In this document: positions 1 to 48,450 of the stretch, piece by piece
How the letters are laid out: every line of letters begins with the position of its first letter
How positions within the stretch are numbered: position 1 is the stretch's first letter
Origin: Flavobacteriaceae bacterium
Lineage (GTDB): Bacteria > Bacteroidota > Bacteroidia > Flavobacteriales > Flavobacteriaceae
DNA: 48,450 bases
Assembly (NCBI GenBank): GCA_024643425.1
Contig: JAHEMY010000006.1
Span: forward strand, 4,286 to 52,735
Reading direction: 5' to 3'
Made by a program: the position numbers and the translations under genes
The notes under the pieces: model-generated
Told to the model about the DNA's origin: nothing
The model's input: the letters and a program-made list of their open reading frames with translations, nothing else
The model's database searches: none

Positions 1-57
1 ATTCAAAATGAGCCCGATAATGTTTATAAAGAGGTTTCTATTGTTAACTCTCTCTAA
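1..57 (+). CDS. possible 3' end of an upstream gene
   Basis: Frame 1 is open from the first base to a TAA at 55-57. It encodes 18 residues ending EVSIVNSL, with ordinary protein-like composition. This could be the C-terminus of a gene lying mostly outside the window. The piece is too short to assign to a family, and an open frame this short can arise by chance. Confidence 0.3.
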   Translation: MQNEPDNVYKEVSIVNSL

Positions 58-169
58 TTGAGGAGTTCTGATTATGCAATCCGTGCTGTAATTAGAATTA
101 TTTATTTATTTTTATAAAAAAATTACATCACTTTCTATTCAGTGATTTGACCACACCGAAATTACGCCT

Positions 170-3100
170 ATGTTTTTAAAAGTACCCTTCCGAGGCTTAT
201 TAGTCCTTTTCGTTTTATTCGTAAGTTGTTTTCATACAACTCAAGCTCAGAACCCTGGCGGAGTAGCAGGTTCTAATCTTTGGCTAAAAGCCGATGCGGG
301 GACCACAAATAGTGGCGCCGACCTAACAGGCTGGACAGACCAAACCGGCACAAATACGTTTACCGTATCTGGAGATCCACAAACGGGTGTTTCTGCAATC
401 AATTTTAACAATGCTATAGATTTTGACGGAACAGGTGATTTCTTAAACGGTAATACGGCCATTACCTTTCAAACCTTATATGCAGTAGTTAAGTTGGCCA
501 ACACAAACTTCACCAGTACTGTTATGAGTGCCAGTAATGGCAATGAGAATAACGGTTATATAATGAAAGGTAATAAATTGGCAACTGGTAATAATCTAGG
601 AGCACCTAATGCCCTATATTTTCAATCAGCAGGAAATTTAGATGCAACTAAAGGACGTTTGGCGGTAGTTGAAATCGTTCCTGGACAGAATGCAACCGGT
701 TCCAAATCTTATATTGATGGCCAGTTTTTTGCAACACAGATCCTGGCTGGAGGTGGTTCAGTAATGCAAACCTTCAGTAGTACCCCCTATGTCGGACGTT
801 CTCAGGACCCAGCTAACTCAGATTATTTTCAAGGACAAATAGCAGAACTAATTATGTATCCTACTTCACACAATGATGTGGAGCGAATAAAAATTGAATC
901 GTATTTAGCGCTTAAATATGGGATTACCTTGGACGTTTCAGAAACAGAGTACCTAGCCTCTAATGGGACTATAGTTTGGAACAATACCACCTATTGGAAC
1001 GATGTATTTGGTATTGGTAAAGATGATGGCAATGGGCTGAATCAAACCGCATCCAACAGCATCAACACGGGTAGTGGCGATGGTACAGGCCAGAGCGGCA
1101 AAGGAAATATTTCATTGATTAATCCTTCTTCATTAGATGATGGTGACTTTTTGATGATTGGTCATGATAACGGAGCATTGACAGAGCAGGCTACCGATTT
1201 ACCTACTGGTTCTAATTTTCTAAGACTAGCCAGAGAATGGAAAGTGAAACATACTGGAGATGTAGGAACAATAACCATGAATTTCAGTACTCTGGGACTA
1301 ACTGTTTCAGGAAGTGCTACCAACGATTTTAAACTATTAATTGATAGGGATGGGGATGGAGATTTTGCTACTGGAACTATAGATGAAATAAGTGCAACTG
1401 CTTATGGATTGAATATTGTTTTATTTAATGGGTTAGCAATTCCTGATGGTGCTGTATTTACATTAGTAACAGGAAAACAAGTTGGTCCAGGTGTTTTGGG
1501 AGCCAACCTTTGGCTAAAAGCGGATGCGGGGACCACAAATAGTGGCGCCGATCTAACAGGTTGGGCAGACAAAACCGGCACCAATACATTCACGGTAAAT
1601 GGTACCCCCCAATTGCAAAACCAGGTGCTTAATTTTAATCCGACTGTTGAATTTGCTAATGGAACTTCGGGAGCAGGTCAAGCAGCGAATCGATTGGATG
1701 GAAATGCTCCAATAAAAATAGTGGAGGCGTTTGGCGTATTCAAATATACAAGTGCAGGGCTAGAAGGTGTTGTGCTTGGCGGAACACAAGCAAGTACAAG
1801 CAATAATGCAGGTGCCGGTATTTTTACTGGTGTTTTTGGCTTCACATTAGCCCATGATTTGAATGGGAATGCGATGGCCTACCAACATTCAAATCAATCC
1901 AGTAGCTTTTCAATAAGTGATTTCGATATATCTCCAGCTGGAATTACCCCTCCAGGATTTGCTCGAATTGATGGTAAGAGTACTACAGTAAACACCTTCA
2001 CGCTCAATCCAAATTTTACCGAACTGAACGTAACACCAAGCATTGGCGGAACCAATAATAGCAATGCCACAACTCCACAGTACAAACATTTTAATGGTAA
2101 ACTTGCGGAATTGATTGTCTATCCAAATGCATTAACCACTGTAGAAAAGCTGAAAGTTGAATCCTACTTAGCCTTGAAATATGGCATCACCTTGGATGCT
2201 TCGGTTACGAATTATGTGAACGCATCGGGCACTTCAATTTGGAACAATACCACCTATTGGAACGATGTATTTGGTATTGGTAAAGATGATGGCAATGGGC
2301 TGAATCAAACAGCATCCAACAGCATCAACACGGGTAGTGGCGATGGAACTGGGCAAAGTGGGAAAGGAAATATTGTACTGAATAATCCTTCTTCATTGGA
2401 TGATGGAGACTTTTTGATGATTGGTAATAATGGCGGTGCACTTTCAGAGACTACTGCCGATCTTCCTCCGTCTCTTACAGGATTCATACGCCTGGAAAGA
2501 GAATGGTGGGTGAAGCATACCGGAAATGTTGGATCCGTAGATATTGCATTCGACCTAAACAACATCACAGTGACAGGAGCCTCCGCAAATCAATTCCGCT
2601 TGTTGATTGATGCCGATGGGGATGGTGATTTTACAACGGGCCAGCCTACCTTGATTTTAGCCAATTCATTTGCTGGAAATATTGTTTCGTTCAATGGGGT
2701 TACCCTTCCTACCAATAGGGCCATTGCTTTAATCACCGAAGCGCCTTCTCCAGGAGGTATTGCGAGTGAACGTCTTTGGCTGGAAGCCAATAATGGGGTA
2801 ACTCGATCCGGTAATAGTGTTACCGGGTGGGCAGACCAAACGGCAATAAATTTTTTCACCGTAGTTGGGTTACCTGTCTATGCTGAAAATGCGGTTAATT
2901 TCAACCCTTCCATTGGTTTTGCCAATACCGGGGATGGAAGCACACTTCCCGCATCGCGATTAGACGGTAATGCACCAATCACTTCCGTTACGGCTTTTGC
3001 TGTGATGCGAAGTAATACGAACACATCAACACTGCTAGGTAGTACCGCGGCGGGTGCCGAAGGCATTGCCCAATTTGGATATCGCGGTGATGATGATCTA

Positions 3101-6100
3101 ACAAGTGGAAATGGGGCGGCAAATCGATTTAAATCGTTTACAAACCCGCAACGCGCCACCTATACTATCGCCAGTTTTGATGTGGGATCGGCTCCAGGAA
3201 CCTATACCTTGAATGGAGCAGGGGGACCACTAAACTCAACCGGTGGTGGATTTACCCAGATTGACCTAACACCCATGATTGGGGGAACCTTAAATGCGGG
3301 CCCTGCTGCACAAAGATGGCGCCCATTTAATGGAGACATTGCTGAAGTTATTGTTTATAATAGTAGTTTAACGGCTGCACAAGTATTGCAAGTCAATTCT
3401 TATTTGGCAGTGAAATATGGTCTTACCCTGGACCCAAGTGTGGTCAATTATGTTGCTTCCGATGGAAGTCCAGTTTGGATCCATACCACCTATTGGAACG
3501 ATGTTTTTGGAATTGCACGTGATGATAATGCTGGCTTGTTGCAGGAATCCTCCAATAGCATGAATATTGGAACTGGAATTGGAATTGGAGTTCCCGGGGA
3601 AGGGAATATAGTCATTAAGAACCCTAGTCCGCTCGATAACTTGGATTACTTAATGGTGGGTCATGATGCAGGTGCCCTAACAGAAACCACCGCCGATTTG
3701 CCTGCTTCCCTTAGTTGTTTCGTGCGATTGGAACGAGAATGGAAAATACAAATGACAGGGAATATTGAATCGGTTGATGCTTCTTTCGATATTTCAGGAT
3801 TAACAGTAAGTGGGACACAAGCATCAGATTTTAAAATAGTGATAGATGCCAATGGAGATGGTGATTTCACCACAGGTGGTGTGTCTACCATTGATGCAAC
3901 CTCATTAAATGGATCCGTTGTTCATTTCAACATAGACTTCACACAGTTTGCAAGTCCCGATGGGGCCGTATTTACCTTTATTACGGGTAATGAAACCATT
4001 CCTCCTGTAATCACTTGTGCAGCGGATGCTAGTAGGAATAATCAAGCTTTATTATGTGCCTATACAGTTCAGGGAACTGAATTTGATGCGACCTTTACGG
4101 ATAATTGTGTGGGAGGAAGTATCACCAACGACCTTAACAATACCTCTTCGATTGCCAACGAGGTGCTTCCTGTTGGAGTTACCACAGTAGTTTGGACGGC
4201 TACCGATGGCAATGGAAATACGGCGAGTTGTACCACCGTCATCACCATTTTGGATGCAGAGCCACCTACGGTTTCTTGTTCTAACAGTACTCGTGATACC
4301 GATCCCGGGGTTTGTACCTATACAGTGATGGGGACGGAATTGGATATTGCAGCGGGAGACAATTGTACGGGCGCGACCATTGTGAATAGCATAAATAATA
4401 CGGATACACTGGATGGTGAAGTATTCTCTATCGGGGATACGAATGTGATTTGGACGGCCACGGATGCGGCAGGGAATACCTCCATGTGTACTGCAGTAAT
4501 CACGGTTGTAGATAATGAGGACCCTGTAATCACGACTTGTCAGGGCGATACCACTATTCCGCTGGATGCGAATTGCCAGGCGGCAGTTCCGGACTACAGG
4601 GGGTCTATCGTGGCCACGGACAATTGCTCGACGACTTTTACCGTCTTACAAACACCTATTCCGGGCACGATAATTTCTGGAAATAATACCACTCAGGTGG
4701 TCATTCTGACCGTCATAGATGGTGCCGGTAATACCGATAACTGTACGTTCATCGTTACAGCCGTTGACAATACGCCACCTTCAATTACCTGCGTTGCAAA
4801 TACGACAGTAGATGCCGATTCGGGGGTATGCGAGTACACGGTCCAGGGTACGGAATTCGATGCGACCTTTACCGACAACTGTTCGGGAGGAACCATCACC
4901 AACACATTCAATGGCGGGCCATCGCTTGCCGGGGCCGTGCTTCCTATAGGGATAACCACGGTGGGTTGGATTGCCGTGGACGGAAGCGGCAACCTGGTGA
5001 ATTGTGCTACAGTAATCACTGTGGTCGACAATCAAGCCCCTGTTGCAATCTGCCCTTCAGATATCGTTGTAAGCAACGATATGGGAAGCTGCGATGCAGT
5101 GGTTAATTTTACATTGCCTGCTCCTACAGACAACTGTCCCGGTGCCACGGTATCGAGCGTACCTGCCTCGGGCAGTACTTTCCCAGTGGGCACGACGACG
5201 GTTACAGTTACGGCCACTGATGCTGCAGGAAACACAGACGACTGTACCTTCACGGTAACGGTCAACGATACAGAGAGTCCGGCAATCACTTGTGCTGCGG
5301 ATGCTAGTAGGAATAATCAAGCTTTATTATGTGCCTATACAGTTCAGGGAACTGAATTTGATGCGACTTTTACGGATAATTGTGTGGGAGGAAGTATCAC
5401 CAACGACCTTAACAATACCTCTTCGATTGCCAACGAGGTGCTTCCTGTTGGAGTTACCACAGTAGTTTGGACGGCTACCGATGGCAATGGAAATACGGCG
5501 AGTTGTACCACCGTCATCACCATTTTGGATGCAGAGCCACCTACGGTTTCTTGTTCTAACAGTACTCGTGATACCGATCCCGGGGTTTGTACCTATACAG
5601 TGATGGGGACGGAATTGGATATTGCAGCGGGAGACAATTGTACGGGCGCGACCATTGTGAATAGCATAAATAATACGGATACACTGGATGGTGAAGTATT
5701 CTCTATCGGGGATACGAATGTGATTTGGACGGCCACGGATGCGGCAGGGAATACCTCCATGTGTACTGCAGTAATCACGGTTGTAGATAATGAGGACCCT
5801 GTAATCACGACTTGTCAGGGCGATACCACTATTCCGCTGGATGCGAATTGCCAGGCGGCAGTTCCGGACTACAGGGGGTCTATCGTGGCCACGGACAATT
5901 GCTCGACGACTTTTACCGTCTTACAAACACCTATTCCGGGCACGATAATTTCTGGAAATAATACCACTCAGGTGGTCATTCTAACCGTCATAGATGGTGC
6001 CGGTAATACCGATAACTGTACGTTCATCGTTACAGCTGTCGACAATACGCCTCCTTCAATTACCTGCGTTGCAAATACGACAGTAGATGCCGATTCGGGG

Positions 6101-9100
6101 GTATGCGAGTACACGGTCCAGGGCACGGAATTCGATGCGACCTTTACCGACAATTGTTCGGGAGGAACCATCACCAACACATTCAATGGCGGGCCATCGC
6201 TTGCCGGGGCCGTGCTTCCTATAGGGACAACCACGGTGGGCTGGATTGCCGTGGACGGCAGCGGCAACCTGGTGAATTGTACTACGGTAATCACCGTGGT
6301 CGACAATCAAGCCCCTGTTGCAAACTGCCCTTCAGATATCGTTGTAAGCAACGATGTGGGAAGCTGCGATGCAGTGGTTAATTTTACATTGCCTGCTCCT
6401 ACCGACAACTGTCCCGGTGCCACAGTATCGAGCGTACCTGCCTCGGGCAGTACTTTCCCAGTGGGCACGACGACGGTTACTGTTACGGCCACTGATGCTG
6501 CAGGAAACACAGACGACTGTACCTTCACGGTAACGGTCAACGATACAGAGAGTCCGGTAATCACTTGTGTTGCGGATGCTAGTAGGAATAATCAAGCTTT
6601 ATTATGTGCCTATACAGTTCAGGGAACTGAATTTGATGCGACCTTTACGGATAATTGTGTGGGAGGAAGTATCACCAACGACCTGAACAATACCTCATCG
6701 ATTGCCAATGAGGTGCTTCCTGTTGGAGTTACCACTGTAGTTTGGACGGCTACCGATGGCAGTGGAAATACGGCGAGTTGTACCACCGTCATCACCATTT
6801 TGGATGTAGAGCCACCTACGGTTTCTTGTTCTAACAGTTCTCGTGATACCGATCCCGGGGTTTGCACCTATACAGTGATGGGGACGGAATTGGATATTGC
6901 AGCAGGCGACAATTGTGCGGGTGCGACCATTGTGAATAGCATAAATAATACGGATACATTGGATGGTGAAGTATTCTCTATCGGGGATACCAATGTGATT
7001 TGGACGGCCACGGATGCGGCAGGGAATACCTCCATGTGTACTTCAGTGATCACGGTTGTAGATAATGAGGACCCTGTGATCACGACTTGTCAGGGCAATA
7101 CCACTATTTCGCTTGATGCGAATTGCCAAGCGGCACTTCCAGACTATACCATGTCTGTTACGGCCACAGACAACTGTTCGACGACTTTTACCGTCTTACA
7201 AACACCTATTCCGGGCATAATAATTTCTGGAAATAATACCACTCAGGTGGTAATACTGACCGTCATAGATGATTCTGGAAATACAGACTCCTGTACGTTC
7301 ACCGTTACAGCCGTCGACAATACGCCGCCTTCAATTACCTGCGTTGCAAATACGACAGTAGATGCCGATTCAGGTGTGTGCGAGTACACGGTTCAGGGGA
7401 CTGAGTTTGATCCTACAGCCTTTGGAGACAATTGTACCACAGCAACCATTAGTAACGATTTAAATGGCACGGCTACCTTAGATGGTGAAGTATTACCACT
7501 AGGCGACACGATCGTTACCTGGACGGTAGACGATGGCAACGGCAATACGGTAGATTGTCAGGTGACCATTACGGTAGAGGATAACGAAGATCCAACAATT
7601 AGTTGTGTATCTCCGGATCCAATTGTATCGACTGATCCCGGAGTGTGTGAGTATACTGTGATAGGTACTATATTCGATCCAACCTTCGGTGATAACTGTA
7701 CGGGAGCTACCATAATAAATAACTATACCAATACGGCTACCCTAGATGGCGCTGTATTCCCACTGGGAATAACCTTCGTAGTTTGGACGGTAACCGATGG
7801 TAGTGGAAATATAGCCACTTGCGCGAACTCTATTACGGTAGAAGACAATGAAGATCCAACGATCACTTGTGCTGCAGATGATACACGGGATACGGATCCG
7901 GGAGTGTGCGAATACACGGTTCAGGGAACTGAGTTTGATCCTACAGCCTTTGGCGACAATTGTACTTCAGCAACGATTAGTAATGATTTAAATGGCACGG
8001 CTACCTTAGATGGTGAGGTATTACCAATAGGAGATACCACAGTGACTTGGACGGTTGATGACGGCAATGGCAATACGGTTGATTGTCAAGTGACCATCAC
8101 GGTAGAGGATAACGAAGATCCAACAATTAGTTGTGTATCTCCGGATCCAATTGTATCGACCGATCCTGGAGTGTGTGAGTACACGGTTCAAGGTGCTGAG
8201 TTCGATCCTACCTTCAGTGATAATTGTACGGGCGCTACCGTTACCAATAACTATACAAATACTGCTACGCTCGATGGAGCGGTGTTCCCAATAGGAATCA
8301 CCTTCGTAGTGTGGACCGTGACCGATGGCAGTGGTAATACTGCCACATGTGCCAACTCAATAACGGTAGAGGATAATGAAGACCCTGTAATTACCTGTAT
8401 TGCAAACACTACAGTGAATACAGATCCAAGTATTTGTGGATATACTGTACAAGGCGCCGAATTTGACGCCACCTTTACCGATAATTGTACGGGAGGAAGT
8501 GTTTCTAACGATTTTAATGGATCGGGTACTTTAGACGGTGAAGTATTGCCGGTGGGAGATACTACGGTTGTTTGGACTGCAACAGATGGTAGTGGCAATA
8601 CGGCCACTTGTACAATCGTAATAACGGTTGTAGATAACGAACCACCTGTGATTGCTTGTCCGATGGATGTAACGGCCGATACCGACCCTGGTGTTTGTGG
8701 AGCAGAGGTATTCTTCGCGGATGCCATTGCAATAGACAACTGTGGAGTGCTTTCGGTAATACAGACCGCGGGTCTTCCAAGTGGAAGTACCTTCCCAGTA
8801 GGAGTGAGTACCGTTGAATTTACCGCTACCGATGTGAACGGAAATACTTCCGTATGTAGCTTTACCATTACGGTCACCGATAACGAAGCCCCAATGGCGG
8901 TGTGTCAGGATATCACCATTCAATTAGACGAATTTGGAAATGCGAGCATTACCGCTGCTGATATCGATGGAGGTTCCACCGACAACTGTGGTATTGATAC
9001 CATCGTTGCGAGTCAGACCGACTTCGATTGTAGCCACGTGGGTGTAAATAATGTAACCTTAACCGTTACTGATATTTACGGAAATGTAAGCACCTGTATC

Positions 9101-10138
9101 GCGGTAGTGACTGTTGAAGATGTGACTGCTCCCAATGTGGTTTGTCAGGACATTACTGTGGAACTAGACGCGAATGGTACAGTGACCATCAGTGGAATTG
9201 ATGTTGATGGAGGCTCTACGGATGCCTGTGGTATTGCTAGTTACGACTTAGATATAGATACTTTCGATTGTAGCAATGTAGGTCCGAATGTGGTCACGCT
9301 AACGGTAACGGATGTAAATGGAAACTTTGCTACGTGTACTGCTATTGTTACAGTGGAAGACACGACCGATCCGGAACTGACTTGTATGGATATTACCGTC
9401 GAATTGGATGAAAACGGACAGGCCAGTATTACTGCTTCCGATGTAATTGCCAGTGCAACGGATGCCTGCGGAATTCTAACCAGCGGTGTGGATATTACTG
9501 ATTTCGATTGTGACGATGTAGGCACTCCTATTGAGGTCACTGTATTTGTACAAGACAACAATGGCAACTTAGCCAGCTGTATGGCTACGGTAACTGTAGT
9601 AGATCTATTGGCTCCGGTGATTGAAAATTGTCCTGCCGACCAAACGGTCGATCCTGGACCAAACAACCTGTTCTATGAATTACCGGATTATTGGGCAAGT
9701 GGTGATGTGACTGCGACCGATAACTGTACGGACCCTTTGACGATTTTAAGTCAGAATCCAGCAGCCGGAACGCTATTGCCTGATGGAACGTATACCATTA
9801 CCTTAACGGCAGAAGATGAATACGGAAATGTAGGTACTTGCGAGTTTGAATTAACGGTAGAGAGTGTATTGGGTAATGAAGACCAAGCCTTGAATACGGC
9901 CAATATCAAGTTATATCCAAACCCGGCGACGCAAACGGTGTATTTAAGAAATCCACAATTAGTCCCCTTGAAAAAGGTTCAAATCTTCGATATGATGGGT
10001 CGTTTAGTAGCGACGCACGATGTTTCGAATATGGGAACAGAACAAGCCTTGGATATATCTAGATTAGCCACAGCAGGCTATATGGTGATCATTGAAGGAG
10101 AGAACGGTACCTTAACCCGTCAGTTAATTAAAGAATAA
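170..10138 (+). CDS. giant T9SS-secreted adhesin: three LamG-like modules, about 23 HYR domains, sorting domain
   Basis: A surface protein of 3322 residues, probably for adhesion. A signal peptide covers residues 1-26 (ends TTQAQ). Three homologous modules of about 420 residues begin near residues 27, 442 and 862. Each starts with a LamG/concanavalin-like part (LWLKADAG, later LALKYGITLD) and continues with a module containing YWNDVFGIGKDDG. Each also holds an acidic DxDGDGDF loop that looks calcium-binding. From about residue 1280 to 3227 there are roughly 23 HYR (Ig-like) domains of about 85 residues, with recurring DNC and T(A/V)TDxxGN motifs. The C-terminus (about 3241-3322, starting IKLYPNPATQ) is a type-A T9SS sorting domain, expected to be cleaved on export and to attach the protein to the cell surface. 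The gene stands alone and ends at a strong hairpin. Stretches of the HYR region are near-identical at DNA level, so assembly errors and copy-number variation are both possible. The ligand is unknown. Confidence 0.93.
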   Translation: MFLKVPFRGLLVLFVLFVSCFHTTQAQNPGGVAGSNLWLKADAGTTNSGADLTGWTDQTGTNTFTVSGDPQTGVSAINFNNAIDFDGTGDFLNGNTAITFQTLYAVVKLANTNFTSTVMSASNGNENNGYIMKGNKLATGNNLGAPNALYFQSAGNLDATKGRLAVVEIVPGQNATGSKSYIDGQFFATQILAGGGSVMQTFSSTPYVGRSQDPANSDYFQGQIAELIMYPTSHNDVERIKIESYLALKYGITLDVSETEYLASNGTIVWNNTTYWNDVFGIGKDDGNGLNQTASNSINTGSGDGTGQSGKGNISLINPSSLDDGDFLMIGHDNGALTEQATDLPTGSNFLRLAREWKVKHTGDVGTITMNFSTLGLTVSGSATNDFKLLIDRDGDGDFATGTIDEISATAYGLNIVLFNGLAIPDGAVFTLVTGKQVGPGVLGANLWLKADAGTTNSGADLTGWADKTGTNTFTVNGTPQLQNQVLNFNPTVEFANGTSGAGQAANRLDGNAPIKIVEAFGVFKYTSAGLEGVVLGGTQASTSNNAGAGIFTGVFGFTLAHDLNGNAMAYQHSNQSSSFSISDFDISPAGITPPGFARIDGKSTTVNTFTLNPNFTELNVTPSIGGTNNSNATTPQYKHFNGKLAELIVYPNALTTVEKLKVESYLALKYGITLDASVTNYVNASGTSIWNNTTYWNDVFGIGKDDGNGLNQTASNSINTGSGDGTGQSGKGNIVLNNPSSLDDGDFLMIGNNGGALSETTADLPPSLTGFIRLEREWWVKHTGNVGSVDIAFDLNNITVTGASANQFRLLIDADGDGDFTTGQPTLILANSFAGNIVSFNGVTLPTNRAIALITEAPSPGGIASERLWLEANNGVTRSGNSVTGWADQTAINFFTVVGLPVYAENAVNFNPSIGFANTGDGSTLPASRLDGNAPITSVTAFAVMRSNTNTSTLLGSTAAGAEGIAQFGYRGDDDLTSGNGAANRFKSFTNPQRATYTIASFDVGSAPGTYTLNGAGGPLNSTGGGFTQIDLTPMIGGTLNAGPAAQRWRPFNGDIAEVIVYNSSLTAAQVLQVNSYLAVKYGLTLDPSVVNYVASDGSPVWIHTTYWNDVFGIARDDNAGLLQESSNSMNIGTGIGIGVPGEGNIVIKNPSPLDNLDYLMVGHDAGALTETTADLPASLSCFVRLEREWKIQMTGNIESVDASFDISGLTVSGTQASDFKIVIDANGDGDFTTGGVSTIDATSLNGSVVHFNIDFTQFASPDGAVFTFITGNETIPPVITCAADASRNNQALLCAYTVQGTEFDATFTDNCVGGSITNDLNNTSSIANEVLPVGVTTVVWTATDGNGNTASCTTVITILDAEPPTVSCSNSTRDTDPGVCTYTVMGTELDIAAGDNCTGATIVNSINNTDTLDGEVFSIGDTNVIWTATDAAGNTSMCTAVITVVDNEDPVITTCQGDTTIPLDANCQAAVPDYRGSIVATDNCSTTFTVLQTPIPGTIISGNNTTQVVILTVIDGAGNTDNCTFIVTAVDNTPPSITCVANTTVDADSGVCEYTVQGTEFDATFTDNCSGGTITNTFNGGPSLAGAVLPIGITTVGWIAVDGSGNLVNCATVITVVDNQAPVAICPSDIVVSNDMGSCDAVVNFTLPAPTDNCPGATVSSVPASGSTFPVGTTTVTVTATDAAGNTDDCTFTVTVNDTESPAITCAADASRNNQALLCAYTVQGTEFDATFTDNCVGGSITNDLNNTSSIANEVLPVGVTTVVWTATDGNGNTASCTTVITILDAEPPTVSCSNSTRDTDPGVCTYTVMGTELDIAAGDNCTGATIVNSINNTDTLDGEVFSIGDTNVIWTATDAAGNTSMCTAVITVVDNEDPVITTCQGDTTIPLDANCQAAVPDYRGSIVATDNCSTTFTVLQTPIPGTIISGNNTTQVVILTVIDGAGNTDNCTFIVTAVDNTPPSITCVANTTVDADSGVCEYTVQGTEFDATFTDNCSGGTITNTFNGGPSLAGAVLPIGTTTVGWIAVDGSGNLVNCTTVITVVDNQAPVANCPSDIVVSNDVGSCDAVVNFTLPAPTDNCPGATVSSVPASGSTFPVGTTTVTVTATDAAGNTDDCTFTVTVNDTESPVITCVADASRNNQALLCAYTVQGTEFDATFTDNCVGGSITNDLNNTSSIANEVLPVGVTTVVWTATDGSGNTASCTTVITILDVEPPTVSCSNSSRDTDPGVCTYTVMGTELDIAAGDNCAGATIVNSINNTDTLDGEVFSIGDTNVIWTATDAAGNTSMCTSVITVVDNEDPVITTCQGNTTISLDANCQAALPDYTMSVTATDNCSTTFTVLQTPIPGIIISGNNTTQVVILTVIDDSGNTDSCTFTVTAVDNTPPSITCVANTTVDADSGVCEYTVQGTEFDPTAFGDNCTTATISNDLNGTATLDGEVLPLGDTIVTWTVDDGNGNTVDCQVTITVEDNEDPTISCVSPDPIVSTDPGVCEYTVIGTIFDPTFGDNCTGATIINNYTNTATLDGAVFPLGITFVVWTVTDGSGNIATCANSITVEDNEDPTITCAADDTRDTDPGVCEYTVQGTEFDPTAFGDNCTSATISNDLNGTATLDGEVLPIGDTTVTWTVDDGNGNTVDCQVTITVEDNEDPTISCVSPDPIVSTDPGVCEYTVQGAEFDPTFSDNCTGATVTNNYTNTATLDGAVFPIGITFVVWTVTDGSGNTATCANSITVEDNEDPVITCIANTTVNTDPSICGYTVQGAEFDATFTDNCTGGSVSNDFNGSGTLDGEVLPVGDTTVVWTATDGSGNTATCTIVITVVDNEPPVIACPMDVTADTDPGVCGAEVFFADAIAIDNCGVLSVIQTAGLPSGSTFPVGVSTVEFTATDVNGNTSVCSFTITVTDNEAPMAVCQDITIQLDEFGNASITAADIDGGSTDNCGIDTIVASQTDFDCSHVGVNNVTLTVTDIYGNVSTCIAVVTVEDVTAPNVVCQDITVELDANGTVTISGIDVDGGSTDACGIASYDLDIDTFDCSNVGPNVVTLTVTDVNGNFATCTAIVTVEDTTDPELTCMDITVELDENGQASITASDVIASATDACGILTSGVDITDFDCDDVGTPIEVTVFVQDNNGNLASCMATVTVVDLLAPVIENCPADQTVDPGPNNLFYELPDYWASGDVTATDNCTDPLTILSQNPAAGTLLPDGTYTITLTAEDEYGNVGTCEFELTVESVLGNEDQALNTANIKLYPNPATQTVYLRNPQLVPLKKVQIFDMMGRLVATHDVSNMGTEQALDISRLATAGYMVIIEGENGTLTRQLIKE
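4009..5283 (+). repeat. 1275-bp tandem repeat, copy 1 (five HYR domains)
   Basis: In-frame unit of 425 codons encoding five HYR domains. It begins AATCACTTGTGCAGCGGATG. Copy 2 follows directly at an offset of exactly 1275 bp and differs by only a scattering of bases by eye. Confidence 0.9.
5284..6558 (+). repeat. 1275-bp tandem repeat, copy 2
   Basis: Second unit, almost identical to copy 1. Even wobble positions are conserved over long runs, which indicates recent duplication or homogenisation rather than selection on the protein alone. Confidence 0.9.
6559..7410 (+). repeat. 1275-bp tandem repeat, copy 3 (incomplete)
   Basis: Third unit in the same frame and register. It is more diverged, especially from about 7090, and is lost within its fourth HYR domain near 7405, where the following 528-bp repeat type begins. 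Confidence 0.82.
7403..8458 (+). repeat. 528-bp tandem repeat, two copies (two HYR domains each)
   Basis: Copies start at GAGTTTGATCCTACAGCCTT (7403 and 7931), an offset of 528 bp or 176 codons. Both encode an FDPTAFGDNC-type HYR domain followed by one starting ISCVSPDPIVSTDPG. They are more diverged than the 1275-bp pair, so this is an older duplication event in the same gene. Confidence 0.8.
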
Positions 10139-10154
10139 TCAACGCTGAATGTAA

Positions 10155-10187
10155 AGAAAAAGCCCTCCTAAGAGGGCTTTTTTATTT
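10155..10187. terminator. rho-independent terminator, probably bidirectional
   Basis: Stem AAAAGCCCTC / GAGGGCTTTT with loop CTAA and a T-rich tail, 17 nt after the adhesin stop. The A-run on the 5' side would also give a U-tail to the convergent LRR gene. Confidence 0.85.
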
Positions 10188-10203
10188 TAGCAGAAAATTG
10201 CTG

Positions 10204-10992
10204 CTAGCGTCTTTTGTAATTGTCAGGATGACTTATCATTTCTAAGGTAGGCATACCATCAAAAAATTTATCAACGACAGCAGCCGGTACATTTGTTTCA
10301 TAAAGGCTAATTTCCAGGAGCTCTTTTAGTTCCATAATGGAGTCCGGAAGGTTATCGATGGGACAACCGGATAGCACAAGCGTTCTTAAATTGTTTAATT
10401 GATTAATTTCAGGGGGGACGGTTTTAATTTGATCGGAAGAAATGGATAAATTGGTTAGAGCGGTCAATGAACAAATTGAACTAGGGAAAGTTGAAAGTTG
10501 TGTTTGGGATACATTAAGAGAAGTTAACTTTGTTAAATTCGCAAGATCTTCAGGGAACTCCGTTATTGGGTTTCTGAAAAAATCCAACTCTTTCAGTGTT
10601 GTTAGGCGTCCCAATTCAATAGGGAGTACTTTTATTCGCCCATCGTCTACCTTTAGAATCTCTAGCGCACTAAGTTCACCAATAGATGCGGGTAACGATT
10701 CTATAGGATTTCCACCAAGGGATAGAATTCTTAGATTTGTTAGTTGGCCTAATTCTTCAGTAAGTTGTTGTAACTGATTTCCTCCCAAATATAATTCCTT
10801 TAGTTGTGTAAATTCACCTAACCAAGTTGGGAGCTCATTAAGCTTGTTTTGCTGAAGGTATAGGATTTCAAGATTTTTACATTCGCGAATCGCAGGGTTT
10901 AATTCAGTGAGTTTTTTACCATCTAAGTACAAGCCACCAATTTCAAGAGGCATTTTTTTTACATCACCAATTTTACTGGTTTCTTTAAGCAT
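10204..10992 (-). CDS. leucine-rich repeat protein
   Basis: A protein of 262 residues made almost entirely of about nine LRRs of about 23 residues (residues 20-240), with the pattern LxxLxxLxLxxNxIxxLPxxI. Clear examples are LKELYLGGNQLQQL and LRILSLGGNPIESL. There is no signal peptide or membrane segment, so it is probably cytoplasmic. LRR solenoids bind other proteins; the partner here is unknown. It converges on the adhesin gene and has its own upstream gap, with the DUF4136 terminator behind it, so it is likely transcribed alone. No enzymatic domain is attached. Confidence 0.85.
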   Translation of the reverse strand: MLKETSKIGDVKKMPLEIGGLYLDGKKLTELNPAIRECKNLEILYLQQNKLNELPTWLGEFTQLKELYLGGNQLQQLTEELGQLTNLRILSLGGNPIESLPASIGELSALEILKVDDGRIKVLPIELGRLTTLKELDFFRNPITEFPEDLANLTKLTSLNVSQTQLSTFPSSICSLTALTNLSISSDQIKTVPPEINQLNNLRTLVLSGCPIDNLPDSIMELKELLEISLYETNVPAAVVDKFFDGMPTLEMISHPDNYKRR

Positions 10993-11050
10993 AAATTACA
11001 AGTTTTAAGTGTTCTTTATAAAGGTATTTAATTTACAGTAATAAGCATAA

Positions 11051-11077
11051 AAAAAGCCTCGCTAGGAGGCTTTTGAA
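11051..11077 (-). terminator. rho-independent terminator after the hutU / DUF4136 unit
   Basis: Inverted repeat AAAAGCCTC / GAGGCTTTT with a short loop. On the minus strand it is followed by a run of T. It lies 15 nt past the stop of the DUF4136 gene. Confidence 0.8.
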
Positions 11078-11091
11078 TTTCGGTAATCGAT

Positions 11092-11631
11092 TTATTTTTT
11101 GATTTCCGGGGGGTATCTTGATAGAATTTCTTTCACGATTTCTCGAATTCGTGCTTCTTTCCTATCTACATCGCCCGAGGTAATTAAATCTGCCCTTCCA
11201 ATCCCTTGCCAAACCAATTGGTTGGTTTTCGCATCGATAAAATCGATATACAACACCCCTTCAGTGGACGTAGAAACCGTATTGCCCCAATTACCGCCCC
11301 AATACCAGGGATTCCATCCCCAACCGTAGCCAAAATTATTGTTGTAAACATCGACCCGTTCATTTTCTTTGGTGAAAATGCTTACAAGAATGTCGGCCAT
11401 TTCGGATTTCTGCATGCCTTTCATGCCTAATTCCGCATCAATTGCACGCAATATTCTTCGTTTATCAAGGTCACTTATTTTAGCCTGGTCAATGCCCGGT
11501 TTAAAAAAGGCAAACGATTTGTATGAGGCAAAATTAACGTTCTTGTCGTAGTCGGTAACAACTCTTACCGTGGAGCAAGAACTGGCTATCAACAAAAGTA
11601 ATAGCAGTGGAACAAAGGTTTTTATTTTCAT
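11092..11631 (-). CDS. DUF4136 lipoprotein
   Basis: A protein of 179 residues. The N-terminus is a lipoprotein signal, LLLLLIASSC, with the lipobox Cys at about residue 19, so the mature protein should be lipid-anchored in the envelope. The rest matches the DUF4136 pattern: VTDYDKNVNFASYKSFAFF after the lipobox, an Asn/Gly/Trp-rich centre (GYGWGWNPWYWGG), then VLYIDFIDAKTNQLVWQG. The family is common in Bacteroidota and has no firm biochemical function. It starts 11 nt after the urocanate hydratase stop and is likely cotranscribed with it; a functional link is not evident. Confidence 0.88.
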   Translation of the reverse strand: MKIKTFVPLLLLLLIASSCSTVRVVTDYDKNVNFASYKSFAFFKPGIDQAKISDLDKRRILRAIDAELGMKGMQKSEMADILVSIFTKENERVDVYNNNFGYGWGWNPWYWGGNWGNTVSTSTEGVLYIDFIDAKTNQLVWQGIGRADLITSGDVDRKEARIREIVKEILSRYPPEIKK

Positions 11632-11642
11632 AGCTTTTTTAT

Positions 11643-13631
11643 TTACTGAAACAATGAATCATCAACAATATTGGGCAAGGTTACCTTTAGTTTTGGGTTT
11701 TTATTCATAGCCCTTTTAATGGCAAAAATTGCCTCGTCGTTACGAGCCCAGCTTCTTCTTGAAATCCCGTTATTTACATCCCAGAACAACATCGATTCCA
11801 AGCGCTCTTGAGCCTCTTTACTACCATCAAGAACCATACCGAATCCACCGTTCATCACTTCTCCCCATCCAACGCCACCACCGTTGTGAATGCTCACCCA
11901 GGTAGCTCCGCGGAAGCTATCGCCAATCACATTATGAATGGCCATGTCGGCTGTGAACCTACTGCCATCGTAAATATTTGATGTTTCTCTATAGGGGGAA
12001 TCTGTTCCGGAAACATCGTGATGATCTCGACCAAGAACCACGGTCCCAATTTTTCCTTCGGCAATGGCTTTGTTAAAGGCAGAAGCGATTTCGATACGTC
12101 CGTCGCTATCGGCATATAAAATGCGCGCTTGTGATCCTACCACCAATTTATTTTCCTGTGCGCCTTTGATCCATTGGATGTTATCGGCCATTTGCTGTTG
12201 AATTTCTGAAGGAGCTTCTTGCATTAAACGCTCAAGCACCTCCGTGGCGATGGCATCTGTTTTTTCTAAATCTTTTGGATCTCCTGAAGCACATACCCAG
12301 CGGAAGGGTCCAAATCCGTAATCGAAGCACATGGGCCCCATAATGTCTTGGACGTAGCTTGGGTATTTGAATTCTCTTTTGGCATTGGGATCTTGATTCA
12401 TCACATCGGCACCGGCTCGCGAAGCTTCTAGGAGAAATGCATTTCCGTAGTCGAAAAAGTAGGTGCCTTTGGCCGTGTGTTTGTTGATGGCTGCTGCATG
12501 CCTTCTTAAAGTTTCCTGGACTTTCGCTTTGAATAGTTCCGGTTCGTTGGCCATCATTTCGTTGGAATCTTCAAAACTAATTCCTACGGGGTAATAGCCG
12601 CCGGCCCATGGATTATGAAGCGAAGTTTGATCACTTCCCAAATCGATATGAATATTCTCTTTATCAAAATGTTCCCAGACATCAACAATATTTCCATCAT
12701 AGGCAATGGAGACCGTCTCTTTGGCTGCCATGGCCTTTCGAACCCGGGTTGCCAAAAGACGAACATCCGAGATTACTTCATCCACCCAACCTTGGCTGTG
12801 ACGTGTATGGGTCGCTTTTTGATTCACTTCAGCACAAACGGTAACACATCCCGCAATGTTTCCTGCCTTAGGCTGTGCACCACTCATTCCCCCTAATCCG
12901 GAGGTCACAAAAAGTCCCCCTTGGGGTGCTTTATTAATTTTACGAAAGCCATTAAGTACTGTGATGGTGGTTCCGTGAACAATTCCTTGCGGACCAATAT
13001 ACATATAGCTACCGGCCGTCATTTGTCCGTATTGGGTCACTCCCAGTGCATTGAATTTCTCCCAATCGTCGGGTTGGGAATAGTTAGGAATCATCATTCC
13101 ATTGGTAACAACCACGCGAGGAGCGTTAGCATGGGAAGGAAAAAGTCCAAGGGGATGGCCACTGTACATTACCAAGGTTTGCTCTTCGGTCATTTCGGCC
13201 AAATACTTCATGACTAAGCGGTATTGCGCCCAGTTTTGAAAAACGGCACCATTACCTCCATAAGTAATTAATTCGTGGGGGTGTTGAGCGACTGCGTGAT
13301 CCAGATTGTTCTGAATCATGAGCATGATGGCTTTTGCCTGGTCGGTTTGTCCGGGATAGTCTTGAATGGGGCGAGCATATATTTTATGATCAGGGTGAAA
13401 TCGATACATATAAATGCGACCATATTTGTTCAGTTCAGCTTCGAATTCGGGCAGGAGGGTAGGGTGGTGCTTGGGGTCGAAATAGCGAAGCGCATTCTGA
13501 AGTGCGAGCTTGCGTTCCTGCGCATTGAGAATGTCCTTTCGTTTCGGAGCATGGTTAATGCTAGGGTCGTACGGTTTTGGCGCAGGTAATTCGTTTGGAA
13601 TTCCTTGTAGAATTTCTTCTTTAAAGGTCAT
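11643..13631 (-). CDS. hutU: urocanate hydratase
   Basis: Converts urocanate to 4-imidazolone-5-propionate, the second step of histidine degradation; NAD+ is the tightly bound electrophilic cofactor in this family. The protein has 662 residues from the ATG at 13631 (MTFKEEILQG). A longer in-frame extension to 13700 exists but overlaps a well-supported small gene, so I reject it. Family landmarks are YGGNGAVFQNW (about residue 124), FVTSGLGGMSGAQPK, and the active-site region FDYGFGPFRWVCASGDP near residue 445. The length exceeds the usual 550-560 residues but fits the longer Bacteroidota form. No other hut gene is in the window, so the rest of the pathway must be elsewhere. Confidence 0.95.
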   Translation of the reverse strand: MTFKEEILQGIPNELPAPKPYDPSINHAPKRKDILNAQERKLALQNALRYFDPKHHPTLLPEFEAELNKYGRIYMYRFHPDHKIYARPIQDYPGQTDQAKAIMLMIQNNLDHAVAQHPHELITYGGNGAVFQNWAQYRLVMKYLAEMTEEQTLVMYSGHPLGLFPSHANAPRVVVTNGMMIPNYSQPDDWEKFNALGVTQYGQMTAGSYMYIGPQGIVHGTTITVLNGFRKINKAPQGGLFVTSGLGGMSGAQPKAGNIAGCVTVCAEVNQKATHTRHSQGWVDEVISDVRLLATRVRKAMAAKETVSIAYDGNIVDVWEHFDKENIHIDLGSDQTSLHNPWAGGYYPVGISFEDSNEMMANEPELFKAKVQETLRRHAAAINKHTAKGTYFFDYGNAFLLEASRAGADVMNQDPNAKREFKYPSYVQDIMGPMCFDYGFGPFRWVCASGDPKDLEKTDAIATEVLERLMQEAPSEIQQQMADNIQWIKGAQENKLVVGSQARILYADSDGRIEIASAFNKAIAEGKIGTVVLGRDHHDVSGTDSPYRETSNIYDGSRFTADMAIHNVIGDSFRGATWVSIHNGGGVGWGEVMNGGFGMVLDGSKEAQERLESMLFWDVNNGISRRSWARNDEAIFAIKRAMNKNPKLKVTLPNIVDDSLFQ

Positions 13632-13797
13632 TTTTAAGCGTGTTTTTTTTATTAAATCCGTAGGGGCAATGCCGGCAATTGCTTTCGCAGCAGTAGCCAC
13701 GTTTAAGATGGTATTGTGCTGTAAAGCACTTATATCCTTCCGGAGTGATGTAAAAGTCGCCCTCTTCTAGTTCTATTTTTTTCTTCGGAAATAGCAT
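13621..13797 (-). CDS. DUF5522 family small cysteine-rich protein
   Basis: A protein of 58 residues starting MLFPKKKIELEEGDFYITP and ending KNTLKNDL. It carries the family signature PEGYKCFTAQYHLKRGYCC then CRHCPYGF. Cysteines at 24, 36, 37, 41 and 44 plus His43 suggest metal binding or a redox site; that is inference, since the family has no known function. Its stop lies inside the start of hutU (11-nt overlap, different frame), so the two are probably translationally coupled. A TACTTTTG box ends only 4 nt before the ATG, implying a very short or absent 5' leader. Confidence 0.85.
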   Translation of the reverse strand: MLFPKKKIELEEGDFYITPEGYKCFTAQYHLKRGYCCESNCRHCPYGFNKKNTLKNDL

Positions 13798-13801
13798 CCT
13801 A

Positions 13802-13809
13802 CAAAAGTA
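13802..13809 (-). promoter_or_regulatory. candidate -7 box for the DUF5522-hutU-DUF4136 unit
   Basis: TACTTTTG on the minus strand matches the Bacteroidota -7 consensus TAnnTTTG. It ends 4 nt before the DUF5522 ATG, so the transcript would be leaderless or nearly so. I do not see a good TTTG at the -33 distance. Confidence 0.4.
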
Positions 13810-13830
13810 CCAAATTCTTATCTTGTAGAA

Positions 13831-14169
13831 ATGATAGTTTGTGTGATTCCTCGACTCTTGCCGAAGAAAATTTCGGGATTGGCTTTATGGCCGCTTTTAA
13901 TTGTTCGAGATCGAAATAAGAAACACAATGAAGTCTTTATTAATCACGAGCGCATTCATTTTCGTCAGCAACTAGAACTATTGGTCGTTCCCTTTTATTT
14001 CTTGTATATCATAGAATTTTTTATACGAAGAATCCAATATCCCAACTGGAACGAGGCCTATCGCAATATTAGTTTTGAGCGTGAGGCTTATGCGAATGAA
14101 AAAGACCTCGACTATTTAGAGCGGAGGTCTTTATATAAAAGTTTGTGTTATTTGAATAAATTAAGATAA
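13831..14169 (+). CDS. small membrane-associated protein with HExxH motif
   Basis: A protein of 112 residues. It has a zinc-metallopeptidase-like motif HERIH at residues 39-43, a hydrophobic stretch at about 48-66 (LELLVVPFYFLYIIEFFI), and a conserved-looking FEREAYANE at 82-90 that could supply a third ligand (Glu85). This arrangement occurs in small Bacteroidota proteins that are annotated as hypothetical. Proteolytic activity is inference from the motif only. It is divergent from the DUF5522-hutU unit, with 33 nt between the start codons. A 9-bp inverted repeat lies inside its 3' coding part (14101-14132). Confidence 0.72.
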   Translation: MIVCVIPRLLPKKISGLALWPLLIVRDRNKKHNEVFINHERIHFRQQLELLVVPFYFLYIIEFFIRRIQYPNWNEAYRNISFEREAYANEKDLDYLERRSLYKSLCYLNKLR

Positions 14170-14203
14170 ATACTTCGACTTAATCCTTTTAATATGAGAG
14201 CGT

Positions 14204-14965
14204 TTATTTATACAACATTATTGCATAAACAAGACTTTTAGGGCTCCCGCCATTGCCATTTCGAACTCTAAATTTAAACTGGTCCGTTTGAGTTTCTAGG
14301 TATTCAATTTGAATGTTGTTTTTTTGCGCTGCAGTTAAACCCGTAACATCACACAGACTCATAGTAACTCCTGAAGTAGGAGTTATTCCTTGATTGGCTA
14401 ATGTGATTGTTGCTACGCTATTATTCAACATGGAAAAGGAGGTGTACCATGTCTCCACTTTATTAAAATTATTCAAAACCTCCCATCTGGAATTAAAACT
14501 GTTGTATCGTAAAGTTACGGTTGCGTATTTTCCCCTTATCATCAAATCTTGACCATTGGGAGCCAGAATTCTATTGGAAGTGGCGGTCTCAAGCGCACTA
14601 TTATGTGTAATGTACATGATCTCCTGTCCAGCAGATTGATTGGATTCATTAACCAAGGTCACAATTTGCCCATCAACCCCAGAAATTGGAATAATTCCAT
14701 TGATGTTAAAGGCAGAAGTTGCCCCGGAAATTCGGTAAAAAGAATAAACGGTGCCCCCTAAACTAAGGCTGTTGTTATTGCCGTTAACGACAGTAATCGT
14801 AGCGGGCGAACTACCTATTCTATATGACAGTGCACCATCGATATCTAAGGCAGTTTTTGGCGTCGTAGTTCCAACTCCAACTTGAGAATTCATTGGAAAA
14901 ACTACCAATAATAGACTACCAAGGATTGATAATTTTAGACAGGTCACGTTGATTCTATTTTTCAT
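14204..14965 (-). CDS. secreted fibre-like protein, unit C, gene 3
   Basis: A protein of 253 residues with a signal peptide (to about residue 28), then VGVGTTTPKTALDIDGALSY. This opening recurs in Bacteroidota tail-fibre-like and secreted repeat proteins. A middle part (TVYSFYRISGATSAFNING, then GQIVTLVNESN and RGKYATVTLRYN) matches the first gene of the unit closely. The C-terminal part is beta-rich and ends SLVYAIMLYK. It has no T9SS sorting domain, so export beyond the periplasm is uncertain. Its ATG overlaps the stop of the preceding 90-residue gene (ATGA), which indicates coupled translation. The function is unknown. Confidence 0.8.
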   Translation of the reverse strand: MKNRINVTCLKLSILGSLLLVVFPMNSQVGVGTTTPKTALDIDGALSYRIGSSPATITVVNGNNNSLSLGGTVYSFYRISGATSAFNINGIIPISGVDGQIVTLVNESNQSAGQEIMYITHNSALETATSNRILAPNGQDLMIRGKYATVTLRYNSFNSRWEVLNNFNKVETWYTSFSMLNNSVATITLANQGITPTSGVTMSLCDVTGLTAAQKNNIQIEYLETQTDQFKFRVRNGNGGSPKSLVYAIMLYK

Positions 14966-15234
14966 TGCTTCGAATCTTTTTTGTCCATAACCTGATTTGA
15001 AATAGAGTCTAATTCCAATCTTTTGTACTCTAAATATGCCTCTTCTGTTATCGCTTGCATAGCGGGATAAATAACTATTTGTAATTTATTCGAATCGGTC
15101 TTGGCAAGTTCAGCAGTTTGATCCATTGAAATTACCTCCAGAATTTGATCTTTAGGAAGTTCAATTTTTGAATTGATTTCTTGTCCATAAGAAATCACCG
15201 GAATGAAAAACAGTAGGTAAATGAATTTAGACAT
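14962..15234 (-). CDS. small exported protein of unknown function, unit C, gene 2
   Basis: A protein of 90 residues with a signal peptide (MSKFIYLLFFIPVISYGQ). The mature part of about 72 residues is charged, probably helical (EEAYLEYKRLELDSISNQV), and ends in a Lys/Asp-rich tail. I do not recognise a family. It is sandwiched between two paralogous fibre-like genes, 2 nt after one stop and overlapping the next start by 4 nt, so it may act with them, for example as a chaperone or adaptor. That role is inference from position only. Confidence 0.72.
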   Translation of the reverse strand: MSKFIYLLFFIPVISYGQEINSKIELPKDQILEVISMDQTAELAKTDSNKLQIVIYPAMQAITEEAYLEYKRLELDSISNQVMDKKDSKQ

Positions 15235-15236
15235 CT

Positions 15237-15971
15237 CTAGATTTTGTTTACTGTTATTGCAAAGGTTACATTATTCACGGCAGAAGTAGCAGTATTGTTA
15301 ATTCTAAAAACTACTTGGCCGCTTTGAGCTTCAACATATTGGATATATAGGCTTGCCGCAGCAGTGGTATTTATAGTACCCACAAAATTTACGGATGCAC
15401 TTGATAATGCAGATAGGTTTGGAATGGTTGCCGTGAAAGTTGTTGCTGAACTTGCCGCAATGGTAGCTGAGGTAAGATACCAAGTTTCTATATGATTCAT
15501 TTTGTCTAGTAATACCCATTTACTTAATGAGGCGCTATATTGTAGTGTTACGGTCGTATAAATTCCACGCAACAAAAGATCTTTGTCTCCGGAAACATAT
15601 ATTCTGTTGGCTGCCACAGAAGTGCTGTTATTGGTAATGGTCATTGATTGACTGGTAGTGTTTTGAAGAATCACTATCTGACCGTCGGCCCCAATTACAG
15701 GGACAATGCCGGAAATTGAAAATGCCGCCGTTGGGCCTGTAATGCGATAAAAGGAATAAGGAGTAGTTCCTAAACTTATATTACTATTCGCGCCATTGCT
15801 TAAGACTAGTGCGGGTCCTTCTCGAAGTGAAATACCTCCATTAATATCAAGGGTCGTTTTGGGTGTTGTTGTATTAATGCCCACTTGTGCAATGGCAGGG
15901 AGGATGGTATATAAAGAACAACATAATAATGCTAAAAAGCATTTTGTAAAAAAAGGTGTTTTCGGGGTCAT
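15237..15971 (-). CDS. secreted fibre-like protein, unit C, gene 1
   Basis: A protein of 244 residues. The signal peptide ends near residue 28 (LPAIAQ), followed by VGINTTTPKTTLDINGGISL. It is a paralogue of the third gene in this unit; the shared blocks are TPYSFYRITGPTAAFSI.G, GADGQIVILQNTTSQSMTI and LRGIYTTVTLQY. The C-terminal half is Thr/Ser/Ala-rich and beta-prone, ending TFAITVNKI. It is first in a tight three-gene operon with a good promoter 20 nt upstream. The resemblance to phage tail-fibre heads concerns sequence style; no phage genes are nearby. The function is unknown. Confidence 0.8.
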   Translation of the reverse strand: MTPKTPFFTKCFLALLCCSLYTILPAIAQVGINTTTPKTTLDINGGISLREGPALVLSNGANSNISLGTTPYSFYRITGPTAAFSISGIVPVIGADGQIVILQNTTSQSMTITNNSTSVAANRIYVSGDKDLLLRGIYTTVTLQYSASLSKWVLLDKMNHIETWYLTSATIAASSATTFTATIPNLSALSSASVNFVGTINTTAAASLYIQYVEAQSGQVVFRINNTATSAVNNVTFAITVNKI

Positions 15972-15991
15972 GTTGAAAAATTAAATGGGCG

Positions 15992-16020
15992 CAAATATAT
16001 ACGGAAATACCATTCATCAA
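15992..16020 (-). promoter_or_regulatory. promoter of unit C
   Basis: Minus strand: TTG (16018-16020), an 18-nt spacer, then TATATTTG (15992-15999). This fits the Bacteroidota sigma-A consensus TTTG / TAnnTTTG. It is placed 20 nt before the first ATG of the three-gene operon. Confidence 0.6.
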
Positions 16021-16256
16021 TCATTTGATTTGCCAATTTCGATGAATAGTACTAATCAACGTCAATATGCGATGTAAGCAATTAGTTTTCAGGGTTTAAA
16101 AGTTAGGTGTCGGTAACGGTTAATTGGACAATAGCTATTTAGCAGCAATTAATGAGTGCTATGCGTATTGAGATAATCTTGAAGTATCTTGAAGTTTGAA
16201 ATTACATTGAATTAATATGAAGTTGACTCATAATCAAAATAATCGGAGGGATAAAA

Positions 16257-16295
16257 AAGAACAAGGGGTTGATAGAAAATCAACCCCTTGTTCTT
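16257..16295 (-). terminator. strong terminator of unit B
   Basis: A 17-bp stem (AAGAACAAGGGGTTGAT and its complement) with a 5-nt loop. On the minus strand it runs into TTTTTTAT. It lies 17 nt past the stop of the 1211-residue carrier. Confidence 0.9.
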
Positions 16296-16312
16296 AATTC
16301 AAAAAAATAAAA

Positions 16313-19300
16313 CTATTTTTTTATCACTTTCTTTGTAATGGAGCCATTTTCAGCATCAATTTTAACAAAGTAAACTCCCTTTTTCAAGCTAGATAGGTCA
16401 ATAGAATAGCGATTATTTTCATTTACCACATATTCTGAGATACGTTTCCCAAGAATGTCATACACTTCAATGTTGTGAAGATTGGCATTTGGCGAATAGA
16501 TGGTTAACGAATTACTGGTTGGATTAGGAAACACCTTCACTGAATCTAGGTCATATTCACTGTTGCCGAGGGTTGTGATCTCGCTTTGAAAGATAAGCGT
16601 AAATCGGTTATAAAACGTACCGGGTTCGCTTTCAAAAGAATAATAAGAGGAATCGGTTAGTTCCAGTCGTACAATGGTGTTGGTAAAGTTATCTCTTAGA
16701 TACACATTGGCATTTGATAAATTAACACCTTCGATGTTTTCAATTGAAATTTTATATTCTAGTTTTTCGTCGATTAAGGTTGAATAGCCCAGTGGAATTT
16801 TAACGCCGCTTTCGTAGGTTCCTCGGGTTTGAATTCCTAATTCATGAGGTTGATTTTCCATACCGCTAAAGAAAGAAACAACGGTCGCTAAACGACGGCT
16901 GTCGTATCCAGGATCAAAATCGATGGTGGCTTCCTCTGAAAAAGCTACAAGTGTAGTCGATTGCATTTGATATTCGGCATTTGCAATTTTTAACCAAATA
17001 CGGTCTTTACCATCGGGACGTCTGAAGGTATTGTTGTTGTCGGTACGACGCATGTCATTATTAAACAAAGCGGTACCGGCAGCAGTTGCTTTAAATGCAA
17101 ATCCTTGTCCTGTAGAAATATACTCGTTCGGAGAGTTTCCACCACTTACAGCGGCAATTCCTCCGGAGTTATTGTACATGGAAATATCTTGCATTGAAAA
17201 ATTCATGGAACCGGCTCCGGGTAACGTCGCACTGGGCGGTGTGTTGTGTTCCCAGAAAAAGAGCTCGTCTACCATACTATTTTCAGCGATAAATGCTAAG
17301 GCTGAAATAGCTGAAGGGTAGGGGTTGGCCACCACATTAGGGCTGGAATTCTTATTACCGTTGTAGATTACATCGAAGGTGATGTCACCATTATTTAGTG
17401 TTCCTTCTTTGTAAGTATAGTTATAAGTTCCACCCGGTTGTCCATACCCGGCTTGTGGACGAACAATATAGCCTTCCCCGGGATTAATGGGAGTATTAAA
17501 TCCTTCGTCAATAATGATCCAGTTGTTGTAATTGTCGTCGGCAAAATTCTCTGCACCTGGCATTTGTGCTTCAACTTCTGGATTTGGCACAAATAACGAC
17601 GTGTCGTGGTACAGCACTAAGAATGGATCTACCCATACATCGTCACGAGTTTCAGCCGTCATAGGACTTCCCATCACCATAAAGTCACGAGAGGCTAGGT
17701 TGGGTGTAGTTAAATGTACATTGATGGTTCCATTTTTTGTAACAAAGGCATTGGGGTCTGTTTGGACGACGCTACCTTGGTGTAAAATATCTAGAGTCCC
17801 GTCCACTTGAATATCTCCATCGACATTTATAAACCCACCACTGGTCACGGTAAGCGTTCTGGAAGCATTTACCGTTAAGGAACAAGCCGTAATATCGCCG
17901 TGTGTGCCAGTATTATAATTTCCATTAATAATAACACTATTGTTTAATCCAGGTTGTCCGCTTGGACTCCAAGAACTGCCGTTCCACGTTTTCGTAGCTC
18001 CCGCACATCCGGGAATTTCTGTGATTGATAATTGTACGTTATCTAAGGCTAAATCACTCGCAAATCCATTACCGGTCGTACCAATAAATCGCAGTTTTAT
18101 GGTTTTTCCAACGTAAGTATCTAGATTGACATTTGTTGGAACCCAAGCATTATTATTCACTCCTGTCACAGAGAAAATCGTAACCCATATATTTTCAAAT
18201 TCGCTTATCTGCAATGCAATAATACCTGTATTGGCTCCCCAAGAGTGATAATCGAATGAAAAGTCAGCAGTTTGTGCATTAGTAAAATCAAAACAAGGGC
18301 TTTCCAATATTGCTGTTGCATTCACACCAATTTCACCGGGTGTGCCATTAGTAGATGCTTCGATATAAATGTATTCTGATCCTTCGCTCGCCCCAGAAGG
18401 TCCTGTATTTCCTGAAGGAGTAGCACCTGAGTATCGTATCCAGTCCCCATCGTCGGCCGATTCTTGTAACCAAAGGCCAATACTGCCTTCAAAGCCTTCA
18501 TTGTAATCATAAGTATTTATTGTATTTACACAATTTACTGGTGGTGGTGGTGGTGGTGGATCTCCAATGCGAATATTGTCTATCGCCATATCACTTGTGC
18601 TACCATTACCGGTGGTGGCATCAATACGTAATTTAATGGTTGATCCCGCATAGGGAGTTAGGTCGATAACTGCTGAATTCCAACTATTTCCCTTATTTCC
18701 ACTTTCGGACCATAAAGTTGTCCAAGTAGAACCTCCATTATTACTAGCGGTAAGAGAAAGCGTACCCATAGTTGCACCAAACATATGATAGTCGAAGCTA
18801 ATTTCAGTGGTCTCGTTGGTCGGGATTTCGAAGCATGGAGACCCCATAACCACTCTATTACTAAAGTTGTCAGGACCTAAGTCATCTGATTCAACAAAAG
18901 CGTATAGGGCTCCTTGACTGGGTATCGTAGGTCCAGTGTTCGCAGAAGGAGTAGCAAATCTAGTGCGTATCCAACTATTTCTGATGTTACATGTTACTTC
19001 TTTTTCCCATGATTTTGTTTCAAAATCCATAACATAGGGAAAACTGTTTATTGTAGTACGGCAATGTGGTGTGCTTACAAAAGTATCGTAACTACATTGC
19101 AGCACGTCAATAGGCTCAACATAATTAACATTGGGATACTCCCATAAGTCAAGCGACGGATTTCCTACGGGGTCGGTTGGTTTTTGAACGCGAACAAAGG
19201 AGGCCAATCCGCTATTACCGCTATTAATACATCGGTTATCCCCACCCACACGTTTGGCGCCTTGTAAGGCGGCCATCAGCTTGTCGGCAAGTGTTCCGGT

Positions 19301-19948
19301 AGCGTTGCGAAAGGATGTTTCCATATCATCAAGGATGTCTTGTCGGCCACCACCGCCGGTTGAGGTGTCGAGAATGTTTCCTTGGATGGCATAATACATG
19401 CCAGTGTTAGGGTCGATACCCGTAATATTTCCAGCCCAGTTACCATTGTTTGAACCGGTAAATCCTGCAGTCGTAATGTTGCCACCACCATCGATTCCAA
19501 CAATTCCATATTGACGTGTGGTATTGTTATTATTACAGTCATTGGCTTGCATATAAGCAATAATTTGTGCAGGCGTATCTCCCGCCAACATCCTAGTTCT
19601 TGCCCTGCCCTGATTACAAGACGTGTAAGCCGCTTGGGTGTGTATAGCACCAAGAAGGGTTCCACTTGGGCTAAATATAATATCATTTAAAAAATTGATA
19701 TTCCCCGGATAACAACTTGTCCCAGCCCCACCTATTTCTTGGGTATTTGGGTCGTAGGCTACGATAGAAAAGGTGTCTCCCTCATGGTCCCTGGAGGTGT
19801 CTCTATCTTCCCACGAGTCATCATCATTCTCGATGCTTTTCGATTCGGATTGTGTTTTGTTTGGGTAGATAATCGCAAAAACTGACAACAACATGATTGC
19901 TGGGATGATTTGCCTTAAATTCCTTTTATTTCGGGGGTTAACTTTCAT
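16313..19948 (-). CDS. T9SS-secreted carrier with DUF1028 and two MAM-like domains (unit B)
   Basis: A protein of 1211 residues. The hydrophobic N-terminus (residues 11-29) is probably a signal peptide. A DUF1028 domain follows at about 52-265 (FSIVAYDPNTQEIGGAGTSC, then GIVGIDGGGNITTAGFTG); this family resembles Ntn hydrolases, but its activity is unknown. Two MAM-like jelly-roll domains (about 295-462 and 472-640, with SPCFxx, FDYHMFG and DMAIDNI motifs) are separated by a run of seven prolines. A WNGSSWSPSGQPG segment leads to a large shared module (about 760-1130) and a type-A T9SS sorting domain from about 1135 (VKVFPNPTSNSLTI). Residues 768-1044 are encoded by DNA that looks identical to part of the unit A carrier. 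It is the last gene of unit B, 48 nt after the preceding gene. The domain make-up suggests a surface-anchored binding or hydrolytic protein; the substrate is unknown. Confidence 0.9.
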   Translation of the reverse strand: MKVNPRNKRNLRQIIPAIMLLSVFAIIYPNKTQSESKSIENDDDSWEDRDTSRDHEGDTFSIVAYDPNTQEIGGAGTSCYPGNINFLNDIIFSPSGTLLGAIHTQAAYTSCNQGRARTRMLAGDTPAQIIAYMQANDCNNNNTTRQYGIVGIDGGGNITTAGFTGSNNGNWAGNITGIDPNTGMYYAIQGNILDTSTGGGGRQDILDDMETSFRNATGTLADKLMAALQGAKRVGGDNRCINSGNSGLASFVRVQKPTDPVGNPSLDLWEYPNVNYVEPIDVLQCSYDTFVSTPHCRTTINSFPYVMDFETKSWEKEVTCNIRNSWIRTRFATPSANTGPTIPSQGALYAFVESDDLGPDNFSNRVVMGSPCFEIPTNETTEISFDYHMFGATMGTLSLTASNNGGSTWTTLWSESGNKGNSWNSAVIDLTPYAGSTIKLRIDATTGNGSTSDMAIDNIRIGDPPPPPPPVNCVNTINTYDYNEGFEGSIGLWLQESADDGDWIRYSGATPSGNTGPSGASEGSEYIYIEASTNGTPGEIGVNATAILESPCFDFTNAQTADFSFDYHSWGANTGIIALQISEFENIWVTIFSVTGVNNNAWVPTNVNLDTYVGKTIKLRFIGTTGNGFASDLALDNVQLSITEIPGCAGATKTWNGSSWSPSGQPGLNNSVIINGNYNTGTHGDITACSLTVNASRTLTVTSGGFINVDGDIQVDGTLDILHQGSVVQTDPNAFVTKNGTINVHLTTPNLASRDFMVMGSPMTAETRDDVWVDPFLVLYHDTSLFVPNPEVEAQMPGAENFADDNYNNWIIIDEGFNTPINPGEGYIVRPQAGYGQPGGTYNYTYKEGTLNNGDITFDVIYNGNKNSSPNVVANPYPSAISALAFIAENSMVDELFFWEHNTPPSATLPGAGSMNFSMQDISMYNNSGGIAAVSGGNSPNEYISTGQGFAFKATAAGTALFNNDMRRTDNNNTFRRPDGKDRIWLKIANAEYQMQSTTLVAFSEEATIDFDPGYDSRRLATVVSFFSGMENQPHELGIQTRGTYESGVKIPLGYSTLIDEKLEYKISIENIEGVNLSNANVYLRDNFTNTIVRLELTDSSYYSFESEPGTFYNRFTLIFQSEITTLGNSEYDLDSVKVFPNPTSNSLTIYSPNANLHNIEVYDILGKRISEYVVNENNRYSIDLSSLKKGVYFVKIDAENGSITKKVIKK
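16818..17647 (-). repeat. 830-bp identical stretch shared with 23893..24722
   Basis: Comparing the two carriers at a constant offset of 7075 bp, I find no difference between flanking mismatches at 16817 and 17648. Outside this block the genes quickly become only moderately similar. Both copies have the same orientation and reading frame. Confidence 0.88.
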
Positions 19949-19996
19949 GATAGTAAGTATAGATTGGGAATTGGGGGTGTTGTAATAAAGTTTGGT

Positions 19997-20848
19997 TTAA
20001 AGCTGTTGTAAAAGTGTAATAGTCAAATAGCCATCTTGTGCATTGTCAGTTAAACCGTTATTTCCATTATAAGGCCCTGAACAAATCCCAAAAAATGCAT
20101 ACCCAGTGGTAGCTCCTCCGCAAAAACTAGTTACATTGAGACTATTAGGGTCTACATTTTGATGGTCCCACAGCCTTGCTCGCACCTTTAAATTATAGGT
20201 TGTTCCTTCATAAAGTGTTACAAGGTGAATGAACGTGGTTTGGCGGCCCAAAGCTTGAAAGGCATTGCTGGGGGTTCTCTTTGTATTTGATGAAACTGTA
20301 TTTTCGGCAACTTTTGTACCATCTATTTCTAACATATAAGACCCGTGAACGGTTGCTTCGTAAGATGTGTTTAAATGGTTTGGTGCTGCAATATAGCCCG
20401 TAACATGCAATTCGTATACTCCAGTATAGGGAGCGATAAAGTCTTGGTCTAATCCCGGAATCGTGTAAGTGGTTGTTATATCGGCAGCTCTTACAATTTC
20501 TGTCTGTTCATACTGAGTAGTAAAACCAGCATTGAAAATCTTTTCCCATTGCATCCCATTCCAAAAATAAAAACCAGGGGACACACTATCTTCACCAATA
20601 CCAGAAGTTAAAGTGTTATAAACCCACAATCCTTCAACTGGAGATGTAATAGTAGACACATCATTTCTAGAAGACAATTCCACATTTGGGATCATAAGTC
20701 CTTTATCATCACTGTTAAGCTGAACAATTGCGCCATTTTTAATTGCTAAGCTTCCTGACGAATCTTCACCAATTACAACCTGAGCAGAGGCGTTCATAGA
20801 AACAATTAAAATGATTGCTAAAAACTGAATTATATAGTATTTTTTCAT
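19997..20848 (-). CDS. secreted fibre-like protein, unit B, gene 3
   Basis: A protein of 283 residues. The signal peptide ends at about residue 22 (NASAQ). The N-terminal module is VVIGEDSSGSLAIKNGAIVQ, then GLMIPNVELSS, VEGLWVYNT and SPGFYFWNGMQWEKIF. Next comes a linker (QYEQTEIVRAAD) and a beta-rich domain with DFIAPYTGVYELHVTGY, close in pattern to C1q/TNF-like domains (F.AP..G.Y). The C-terminus ends DAQDGYLTITLLQQL, like the other unit B proteins. It has two cysteines, both in the segment FCGGATTGYAFFGIC, possibly a disulphide. There is no sorting domain. It sits 26 nt after the previous gene and 48 nt before the carrier. Confidence 0.85.
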   Translation of the reverse strand: MKKYYIIQFLAIILIVSMNASAQVVIGEDSSGSLAIKNGAIVQLNSDDKGLMIPNVELSSRNDVSTITSPVEGLWVYNTLTSGIGEDSVSPGFYFWNGMQWEKIFNAGFTTQYEQTEIVRAADITTTYTIPGLDQDFIAPYTGVYELHVTGYIAAPNHLNTSYEATVHGSYMLEIDGTKVAENTVSSNTKRTPSNAFQALGRQTTFIHLVTLYEGTTYNLKVRARLWDHQNVDPNSLNVTSFCGGATTGYAFFGICSGPYNGNNGLTDNAQDGYLTITLLQQL

Positions 20849-20874
20849 GATGCTGAGATTAGATCATTGGTTTT

Positions 20875-22221
20875 TTAAAATTGTTTAATAAGGCTTATAG
20901 TCATTCTTCCGCGTTGCGCATCATTGATACCACTACCAGAGTACCCGCTTGTGTCTCTTCCAAAAGATCCAGTGCCTGTATTGTTTGCAAGCCATTCTCT
21001 TCCTCGAACGGCAAATCTGTAGATGGTTCCGGCCTCTAATTCAATGTTATAAATAATGGTTGCGCTTTGTGCTAGGTTGTTCACTGTTGTGCTCCCGAGG
21101 CGTTTGGACGAAGTGGTAATATATGCTTCCTTTATGGTTGTAGAAATATCTACAGGAGGCGATGGAGGCCCAGCAGTATTGTTTACGGAAATGTTATCTA
21201 TGGCCATATCAGATCTTGAACCACCCCCGATAACGCCATTAAATCTAAGTTGAACACTTCCTCCTGCATAACCCGATAAATCGATACTTTCCGAATACCA
21301 AGAATTACCTTGATTTCCCGACTGGGACCATAACGAGGACCAAGACGCACCGTCATCATCGCTAATTTCCAGGTCAAGAGTTCCCATACTACTACCATAC
21401 ATATGATAGTCGAAATTAATGGATGCCTCTGTCTCTCCTGAGAGGTCAAAGCATGGAGAATTTAAAATTGATTGCTCGTTACTATTGTTACTTGCTTCTA
21501 AATATAAATACCAGCTTCCATCAGAACCTGTACTAGGTCCTGTACTACTGGTAGGAGTTCCTCCGCTATCCCGGATCCAGTCGTTATCATCTCCTGTATC
21601 CTGCGTCCATAATCCGAATGAACTTTCAAAACTTTCACTGTACGGGAAGGTGGAAATTCCACCGGAACAACCTACTGAACCTCCGCCTGCAGACCTTGAA
21701 CCCATGGCAAGACTTATAGAACCTTGGGCTGCACCATCTCCTGATGTGCTTATCAAGTCGCCCGCCGAATAATACCCTTCAACTCTAATTTGATAGGTTC
21801 CACTAAATGGTACCGTAATTTCGCCAGTATCCAGTCCTGGAAGAGTAACATATGTAGTGTTGCTTGTACTTGCGGTTACGGCTGCGGTTTGTTCATATTC
21901 TAAGGTGTAGCCTTGCGTAAAAAAACGACGCCAGGTACTCCCGTCAAAATAGTAAAACCCGGGTGATACCGCGTTACCAGAACTTCCTCCGGTTGCGGTA
22001 TTGTAAACCAATAAACCAGCAGAAGGTGCGGGTGTTATGGTGGTTACGTCATCTGTTCCTGTCAACGCAATCTTAGTCATCAAAAACCCTTTGTCTGTAG
22101 CTGTAATATCAAATACAGATGAAGCTTCTGGGGTAGTTGTGTTCACCCCAACTTGAGCATTTGAGATTAAGGTATTAATCACAATACAGATGCTTGCTAA
22201 AAATATTCGTTTTGAAAGCAT
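20875..22221 (-). CDS. secreted fibre-like protein with inserted MAM domain, unit B, gene 2
   Basis: A protein of 448 residues from the ATG at 22221 (MLSKRIFLAS); the in-frame TTG further upstream adds 11 residues before a normal signal peptide and is unlikely. The N-terminal module (VGVNTTTPEASSVFDIT to VSPGFYYFDGSTWRRF) and the C1q-like domain (ITVPFSGTYQIRVEGYYSAG) match the preceding gene. At about residues 188-350 a whole MAM-like domain (CSGGISTFPYSESFE to SDMAIDNISVNN) is inserted in a loop. The paralogue simply reads through there, and its sequence resumes at TTSSKRLGSTTVNNL. The MAM domain is the same type as the two in the carrier downstream. It ends RGRMTISLIKQF. Confidence 0.87.
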   Translation of the reverse strand: MLSKRIFLASICIVINTLISNAQVGVNTTTPEASSVFDITATDKGFLMTKIALTGTDDVTTITPAPSAGLLVYNTATGGSSGNAVSPGFYYFDGSTWRRFFTQGYTLEYEQTAAVTASTSNTTYVTLPGLDTGEITVPFSGTYQIRVEGYYSAGDLISTSGDGAAQGSISLAMGSRSAGGGSVGCSGGISTFPYSESFESSFGLWTQDTGDDNDWIRDSGGTPTSSTGPSTGSDGSWYLYLEASNNSNEQSILNSPCFDLSGETEASINFDYHMYGSSMGTLDLEISDDDGASWSSLWSQSGNQGNSWYSESIDLSGYAGGSVQLRFNGVIGGGSRSDMAIDNISVNNTAGPPSPPVDISTTIKEAYITTSSKRLGSTTVNNLAQSATIIYNIELEAGTIYRFAVRGREWLANNTGTGSFGRDTSGYSGSGINDAQRGRMTISLIKQF

Positions 22222-22295
22222 AAAAAGTTTTTTTGTTAGTGTTTTTAATATCAATTGATCTGAACTTGGATTCTTCCGTCAGAGCAATACAGTAC

Positions 22296-23120
22296 TTATT
22301 GTTGTTTTAATAATGTGATAGACAAGGATCCTCTGTGCGCATCATTGACTCCACTGGCACCTGGATAGCCACTTGTGTTTTTACCAAATGTTCCAAGATC
22401 AACATTATTTCGAGACCACTCTCTTCCTGATACATAAAATCGGTAAGTATCTAACACGTCAAGGTCAACGGTATATATAATGGTGGTATTTTGGGGTAAA
22501 TTGTTCATGGTGGTACTTCCAATTCTTTTGGAAGTAGAGGTTACATATTGCTCTTTCAAGTTTACTGGGGCACCTGAGTTGGTAACCATGAACAAACTTA
22601 CTGAGGCTTGTCCAACCCCCTCTGATGTTGTGCTAGACAGATTGCCACAGGCATAGGTGGTTTCTACTTTAATGTGATAAGTCCCTGAATACGGCACATT
22701 AATAGTTCCGGTATCAAGTCCTGAAATTTGAGTATAAGTAGAACTAGAACTGTTTGCTACAGTTTCTGAACTTTGATCATATTTTATTCCATAACCTCTA
22801 CTGTATAATCGTTCCCACAAGGCTCCGTTAAAAAAATAGAACCCCGGGGTTACCTGAACGGGAAGCGCGCCAGCTGTTACTTTATTGTATACTAAAAGTC
22901 CAGTAGTCGCATTCGGTGTAATGGTGGTAGTATCGTCTGTTCCGGTGAGTTCAACTCGTGGGATTAAAAAACCACCATTGTTGGAATAAATGTCCAAAAG
23001 GGCTCCAGAAGCGGGATTGTCAGTATTAATACCCACTTGAGTAAAGCCATTTGCCGCTATTAAAAGATGAAAACAAAGGGCTGCGACCTTTATTCTACGT
23101 GAAGTAGAGCTTAGTTTCAT
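22296..23120 (-). CDS. secreted fibre-like protein, unit B, gene 1
   Basis: A protein of 274 residues from the ATG at 23120 (MKLSSTSRRIKVAALCF), which begins a normal signal peptide. An in-frame GTG at 23198 is rejected because it lies in the conserved upstream element. The N-terminal module is VGINTDNPASGALLDIYSN, then GFLIPRVELTGTDDTT, GLLVYN and VTPGFYFFNGALWERLY. The C1q-like domain carries INVPYSGTYHIKVETTYACG and ends RGSLSITLLKQQ. The mature protein has one cysteine (TYACG). It is a close paralogue of the next gene without the MAM insertion, so it shows the uninterrupted form of that fold. Confidence 0.86.
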   Translation of the reverse strand: MKLSSTSRRIKVAALCFHLLIAANGFTQVGINTDNPASGALLDIYSNNGGFLIPRVELTGTDDTTTITPNATTGLLVYNKVTAGALPVQVTPGFYFFNGALWERLYSRGYGIKYDQSSETVANSSSSTYTQISGLDTGTINVPYSGTYHIKVETTYACGNLSSTTSEGVGQASVSLFMVTNSGAPVNLKEQYVTSTSKRIGSTTMNNLPQNTTIIYTVDLDVLDTYRFYVSGREWSRNNVDLGTFGKNTSGYPGASGVNDAHRGSLSITLLKQQ

Positions 23121-23185
23121 AAATAGGTTTTTTAAATTTGGGTATACAATAATAATCAAAAAATTCCTTGAAACACAATTAAAAA

Positions 23186-23240
23186 CGATGAAATGCACTA
23201 TAAATCAATAAAATAAGATAAATCCTACAAAATATATTAT
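23186..23240 (-). promoter_or_regulatory. conserved upstream element of unit B (shared with unit A)
   Basis: The minus strand carries a TATATTTTGTAG-type -7 region, an AT-rich stretch, and then ATAGTGCATTTCATCG. The GTGCATTTCATCG core (23186-23198) ends 66 nt before the first start codon. The same order of parts occurs before unit A at nearly the same distance. Confidence 0.6.
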
Positions 23241-23333
23241 AAATAACAGATTGTTGAAAGAGTTATCTCCTAAATTCAAATGTTCAATTGGAATGCTGCC
23301 AAACGTAAATAGGAGATTTGGAAAGAAATTAAA

Positions 23334-23358
23334 AAAGCAGTGCTTTTAACACTGCTTT
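23334..23358 (-). terminator. terminator of unit A
   Basis: Stem AAAGCAGTG / CACTGCTTT with a 7-nt loop. The minus strand runs on into T-rich sequence. It is 33 nt past the carrier stop and separates units A and B. Confidence 0.8.
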
Positions 23359-23390
23359 CAATAATAAAACACCCAAAATATGTCTTATTT

Positions 23391-26300
23391 CTATTTTTTG
23401 ATCACTTTCTTGGTAACCGAACCACTTTCGGTGTCAATTTTGACAAAGTATACACCGGTTTCTAAACTTGAAAGTTCAATAGTATACCCATGATGTTCCC
23501 CTTGAATATTCTCAGCAAGACGTTTTCCAAGGATGTCATACACTTCAATGTTACGAAGATTAGCATTTGGCGAATAGACAGTTAACGAATTACTGGTTGG
23601 ATTAGGAAACACCATTACCGAATCCAGTTCATTTTCGTCGGGACCAAGGGTAACCTCACTTTGGAAAATAAGTGTGAATCGGTTATAAAACGTACCGGGT
23701 TCGCTTTCGAAAGCGTAATACGAGGAATCCATTTGTTCTAGTAAAACAATGGTATTGGTAAAATTATCTCTTAAAAACACATTGGCATTTGATAAATTAA
23801 CACCTTCGATGTTTTCAATTGAAATTTTATATTCTAGTTTTTCGTCGATCAAGGTTGAATACCCCAGCGGAATTTTAACACCACTTTCGTAAGTTCCTCG
23901 GGTTTGAATTCCTAATTCATGAGGTTGATTTTCCATACCGCTAAAGAAAGAAACAACGGTCGCTAAACGACGGCTGTCGTATCCAGGATCAAAATCGATG
24001 GTGGCTTCCTCTGAAAAAGCTACAAGTGTAGTCGATTGCATTTGATATTCGGCATTTGCAATTTTTAACCAAATACGGTCTTTACCATCGGGACGTCTGA
24101 AGGTATTGTTGTTGTCGGTACGACGCATGTCATTATTAAACAAAGCGGTACCGGCAGCAGTTGCTTTAAATGCAAATCCTTGTCCTGTAGAAATATACTC
24201 GTTCGGAGAGTTTCCACCACTTACAGCGGCAATTCCTCCGGAGTTATTGTACATGGAAATATCTTGCATTGAAAAATTCATGGAACCGGCTCCGGGTAAC
24301 GTCGCACTGGGCGGTGTGTTGTGTTCCCAGAAAAAGAGCTCGTCTACCATACTATTTTCAGCGATAAATGCTAAGGCTGAAATAGCTGAAGGGTAGGGGT
24401 TGGCCACCACATTAGGGCTGGAATTCTTATTACCGTTGTAGATTACATCGAAGGTGATGTCACCATTATTTAGTGTTCCTTCTTTGTAAGTATAGTTATA
24501 AGTTCCACCCGGTTGTCCATACCCGGCTTGTGGACGAACAATATAGCCTTCCCCGGGATTAATGGGAGTATTAAATCCTTCGTCAATAATGATCCAGTTG
24601 TTGTAATTGTCGTCGGCAAAATTCTCTGCACCTGGCATTTGTGCTTCAACTTCTGGATTTGGCACAAATAACGACGTGTCGTGGTACAGCACTAAGAATG
24701 GATCTACCCATACATCGTCACGGGTTTCAGCCGTCATCGGACTTCCCATCACCATAAAGTCACGAGAGGCTAAGTCTGGAGTAGTTAGATTTACATTGAT
24801 CATAGCACCTCCAATTTTATTTACAGTAGCATTAGGGTCAACTTGTACCACACTTCCTTGGTGTGCTACAATTAAGCTCCCGGCAACATTAATATCGCCA
24901 TTGGTTTTAAGGTAGTCACCAGCATTTATGGTTAAAGATGCTGAATTGTTAATAGTACATGTACAGGCATCGATACTTGTATTAGATACGGTGGTGTATG
25001 TACCATCAATAATGGCATTCGATCCAGGGCCAGGAACACCATCACTCCAACTGCCGCCGGAATAAGTGGTTGGGGCGGCGGCTATGGTTACAGTAGAAAC
25101 ACAAGAAGCCTTATTTCCATAGTCGTCTTCTCCTTCCAAGGTAATATTAAAAGTGCCACCAACATCGGCACAGGTGAACGTAGTTTGTCCGGTCAAGGTC
25201 CAATCTACAATTCCGAAGTCGTCGGTAGAGCCATTGTCCAGATCTGTTTCATCGATCGTTGCAGTACCTGTATTTGGATCCAAATAGATGGTCGGACTCT
25301 GGCAAATAATAGTAGGTGGGGTGTTGTCGTAATTTGGATCACGCATAATGAAAAGGCCTCCATCACCACCACTATTGTCATTTCCAAATCCAGTGGTAAA
25401 AATATTTCCACTTTCAAAAAAGGGATAAACATTCCAAGTACCATGAAAACTCGCGGTATTAGAACTAGGATAAGTATCCATAAAAGCAACTTCTGTCATG
25501 CTTGGCGTAGAATCATACAAGCCATTAACTTTCAATACGCGAACACCTGCCGCATAATTAGCTAAATAAAAACGGTTACCCTTTACATAACCATTGTGGT
25601 CTATAGCTGGTGTGCTTCCGTAATATGTATAAAATAAGGAAGGACTATCTAAGTCTTCAAAGTCAAATACTAATGTTCTGGTATTGAAACCATGGTTTTC
25701 TTCATCCACTTCATCTCCAAGAATAAAAAATCGGCGATCTTCAGTGAACCAACCTTGATGGGTGTAATTTACATTGGGATAATTTACTGTATTAATATTA
25801 ACAGGATTGGCTTTATTCGTTACGTCAACAATCACAATTTCGTTTTCATTGGCGCCAATCATTATTTCTTTACCTATATAATCTGGGTCGGGGCCATCGT
25901 AAGTTAGTACTTGTGCATCATGAAAGTAATCACTTCCACCGTATTCACCAACGATTATAGGATTTGTAGGGTTCTGTATATTAACAAATATCGGACCGCC
26001 ATTAGAATTACTACTCCTATTAACCCCAACAATATAAGCAAATCCAGATTCTTCATTAATAACAATATTGTGGGCTCTGCCATCATTCGATCCACCGTCA
26101 CCAATAAATAAATGTGCATCTTCCAATAATATTCTACTGCTAGATCCAGTTCCACTAGGAGTTAATCCTCTAAGTCTAGTTAAATCAAATATTTGAAGAC
26201 CATCCGCGGAAACTTCACTGACTACAAAGGCATGATTACTATATACCTTTACGTCACGCCATAGATTTGAACCACCAGAATGTGAGTCCATACGCCCCAA

Positions 26301-26591
26301 ATAGACTGGATTAATTGGGTCCGTAATGTCTACAAACGCGGTTCCATTATTTAACGCAACTATGGCATATTCATGCCCGTCAAAGTCAGAATCTGTCCAG
26401 CCCCAAGAATCTTGACATTCATAAGCATCAAAATCTGAACTAGGTATATATGATTGTAAAGTAAGTCCCGAACAAGGATAGTCATTATTTGGGCCTCCAC
26501 CTGGAATTACTATAGTTCCTCCAGAACAAGGTGTTTGTGCAATCGCGATCGAAGCACTTAACACAGCTAGAATAAATGTAACTTTTTTCAT
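23391..26591 (-). CDS. T9SS-secreted carrier with choice-of-anchor B / LVIVD domain (unit A)
   Basis: A protein of 1066 residues with a signal peptide at 1-18 (IAIAQ). Residues about 25-425 form a choice-of-anchor B type beta-propeller of LVIVD-like repeats (EYAIVALNNGTAFVDITDP, then NEIVIVDVTNKANPVNI). One HYR/Ig-like domain follows at about 430-505. A GSWSDGVPGPGSNAIIDG segment leads to the large module shared with the unit B carrier, and a T9SS sorting domain begins at about 990 (VMVFPNPTSNSLTVYS). Residues 624-900 come from DNA that looks identical to the unit B carrier. It is the last gene of unit A, 64 nt after the last small gene. It is probably the surface-anchored partner of the six small proteins upstream; that role is inference. 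Confidence 0.9.
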   Translation of the reverse strand: MKKVTFILAVLSASIAIAQTPCSGGTIVIPGGGPNNDYPCSGLTLQSYIPSSDFDAYECQDSWGWTDSDFDGHEYAIVALNNGTAFVDITDPINPVYLGRMDSHSGGSNLWRDVKVYSNHAFVVSEVSADGLQIFDLTRLRGLTPSGTGSSSRILLEDAHLFIGDGGSNDGRAHNIVINEESGFAYIVGVNRSSNSNGGPIFVNIQNPTNPIIVGEYGGSDYFHDAQVLTYDGPDPDYIGKEIMIGANENEIVIVDVTNKANPVNINTVNYPNVNYTHQGWFTEDRRFFILGDEVDEENHGFNTRTLVFDFEDLDSPSLFYTYYGSTPAIDHNGYVKGNRFYLANYAAGVRVLKVNGLYDSTPSMTEVAFMDTYPSSNTASFHGTWNVYPFFESGNIFTTGFGNDNSGGDGGLFIMRDPNYDNTPPTIICQSPTIYLDPNTGTATIDETDLDNGSTDDFGIVDWTLTGQTTFTCADVGGTFNITLEGEDDYGNKASCVSTVTIAAAPTTYSGGSWSDGVPGPGSNAIIDGTYTTVSNTSIDACTCTINNSASLTINAGDYLKTNGDINVAGSLIVAHQGSVVQVDPNATVNKIGGAMINVNLTTPDLASRDFMVMGSPMTAETRDDVWVDPFLVLYHDTSLFVPNPEVEAQMPGAENFADDNYNNWIIIDEGFNTPINPGEGYIVRPQAGYGQPGGTYNYTYKEGTLNNGDITFDVIYNGNKNSSPNVVANPYPSAISALAFIAENSMVDELFFWEHNTPPSATLPGAGSMNFSMQDISMYNNSGGIAAVSGGNSPNEYISTGQGFAFKATAAGTALFNNDMRRTDNNNTFRRPDGKDRIWLKIANAEYQMQSTTLVAFSEEATIDFDPGYDSRRLATVVSFFSGMENQPHELGIQTRGTYESGVKIPLGYSTLIDEKLEYKISIENIEGVNLSNANVFLRDNFTNTIVLLEQMDSSYYAFESEPGTFYNRFTLIFQSEVTLGPDENELDSVMVFPNPTSNSLTVYSPNANLRNIEVYDILGKRLAENIQGEHHGYTIELSSLETGVYFVKIDTESGSVTKKVIKK
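23893..24722 (-). repeat. 830-bp identical stretch shared with 16818..17647
   Basis: Second copy of the identical block, flanked by mismatches at 23892 and 24723. It encodes residues of the shared module such as DFMVMGSPMTAETRDDVW and the region downstream of it. Confidence 0.88.
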
Positions 26592-26655
26592 AAGTAGGTT
26601 TTTTTAAATATGTTTAGCGATAAAAAAGGGCATTTTCTATCGTATATTTTAAAAA

Positions 26656-27495
26656 TTATTCAACTAAATAAGTAAATTCAATATCGCAGGGCAATCCGAT
26701 GCCCACATAGGACATTCCTGTTCCGGAATCTCCATTATTAACAAAATTATCGGATACATATACATCAATTTCAAAACGATAAGGGAATGCAACGCCGGCT
26801 GTTAAGTCAACATACACAATTAAAGAAGTATCATGTCTAAATTGATCAAAATAGGTTCCGCCATTAATATCGTTATTATGAACAGAGTATGCATGTGTAT
26901 AAATATAATAAACATCTGGGCCCAGAGTGATTCTAAAGAATCCTTCCTGTGTTGCCATTGAGGTAGGAAAACCTGGAGCTAGTTCAACTTCACCGGCACC
27001 AAAATTAAAATTTGCTTTAATTCGATAGGTCCCTGTATATTTTGGAGTAAAGGAAGAACTTGCGCCTAATCCATTTACATCAACAAAATCGTCTTGCCAT
27101 GCTGTACTACCTGTGGCAATTCTTTGGCCTATAGGTGATTGTTCAACAATTTCAGAATCTTCTTTGATGTACTGCGTCGTCCATTGAGATCCGTCCCAAG
27201 CATAAATGCCTGGGTATACATCATTACTTCCGTTAGTGGTGGTTGCGGTGTTATATACAACAGTTCCCGCCACTAAATTTCCACCATCCGGATTTAGAAC
27301 GGGAGCCTCTATTAAAGTAGAAGTCAATGCAAATCGTGGGTAAATGATCCCTGCGGTACTATTTTGCATATCGACCAATCCTTTAGGACTAGTTGTAGGA
27401 GTCCCGTTGCTCATCGACACCTGTGCAAAAGAAGAAATGGCAACCAGGAAAAAAATTCCTGAAAATATATTTTTATATATGTAAAGTTCTTTCAT
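26656..27495 (-). CDS. secreted fibre-like protein, unit A, type C' (gene 6)
   Basis: A protein of 279 residues with a signal peptide to about residue 25 (SSFAQ). The N-terminal module is atypical at the start (VSMSNGTPTTSPKGLVDMQ) but then standard: GTVVYNTATTTNGSNDVYPG, YAWDGSQWTTQYIKED. In the C1q-like domain it shares YTGTYRIKANFNFGAGE, MATQEGFFRI, YTHAYSVHN and FRHDTSLIVY with gene 3, so the two are the C members of the duplicated set. The mature protein has one cysteine, in LPCDIEFTYLVE at the C-terminus. It is 13 nt after gene 5. Confidence 0.86.
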   Translation of the reverse strand: MKELYIYKNIFSGIFFLVAISSFAQVSMSNGTPTTSPKGLVDMQNSTAGIIYPRFALTSTLIEAPVLNPDGGNLVAGTVVYNTATTTNGSNDVYPGIYAWDGSQWTTQYIKEDSEIVEQSPIGQRIATGSTAWQDDFVDVNGLGASSSFTPKYTGTYRIKANFNFGAGEVELAPGFPTSMATQEGFFRITLGPDVYYIYTHAYSVHNNDINGGTYFDQFRHDTSLIVYVDLTAGVAFPYRFEIDVYVSDNFVNNGDSGTGMSYVGIGLPCDIEFTYLVE

Positions 27496-27508
27496 GATTT
27501 GGAAGCTT

Positions 27509-28858
27509 TTATTCTCCTATATAGGTAAATTCTATTTGACTGTTTATTTCTTTTCCAACATACCCACGACCCTCTGTTGATGGAGGAGTTGGTGGGCCTG
27601 AAAGCTCGCTGATGACTACATTGTCAACAGATGCACCATTAGCTTTTCCAACATTTATATACTCAAAATTTAAAGTATGCAGTACTCCAGCGACTACAGA
27701 AATAGTTGCGCTGTATGAAGTGTTAGCGTCCAAATTATCAAGCCATACTAAATCTCCTCCAACTTGCGATACTCCATCATGAAGATAAACCCTAAAAGTG
27801 TCATCAGAGTTAGGGGACCTTTCGTCAAATTCGAAATCAAAACTTATGTTTACCGAATTAACTGTCGGTAAGAAACTTATTTCAGCGGTAGCGTTTTGGT
27901 TACAGCTGCTACCATTTCCATTAATAAAAAGGGCATCACCTAAACAATCTGTGCATGTGCCAGCAAAGATGATCCAGCCATCAGTTGACTGATCACCACC
28001 AGTACCACCACCACACCCTATAGAGTTGTTGGTCTGTGTTATAGTATATCCGTTAAAATCTTCATTAATTAAATCAATCAATGTGGGGTCTGTTCCACCA
28101 GATGTGGTTGATCCATTTCCGAGATACCCAGGAGCATCATAAGCATCAAAGGTCAAGGAAAATGGATAGGTAGTCCCGGCAATGAGGTTGACATACGCTG
28201 TATCGTAAGACTCTTTCCAAATCCCTTCAAAATGGGTTCCTCCACTAAGGTAACTAGAATAAGCAGAAAATGCACTTGTCTCAAACGTATAAGGATTTCC
28301 GTTAAATAAAAATTCGAATTGACCTGAAGCCATACTCACAAAGGTGGTGCCATTGGTTTCAGTTTTACCTCCGGCAAAATTTGATTTCACCTCAATGCGA
28401 TAGAGTCCTGAATACTTTGCAGTAAATTCATTATTATCGGCTATTCCTAATCCAGGGATATCTTGTTTTCCTGCATTTGCTTCTGTTCTAAGAACGGAGG
28501 TTTGGTTATACAATTCAGACTGTCTTTTTTTATAATGAACCACCCACTGGCTTCCATCCCAAGTGTAGATACCGGGATAAACATTAGTGTCTGGAATGGT
28601 GCCATTATCTGTTGTATTGGTATTGTATACCACGGTACCCGGAACTATGGCACCCCCTTGAGGGTTTACAACCGGGTCCGGGTCATCTGTCGCTAATAAG
28701 GCAACATTGGGATATACCACTCCCATGGATCCACCACTGTTAAAATCCAAAATTCCTTTGGGGTCGGCGGTGTTAATACCCACTTGTGCCATAATATTAC
28801 TAGCCACAAAGAGGATTATCGCCAAATTCAAACTTATTGAGAAAGTATTTTTTTTCAT
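27509..28858 (-). CDS. secreted fibre-like protein with inserted domain, unit A, type B' (gene 5)
   Basis: A protein of 449 residues from the ATG at 28858 (MKKNTFSISLNLAI); an in-frame GTG three codons upstream is less likely. It is the B' partner of gene 2: both have MGVVYPNV, VVNPQGG, HYKKRQ.ELY.QT and GIWKESY or NIWKESY. A domain of about 160 residues (about 258-421; INEDFNGYTITQTNN to ASVDNVVISEL), jelly-roll-like with four cysteines before NATAEISF, is inserted just before the last strand, which resumes at GRGYVGKEINSQIEFTYIGE. This protein alone lacks the C-terminal cysteine of its five relatives in the unit (NSQIEF instead of PCxxEF). Confidence 0.87.
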   Translation of the reverse strand: MKKNTFSISLNLAIILFVASNIMAQVGINTADPKGILDFNSGGSMGVVYPNVALLATDDPDPVVNPQGGAIVPGTVVYNTNTTDNGTIPDTNVYPGIYTWDGSQWVVHYKKRQSELYNQTSVLRTEANAGKQDIPGLGIADNNEFTAKYSGLYRIEVKSNFAGGKTETNGTTFVSMASGQFEFLFNGNPYTFETSAFSAYSSYLSGGTHFEGIWKESYDTAYVNLIAGTTYPFSLTFDAYDAPGYLGNGSTTSGGTDPTLIDLINEDFNGYTITQTNNSIGCGGGTGGDQSTDGWIIFAGTCTDCLGDALFINGNGSSCNQNATAEISFLPTVNSVNISFDFEFDERSPNSDDTFRVYLHDGVSQVGGDLVWLDNLDANTSYSATISVVAGVLHTLNFEYINVGKANGASVDNVVISELSGPPTPPSTEGRGYVGKEINSQIEFTYIGE

Positions 28859-28885
28859 CGTGATCACTGTAATTCAAAAGATTTT

Positions 28886-29725
28886 TTAGTCTAAATAAAC
28901 AAATTCTACGGTGCAAGGGATATCGCCTCCTAACCATCCCCTTCCAGCAAGAGTATTTCCGTTATCAATAATGCCGGGGGAACTGGTTTGATCGAAACTT
29001 AAACTGAAAGTATAATTAGTTCCAGCAACAAGTTCTTTATACATGACGGTCGTAGTTTGTTCCCAGATATCATAATATTGAGTTCCAGAACCATGTCTTG
29101 CCGCCCAGCTGTAGGCTGGAATTAATTCATCCGGGTCCGAATCAAATGCAAATTTAAAAATCCCTTTTTGAACAGTAACACCAGTTTGTCCGCTAACTAG
29201 GGCAATTTGTCCACTACCCCAATTCACGCTTATTTCAATTTTGTAGGTACCCGTATAGGTAGGGGTAAAAACACTATTTGTAAGACCTGGTATATTTTGG
29301 TAGGATCCGGTTGTAATTGTTCTTAAAGCTCCGGAGGAATTATCTTGTTCGAATATTTGAGCATTCTTTTTAGGAAATTCATTGATCCAATCCACACCAT
29401 CCCACATATAGATACCGGGATAAACACTAAATTCTCCATTACTTGAGGTATTTGTGTTGTACACAACCGTACCGATTGGAATCGGGTCTGCTACGTTATC
29501 TGGATTTACAACAGGAGCTGCAACGTCTGTTCTGGTTAGAGCTACCCTTGGTAACACAAGACCATAATTGTTTGTGCCAGAAAGATCTTTCTCAGCATCA
29601 CTATTTAAATCTAAAACACCGTCCGGAGCTATTGTGCCAATCCCAACTTGACCCAGGGATACAAGGGAAAACATTAGAAAAGCTAAGAAAAGGATATTTC
29701 TTAGTTTAGGGTAAAAACTATTCAT
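28886..29725 (-). CDS. secreted fibre-like protein, unit A, type A' (gene 4)
   Basis: A protein of 279 residues with a signal peptide to about residue 25 (SLVSLGQ). It has VGIGTIAPDGVLDLNSD, then GLVLPRVALTRTD, VVNPDN, PIGTVVYNTNT and YPGIYMWDGVDWINEFPKK. The last block is near-identical to gene 1, which marks this as the A member of the second set. The C1q-like domain has FTPTYTGTYKIEISVNWGSG and ends IPCTVEFVYLD with the only cysteine. A 139-nt gap and a TACATTTG box precede it, so the second A'-B'-C' block may have its own promoter. Confidence 0.86.
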   Translation of the reverse strand: MNSFYPKLRNILFLAFLMFSLVSLGQVGIGTIAPDGVLDLNSDAEKDLSGTNNYGLVLPRVALTRTDVAAPVVNPDNVADPIPIGTVVYNTNTSSNGEFSVYPGIYMWDGVDWINEFPKKNAQIFEQDNSSGALRTITTGSYQNIPGLTNSVFTPTYTGTYKIEISVNWGSGQIALVSGQTGVTVQKGIFKFAFDSDPDELIPAYSWAARHGSGTQYYDIWEQTTTVMYKELVAGTNYTFSLSFDQTSSPGIIDNGNTLAGRGWLGGDIPCTVEFVYLD

Positions 29726-29770
29726 AATTGGGGGCCTTTAATTTATTTTAGGTTAAGCTAGTTCTTCCTA

Positions 29771-29778
29771 CAAATGTA
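29771..29778 (-). promoter_or_regulatory. candidate internal -7 box between the two unit A blocks
   Basis: TACATTTG on the minus strand matches TAnnTTTG, 46 nt before the gene 4 ATG, in the only long gap inside unit A. No convincing -33 TTTG is visible, so the call rests on the -7 box and the gap. Confidence 0.38.
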
Positions 29779-29864
29779 ATAAAATTATTGAATTATTAAT
29801 TTTTTTTTATAAAACCCGTTGATTAACAATGAATTGCTCGTGCAAATTAATTCTTTTCTAAAAT

Positions 29865-30710
29865 TTAGTCCCCTTCTAAATAAGTGAATTCTACAGTGCA
29901 GGGGAGTTCAATTCCTACATGAGTGTTGGCATTTGGATCCATATTGTCATAATCGTTGTTATTTGATACTTGTACATCTATTTGTAAACGAAAAGAATAG
30001 GTCTGTCCTGCAATCAAATCTTCGTATAAAATAAGGGAAGAATCGTGTCTAAAGGTATCATAAATCGTTCCTGGAGAACTTCCTATATGTTCATTAAAAA
30101 CAGAGTAGGAATGAGTATAAATGTTATAATCGGCTCCGTCAAATCGAAAACGGAACCATCCTTCTTGTGTGGCCATACGAATATAATCGTGATTTCCACC
30201 ACCACCAGTAGGAGGAGGATTTATTTCACCCGCACCAAAGTTAAAATTGGCAATAATACGGTAGGTGCCTGAATATTTTGGAGTAAAAGTCGATCCGCTA
30301 CCTAGGCCAGGTACATCGCGCCAACCTCCAGAATATGGTACTCGAAAATCCAATGGGGTTTGAGTAAAAATATCGACGTCTTCTTTGATAAACTGCGTGG
30401 TCCACTGTGAGCCGTCCCAAGCATAGATTCCCGGGTACACGTCATAAGCTCCATTTGTAGTTAAACTAGTGTTGTAAACCACGGTTCCGGGTTCAAGGGG
30501 ATTTCCGGTGGGATTAATTACCGGGTTTGGATCGTTGGTTGCAATCAAGGGTACCCTAGGGTAAACTAATCCTGTGGTGGTATTTAATTGCAAATCTAAA
30601 AGGCCTTTGGGATTATTGGTTCCAACACCTACTTGCGCTAAACCCAGAAAGGATATCATCAAAGCCTTTATTGTTAGCATCGTATATTTTATTTTTTGCT
30701 TCATAGTCAT
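29865..30710 (-). CDS. secreted fibre-like protein, unit A, type C (gene 3)
   Basis: A protein of 281 residues (a second ATG two codons in is equally possible). The signal peptide runs to about residue 25 (SFLGLAQ). The N-terminal module is VGVGTNNPKGLLDLQ to PGIYAWDGSQWTTQFIKED. The C1q-like domain contains FTPKYSGTYRIIANFNFGAG, a Pro/Gly-rich loop (PPPTGGGGN), MATQEGWFRF and FRHDSSLILYEDL. It ends LPCTVEFTYLEGD with the single mature cysteine. It is the C member of the first block, 23 nt after gene 2. Confidence 0.86.
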   Translation of the reverse strand: MTMKQKIKYTMLTIKALMISFLGLAQVGVGTNNPKGLLDLQLNTTTGLVYPRVPLIATNDPNPVINPTGNPLEPGTVVYNTSLTTNGAYDVYPGIYAWDGSQWTTQFIKEDVDIFTQTPLDFRVPYSGGWRDVPGLGSGSTFTPKYSGTYRIIANFNFGAGEINPPPTGGGGNHDYIRMATQEGWFRFRFDGADYNIYTHSYSVFNEHIGSSPGTIYDTFRHDSSLILYEDLIAGQTYSFRLQIDVQVSNNNDYDNMDPNANTHVGIELPCTVEFTYLEGD

Positions 30711-30733
30711 TGTTTTAATTAAAAACCCAACCG

Positions 30734-31549
30734 TTATTCATCCATATAGGTAAATTCTACGGTACACGGAATGTCTGTTCCAATGTACCCCAATCCATCT
30801 CCGGAGTTTCCATCGTTCACAAACCCGGGAGCAGGAGATTGATCAAATTCTAGTGAAAATGAATAGGTTGTATTCGCTGTTAAATTAATATACAGCGTAG
30901 TGTACGATTCCTTCCAGATATTGGTGTAATGGGTTCCGCTATTCACATAGCTGTTATAAATGGAATAGGCATGCGTAATAAAGGTTTTCGGAACTCCGTT
31001 AAATGTAAATCGGAAGGCACCCTCTTGCGCAGCGACATTCACATCTACTCCGTCGACCATTTTACCTCCACCATAATTACCTTTTACAATGATGCGGTAC
31101 AAACCAGAATATTTGGGCGTAAACGTTCTATTGTCGGCCACCCCTAGATTTGGGATATCCTGCCAATCTCCGGGAAAGTCGGAATCGGTTCTTAACTCGG
31201 TAGTTTGTTCGTACAATTCGGCTTGACGTTTTTTATAATGAATGGTCCATTTCGAACCATCCCAAACATAAATTCCGGGATGCACATCGGTAACATTTCC
31301 AGTGGAGGTTGTATTGATGTTATACACGACAGTACCCACCGCCAAGGATCCTCCTTGCGGATTTACCACTGGAAGGGGATTGTCCGTTGCAGTTAATGAT
31401 ACATTTGGATATACAACTCCCATAGTAGAAGAATTAATGTCTAAAAGTCCCGCGGGGGCGCTCGTATTAATCCCTACTTGTGCCTTTGCCATGCTCATCG
31501 TTAAAAGCAGGGCAAATAAAATGTTGTATGTGTTTTTATTGATGTTCAT
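30734..31549 (-). CDS. secreted fibre-like protein, unit A, type B (gene 2)
   Basis: A protein of 271 residues with a signal peptide to about residue 23 (SMAKAQ). The N-terminal module is VGINTSAPAGLLDINSS, then MGVVYPNVSLTATD and PGIYVWDGSKWTIHYKKRQ. The C1q-like domain (FTPKYSGLYRIIVKGNYGGG, NIWKESYTTLYINL) runs without interruption to IPCTVEFTYMDE. It is the uninterrupted B-type relative of gene 5, so it shows where gene 5 acquired its extra domain. It has one mature cysteine and lies 15 nt after gene 1. Confidence 0.86.
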   Translation of the reverse strand: MNINKNTYNILFALLLTMSMAKAQVGINTSAPAGLLDINSSTMGVVYPNVSLTATDNPLPVVNPQGGSLAVGTVVYNINTTSTGNVTDVHPGIYVWDGSKWTIHYKKRQAELYEQTTELRTDSDFPGDWQDIPNLGVADNRTFTPKYSGLYRIIVKGNYGGGKMVDGVDVNVAAQEGAFRFTFNGVPKTFITHAYSIYNSYVNSGTHYTNIWKESYTTLYINLTANTTYSFSLEFDQSPAPGFVNDGNSGDGLGYIGTDIPCTVEFTYMDE

Positions 31550-31564
31550 GACTTTTTGATTTTA

Positions 31565-32389
31565 TTAATCCACATAAACGAATTCAACCGAACAAGGAAT
31601 ATCATAACCTATATAGCCTTTCCCGGTGCCACTATTTCCATTAGAAACAAAGCCTGGGGAGGCTAATTGGTCAAATTGAAGGGTAAAGTTATAAGAGGTT
31701 CCTTTTGTTAAGGTTTGATACATGACCGTGGTGGCTTGTTCCCAAATTAAATAATATTGGGTAGTGCCATAGGTGGAATGAGAGCTAATGGGTACCAAAT
31801 AATCCACTCCGTTGAAGGTAAGTTTAAAAATACCTTTTTGAGATAGCGGGTTGGTCTTCCCACCTGCCAGATTATCGGCATATCCGCCACCATAATTCAC
31901 ACTCAGTTCAATTTTATATCGACCTGTGTATTTTGGAGTGAATGATTGGTTGAGTAATCCAGGAATGGTAACATAACCGCCGGTTGATTGCGTCCGAAAT
32001 TCTGACGACATGTCCTGCTTAAAGATTTCGGCATCTTTTTTTGGGAATTCGTTGATCCAGTCGACTCCATTCCACATATAAATTCCCGGACTTACATCGT
32101 TTAAACCTGTGTATGTGGTGTTGGTGTTATAAACAACGGTGCCAATCGGGAGCGGATCACCTGGGTTATCTGGATTGATAACTGGGGCCGGTACAGTAGC
32201 ATCGGTTAATGCAACGCGTGGCAAAACTAGGCCGTAATATTGATTGACGGGTAAATTTTGGCTGTTCAAATCCAACGCTCCCTCCGGAGTTGAGGTCCCA
32301 ATCCCTACTTGTCCGAAGCTAAACGCAGAAAATAACATTACACCCAAAAACACAAAGAGTTGGATTGTAGTTAAGTATTTTTTTTTCAT
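31565..32389 (-). CDS. secreted fibre-like protein, unit A, type A (gene 1)
   Basis: A protein of 274 residues, first in unit A, with a signal peptide to about residue 26 (SAFSFGQ). The N-terminal module is VGIGTSTPEGALDLNSQ, then GLVLPRVALTDA, PIGTVVYNTNT and GIYMWNGVDWINEFPKK. The C1q-like domain has FTPKYTGRYKIELSVNYGGG and IWEQATTVMYQTL, and ends IPCSVEFVYVD with the only cysteine. Its closest relative in the window is gene 4. The conserved upstream element sits 68 nt before its start. A subunit role in a secreted assembly is inferred from the fold pattern and the repeated gene order. Confidence 0.86.
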   Translation of the reverse strand: MKKKYLTTIQLFVFLGVMLFSAFSFGQVGIGTSTPEGALDLNSQNLPVNQYYGLVLPRVALTDATVPAPVINPDNPGDPLPIGTVVYNTNTTYTGLNDVSPGIYMWNGVDWINEFPKKDAEIFKQDMSSEFRTQSTGGYVTIPGLLNQSFTPKYTGRYKIELSVNYGGGYADNLAGGKTNPLSQKGIFKLTFNGVDYLVPISSHSTYGTTQYYLIWEQATTVMYQTLTKGTSYNFTLQFDQLASPGFVSNGNSGTGKGYIGYDIPCSVEFVYVD

Positions 32390-32456
32390 ACGAGCATTGC
32401 TTTACGAATTACTATGTCAATAATACGCAATAAATCCGATGAAATACAAATATTTT

Positions 32457-32512
32457 CGATGAAATGCACTATCATAAAGAATAAATAAGTTAATTCTTAC
32501 AAAAAATATACA
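32457..32512 (-). promoter_or_regulatory. conserved upstream element of unit A (shared with unit B)
   Basis: Minus strand: TATATTTTTTGTAA, an AT-rich stretch, then ATAGTGCATTTCATCG (core 32457-32469), 68 nt before the first ATG. A second ATTTCATCG follows 20 nt further on, close to two helical turns. Confidence 0.6.
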
Positions 32513-32600
32513 ATATGGTTTAAATTTTAACGTTGCCTTGCATTTAGTTTTAGTGTATTGCTTAATGAATTTTAAATATTTGTGAGTCAGCATATTGCAT

Positions 32601-32636
32601 TTTGATGCTGAATTTTGAAGAGGTTTGTTATTTTTG
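32601..32636 (+). promoter_or_regulatory. candidate promoter of the deaminase-glucosaminidase-hemL operon
   Basis: TTTG (32601-32604) and TATTTTTG (32629-32636) match the Bacteroidota consensus boxes. The 24-nt spacer is slightly long. The -7 box is 51 nt before the first ATG. Confidence 0.42.
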
Positions 32637-32687
32637 TAAGAATTCGATTTGAGTTAGGGTAACTTAATCGGCTTTCAAATACCTGTT

Positions 32688-33608
32688 ATGCCTCCCAAAC
32701 CAATATTTCAGACACTTAATCATGGGTTCCAGACTAGTGCCCAGCTCTCCATCCTCCGTGAAGATCTCCTGCATCCAACTATTTCAGGGAATAAATACCG
32801 AAAATTGAAATACAATCTTGTAGAGGCTAAGAAGTTAGGGTATTCAAAAATACTTACCTTCGGCGGGGCCTATTCCAATCATATTGCTGCGGTTGCCGTT
32901 GCGGGCAAAGAGCGTGGCCTGGAAACAGTAGGAATTATTCGAGGAGAGGAACTCGCTTCCCAAGAATCGCACAATCCAACCTTGAATTATGCTCGAAAAT
33001 GCGGAATGGAATTACATTTTGTGAGTAGAGAAACTTATCGAGATAAGGACTCAGCGGAAATGTTAAACGAGTTAAAAATTAAACATGGCGACTTTTATTT
33101 ACTTCCGGAGGGAGGAACGAACGATTTGGCCGTGAAGGGATGTGAAGAAATTCTTGGCGATCATACTAAGGATTTCAATACGATCTGTGTTTCTGTCGGA
33201 ACCGGAGGTACCCTAGCAGGTATAATCAATGCGGCATTACCTCATCAAAAAGTGATTGGGTTCTCTGCCCTGAAAGGATGCTTTCAAAAAGAGTCAATAA
33301 CTCCTTTTTTACATTCGAAAACAACTTTTGAAATGACCGATGATTACTGTTTTGGCGGTTATGCTAAAATAGATTTGGAATTAATTCGTTTTATCAATAG
33401 TTTTTATGAAACCACCCAAATTCCTTTGGATCCAATCTATACCGGAAAAATGATGTTCGGAATTTTTGATCTTTTAAGAAAGGGAATCTGGAATGAAAAT
33501 AACCGTATTTTAGCAGTGCATACCGGAGGCCTTCAGGGAATCACCGGAATGAACCTTAGATTAAAACAAAAGAATTTACCTCAAATCAACGTTGGACATG
33601 CATATTAG
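32688..33608 (+). CDS. PLP-dependent ACC deaminase / D-cysteine desulfhydrase family enzyme
   Basis: A protein of 306 residues of the fold-type II PLP family. The PLP lysine is expected at Lys36 in [12 protein letters not shown], the family motif. [14 protein letters not shown] binds the substrate carboxylate, and [10 protein letters not shown] is the phosphate-binding loop. Members deaminate 1-aminocyclopropane-1-carboxylate or desulfurate D-cysteine. Sequence alone does not separate these activities well, so I give no symbol. The protein is cytoplasmic and slightly shorter than typical 325-340-residue members. Its 3' end overlaps the next gene, so it is the first gene of a three-gene operon. 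Confidence 0.85.
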
Positions 33609-34440
33609 AATTATTACCCTCCTACTTATTGGAATATTTTTCGTCGGTTGTAAATCGAAAAAAGCAGTGACTCACCGTAAATCACGCCATAAAACAGAGC
33701 GCGTGATTGTTCGAACCAACCCCAAGCCTATCGATGAAACGCTTCCCAACCCCACCGATGAACATAAAGTTGAGGAATTACCATCAAACGCACCCTATGC
33801 GGAGGTATTGAATGCATATATCGAAACCTATCGTGAGATTGCCATGGAAGAAATGCTGCAATACGGAATTCCTGCGAGTATCACGCTTGCTCAAGGTATC
33901 CTGGAAAGTGGAGCAGGTCGAGGCGAGCTCACCCGCAAAGCGCACAATCATTTTGGGATTAAATGTCATACCGGCTGGAGCGGAGAACGGGTGTATCACG
34001 ACGATGACGAAAAAGGAGAGTGTTTCAGAAAGTATAAAGACCCAAAATATTCATTTAGAGATCATTCATTATTCCTAACCGAGCGAAGCCGCTATCAGGA
34101 TTTATTCAAATTGCGAAAAGACGATTACAAGGGGTGGGCAAAAGGACTCAAAAAGGCAGGTTACGCCACCGATCCTAAATACCCGGACAAACTAATTTCT
34201 ATAATTGAAAAGAACAACCTTACCCAATACGACCAACAAATATTGGGAGGATCTGTTCGTGTTGTGAACAACGACGATTCCTCGATAAAAAGCTATACCG
34301 TAGAAAAGGGAGACACTTTGTATAGCATTGCACGACGTTTTAATATGACTGTTGAAACGTTAAAAGAATACAATGGTCTTCAATCCAATACCATTTCGAT
34401 TGGACAAGTGTTATATTTGCACTCGGTAAGAAATAACTAA
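33592..34440 (+). CDS. lipoprotein N-acetylglucosaminidase (GH73) with LysM
   Basis: A protein of 282 residues, probably cleaving peptidoglycan glycan chains. A lipoprotein signal ends IGIFFVGC (Cys20, or Cys18 if the ATG at 33598 is used). The glucosaminidase domain covers about 62-195. Its likely catalytic Glu is in [19 protein letters not shown], with NHFGIKC just after, a family hallmark. A LysM domain at about 234-280 ([19 protein letters not shown]) binds glycan. It overlaps the deaminase gene by up to 17 nt and lies 8 nt before hemL. Confidence 0.92.
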
Positions 34441-34448
34441 TATTTTTC

Positions 34449-35738
34449 ATGCGATATCAACGTAGTAGTGCCCTTTTTCAAGAGGCACAAAAAGTAATTC
34501 CGGGAGGTGTAAATTCACCCGTACGCGCTTTTAAAGCCGTAGGAGGTTCTCCTATATTTGTTAAAGAAGCGAAAGGAGCCTATTTATACGATGTAGATGG
34601 AAACAAATTAATAGATTATATCAATTCTTGGGGTCCCATGATCTTAGGACATGCCTATCCTGCCGTAGTAGATGCCGTTATTGAAAAAGCTAGAAAAGGC
34701 ACTTCCTTTGGGATGCCTACCGAAATAGAAACCGAAATTGCCTCCTTGGCAGTGTTGATGGTTCCTAACATTGAAAAAATACGATTTGTGAATAGCGGTA
34801 CCGAAGCTTGTATGAGCGCGGTTCGGCTTGCTCGCGGATACACGGGGAAAGATAAAATAGTAAAATTTTCAGGATGCTACCACGGTCATAGCGATTCGTT
34901 TCTAATCCAAGCGGGTAGTGGCGCAATTACTTTTGGATCTCCCAATAGCCCCGGGGTTACCCAAGGAACGGCGAAAGACACTTTACTAGCGCGTTATAAC
35001 GATTTATCGCATGTTGAAGAAATTATTGCCAAAAACAAAGGCGAAGTAGCGGCCATCATTTTAGAACCGGTAGCTGGAAATATGGGCTGTATTCCTCCGC
35101 GAGATGGTTTTTTACAAGGCTTACGATCGTTATGTGATCGTGAAAACATCGTTTTAATTTTTGATGAAGTCATGACGGGATTCCGTTTGGCGAAAGGGGG
35201 TGCACAAGAATTGTACAATGTTCATGCAGATATTGTGACCTATGGAAAAGTGATTGGTGGGGGATTACCCGTTGGCGCTTTTGCTGCAAAGGCTGAAATC
35301 ATGAATTATTTGGCACCTGAAGGGCCTGTTTACCAAGCGGGGACGCTAAGTGGAAACCCATTGGCCATGGCTGCCGGATTGGCAATGCTGAATGAATTAA
35401 ACAATGTTCCTGAGCATTTCGAATCGATGAATGAAAAAACAAAATATTTACATGAAGGCTTGCTCAGTATTTTTAAAGAAAAGAGTATCCCTGTTTGTAT
35501 TAATCGCGTAGGTTCCATGATTTCTGTTCATTTTACGGAACAAGAGGTATACGATTTCGAGACTGCCACCATAGCAGCGCAAGGGGATAGCTTCAAAAAG
35601 TTTTTTCATGGATTGTTGAATGAAAACATCTACATCGCGCCAAGTGCATATGAAACTTGGTTTCTATGTGACGCATTGACTAAGGAAGATTTAGCCTATA
35701 CATTGGAAGCATGCAAACGTGTGATTTCTAAATGGTAA
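34449..35738 (+). CDS. hemL: glutamate-1-semialdehyde 2,1-aminomutase
   Basis: Converts glutamate-1-semialdehyde to 5-aminolevulinate, the last step of the C5 route to tetrapyrroles. The protein has 429 residues, the usual length. It opens with [16 protein letters not shown], typical of HemL rather than of other class-III aminotransferases. It also has [20 protein letters not shown], the PLP-contact [10 protein letters not shown], and the PLP lysine Lys267 in [19 protein letters not shown]. It is cytoplasmic and homodimeric in the family. It is the last gene of the operon and ends at a strong terminator. Confidence 0.97.
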
Positions 35739-35740
35739 AA

Positions 35741-35773
35741 AAAAAGAGGCTCCATCCGGAGCCTCTTTTTTCG
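35741..35773. terminator. bidirectional terminator between hemL and the small exported gene
   Basis: Stem AGAGGCTCC / GGAGCCTCT with loop ATC-type bases, flanked by an A-run on the left and a T-run on the right. It can therefore serve both convergent genes. Confidence 0.9.
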
Positions 35774-35787
35774 TAATAAAGAATTCT

Positions 35788-36138
35788 TTATTGTTCTCTC
35801 ATGCCTTGCCATTTTTGATACTGGTCGGCAGTTAATGCTTTCTTCATAGAAATTTCAAGTACCTCGTCATGTTTCGTTTTGGCCGCCATTACAGAAGCAC
35901 TCTTCATGTCCTTTCCATTCACATCTTTCGAATAATTGCTTTCTTTCACCACAAGGGCACGAAAAACAGCACGTTGTTGATCGCCATTTAAACTAAGCGC
36001 ATTGCTTAATGATTCTGTCTTTTTCTTGGCAATTACTTCAGGGCTATCTTGATTTTGCTTTAAGGTTTGGGCATTCATCGTTCCCGCACCTAAGAGCATC
36101 ACAAAAGAAAAAGCAACAATTTTGATTAAATTTTTCAT
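35788..36138 (-). CDS. small exported protein, LTxxQ/Spy-like
   Basis: A protein of 116 residues from the ATG at 36138 (MKNLIKIVAFSFVML), which starts a clear signal peptide ending NAQ. An upstream in-frame ATG at 36162 would add eight residues before it and is less likely. The mature part is helical, with SLNGDQQRAVFRALVVKE and a C-terminal KALTADQYQKWQ. The LTxxQ-type motif occurs in periplasmic Spy/CpxP-like stress proteins and in short Bacteroidota DUF4890-like proteins. A role in envelope stress is plausible but unproven. It neighbours a second protein of similar kind. Confidence 0.75.
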   Translation of the reverse strand: MKNLIKIVAFSFVMLLGAGTMNAQTLKQNQDSPEVIAKKKTESLSNALSLNGDQQRAVFRALVVKESNYSKDVNGKDMKSASVMAAKTKHDEVLEISMKKALTADQYQKWQGMREQ

Positions 36139-36213
36139 GGTTTTGTTGTTTAATAAGGTCACTAATGTAACTAATTTGATTTCAACAATCCAAAAACTGG
36201 GCCAAAAAAGTAA

Positions 36214-36648
36214 TTATCCCTTTTTATTCTTTTGTTTGTGCTTGCGATTTCCTCGCTGTCCCATTTTGGTTTCTTCAAACTTAGCATACTGTGCTTCAGT
36301 GAGTATGGATTTGAGCTGCTTTTTCATTTCGATCTCTTGGTCCAACATTTTACTTTTATGCTCGAATCGCTGATCTTTGGTGATTTCTTTCCCAGATTGC
36401 ATTTCCTTGCGCATCGCTTCCTGGTTTTGCTCCCATTTTTTACTTAGTTGGAGAACTTCTTTATGTTGTGCATCACTTAAGTCAAGGTGTAAGGCTAGTT
36501 TTTTTGCTTTCAACTCTGCGCGTTGATCCGGAGATAAGTTGTCCATTCTTTCATTTTGAGCGCCACGTTTGATATTCGCATCTGCGTCGGACTGTGCTCC
36601 TACTTGAAGACTTAATGCTAAGAAGCATAGTAATAATAGATTTTTCAT
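36214..36648 (-). CDS. Spy/CpxP-like periplasmic protein
   Basis: A protein of 144 residues with a signal peptide ending near residue 18 (LSLQVGAQ). The mature part is helical and highly charged, with MDNLSPDQRAELKAKKLALH, then LDLSDAQHKEVLQLSKKWE and LKSILTEAQYAKFEE. These are three LTxxQ-like turns as in Spy/CpxP/periplasmic heavy-metal sensor proteins. The C-terminus is very basic (GNRKHKQKNKKG). It lies 75 nt before the similar small gene at 35788, and the pair probably responds together. The lack of an obvious two-component system nearby leaves the trigger unknown. Confidence 0.78.
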   Translation of the reverse strand: MKNLLLLCFLALSLQVGAQSDADANIKRGAQNERMDNLSPDQRAELKAKKLALHLDLSDAQHKEVLQLSKKWEQNQEAMRKEMQSGKEITKDQRFEHKSKMLDQEIEMKKQLKSILTEAQYAKFEETKMGQRGNRKHKQKNKKG

Positions 36649-36902
36649 TTTGTAAAATTTAATGTTTGAGTAATTATGACTTAAAAATATAAATAAGGTT
36701 TAAAACAGCACTAGATTAATTGCTTAATTTATCAATATCACTTAATTTATTGATCAGGTTTAAAGTTTAATGTTTGTGTTTTTTTATCACCATCGCAAGG
36801 CGATTGCTGCTTATCCTAAAACCTTTTTTCATTGAAATTCACCATACAAACGCCTACTAGCGTTGATAAAATATCGCAGTATATGAAACACGACTTATAA
36901 TG

Positions 36903-36934
36903 TTTTGATGTGAAGATTAGAGGGAATACATTTG
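36903..36934 (+). promoter_or_regulatory. promoter of the candidate small RNA
   Basis: TTTTG (36903-36907), a 19-nt spacer, then TACATTTG (36927-36934). Both boxes and the spacing match the Bacteroidota consensus. No plus-strand protein gene follows, so it should drive an RNA. Confidence 0.6.
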
Positions 36935-36939
36935 AGATG

Positions 36940-37041
36940 CAAATAGTTTAGGTTGGTATAAGCACCACTGGAAATGTCGGCAGGGATGTCGATCCCCTTT
37001 TGCCAAAATAGGAGGATTTACCAGTGGTGCTTTTCTTTTTT
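36940..37041 (+). ncRNA. candidate structured small RNA of about 100 nt
   Basis: The expected start is near 36940. A 12-bp outer stem pairs AAGCACCACTGG (36960-36971) with its complement (37021-37032), followed directly by a T-rich tail (TTCTTTTTTT). Inside, GGCA pairs with TGCC, and GGGAT with ATCCC around a GTCG loop. A 3' internal segment, AAAATAGGAGGATTTA, is left unpaired and could pair with other RNAs. The structure ends like a terminator but is far larger than one, and there is no upstream gene on this strand. It lacks the conserved loop of SRP RNA. It is unrecognised. Confidence 0.55.
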
Positions 37042-37094
37042 TATGATTAAGCCTAGATTTACCAACAATCCCAAATACAAAAAATAACAATAAA

Positions 37095-37124
37095 AAAGGA
37101 GCTACATCACGGCAGCTCCTTTTA
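37095..37124 (-). terminator. terminator of the metalloprotease gene
   Basis: Stem AAAAGGAGCT / AGCTCCTTTT with a 10-nt loop. On the minus strand the T-run continues past it. It lies 20 nt after the stop. Confidence 0.8.
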
Positions 37125-37144
37125 CTATTTTGACTTCTAAATAC

Positions 37145-39310
37145 TTAGTTCTTTACAAACTTTAAAACTTCGTTAATGTCGTCAAACTTCACTAGATAAA
37201 TTCCACTAGATAAGCTTGAAATATTAATGCTATTTGCATCGGCACTCACTTTTTGGTTGATTACCATTTGACCTAACAAGTTATAAACGGCCACGTCATA
37301 CTCTTGCGTCACATTTTGCAAAAGAATTGTGTTATTGGCGGGGTTTGGATAAATAGAAACTTCAAAAGATCCTTCTTCATCGCTTATTCCAAGAACGCTA
37401 CAGCTATCCGGAGCAGTTCCTGCGTTAGGCTCATTCAAAGTACAAGCACTGTCGTCTGAGAAGGTGGCAGTGATGTCAATGGCTCCACCATCAGCGCTCA
37501 TAGTAACTCCTACGAAGGTATAAGGTGAAGTTAGACCACTTGCGTCAACAGAAGCAGTTCCGTCTCCGCTTAAATCTAAGGTACCTGTTCCTGCAGCGCC
37601 AGAAAATGTTACAGTAACATCGGCTGTAAAGAAATCATCAGAAGCGTCACTAGGAGTTCCATTATCGTCACAGTCGGATACATTTGAAGTACTTATTTCA
37701 GAAATCTCGCAAGTTCCGCAAACGTAGTTAGGTAAAACATAACCTCTTGCTTCAAAACGTTCTGTAAATGCTTCAATTTCAGCACATGTATAGTTCATGT
37801 CTATCGCTGCTTGTCTCACGGCAATAGCAGCATTTTGCTGATTGGTAGAACTGTTGGTCATTGCCAATCCTTCAAGAACAGCAGCATCCATCTTTTCGCG
37901 ACCAATAATTTCCCAAATCTCAAGCAATACAGTTGCCCAAATTTGACCATCGGTATGGATAGAACCGGTAAGGCCGCCCGGGTATTGAGCCCCGTAATTA
38001 GTAACACGCCCTGGCCAAAACGGGTTGTGTCCGTCCCATCCAAAAACATAAAAGTAGGATGGATCGGTTATTTCCCAGAAACCTAAGCTTCGCTTGTAAG
38101 AGTTTGCCCAATAATCTCCGGTACCTTCACTTAAACCGTTTACTTGAGAAATATTTCCATTGGTTACGAAGTCATGAAGTCCGTGTCCAAGTTCATGAAG
38201 AATAACATCCATATCTTCAGCATCGTCCACTCCACCTTCACCAAAAACAAGAGTTCCTTGAGAGTAGTACGAGTTGTCTGCCCCGTTTAATCCGTGTGGA
38301 TCATAGCGCATCACACCACCATTAAAAATGGAAGTCAGTGGAATGCCCAAGTCGTCATTGATGTAGCGAAAGCTTTGGTCGATGTGATGATAACAAGTCG
38401 CAGCTTCAAAACCTTGCTCACTTCGGTTGAAATCGAAGTCGGCAGTAGCTTGAGAAAAAAGTCCTTCAGAAGGTGATTCAACATCAGCAATCTCAACATA
38501 AGGACCTGCAAGCGTATATACTGAACCGTCAAAATCGATATCGAATAAGGTTACCTGTGTTCTAGCAGCGTCCAAGTCGGCGTTGGTTTGATCACCATTA
38601 TCAGAATAGTTCCCACCATAAAGGCTGGTAGTTTTTGTTAATGGGTCCGGATCGAAAACCATGGCCGTACCATCCACCAGTAATGATGCATTTTCAGGCT
38701 TTACTGAAAAGGAAGTCTTACTTTTCTCTACAGGACTCTTTTTTGCTTCCGATCTTTTTGAAGCACCATTGGTGTTCTCATAGATGGCGATGTCTTTCGT
38801 TTGAAGAACTTCACCTGTTTTTGCATCAACGATGGTTTCCCAATGACCATTTAAAAATTCGGAGTTGGTGGTTACGCGATACACTAACTTCGTTTCATTG
38901 AGCTTGTTGTAAACGTAAAGTTTTACCTCTTTCTGAGCAATGACACCTTGTAAATCCAATGCATGGATAGCAGCATTAAGTGCTTCGGCTTCTGTGATGC
39001 TTGGTGTGGTGTCTATCGTTTCGACGGTGTTGTCTATGGTACTTGAAGTGTAGGTTACTTCGTTGTTGTTAGACACATGAATGGCAATTGAAGAATCAAA
39101 AACTTCAACACCATTTACGGTTTGATAGTATCTGAAGGTTTCTCCGGATTTTCCTGCTCGGCTAAAGAGCATTTCAAAATTTTGATTTGCTTTCGCGGTA
39201 GGGATGTTTTCATTTAACCACTGAAATGCGACATTTTCTCTGATTTCTTGTGCTGAAATTGTTTGACACAAGCTTACTAGTAGGACTAGTAAAAGGGATG
39301 TTTTTTTCAT
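37145..39310 (-). CDS. T9SS-secreted zinc metalloprotease, M36 fungalysin-like
   Basis: A protein of 721 residues with a signal peptide to about residue 20 (CQTISAQ). An FTP/PepSY-type propeptide follows to about residue 190 (FRYYQTVNGVEVFDSSIAIH, LVYRVTT, WETIVDAKTGEVLQTKD); in this family it inhibits and chaperones the enzyme. The catalytic domain has HELGHGLHD (His372, Glu373, His376) and GLSEGTGDYWANSY about 20 residues later, which supplies the third zinc ligand. A Thr/Asp-rich segment with cysteines leads to a type-A T9SS sorting domain (FEVSIYPNPANNTILLQN). It is an extracellular protein-degrading enzyme, transcribed alone. Confidence 0.92.
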   Translation of the reverse strand: MKKTSLLLVLLVSLCQTISAQEIRENVAFQWLNENIPTAKANQNFEMLFSRAGKSGETFRYYQTVNGVEVFDSSIAIHVSNNNEVTYTSSTIDNTVETIDTTPSITEAEALNAAIHALDLQGVIAQKEVKLYVYNKLNETKLVYRVTTNSEFLNGHWETIVDAKTGEVLQTKDIAIYENTNGASKRSEAKKSPVEKSKTSFSVKPENASLLVDGTAMVFDPDPLTKTTSLYGGNYSDNGDQTNADLDAARTQVTLFDIDFDGSVYTLAGPYVEIADVESPSEGLFSQATADFDFNRSEQGFEAATCYHHIDQSFRYINDDLGIPLTSIFNGGVMRYDPHGLNGADNSYYSQGTLVFGEGGVDDAEDMDVILHELGHGLHDFVTNGNISQVNGLSEGTGDYWANSYKRSLGFWEITDPSYFYVFGWDGHNPFWPGRVTNYGAQYPGGLTGSIHTDGQIWATVLLEIWEIIGREKMDAAVLEGLAMTNSSTNQQNAAIAVRQAAIDMNYTCAEIEAFTERFEARGYVLPNYVCGTCEISEISTSNVSDCDDNGTPSDASDDFFTADVTVTFSGAAGTGTLDLSGDGTASVDASGLTSPYTFVGVTMSADGGAIDITATFSDDSACTLNEPNAGTAPDSCSVLGISDEEGSFEVSIYPNPANNTILLQNVTQEYDVAVYNLLGQMVINQKVSADANSINISSLSSGIYLVKFDDINEVLKFVKN

Positions 39311-39405
39311 TTTTTTAAAATTTTGTTAAAAGTAAAAAAAATAAATAAACGAGCCCCTTCTCACTTATATATCTTAAAATTCGTAGATAAATGTATTTGG
39401 GATGT

Positions 39406-40227
39406 TTATTGAGCCTTCGTCAAATCGTTTTCAATGAGTGTTAACACACCATTGATATGTGCTCGCACGTCTTGAGCTTGCATATTGCTTACTACTGCTT
39501 GATTTCTTATAAACTCGACCGTATTTTCAAAAACTAAACTGGAAAAAAGCGCCGTAGGATCTAAGGCGTGTTGTGATGTTACTGGTTTATAAACGTTTAC
39601 AGTATTGGTCTTTACTAAATTTTTTCGCATGGCATCATTTTCCGTAAGAAAAGGGTTGACTAAGTTTCGCAATGGAATGTTTTGTATGAAATAGGGAAAA
39701 AAGCTACCCATCCCAATTTGAATAAAGAATTGTTCTTCCTCCACCATTTTTGCCAAGGTAGATGGCCAATCCAAAAGTTGCTTTCGCAATTCTTTATTTT
39801 TAATTAAGTACAAGTTGCCGGAGTTGATCAATTCTTCAGTAACACTGTTTGAAGCATCGTAGGTAGGAGTGATCGTAATAATCCCTAAATGATAATAAAG
39901 GGAATCTTGTTCTAAATTATATTGTTTTGTATCAATGGCTTTTAAAATCGAATGACATCCTTTAATCATGGCATCGCGAAGGGCTACTTTTTCCTCAAGT
40001 TCTTTTAATTTGCCCAAGTATTCACCCTTTAGTTCGTTCAGAACAACTATTTCTTGTTTTTGATTGTTCGAATTTGTTTTCCAGGTATTGATTTGAAGCG
40101 CCAATAAAATACCAATGACCACAAGAACAATTTCTCCTAGGGCGTATTTAAGATATCTACGCGTCGTATTTCCGGAGGTTGTTTCCATAAGCATGGATTT
40201 TCGGATGGTTCGAAAAAATTTTAGCAT
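39406..40227 (-). CDS. DUF6090 single-pass membrane protein
   Basis: A protein of 273 residues. It begins MLKFFRTIRKSMLMET and has the family hallmark ALGEIVLVVIGILLALQINT, a single membrane helix at about residues 30-47. A coiled-coil-prone region follows (LNELKGEYLGKLKELEEKV), and the rest is an extracytoplasmic helical domain. DUF6090 proteins are common and often tandem in Flavobacteriaceae; the function is unknown. Its ATG overlaps the stop of the tricorn-like protease by one base (TAATG), so translation is probably coupled and the two may work together at the envelope. Confidence 0.9.
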   Translation of the reverse strand: MLKFFRTIRKSMLMETTSGNTTRRYLKYALGEIVLVVIGILLALQINTWKTNSNNQKQEIVVLNELKGEYLGKLKELEEKVALRDAMIKGCHSILKAIDTKQYNLEQDSLYYHLGIITITPTYDASNSVTEELINSGNLYLIKNKELRKQLLDWPSTLAKMVEEEQFFIQIGMGSFFPYFIQNIPLRNLVNPFLTENDAMRKNLVKTNTVNVYKPVTSQHALDPTALFSSLVFENTVEFIRNQAVVSNMQAQDVRAHINGVLTLIENDLTKAQ

Positions 40228-43200
40228 TAATTCCTGATCTCATAAGGAGGCCTGGCAGGCTTACTATATTTTTTTGCTCCTTGGTTTAATCGCAAAACTT
40301 CTTGAATAGCAGCTTCTAGTTGAGCATCGGTTCCATTGGCAAGTTTTTGGAAATCCTCAACAACTTCAATGTCCGGATCTACACCATGGCCCTCTTTAAA
40401 CCAAACTCCACTGGGATCATACATCCTAAAGGTGGGCATGGTGATGCGGCCATTATCAATTAAATTCGGCGCTCCAGAAATACCAATTAATCCACCCCAA
40501 GTTCGGGTGCCAATAAGGGGGCCTAATCCTCTTTTTCTGAAATAATCAGGAAATGCATCTCCTCCGGATCCACTAAAACCATTAATAAGCATCACTTTTG
40601 GGCCAAAACTCGCCATGGGTGGCCATGACCAATCCTTTCCATCCCTTACCGCCCAATAGGCTAAAGGCTCTCGATCTAAAAGTTCAATAAATCGGTCGGG
40701 GATTTGTCCTCCGCTGTTAAATCGCTCATCGATAATTAATCCCTGTTTATCCATTTGGGCATAAAACTGTCGAATTAATTCATTTTGCCCATCCACTCCG
40801 GTACTTCGCACATAGATGTATCCAATAGCTCCGTTGGTAACCTCCTCCACATGTTCTCTGTTGTTTTCAATCCAAGCTAAATGACGTAATCTTGTCTCTG
40901 AATCCAATGGTTTAATAATGACATCTCTGGAATCGTTTCCATTAGAATTCTTGCCTACGGTAATTTGCACTGCGGTATTTGCCAGACCTTGAAATGCTGC
41001 TGAAATTGGTTTGGAGCTATCGATGTCTTGCCCATTTACGGCTAATAGATATTCTCCTTCCGAAATATTCAATCCGGGCTTTGACAGTGGAGACCGTACT
41101 TCAACATCCCAAGGAGCTCCCGAAATTATTTTCTTAATTCGATATTTTCCATTTTCAATGCTGAAATCGGCTCCGAGATATCCCACTTTAATGGTTTTTG
41201 CAGTGGTGATATCTCCACCCCCATTATAAGTGTGAGATGCATTTAATTCGGCAATAAGATCCCCAATAATAATATTAACATCGCTACGAGAATTAGCTTG
41301 TTCTATTAATCCACCATATTTAATCTTCATCGCATTCCAGTCCACCCCATGCATAGTTGGGTCGTAGAAGTAATCACGTTCAAACCGCCAAACATCATTA
41401 AAAATCTGTTTCCATTCCTCCTTAGGTATTATGGTCATTGACATTTTTTCTAAGGGAACAGTTTTTTCAATCTTTTGATCTGCCTCCGGCTTGATCACAG
41501 CTACTTTTTTGTCTTGGGTAACCAGAATCTTGGTTCCTTTGGCCGAAACCTCAAAATCACTAATGTTATTTATGATGGTTTTTACTTCGCGCTCCTTAAA
41601 GTCGTAGTAATCCAATTGATTTTTGGAATCATTGGGAGCTCCTTCATTTGGTTCTCTTCTAAAAATAAGCTTATCTTCTAGGGCATATAGTGCTCTGAAA
41701 TTTCCGGTGGGGATATCCAACATTTCAACACGATTTTCAAACCCTGCAATATCAATTATTATTTTCGGGATTTCTTTGACCTCTTTTTTGTTATCATCCT
41801 TTTTATCTTTCCCATCCTTATCATCCTCTTTTTTTGCATCGTCCATCGCATCATTTTTTACAGCGATCAAGGAAGCTTCTTCTTTATTTAAAGTTCCAAC
41901 AGCGATGCCTGTCATGTTTGAATAAACAAATGTATTGTCCAAATCAGCGTATAAAGGATTGAAGTTTCGATTGGTCAAGTAGAATAGGTGTTTTCCATCG
42001 GCGCTAAACGTAGGTCGGCTATCTGAATAGTACCCGGAAGTTAATTGTGTCACCTTATTTGTTTCAATTTCGTAAAGGAAAATAGCCGAGTTAGTAGGGT
42101 TTTCTATTCCACGTGAATAGGCGGCCCATTGGCTATCCGGAGACCAGGATACCGAAAAGTTACGAAGCGGACCTTCGGTCATGTATTTTCCTTGGTCAAC
42201 TTTGGTTACTTTGCCTGAAGCAACATCAATTAAGTTGATGGTCATCGATTGGTCTACGTACATAATTTTTTTACTGTCGGGAGACCAGTAGATTGAATAA
42301 TTAAATCCTGTGGTAAAGTTGGTTACGGTTCGAGCTTTTTTCTTGCCGGTCATATCATAAATAACCAATTGGTATTCTCCTGAAGCATCACTCCAGCAGG
42401 CTATCGATTTCCCGTCGGGTGACCAAGCCGGTTTCCGCTCTGCACTTCCCGAGCTTTGAGATACGTTTGAAACATAGCCTTCAACAGCAGGAAGGTTAAA
42501 CAATTCCCCTCTAGCTTGAGCAACTACTCGACTCCCATCGGGAGCAATGGTTAAATTCTGCAACATGGAGGAAACTTCTTTTTGCACTGGAAGAAGATCA
42601 CGCTGATCTGAAATTAATGAAATACTGATTGCTTTTTCAGTACCTGAGGCAATATTGTAGAGGTATAATATTCCGCCGGCTTCAAAAATAATTTCTGAAG
42701 GTCCAATTTCAGGAAAGGTGATATCAAAATCTTTGAAATTCGTTAATTGTGAATTCGTACGAGTACTTAAATCGTATTTCCAAAGATTGTTTCGCTTATT
42801 GGGTCCATTGTCCGACATATAATAAATAGTGTTGTCTTTCCACATAGGAAGTTCGTCGTTGGCACTATTGTTTGTTATGTTTTGTGAAGTAAAATTATTC
42901 AAGTCGAATACGGTGATGTCCGGAGCAGTTCCACCTCGATATCGCTTCCAATTTCGATTCACTCGCGAACGGTCTGTATACGCAATTTTTGAACCATCGG
43001 AAGAAAAAGAAGCATATTCTCCATAGGGTACGGGTAATTTTGTAGGGGCTCCACCATTGATGGAAATAGTATAAAACTGACTGTAGCGTTGCCTTCCGCT
43101 TTCACGGGATGAAGCAAACAGCACCGATTTGCCATCGGGTGTCCATCCTAAAACTTTGTCAGACATTCCATGGTAGGTGAGTCGCTTCGGAATGCCTCCA

Positions 43201-43481
43201 TTGGAAGGAATTATATAGACATCATTGTTTCCATTATAATTTGCGGTAAAGGCAATCATGTTTCCATCGGGTGAAAATCTCGGATAACTTTCCGACCCTT
43301 CCGGCGAACTAAGCCTACTGGCCAGCCCTCCATTTTTCGGGGCAATCCAAACGTCGTCTCCATAGATGAAGGTAATTTGTGTATTTGAAACATCGGGATG
43401 TTGCATTAGGCTGCCATCGACTTGCGCCATGATTGACAAACAAAACAATAAAAGAGTGGGGATGATAAACTTTTTGGTCAT
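40227..43481 (-). CDS. tricorn-like S41 serine protease
   Basis: A protein of 1084 residues with a signal peptide (LLFCLSIMAQ), so it is exported rather than cytoplasmic like archaeal tricorn. The N-terminal two-thirds form beta-propellers of TolB/WD40-like blades (PRFSPDGNMIAFTANYNGN, VLGWTPDGKSVLFASSR, YWSPDSKKIMYVD). A charged linker (DDAKKEDDKDGKDKKDDNKK) precedes a helical region, a PDZ domain (about 795-860; ISEGEYLLAVNGQDI) and the S41 domain. Probable catalytic residues are His about 750 (NASHTYNGGG), nucleophile Ser972 (GFSGSGGDAFPDYF) and Glu about 1030 (FKEGHGVDPDIEV). It likely degrades peptides in the periplasm. Confidence 0.93.
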   Translation of the reverse strand: MTKKFIIPTLLLFCLSIMAQVDGSLMQHPDVSNTQITFIYGDDVWIAPKNGGLASRLSSPEGSESYPRFSPDGNMIAFTANYNGNNDVYIIPSNGGIPKRLTYHGMSDKVLGWTPDGKSVLFASSRESGRQRYSQFYTISINGGAPTKLPVPYGEYASFSSDGSKIAYTDRSRVNRNWKRYRGGTAPDITVFDLNNFTSQNITNNSANDELPMWKDNTIYYMSDNGPNKRNNLWKYDLSTRTNSQLTNFKDFDITFPEIGPSEIIFEAGGILYLYNIASGTEKAISISLISDQRDLLPVQKEVSSMLQNLTIAPDGSRVVAQARGELFNLPAVEGYVSNVSQSSGSAERKPAWSPDGKSIACWSDASGEYQLVIYDMTGKKKARTVTNFTTGFNYSIYWSPDSKKIMYVDQSMTINLIDVASGKVTKVDQGKYMTEGPLRNFSVSWSPDSQWAAYSRGIENPTNSAIFLYEIETNKVTQLTSGYYSDSRPTFSADGKHLFYLTNRNFNPLYADLDNTFVYSNMTGIAVGTLNKEEASLIAVKNDAMDDAKKEDDKDGKDKKDDNKKEVKEIPKIIIDIAGFENRVEMLDIPTGNFRALYALEDKLIFRREPNEGAPNDSKNQLDYYDFKEREVKTIINNISDFEVSAKGTKILVTQDKKVAVIKPEADQKIEKTVPLEKMSMTIIPKEEWKQIFNDVWRFERDYFYDPTMHGVDWNAMKIKYGGLIEQANSRSDVNIIIGDLIAELNASHTYNGGGDITTAKTIKVGYLGADFSIENGKYRIKKIISGAPWDVEVRSPLSKPGLNISEGEYLLAVNGQDIDSSKPISAAFQGLANTAVQITVGKNSNGNDSRDVIIKPLDSETRLRHLAWIENNREHVEEVTNGAIGYIYVRSTGVDGQNELIRQFYAQMDKQGLIIDERFNSGGQIPDRFIELLDREPLAYWAVRDGKDWSWPPMASFGPKVMLINGFSGSGGDAFPDYFRKRGLGPLIGTRTWGGLIGISGAPNLIDNGRITMPTFRMYDPSGVWFKEGHGVDPDIEVVEDFQKLANGTDAQLEAAIQEVLRLNQGAKKYSKPARPPYEIRN

Positions 43482-43590
43482 TTTAATAAAATTTATTGAA
43501 GGAGGAAGGTACTATTTATTTTTTGAGATGTACCTTGATTTAACATCATTCCAACATTTTAGTGTGTCTATATTGGAGGCAAAAAAAGGA

Positions 43591-43621
43591 AAAGGAACTG
43601 AATGCACCAAACAGTTCCTTT
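43591..43621. terminator. hairpin downstream of the remnant at 43644
   Basis: Inverted repeat AAAGGAACTG / CAGTTCCTTT with an 11-nt loop. On the minus strand it runs into a T-rich tract (complement of GGCAAAAAAAGG), so it probably terminates transcripts from the oxidase and the remnant. Confidence 0.65.
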
Positions 43622-43643
43622 CAACTAATTATAACTAAATTAT

Positions 43644-43770
43644 TTATAGGATTCTCACCATTAAACCGTCATCGGTCTTTGAAACCTTGGCTAATTAGTT
43701 TGCTGTTAAATGCTTTATGGTATCGTCCCATTTTTCATTACTACTTATCTAGTGCTAATTGATTTAATCT
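43644..43770 (-). pseudogene. degenerate copy of a C-terminal segment found three times in the window
   Basis: The minus strand reads SNEKWDDTIKHLTAN, an in-frame TAA, then LAKVSKTDDGLMVRIL and a stop. This aligns with the intact ends at 46464 and 48303. The stop replaces the Lys codon of NKLAKV. Upstream, LALDK is joined out of frame after a deletion of several codons. The copy is clearly broken by both a nonsense change and a frameshift/deletion. Confidence 0.75.
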
Positions 43771-43774
43771 TCTG

Positions 43775-46222
43775 TTATTGGATTCGTATGATCCGTTGTG
43801 TATCGATCTTTTTTCCAGCCTTCATTTTTAAGAAGTACATGCCACTACTTAGATTCTTCGCGTTCCAATCAAGGATATGTTGACCTGCTTCAAAGTTTTG
43901 ATCTGTAATTACAGCGACTAGGTTTCCAAGCACTGTATAAACCTCCAAAACTACATCCATTTGCTCTTGAAGTTCAAAGGCAATCTGTGTTGTGTTCCGG
44001 AATGGATTTGGATATACGCTCAAAAGCATGTCTGAAGTTGCGTTTGTATTATTTGACATAGGTCTTCCCGAAGTCAGGTTATCGCAAGCCCAAGTTACAA
44101 CATTTGCAAAAGAATCGTAGGTAGCTCCTGTAAGCGTAACGTTTGCGACATCGAAGCACCAATCTCCTACAGGGTTCCTTGTTGCACTTGAACTAAAGGA
44201 TACTTGCCCGCTAGCGTCTGTCGTGCCTGATTCACTACTTTCAGTCGGGCCTATGAAATTACCGCTAACCGTCGCGCCTGATACAGGACTATTATCACTA
44301 TCTACGATAGTGACCATGGCATCTCCTCTAAATCGATTTCCATTCAAGGGAGTTCTTGTCACAGATATGTCTTGAACATGCATTACTACTCCACCACCGC
44401 CACCAGACAATGTTGTAGCATTGGCCACATTTGAGAATGCTGAATCTCCCACACCATTAAAAGAACTTACGCGATAGTAATATGTAGTTGAGGCACTAAG
44501 CCCATTATCATCGGTATATGAGACCGTACCCATTCCATTAGAGGCTGGCAAGGAGACCAATAGGTCAAAATTGGTGCCATCTAAAGAACGCTGTATCTCG
44601 AAACCTTCTTCATCACCGGAATTGTCCATCCATTCTAGAATTATAGAAGTGCTTGAGGCCGCTTGTGCCGTGAGTTGCGATGGAGCTGCAGGAGGCAAAG
44701 GCGCACCACCATCAAGAATGTAGTATTCTGAGTATGTATTATCTGGGAATGTTGGAGGTGCACCACCACCAAGTACGTCTAGCCAACCCATTGCGCCGCG
44801 ATCTTCGTGGCTCAGGATATGGCAGTGAAGGATTGTACGACCGTCATAAACCGAGCTAGTATTTGCGTTTAGGTCAAAACGAACCGACATTCTGGAGGAT
44901 ACTACGTCATAGTATTCGCCACCTTCAAAATCATTGTCATCTTCAAGCGCTTGCACGTGATACACATGGAGATGGAAGGGGTGCTGTACGGCACCGGAAA
45001 GACTCCATTCCTGAACCTTGTCTGGAAGTAAACTAAAAGTTGGAACGTTATGGTCATATTTTCCACCATTGATAGTACGCGCACCCATGGATACGGCTTC
45101 CAAATTTACATCTGTTACCCCCCGAAGATCACGGAGGTATTCAGGACGAACAGCTGACCATTGTGTACCGTCAGTGTCAAAAGGATTGCCAATCGCATTT
45201 GCTGTTCCGTCAACATAAATATTCGCTACCGTGGTTCCGTTGACTTTCAGCCATGAATCAGCTGTAGATCTAATGGCAAAGTCAGCACGTGATGCGCCGG
45301 TCATTTGTAATTGATTTGTGGTTATTTCCTTTGGAGCAACGGTTCTCCAAACACCATCCCTTGCTAGAAGCATGACTTCGACTCCCGGTCCAAATTCGAT
45401 AGTCTTCATGTTTGCAGCTCGATCGGCAAGAAGAACCCGCCAGTGTTGCCAAGTATTGGGAGGCATTACGATGTTACCTTCTACCAAACCATTAATGGTC
45501 CATGTAGCGGATAATGTTCCACTCATTATTTGGTCTCCACCTGTACCTGCGGCTGCGGGGTCTAAATACCCCAAAATAATTTCGCGTTCTTCCATATTAG
45601 CTACCGTGGATGGGATGCCATCTGCGCCGTCATCAACAATCAACATTCCAAATAATCCACCTGAAACTTGTAAGAACGTAGATCCATGATGATGTGCATG
45701 ATACCAATAGGTCCCACCCATGTGATCGTTGGGAATATCGTAGACGAAGTCACCCCCACGACCACCCTCGAAAGAGCGCGTAACATCATCCCCAGGAGAT
45801 TCCCCTGAAATGTGTAATCCATGGGTATGCATATTGCTCACATTAGGATCTTTAAAGACATTATGTTCTTCACTTTTTACCTCATAGGGCAGCGTGTTGT
45901 GAAATCTAAGTACATATTTGTTTCCGGGAACAACTTTCATGGTAGGCCCGGGAATGCTGTAGCTACCTCCTGGTTGCCGATACGCTCTTGTGGTTAACGT
46001 CTCTCCATTGATGGTAAAGGTGGCCTCACCTACTTCCATTATCCCGGTATAGTGAGGCTCAGGGCTACTTTGATACGTCCATTGGAATTCCTCTGGGTTG
46101 TCAACAATATTTTCAGTTGGGACTTGCGCTTGTACTACTGCGAAAAACAAGCCTAAAAGCAGCAATGTCAGGAGTTTTCCCGGCACTAGGGCATGTTCTT
46201 TTAATGTGAACGAGAATTTCAT
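43775..46222 (-). CDS. T9SS-secreted multicopper oxidase with FN3 domain
   Basis: A protein of 815 residues with a signal peptide to about residue 33 (FFAVVQAQ). The multicopper oxidase region spans about 45-500 and has all four copper motifs: MHTHGLHIS (about 131), WYHAHHHGS (about 173), HPFHLHVYH (about 414) and HCHILSHEDRGAMGW (about 465). At the usual axial type 1 position (five after the last His) there is Ala, with Met one later. A fibronectin type III domain (about 516-610; PPAAPSQLTAQAASSTSIIL) and an Ig-like domain (about 617-715) follow, then a type-A sorting domain (LLSVYPNPFRNTTQIAF). The substrate may be metal ions or phenolics; the sequence does not decide. Confidence 0.92.
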   Translation of the reverse strand: MKFSFTLKEHALVPGKLLTLLLLGLFFAVVQAQVPTENIVDNPEEFQWTYQSSPEPHYTGIMEVGEATFTINGETLTTRAYRQPGGSYSIPGPTMKVVPGNKYVLRFHNTLPYEVKSEEHNVFKDPNVSNMHTHGLHISGESPGDDVTRSFEGGRGGDFVYDIPNDHMGGTYWYHAHHHGSTFLQVSGGLFGMLIVDDGADGIPSTVANMEEREIILGYLDPAAAGTGGDQIMSGTLSATWTINGLVEGNIVMPPNTWQHWRVLLADRAANMKTIEFGPGVEVMLLARDGVWRTVAPKEITTNQLQMTGASRADFAIRSTADSWLKVNGTTVANIYVDGTANAIGNPFDTDGTQWSAVRPEYLRDLRGVTDVNLEAVSMGARTINGGKYDHNVPTFSLLPDKVQEWSLSGAVQHPFHLHVYHVQALEDDNDFEGGEYYDVVSSRMSVRFDLNANTSSVYDGRTILHCHILSHEDRGAMGWLDVLGGGAPPTFPDNTYSEYYILDGGAPLPPAAPSQLTAQAASSTSIILEWMDNSGDEEGFEIQRSLDGTNFDLLVSLPASNGMGTVSYTDDNGLSASTTYYYRVSSFNGVGDSAFSNVANATTLSGGGGGVVMHVQDISVTRTPLNGNRFRGDAMVTIVDSDNSPVSGATVSGNFIGPTESSESGTTDASGQVSFSSSATRNPVGDWCFDVANVTLTGATYDSFANVVTWACDNLTSGRPMSNNTNATSDMLLSVYPNPFRNTTQIAFELQEQMDVVLEVYTVLGNLVAVITDQNFEAGQHILDWNAKNLSSGMYFLKMKAGKKIDTQRIIRIQ

Positions 46223-46250
46223 AATTAGAATACTTATTGGTTGTATCCTA

Positions 46251-46279
46251 AATATATGAAAATCTGATGATTAACTCAA
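46251..46279 (-). promoter_or_regulatory. candidate promoter of the multicopper oxidase gene
   Basis: Minus strand: TTG, a spacer of about 18 nt, then TATATTTA, one mismatch from TAnnTTTG. It lies 29 nt before the start codon. Confidence 0.35.
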
Positions 46280-46409
46280 TTTTATTTTAAATTATTTGAT
46301 CTAATAGACCCCTTGGGTATTATCCAAAAAAATGCTTTTACTCATGGAATAGATGTAAGAATAATAAATAAGGCCATGGATGCTTAGATCTAAGGCAATA
46401 TTGAATAAA

Positions 46410-46439
46410 AAAAGGATCCACTTTAAAGTAAATCCTTTT
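46410..46439 (-). terminator. hairpin downstream of the fragment at 46464
   Basis: AAAAGGAT / ATCCTTTT outer stem and ACTTTAAAGT inner palindrome with a 2-nt mismatch between them. The minus strand continues into T-rich sequence. It lies 25 nt past the fragment's stop. Confidence 0.65.
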
Positions 46440-46463
46440 AATTAAATGTTCAATCATTATTGT

Positions 46464-46619
46464 CTACATAACCTCAACAAACAAACCAGCTTCGGTTTTG
46501 TTCACTTTGGCTAATTTGTTTCCGGTAAGATGTTTAATAGTCTTATCCCATTTTTTATTGCTTAGGCCACTTTGGGTTTTTAAGTCTTCCAAAGGCATAT
46601 GTTCTGCCTTATTGATGCT
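46464..46619 (-). pseudogene. truncated copy of the same C-terminal segment
   Basis: The minus strand reads KAEHMPLEDLKTQSGLSNKK then WDKTIKHLTGNKLAKV and NKTEAGLFVEVM, stop. It is about 80% identical to the segment at 48303. A TAG lies in frame just upstream (46620-46622), so only the last 52 codons of the gene remain open. An ATG at 46598 could give a 44-residue peptide, but the homology starts before it, so I read this as a 5'-truncated copy. It lies 36 nt beyond the CPBP gene and may be on its transcript. Confidence 0.65.
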
Positions 46620-46634
46620 CTATAGTTTATTTGG

Positions 46635-47552
46635 CTATTGTGGTTGACTGAAAAAACTGAATAATTTTTCGTTTTTATTTTGAAGAAAATTTACCCACCA
46701 ATTTATCAGAAAGAAAGAACCTAGAACAAAGGGGATGATTAAAATACTTCCTTCCGCACCGAAATCACCGCCACTTAGCCAGTCGGGGCCGGTTGCTTTT
46801 TGCATAATTAATGAGGGGGAAATGTTTCCACTCGAGGCGTATCCAAAGATGGAAGCTTGGAAGAAATTCCATCCTAAGTGCAACCCCATAGGAAGCCATA
46901 ACTGACCTGTTTTAAGATAGGCATAGATAAGTTGTGTTGTAATTAGAATAATCATCAACGTACTTAGCATTGTGGCATTAGGGTTACCTGCATGGACTAA
47001 ACCAAATAGAAGGCAGGATAGTAGAATTGCCCAATTAAGGCCCATGCCTTTAATCATATTTTGAAATATGATTCCACGGAATGCCAGTTCTTCCCACCAT
47101 GCAACAATACTTAATTTGTAAATCACTCCCAGGATTACGGGAACAACAGCCCAAGAGAAATTGATATTTGGTCCTGTTGTTTCCGTCCACCAGCCCAATC
47201 CTTGGAATTCAATGAGGCCGGTTATTAGCATTAAAAAGTACAAGGCAGCCATAATTAAAGCGCTGCAAATAATACCCCCGAGAATATCCCAAATTGCCAA
47301 ACGGTTCCAGTTTAACCCTAAAGATTGGAACGATTCTTTAGCTATATATTTTGTGGTTAGCAATGCAGCTACGGTTGCAGAAAATCCTAAAATGGTAAAC
47401 GACAATATACCGCCACCCTTAAGACTTCCGAGTAAGCTGCGGATGCCAAAAATTAGGATCGCGTTTAATGCACCTAAAATTAAAATAAAAACTAAAATTT
47501 GCCAGCCGGCTCTTAGTTTTTGTGTCTGAGGATTGATAAATACTTGTTTCAT
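46635..47552 (-). CDS. CPBP family intramembrane metalloprotease
   Basis: A protein of 305 residues with about eight hydrophobic segments. CPBP (CAAX protease / bacteriocin-processing, Abi) motifs are present: WWEELAFRGIIF (Glu154, Glu155, Arg159) and FGLVHAGNPNA (His187, Asn190), plus a later conserved region LGWNFFQASIFG. These residues form the metal site of the family. Members process prenylated or membrane peptides, and some give bacteriocin self-immunity. It is 2 nt downstream of a MarR gene, so the pair is one operon and expression probably depends on that regulator's ligand. Confidence 0.92.
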   Translation of the reverse strand: MKQVFINPQTQKLRAGWQILVFILILGALNAILIFGIRSLLGSLKGGGILSFTILGFSATVAALLTTKYIAKESFQSLGLNWNRLAIWDILGGIICSALIMAALYFLMLITGLIEFQGLGWWTETTGPNINFSWAVVPVILGVIYKLSIVAWWEELAFRGIIFQNMIKGMGLNWAILLSCLLFGLVHAGNPNATMLSTLMIILITTQLIYAYLKTGQLWLPMGLHLGWNFFQASIFGYASSGNISPSLIMQKATGPDWLSGGDFGAEGSILIIPFVLGSFFLINWWVNFLQNKNEKLFSFFSQPQ

Positions 47553-47554
47553 GA

Positions 47555-47998
47555 TTATTTGATTGATTGAATATTGTTTTTAATTTTATGTAAGATTGTT
47601 TTCAAATGAGTGATTTCTTCTTTTGAAATCTCAGATAACGCCATGTCTCTATTACGTTGAATTATGGAGGGAAGTGTATCAAGTGTTGCTTTTCCGGAAG
47701 CAGTCAATTCAAGATGAAACCTTCGGCGATCCTTTTGATTAATGGATCGTTTTAGTAATCCTTTTTTGACCATGCTGTCGATCATTCTAGTCATAGACGC
47801 ATTGTCCTTAAATACCAATTCAGCAATATCCTTTTGACTCCATTCAGGGTACTTATCAAGATATAATAATACCATTCCCTGGTCCAGTGTTACATCCTTG
47901 AGCTTATTCGATATATTTTGTTGGGCAAACTTTCGGTATTCCTTGATGGTACTTTCGATTTCATAGAATACTGTTTCCGATGGAAGTGATAATGACAT
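47555..47998 (-). CDS. MarR family transcriptional regulator
   Basis: A protein of 147 residues from the ATG at 47998 (MSLSLPSETVFYEIE), the usual MarR length. An in-frame start at 48043 would begin within the promoter boxes and is rejected. The winged helix is clear: WSQKDIAELVFKDNASMTRM (recognition helix), then VKKGLLKRSINQKDRRRFHL (wing). N- and C-terminal helices form the dimer interface in this family. Its promoter contains a perfect 12-bp palindrome between the -33 and -7 boxes, which suggests it represses itself and the CPBP protease. The inducer is unknown. Confidence 0.93.
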   Translation of the reverse strand: MSLSLPSETVFYEIESTIKEYRKFAQQNISNKLKDVTLDQGMVLLYLDKYPEWSQKDIAELVFKDNASMTRMIDSMVKKGLLKRSINQKDRRRFHLELTASGKATLDTLPSIIQRNRDMALSEISKEEITHLKTILHKIKNNIQSIK

Positions 47999-48013
47999 AT
48001 AATAAATTTGATA

Positions 48014-48044
48014 CAAATATAATTGATATATCAAATAAAACAAA
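48014..48044 (-). promoter_or_regulatory. MarR-CPBP promoter with palindromic operator
   Basis: Minus strand: TTTG (48041-48044), a 19-nt spacer, TATATTTG (48014-48021). The perfect palindrome TTGATATATCAA (48023-48034) fills the spacer, and an imperfect TTTGATACAAA flanks it near the start site. A repressor bound there would block RNA polymerase. Confidence 0.7.
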
Positions 48045-48249
48045 TAATTTAAAAGAATTATTGAAAGTATTTCATTTTTAAATAAGTGTTTTTCGCTTTA
48101 ATTATGCGCAAAAAAGAAGGGAGCCGGGATAATAATAATTTCCAAGATGGCATTGCAACCCGGGGTATGCGCTAGTTTCCAATAGGCAAAGTACCCAATA
48201 CAGGGGGATAATATAACCAATATAAATTATAAGAATAACAGAAATGAAA

Positions 48250-48277
48250 TAAGGATCTACCGTTGGGTAAATCCTTA
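48250..48277 (-). terminator. terminator of the partial gene at the right end
   Basis: Inverted repeat TAAGGATCTACC / GGTAAATCCTTA with one mismatch and loop GTTG, 25 nt past the stop at 48303. It resembles the hairpin after the fragment at 46464. Confidence 0.65.
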
Positions 48278-48302
48278 TTAATTCAAATTTTAAATAGGGT
48301 GT

Positions 48303-48450
48303 TTATAAAGCCTCAACGAACAAACCAGCTTCGGTTTTTTTCACTTTGGCTAATTTATTCGCTGTTAAATGCTTGATGGTTTTGTCCCACTTCTTATTAG
48401 ACAAGCCACTTTGTGATTTCAATGCATCCAAAGCAATGGTCTCAGCCTTT
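48303..48450 (-). CDS. partial gene, C-terminal 48 residues (unrecognised, winged-helix-like)
   Basis: The frame is open from the window edge to TAA at 48303-48305. It reads KAETIALDALKSQSGLSNKK, WDKTIKHLTANKLAKV, KKTEAGLFVEAL. The pattern of two short helices then a beta-hairpin-like end resembles a winged-helix tail, but I do not recognise the family. The 5' part lies outside the window. Two damaged relatives lie at 43644 and 46464. Confidence 0.7.
   Translation of the reverse strand, partial: KAETIALDALKSQSGLSNKKWDKTIKHLTANKLAKVKKTEAGLFVEAL

Follow-up and report, generated by a model that had tools for sequence, protein, structure and literature searches.

Units A and B, both encoded on the minus strand of the window, appear on balance to be two versions of one surface-display cassette, in which a heterotrimer of small secreted proteins would be docked on, and co-exported with, a large T9SS carrier. 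The window is a 48,450-nucleotide stretch (positions 4286-52735 of its contig) of a 2.74-Mb draft assembly in 201 contigs, with relatives among the Flavobacteriaceae. The cassette comprises (i) a candidate operator, (ii) strict trios of small genes in a fixed order, with a common predicted fold, duplicated and replaced as blocks, and (iii) a carrier whose N-terminal head matches the type of the trio, and it is mostly housed in a conserved chromosomal slot. Two known kinds of protein are joined in it, T9SS surface proteins and bacterial C1q/TNF-fold proteins; no description of such a cassette was found in the open-access literature, in agreement with the original prediction of an undescribed system.

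Organization of units A and B

Unit A (32464 to 23333, minus strand) comprises, in this order, a candidate operator, six small secreted genes, an LVIVD carrier and a terminator. The candidate operator (32437-32464) is a direct repeat, TTTCATCG-N12-TTTCATCG, followed by the Bacteroidota-type -7 box TATTATTG. The six small genes form two A-type trios, A1 and A2. Trio A1 includes (i) position 1 (alpha, p1 clade; 31565-32389), encoding a secreted C1q/TNF-like protein of 274 aa, (ii) position 2 (beta, p2 clade; 30734-31549; 271 aa), for which AlphaFold predicts a jelly roll at residues 107-271 with a pLDDT of 91, and (iii) position 3 (gamma, p3 clade; 29865-30710; 281 aa). Trio A2 displays the same succession, with position 1 (p1 clade; 28886-29725; 279 aa), position 2 (p2 clade; 27509-28858), extended to 449 aa by an extra domain in a loop of its C-terminal domain, and position 3 (p3 clade; 26656-27495; 279 aa). 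Carrier A (23391-26591) is built from an LVIVD β-propeller (choice-of-anchor B), a HYR-like domain, a module shared with carrier B and a T9SS type A CTD, and is followed by an intrinsic terminator (23333-23359).

Unit B (23213 to 16257, minus strand) comprises a candidate operator, three small genes, a carrier with DUF1028 and two MAM domains, and a terminator. The candidate operator (23166-23213) consists of TTTTATTG, TTTCATCG and TTTCAAGG at 20-bp steps, then TATTATTG. The trio is of B type, distant in the tree from the two A-type trios of unit A, and includes (i) b1 (22296-23120), for which the ATG at 23120 is taken as the start in preference to the GTG at 23198, (ii) b2 (20875-22221), whose jelly roll is interrupted between strands by a MAM domain, and (iii) b3 (19997-20848). 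Carrier B (16313-19948) comprises DUF1028, two MAM/choice-of-anchor J domains, the shared module and a T9SS type A CTD, and the unit closes with an intrinsic terminator of 17 pairs (16257-16295). The stems of the two terminators (17 and 12 pairs) are the longest among 20 terminator-like sites in the region, which bears out the original prediction that each unit is closed by a terminator.

Fold and inheritance of the small proteins

The nine small proteins of the window share an N-terminal module of ~80 aa, conserved and non-collagenous (VGIGTxxPxGxLD ... PGIYxWDGxxW), and a C-terminal domain of ~165 aa. Profile scans of these nine proteins found no family model specific to them in Pfam or NCBIfam; the C-terminal domain matched no C1q model in Pfam, NCBIfam or PHROG, a collagen-like Gly-X-Y stalk is absent from the small proteins, and a search of the sequences of solved structures with the family profile returned no match. 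The AlphaFold model, obtained with 63 family sequences as input, displays a mean pLDDT of 91.2, and structural comparison of domain 107-271 discloses matches to the Pgp3 CTD (Z 11.0 over 122 residues), 4-1BBL (Z 10.0), the lectins BC2L-C (Z 9.9) and PLTL (Z 9.8), Caprin-2 C1q (Z 8.8) and the Bacillus exosporium proteins BxpB (Z 8.8) and BclA (Z 8.4), with BclA/BxpB/ExsF in the range 8.3-8.8; Foldseek matches include EDA, FasL, adiponectin, C1q heads and collagen X NC1. The C-terminal domain is predicted from this model to be a jelly roll of the C1q/TNF type, a fold whose solved representatives are trimers. A phage tail-fibre origin was rejected, the PHROG matches being weak, no phage genes being seen nearby and the phage fold matches reflecting the common jelly roll.

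Among 109 small proteins, 107 have a Gln after the signal peptide, in line with the Q-rule of Bacteroidetes (PMC5837995), and a lipobox is found in none. The signal peptides point to export by Sec, and the T9SS type A sorting domain had zero matches among the small proteins scanned. The early description of these proteins as C1q-like, secreted and without a sorting domain is therefore right as to the predicted fold, the Pfam C1q model remaining without a match.

Insertions are confined to one position of the trio: 8 of 36 position-2 proteins exceed 330 aa, compared with none of the 72 proteins from positions 1 and 3. In the window, the inserted domains differ, with MAM in B position 2 and a weakly PA14-like domain in A2 position 2, and they occupy different loops, so insertions arose at least twice. 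The original prediction overlooked this inserted domain, present in one member per unit and always at position 2.

A scan of public genomes disclosed relatives of the small proteins, full-length or nearly so, at 31 loci in Aequorivita, Ulvibacter, Altibacter, Nonlabens, Patiriisocius, Aureisphaera and other genera. Nearly all of them are three consecutive genes, and the trio loci amount to 33 in all, two of which carry a doubled trio (locus L119 and unit A of the window). The original prediction had counted several small proteins per unit, which is real, but overlooked that they are strict trios, two in unit A and one in unit B. In a tree of the 109 proteins, built by a quick method, the three positions are told apart at a cost of 5 label changes, compared with a mean of 47 for shuffled labels. 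Within the A type, subtype I unites an identical set of 12 loci in all three position clades, although these loci belong to different genera (Aequorivita, Ulvibacter and Altibacter); it follows that the trio evolves, duplicates and is replaced as one unit. A-type and B-type trios form separate clades with full support, and both types are, judging from the tree, old.

A census of 397 Flavobacteriaceae genomes, with up to six candidates scored per genome and with position HMMs built partly from species also present in the census, gave a match at E ≤ 1e-30 in 46 genomes. Outside the window's own genome it comprises 30 trios and two duos, 32 loci in total, including (i) 20 A-type trios, all 20 in the order p1-p2-p3, (ii) eight trios and two duos of B type, with a different b2/b3 order in two (L219 and L223), and (iii) two V-type trios. 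Solo relatives of the small proteins occur at L232, L233, L235 and L236, and a fourth gene at L123. As indicated by the solo relatives and the two B-type duos, three chains are not always needed.

Carriers, chromosomal slot and competing explanations

A carrier adjoins 30 of the 32 census loci, always trio then carrier, and its head type agrees with the trio type in 30 of 30 loci that have one: A-type trios are followed by an LVIVD carrier in 18 of 20 (one carrier being split into two frames), B-type trios or duos by a DUF1028 and MAM carrier in 10 of 10, and V-type trios by a Vps10-propeller carrier in 2 of 2. The loci without an adjoining carrier are L203 and L222 in the census and L120, L122, L138 and L142 among the named trio loci. 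The match is one between types (A, B and V); inside the A type, a strict link between trio subtype and carrier head was looked for and not found (Aequorivita L141, L143 and L146).

Carrier A matches TIGR04312 (choice_anch_B) with 450.6 bits at a cut-off of 100, as do 20 of 22 carriers tested for this family, and carrier B matches DUF1028 (PF06267) with 87.8 bits at a cut-off of 26.2. The type A CTD (TIGR04183, cut-off 23) scores 62.9 bits in carrier B and 60.3 bits in carrier A and is present on 22 of 22 carriers tested, which confirms that each unit ends in a large T9SS carrier, as originally proposed; dozens of CTD-bearing proteins are found in the window's own genome. The predicted carrier structure displays a β-propeller at about residues 40-420 (Z 31), followed by more β domains and the CTD. 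Carrier A is a clear member of the choice-of-anchor B T9SS proteins, most of which are solo ORFs of ~400-690 aa without a trio, whereas the form beside trios is longer (~1060 aa) and includes the HYR-like domain and the module; among the 60 nearest relatives, the long form (>1000 aa) occurs in only two genomes, beside the trio in both. Similarly, DUF1028 constitutes the head of carrier B, whereas most ORFs of that family are solo and of about 230-530 aa. In the census genomes, 13 DUF1028 ORFs exceed 560 aa, and 11 of these, the long form with MAM, module and CTD, adjoin a trio or duo; the remaining DUF1028 ORFs are short.

The module common to carriers A and B spans about 1.5 kb and is 91% identical, including an 830-nt identical tract whose flanks have diverged; this tract reflects either recent gene conversion or an assembly error in the draft genome. 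The near-identity of the module comes from the identical tract and is no sign of two ancient designs run in parallel. Nor can the module serve as a signature of the system, being generic and also borne by an M36 metalloprotease in the window's own genome. Its relatives at ~30-36% identity are widespread without small genes, a finding that had been named in advance as counting against a system, yet the whole carrier tracks the trio. Concerted evolution of the module within every genome is only partly true: the A and B modules of the window are close (88%), whereas in genome G098 two neighbouring modules are 90% identical but A and B are not close.

The majority of A- and B-type cassettes occupy one slot found across the family, bordered on one side by an ACC-deaminase-like gene, beyond which come LysM and hemL genes, and on the other by a small gene plus hutU. 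In the window this slot spans 14169-32688 and holds both units, with the ACC-deaminase-like, LysM/glucosaminidase-like and hemL genes upstream (32688-35738, plus strand; the same flank is found at most trio loci and also in Flavobacterium and Mesoflavibacter) and a 112-aa gene (13831-14169, plus strand) and hutU/urocanate hydratase (11643-13700, minus strand) downstream. That both units share one conserved slot had been overlooked. Between Aequorivita soesokkakensis (L146) and Aequorivita UBA3180 (L133), the flanks near the cassette are 77-94% identical and the carrier 81%, compared with 51/37/42% for the three trio proteins, whereas the trios of L127 and L133, of the same subtype, are 93/81/95% identical. 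The tree of module and CTD groups by genus, not by trio subtype, and the heads of A. todarodis and CIP111184 cluster with those of other genera, as do their trios. These identity contrasts and trees suggest that what is exchanged is the trio, in some cases together with the head, module and flanks being resident; part of the pattern would also be accounted for by differential loss from an ancient double trio.

In the display mechanism proposed here, one operon would make three jelly-roll paralogues, alpha, beta and gamma, together with one T9SS carrier; the three chains, exported by Sec, would assemble into an alpha-beta-gamma heterotrimer, as in C1q A, B and C, dock in the periplasm on the N-terminal head of the carrier (LVIVD propeller, DUF1028-MAM or Vps10 propeller), cross the outer membrane together with it through the T9SS and be held at the cell surface by its type A CTD. 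There the heterotrimer might bind a ligand, be it glycan or protein, with extra domains (MAM and others) as an option for the beta subunit, and replacement of the whole trio at a fixed locus, sometimes with the head, would change what the cell binds. T9SS substrates are defined by the CTD, and no described precedent for the co-export of a CTD-less partner was found in the open-access literature. The stronger reading, a bacterial counterpart of C1q in which obligate heterotrimers hitch-hike without a sorting signal of their own on a matched T9SS carrier, with trios swapped at the slot, is put forward tentatively, as a serious but less than even prospect. The earlier view of a modular surface system is upheld by the 30 of 32 loci with a carrier and the invariable head match, but it relied on the wrong marker, the module, and missed the trio.

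The heterotrimer itself is suggested by analogy, three ancient paralogues being kept, duplicated and replaced as a block in the manner of C1q A, B and C. Instead of forming a heterotrimer, each of the small proteins could be a homotrimeric adhesin or lectin in its own right, with its own ligand, and have no more than co-expression in common with the T9SS surface protein, a possible though rather doubtful alternative: BC2L-C, PLTL, BclA and phage fibre heads, all homotrimers as far as is known, share the fold, and solo members and duos exist, but independent adhesins would be expected to come and go singly, whereas gain or loss of a single gene is rare and the whole trio is duplicated or replaced in fixed order, the 12 loci of subtype I being identical at all three positions. 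Sec signal peptides without CTD or lipobox, and the agreement between head and trio types, would also suit periplasmic partners that assist assembly or quality control of the carrier head and never reach the surface. This role is unlikely, as domains of this fold are exposed and serve recognition, insertions such as MAM are confined to position 2, the divergence and block replacement resemble those of a surface under diversifying selection, and the four named loci lacking a carrier retain the trio. Very improbable is an ordinary co-localisation, in which the slot would be a hotspot for unrelated Flavobacteriaceae surface proteins and A and B would be alike by recent duplication only; the same slot does hold other N-module and T9SS proteins in Flavobacterium and Mesoflavibacter, fibre-like ones included in Flavobacterium, and the shared module is generic and includes the identical tract, but the cassette is found intact outside the slot (L140, L216 and L230), the A and B trios appear old, other sampled genomes also have the B type together with a DUF1028 carrier, and the match between trio type and carrier head also speaks against it.

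Compared with the C1q globular head, the small proteins share the jelly roll (Caprin-2 C1q) and the retention of three ancient paralogous chains, but they are bacterial, match no Pfam C1q model, lack the collagen stalk and are paired with a T9SS carrier, their heterotrimer being a hypothetical one. The N-terminal domain of BC2L-C from Burkholderia cenocepacia and PLTL from Photorhabdus laumondii are bacterial recognition proteins of the same fold (Z 9.8-9.9), each a homotrimer, as far as is known, encoded by a single gene with neither trio nor carrier; the likeness to them is one of predicted fold. BclA and BxpB/ExsF of the Bacillus exosporium, single homotrimeric proteins as far as is known, also place this fold on the surface of a bacterial structure, in their case a spore and not by T9SS. 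To our knowledge, no bacterial C1q/TNF-type heterotrimer is known, the design being otherwise that of animals; the cassette, if the proposed mechanism is right, would provide the first. An operon with three CTD-less C1q-folded proteins and a CTD carrier renders T9SS export of multi-protein complexes directly testable, and culturable strains exist in Aequorivita, Ulvibacter, Altibacter and Nonlabens. In addition, the swapping of trios at a fixed slot is a natural experiment in which changes of surface binding specificity could be followed among close marine Flavobacteriaceae, and the cassette gives context to families named only hypothetical, DUF1028 or choice-of-anchor B.

The candidate operator

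The upstream elements of the two units share 78% identity across 55 nt, with a core direct repeat, TTTYATCG-N12-TTTYATCG, of 20-bp period located before the promoter. The repeat is conserved across genera upstream of the trios of relatives, mostly 71-83 nt before the ATG and directly upstream of a TAnnNTTG box; the unit A repeat has its counterparts there at about -73 to -78. With up to three mismatches, the 20-bp step is found in 23 of 34 trio upstream regions, compared with 0-12 for other steps; at a further 23 loci it leads again with 15, the next best being 12 at 11 bp.

The original prediction of an upstream element shared by the two units is correct, but the element is not private to them. 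Nine sites with at most two mismatches occur in the genome, intergenic as far as ORFs were called, including sites ahead of the genes for a lipoprotein and an LRR protein and close to an ECF sigma gene, and in relatives the repeat also precedes other exported proteins and an ECF sigma gene. At one mismatch or fewer, the enrichment across 16 genomes is modest, about 57 compared with 28 for the reversed control. The occurrence of the repeat elsewhere in the genome and in relatives makes it a candidate for a wider regulon. LytTR-type operators comprise two 9-bp direct repeats at a 21-bp step with a family consensus; the direct repeat of the window has a 20-bp step and a different core, TTTYATCG.

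The ACC deaminase-to-hutU slot

The chromosomal slot between the ACC deaminase gene and hutU is a family-wide hotspot for surface proteins. In Flavobacterium and Mesoflavibacter too (loci L151-L155), it is occupied by proteins bearing the N-module, the ~80-aa N-terminal part common to the secreted C1q/TNF-like proteins of the trio, accompanied in several Flavobacterium by giant T9SS proteins (about 1760-1870 aa). Within the window, a T9SS protein of 3322 aa bearing several HYR-like repeats lies immediately beyond the slot (170-10138, plus strand), and two more secreted proteins, encoded in the slot downstream of unit B (14204-14965 and 15237-15971, both minus strand), carry the N-module joined to a different C-terminal part.

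N-module proteins preceding the trios

Many trios are directly preceded by a 700-850 aa protein with the N-terminal module (loci L123, L126, L128, L130, L135, L146 and L148), including L123:7232-9703, without any Pfam domain, and L126:7538-9754. These proteins are candidate fibre proteins belonging to the trio slot.

Carrier module and operator-like repeats

Carriers A and B share 830 identical nucleotides (within window 23622-25079 and 16544-17998, respectively), the surrounding shared region displaying ~91% identity or lower elsewhere; the tract reflects either gene conversion or an assembly error in this draft genome. The module and CTD of both carriers are also borne by an M36 fungalysin metalloprotease of the same genome (L068, G000:C131:10396-14988), with a near-match to the operator motif upstream, at C131:15304. 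Three genomes also have the operator-like direct repeat in front of a conserved gene for an ECF sigma factor (G000:C19:13822; L175 in G012; L177 in G069), a possible regulatory link.

Follow-up and report, generated by a model that had tools for sequence, protein, structure and literature searches.

The window, meaning the whole 48,450-nucleotide stretch of DNA analyzed here, lies within contig C191 of a 2.74-Mb draft assembly in 201 contigs (G000 among the sampled genomes, which are labeled by G-numbers). On its minus strand it encodes two large genes, A and B, which are predicted cargo of the type IX secretion system (T9SS) and share a long exact repeat. The features are:

16313..19948, minus strand: gene A, open reading frame for a predicted T9SS cargo of 1211 aa with DUF1028, two MAM/choice-of-anchor J domains, a RemA/RemZ-like tail, and a type A sorting domain
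17651..18004, minus strand: linker of the A tail, aa 649-766, 57% identity to B, groups elsewhere than B
16818..17647, minus strand: probable conversion tract, A copy, aa 768-1044, 830/830 identical to 23893-24722, 0/276 codons differ
16316..16817, minus strand: A post-tract tail and sorting domain, aa 1045-1211, 83% identical to B
16316..16534, minus strand: A type A sorting domain, aa 1139-1211 (TIGR04183)
19997-20848, 20875-22254, and 22296-23198, minus strand: open reading frames of three small genes between the repeats
23391..26591, minus strand: gene B, open reading frame for a predicted T9SS cargo of 1066 aa with choice-of-anchor B, a RemA/RemZ-like tail, and a type A sorting domain
23893..24722, minus strand: probable conversion tract, B copy, 830/830 identical to 16818-17647, 0/276 codons differ
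23394..23612, minus strand: B type A sorting domain, aa 994-1066 (TIGR04183)

Domain searches of gene A returned DUF1028 (Pfam E 1e-24), the two MAM/choice-of-anchor J domains (MAM E 9e-30), Por_Secre_tail (E 5e-17), and TIGR04183, and those of gene B returned choice-of-anchor B (TIGR04312 E 5e-135) and TIGR04183 (E 1e-16). Both proteins end in a type A sorting domain (TIGR04183 and PF18962), and as judged from these domains A and B are T9SS type A cargo proteins. The initial annotation had described them as carrier genes; they are cargo genes whose shared part is a C-terminal secretion tail. Whole-gene duplication was considered as an origin and rejected, because a forced alignment of the A cargo part with that of B gave only 26% identity.

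At 19997-23198 and 26656-32389 the minus strand encodes small proteins that look secreted and share a VGINTTxPxGxLD-like motif at the N-terminus. Relatives of the 19997-23198 genes adjoin A-type genes in G265, G086, G062, and G012, relatives of the small genes at 26656 and 31565 adjoin B-type genes in more than 12 genomes, and the motif-bearing proteins look like fixed partners of A- and B-type cargo genes. The protein of 20875-22254 has a MAM/choice-of-anchor J domain inserted at residues ~205-359, while its neighbor at 22296-23198 has the same frame without the domain. Elsewhere in the window, a 3322-aa open reading frame (170-10138) contained near-identical 300-base repeats at a spacing of 1275 (99% and 97%) plus other repeats, which suggests recent repeat expansion or homogenization in a giant protein. 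A motif scan of the window found nothing.

The tract belongs to a C-terminal tail of about 560-570 aa common to A and B. A profile of 88 such tails matched F. johnsoniae RemZ (E 7e-89) and RemA (E 4e-78) over its whole length, with profile positions 14-570 aligning to RemZ 568-1112 and 15-570 to RemA 893-1434. In a single-sequence search the A tail alone matched RemA with E 4e-50. At the sequence level, then, the A/B tail is homologous to the C-terminal region of RemA and of RemZ, itself a type A T9SS substrate and RemA homologue (PMC10994853). In the solved complexes, the sorting domain is the one part that is well resolved. The likeness covers the whole tail, whereas the cargo parts differ: the lectin/adhesin N-terminal part of RemA is absent from A (DUF1028 and MAM) and from B (choice-of-anchor B), and only the tail is common. 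No Pfam or NCBIfam model covers the region before the sorting domain. An AlphaFold2 model of the tail was confident (mean pLDDT 91) and consisted mostly of strands, and in Foldseek searches of the PDB the confident matches were confined to sorting domains and individual Ig-like or FN3-like units, none of them tail-wide. Matches to the tail at E ≤ 1e-20 occurred in 175/397 sampled Flavobacteriaceae genomes, with up to 12 in one genome, on cargoes that included M36 peptidases, subtilases, galactose-binding repeat, F5/8 type C, DUF1028, and choice-of-anchor B proteins. A search for related loci by exact peptide patterns recovered only three because it needs those patterns to be exact.

By direct comparison, positions 16818-17647 and 23893-24722 were equal at 830/830 bases with an offset of 7075, which agrees with the match at every base and the same-strand arrangement 7 kb apart reported at the outset. 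The source genome holds these two copies of the tract and, on contig C131, a third and far more distant one (66% over 315 bases). With A and B both encoded on the minus strand, the block falls in the C-terminal half of each protein (in A, aa 768-1044 of 1211) rather than at the N-terminus, where it had been placed. Aligned by codon, A and B gave a block of 276 consecutive identical codons with differing codons on both sides, and ungapped identity dropped beyond both tract edges. On the 5' side in the gene sense, the nearest 60 aligned codons had 73% amino-acid and 67% third-position identity, and all aligned sequence upstream of the tract (122 codons) had 56% and 48%, respectively. On the 3' side, the nearest 60 codons had 93% amino-acid and 78% third-position identity, and the last 107 codons had 77% and 63%; in 20-codon windows nucleotide identity was 83-97% adjoining the tract and then 63-90%. 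Both flanks had been called clearly diverged, which holds for the 5' coding side, while on the 3' coding side divergence beside the tract is only moderate.

We shuffled the A/B codon differences along the tail module in 20,000 trials, and the longest identical run among these permutations was 89 codons, against the 276 observed. Amino-acid conservation on its own might produce long runs, and the test was therefore rerun on only those codons at which the two genes do not differ in amino acid; the A/B pair remained significant (p 0.0005, the floor of 2,000 permutations). Applied more widely, this synonymous-site test returned significant runs (p<0.001) in 7/161 within-genome pairs and 0/321 cross-genome pairs, the latter comprising 21 sister orthologues and 300 random pairs with none significant in either set. 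With 0 differences in 830 sites, divergence since the event is at most about 0.36% (95% bound, 3/830). The genus of the source genome had no other member among the sampled relatives.

One rival explanation is that the copies are held identical by purifying selection on the nucleotides themselves, acting through codon constraint, RNA structure, or an overlapping gene. We found no point in its support. No antisense open reading frame of at least 120 aa overlaps the tract, and no cross-genome pair, sister orthologues included, had comparable runs at p<0.001. Across the tract, protein identity to the closest other copies does not exceed about 68%, and since the same region diverges freely in other genomes, constraint, which the initial annotation had named as a potential refuter, is excluded; we regard this explanation as extremely improbable.

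A single recent duplication or fusion, in which A copied the B tail once and the middle happened to stay identical, would account for the grouping of the A post-tract region and sorting domain with B-type genes (below). Had A copied the tail recently, no differences would be expected at the 3' end either, yet third-position identity over the last 107 codons is just the 63% given above. The 3' end is thus too diverged for one recent copy, an older copy followed by later conversion fits better, and the single-copy scenario is quite unlikely.

An assembly artifact, in which two similar but non-identical copies were collapsed to one consensus that was then used twice, is a somewhat less remote alternative, though still an unlikely one. 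The assembly is a 201-contig draft in which small differences could have been collapsed, and contigs of other drafts break inside the tail module (G128, G137, and G426). In G012, which shares its genus with G265, an A-type gene and an M36-type gene are each cut off by a contig end within the tail, and the two ends share a 77-base overlap; assemblers struggle here, and these ends probably mark the assembler meeting a repeat. Against collapse, both copies of the A/B tract lie in one contig with unique sequence flanking each, comparable exact tracts occur inside multi-megabase contigs (G227 and G296), and collapse would need copies already far more alike than their flanks. The order of the copies is, by reasoning, not in doubt, since a single linear path, left-repeat-middle-repeat-right, accounts for all the pieces. 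Draft contigs start or end in or near the tail in G128, G137, G423, G426, G428, G086, and G012, which suggests that more identical tail repeats exist than the assemblies show.

We therefore favor recent ectopic gene conversion between neighboring, co-oriented T9SS cargo genes with a RemA/RemZ-type tail as the source of the 830-bp identity, with a probability of roughly 87%. Recent conversion had been proposed for this block initially, and the proposal is borne out by the internal tract, the diverged flanks, the permutation and synonymous-site tests, and the differently bounded tracts found elsewhere. Homologous pairing of the tails, assumed here to involve RecA-type recombination, would allow the sequence of one copy to replace that of the other from aa 768 to aa 1044 of A, and the upstream linker and downstream sorting domain of A and B would stay distinct afterwards. 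The identity pattern is what we observe; the conversion event is what we infer from it.

Exact tracts with boundaries different from those of A and B were present in four other genera. They measured 738 bp between neighboring A-type and M36-type genes in G086, 659 bp between paralogues on a 3.04-Mb contig in G227, 281 bp in G296 between two genes on opposite strands and 1.5 Mb from each other, and 266 bp between paralogues in G359. The A-type gene was a frequent partner, paired with B in G000 and with the M36-type gene in G086, and 93% identical to the M36-type gene in G265. Neither a 37-codon run in G265 (p 0.14) nor a 17-codon run in a G179 pair (p 0.04) was counted as a tract. A choice-of-anchor B gene at G179 C12:1018900-1022341 (L085) has its tail over several frames, reflecting a frameshift or sequencing errors; it was left out because the coding sequence is broken across frames and the long repeats it seemed to contain came from overlapping extraction windows. 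Six co-oriented large T9SS cargo genes with differing cargoes and similar tails lie in a row at G301 C4:190325-219899 (L086 and L087).

The two ends of the A tail grouped with different relatives. The A linker was closest to a subtilase-type gene of G101 (69% identity) and only 57% identical to B, and fell inside a 17-row clade of other cargo types (subtilase-type and others) with no B-type gene (SH-aLRT 97), while the B linker grouped with its orthologue in G232 (SH-aLRT 99). The A post-tract tail and sorting domain belonged to an 8-row clade whose seven other members were all B-type, B among them (SH-aLRT 97). This pattern suggests that A is a mosaic, in which an older B-to-A exchange would have supplied the post-tract tail and sorting domain before the recent tract arose. 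Because its tail end groups with B-type genes, B may be the likelier donor; the direction is suggestive only, since support for A with the B-type clade was 92 once long rows were left out and an AU test did not reject a position of A outside that clade (p 0.09).

Other Flavobacteriaceae show the same process in tails of this kind, and some genomes' tails thereby become alike whatever their cargo. On the tract-region tree, tails of different cargoes clustered by genome in G301 (8 copies), G086 (8 rows), G227 (4), G101, G220, G265, and G296. In the congeneric G086 and G301, two orthologous cargoes were 62-63% identical, but their tracts were only 44-46% identical to each other and 86-87% identical to those of other cargoes of their own genome. 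The galactose-binding-repeat orthologues of the same two genomes showed the reverse (47% for the cargo, 86% for the tract), and that family mostly formed its own cross-genome clade. Tails also followed orthology in G097/G307, G141/G335, and G255/G408. Label changes on the tract tree numbered 46 for 28 genome states and 36 for 13 cargo states, both with many extra. Homogenization is not universal, and neither genome nor cargo explains the whole tree. One tentative and rather doubtful idea is that ongoing conversion keeps the RemA/RemZ-type tails of a genome alike because the tail must fit that genome's own surface partner (translocon, shuttle, or anchor). If true, each lineage would evolve its own tail type open to any cargo, a coevolving plug-in tail rather than a product of neutral homogenization.

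A search of the available literature for flavobacterial cases that combine gene conversion and type IX secretion returned nothing on point. The nearest documented case is in P. gingivalis, where the T9SS cargo genes hagA, rgpA, and kgp contain identical stretches within and between genes on which automated assembly fails, and adhesin modules are unlinked to the catalytic part and occur in different combinations between strains (PMC5266723). Spontaneous variants of that species lost kgp and intervening genes, probably by homologous recombination at tandem hagA-kgp (PMC9328147). There the shared part is cleaved-adhesin/DUF2436 plus the sorting domain, in few genes of one species, whereas here it is a RemA/RemZ-type tail on many unrelated Flavobacteriaceae cargoes, and A and B keep diverged sorting domains. 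Tail conversion between A and B works like the P. gingivalis case, but the module is another one and is carried by many cargoes. Concerted evolution of bacterial multicopy genes, with conversion among the copies of one genome, is also described for rRNA operons and PE_PGRS genes (PMC8022953, PMC1762029); the difference is that here only the tail module is homogenized and the attached cargoes are unrelated.

By analogy, a deletion of the intervening unit through the direct repeats is plausible, in which case the three small genes at 19997..23198 would go, and a crossover within the tract would swap whole N-terminal cargoes on a common tail. For the family, the analysis identifies a widespread, unmodeled tail on many unrelated secreted proteins, which acts as a repeat that breaks draft assemblies and can lead tail-based trees and annotations to group genes by genome rather than by function. 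This tail recombines repeatedly within genomes while the cargoes stay distinct, giving secreted proteins a ready route onto working secretion tails.
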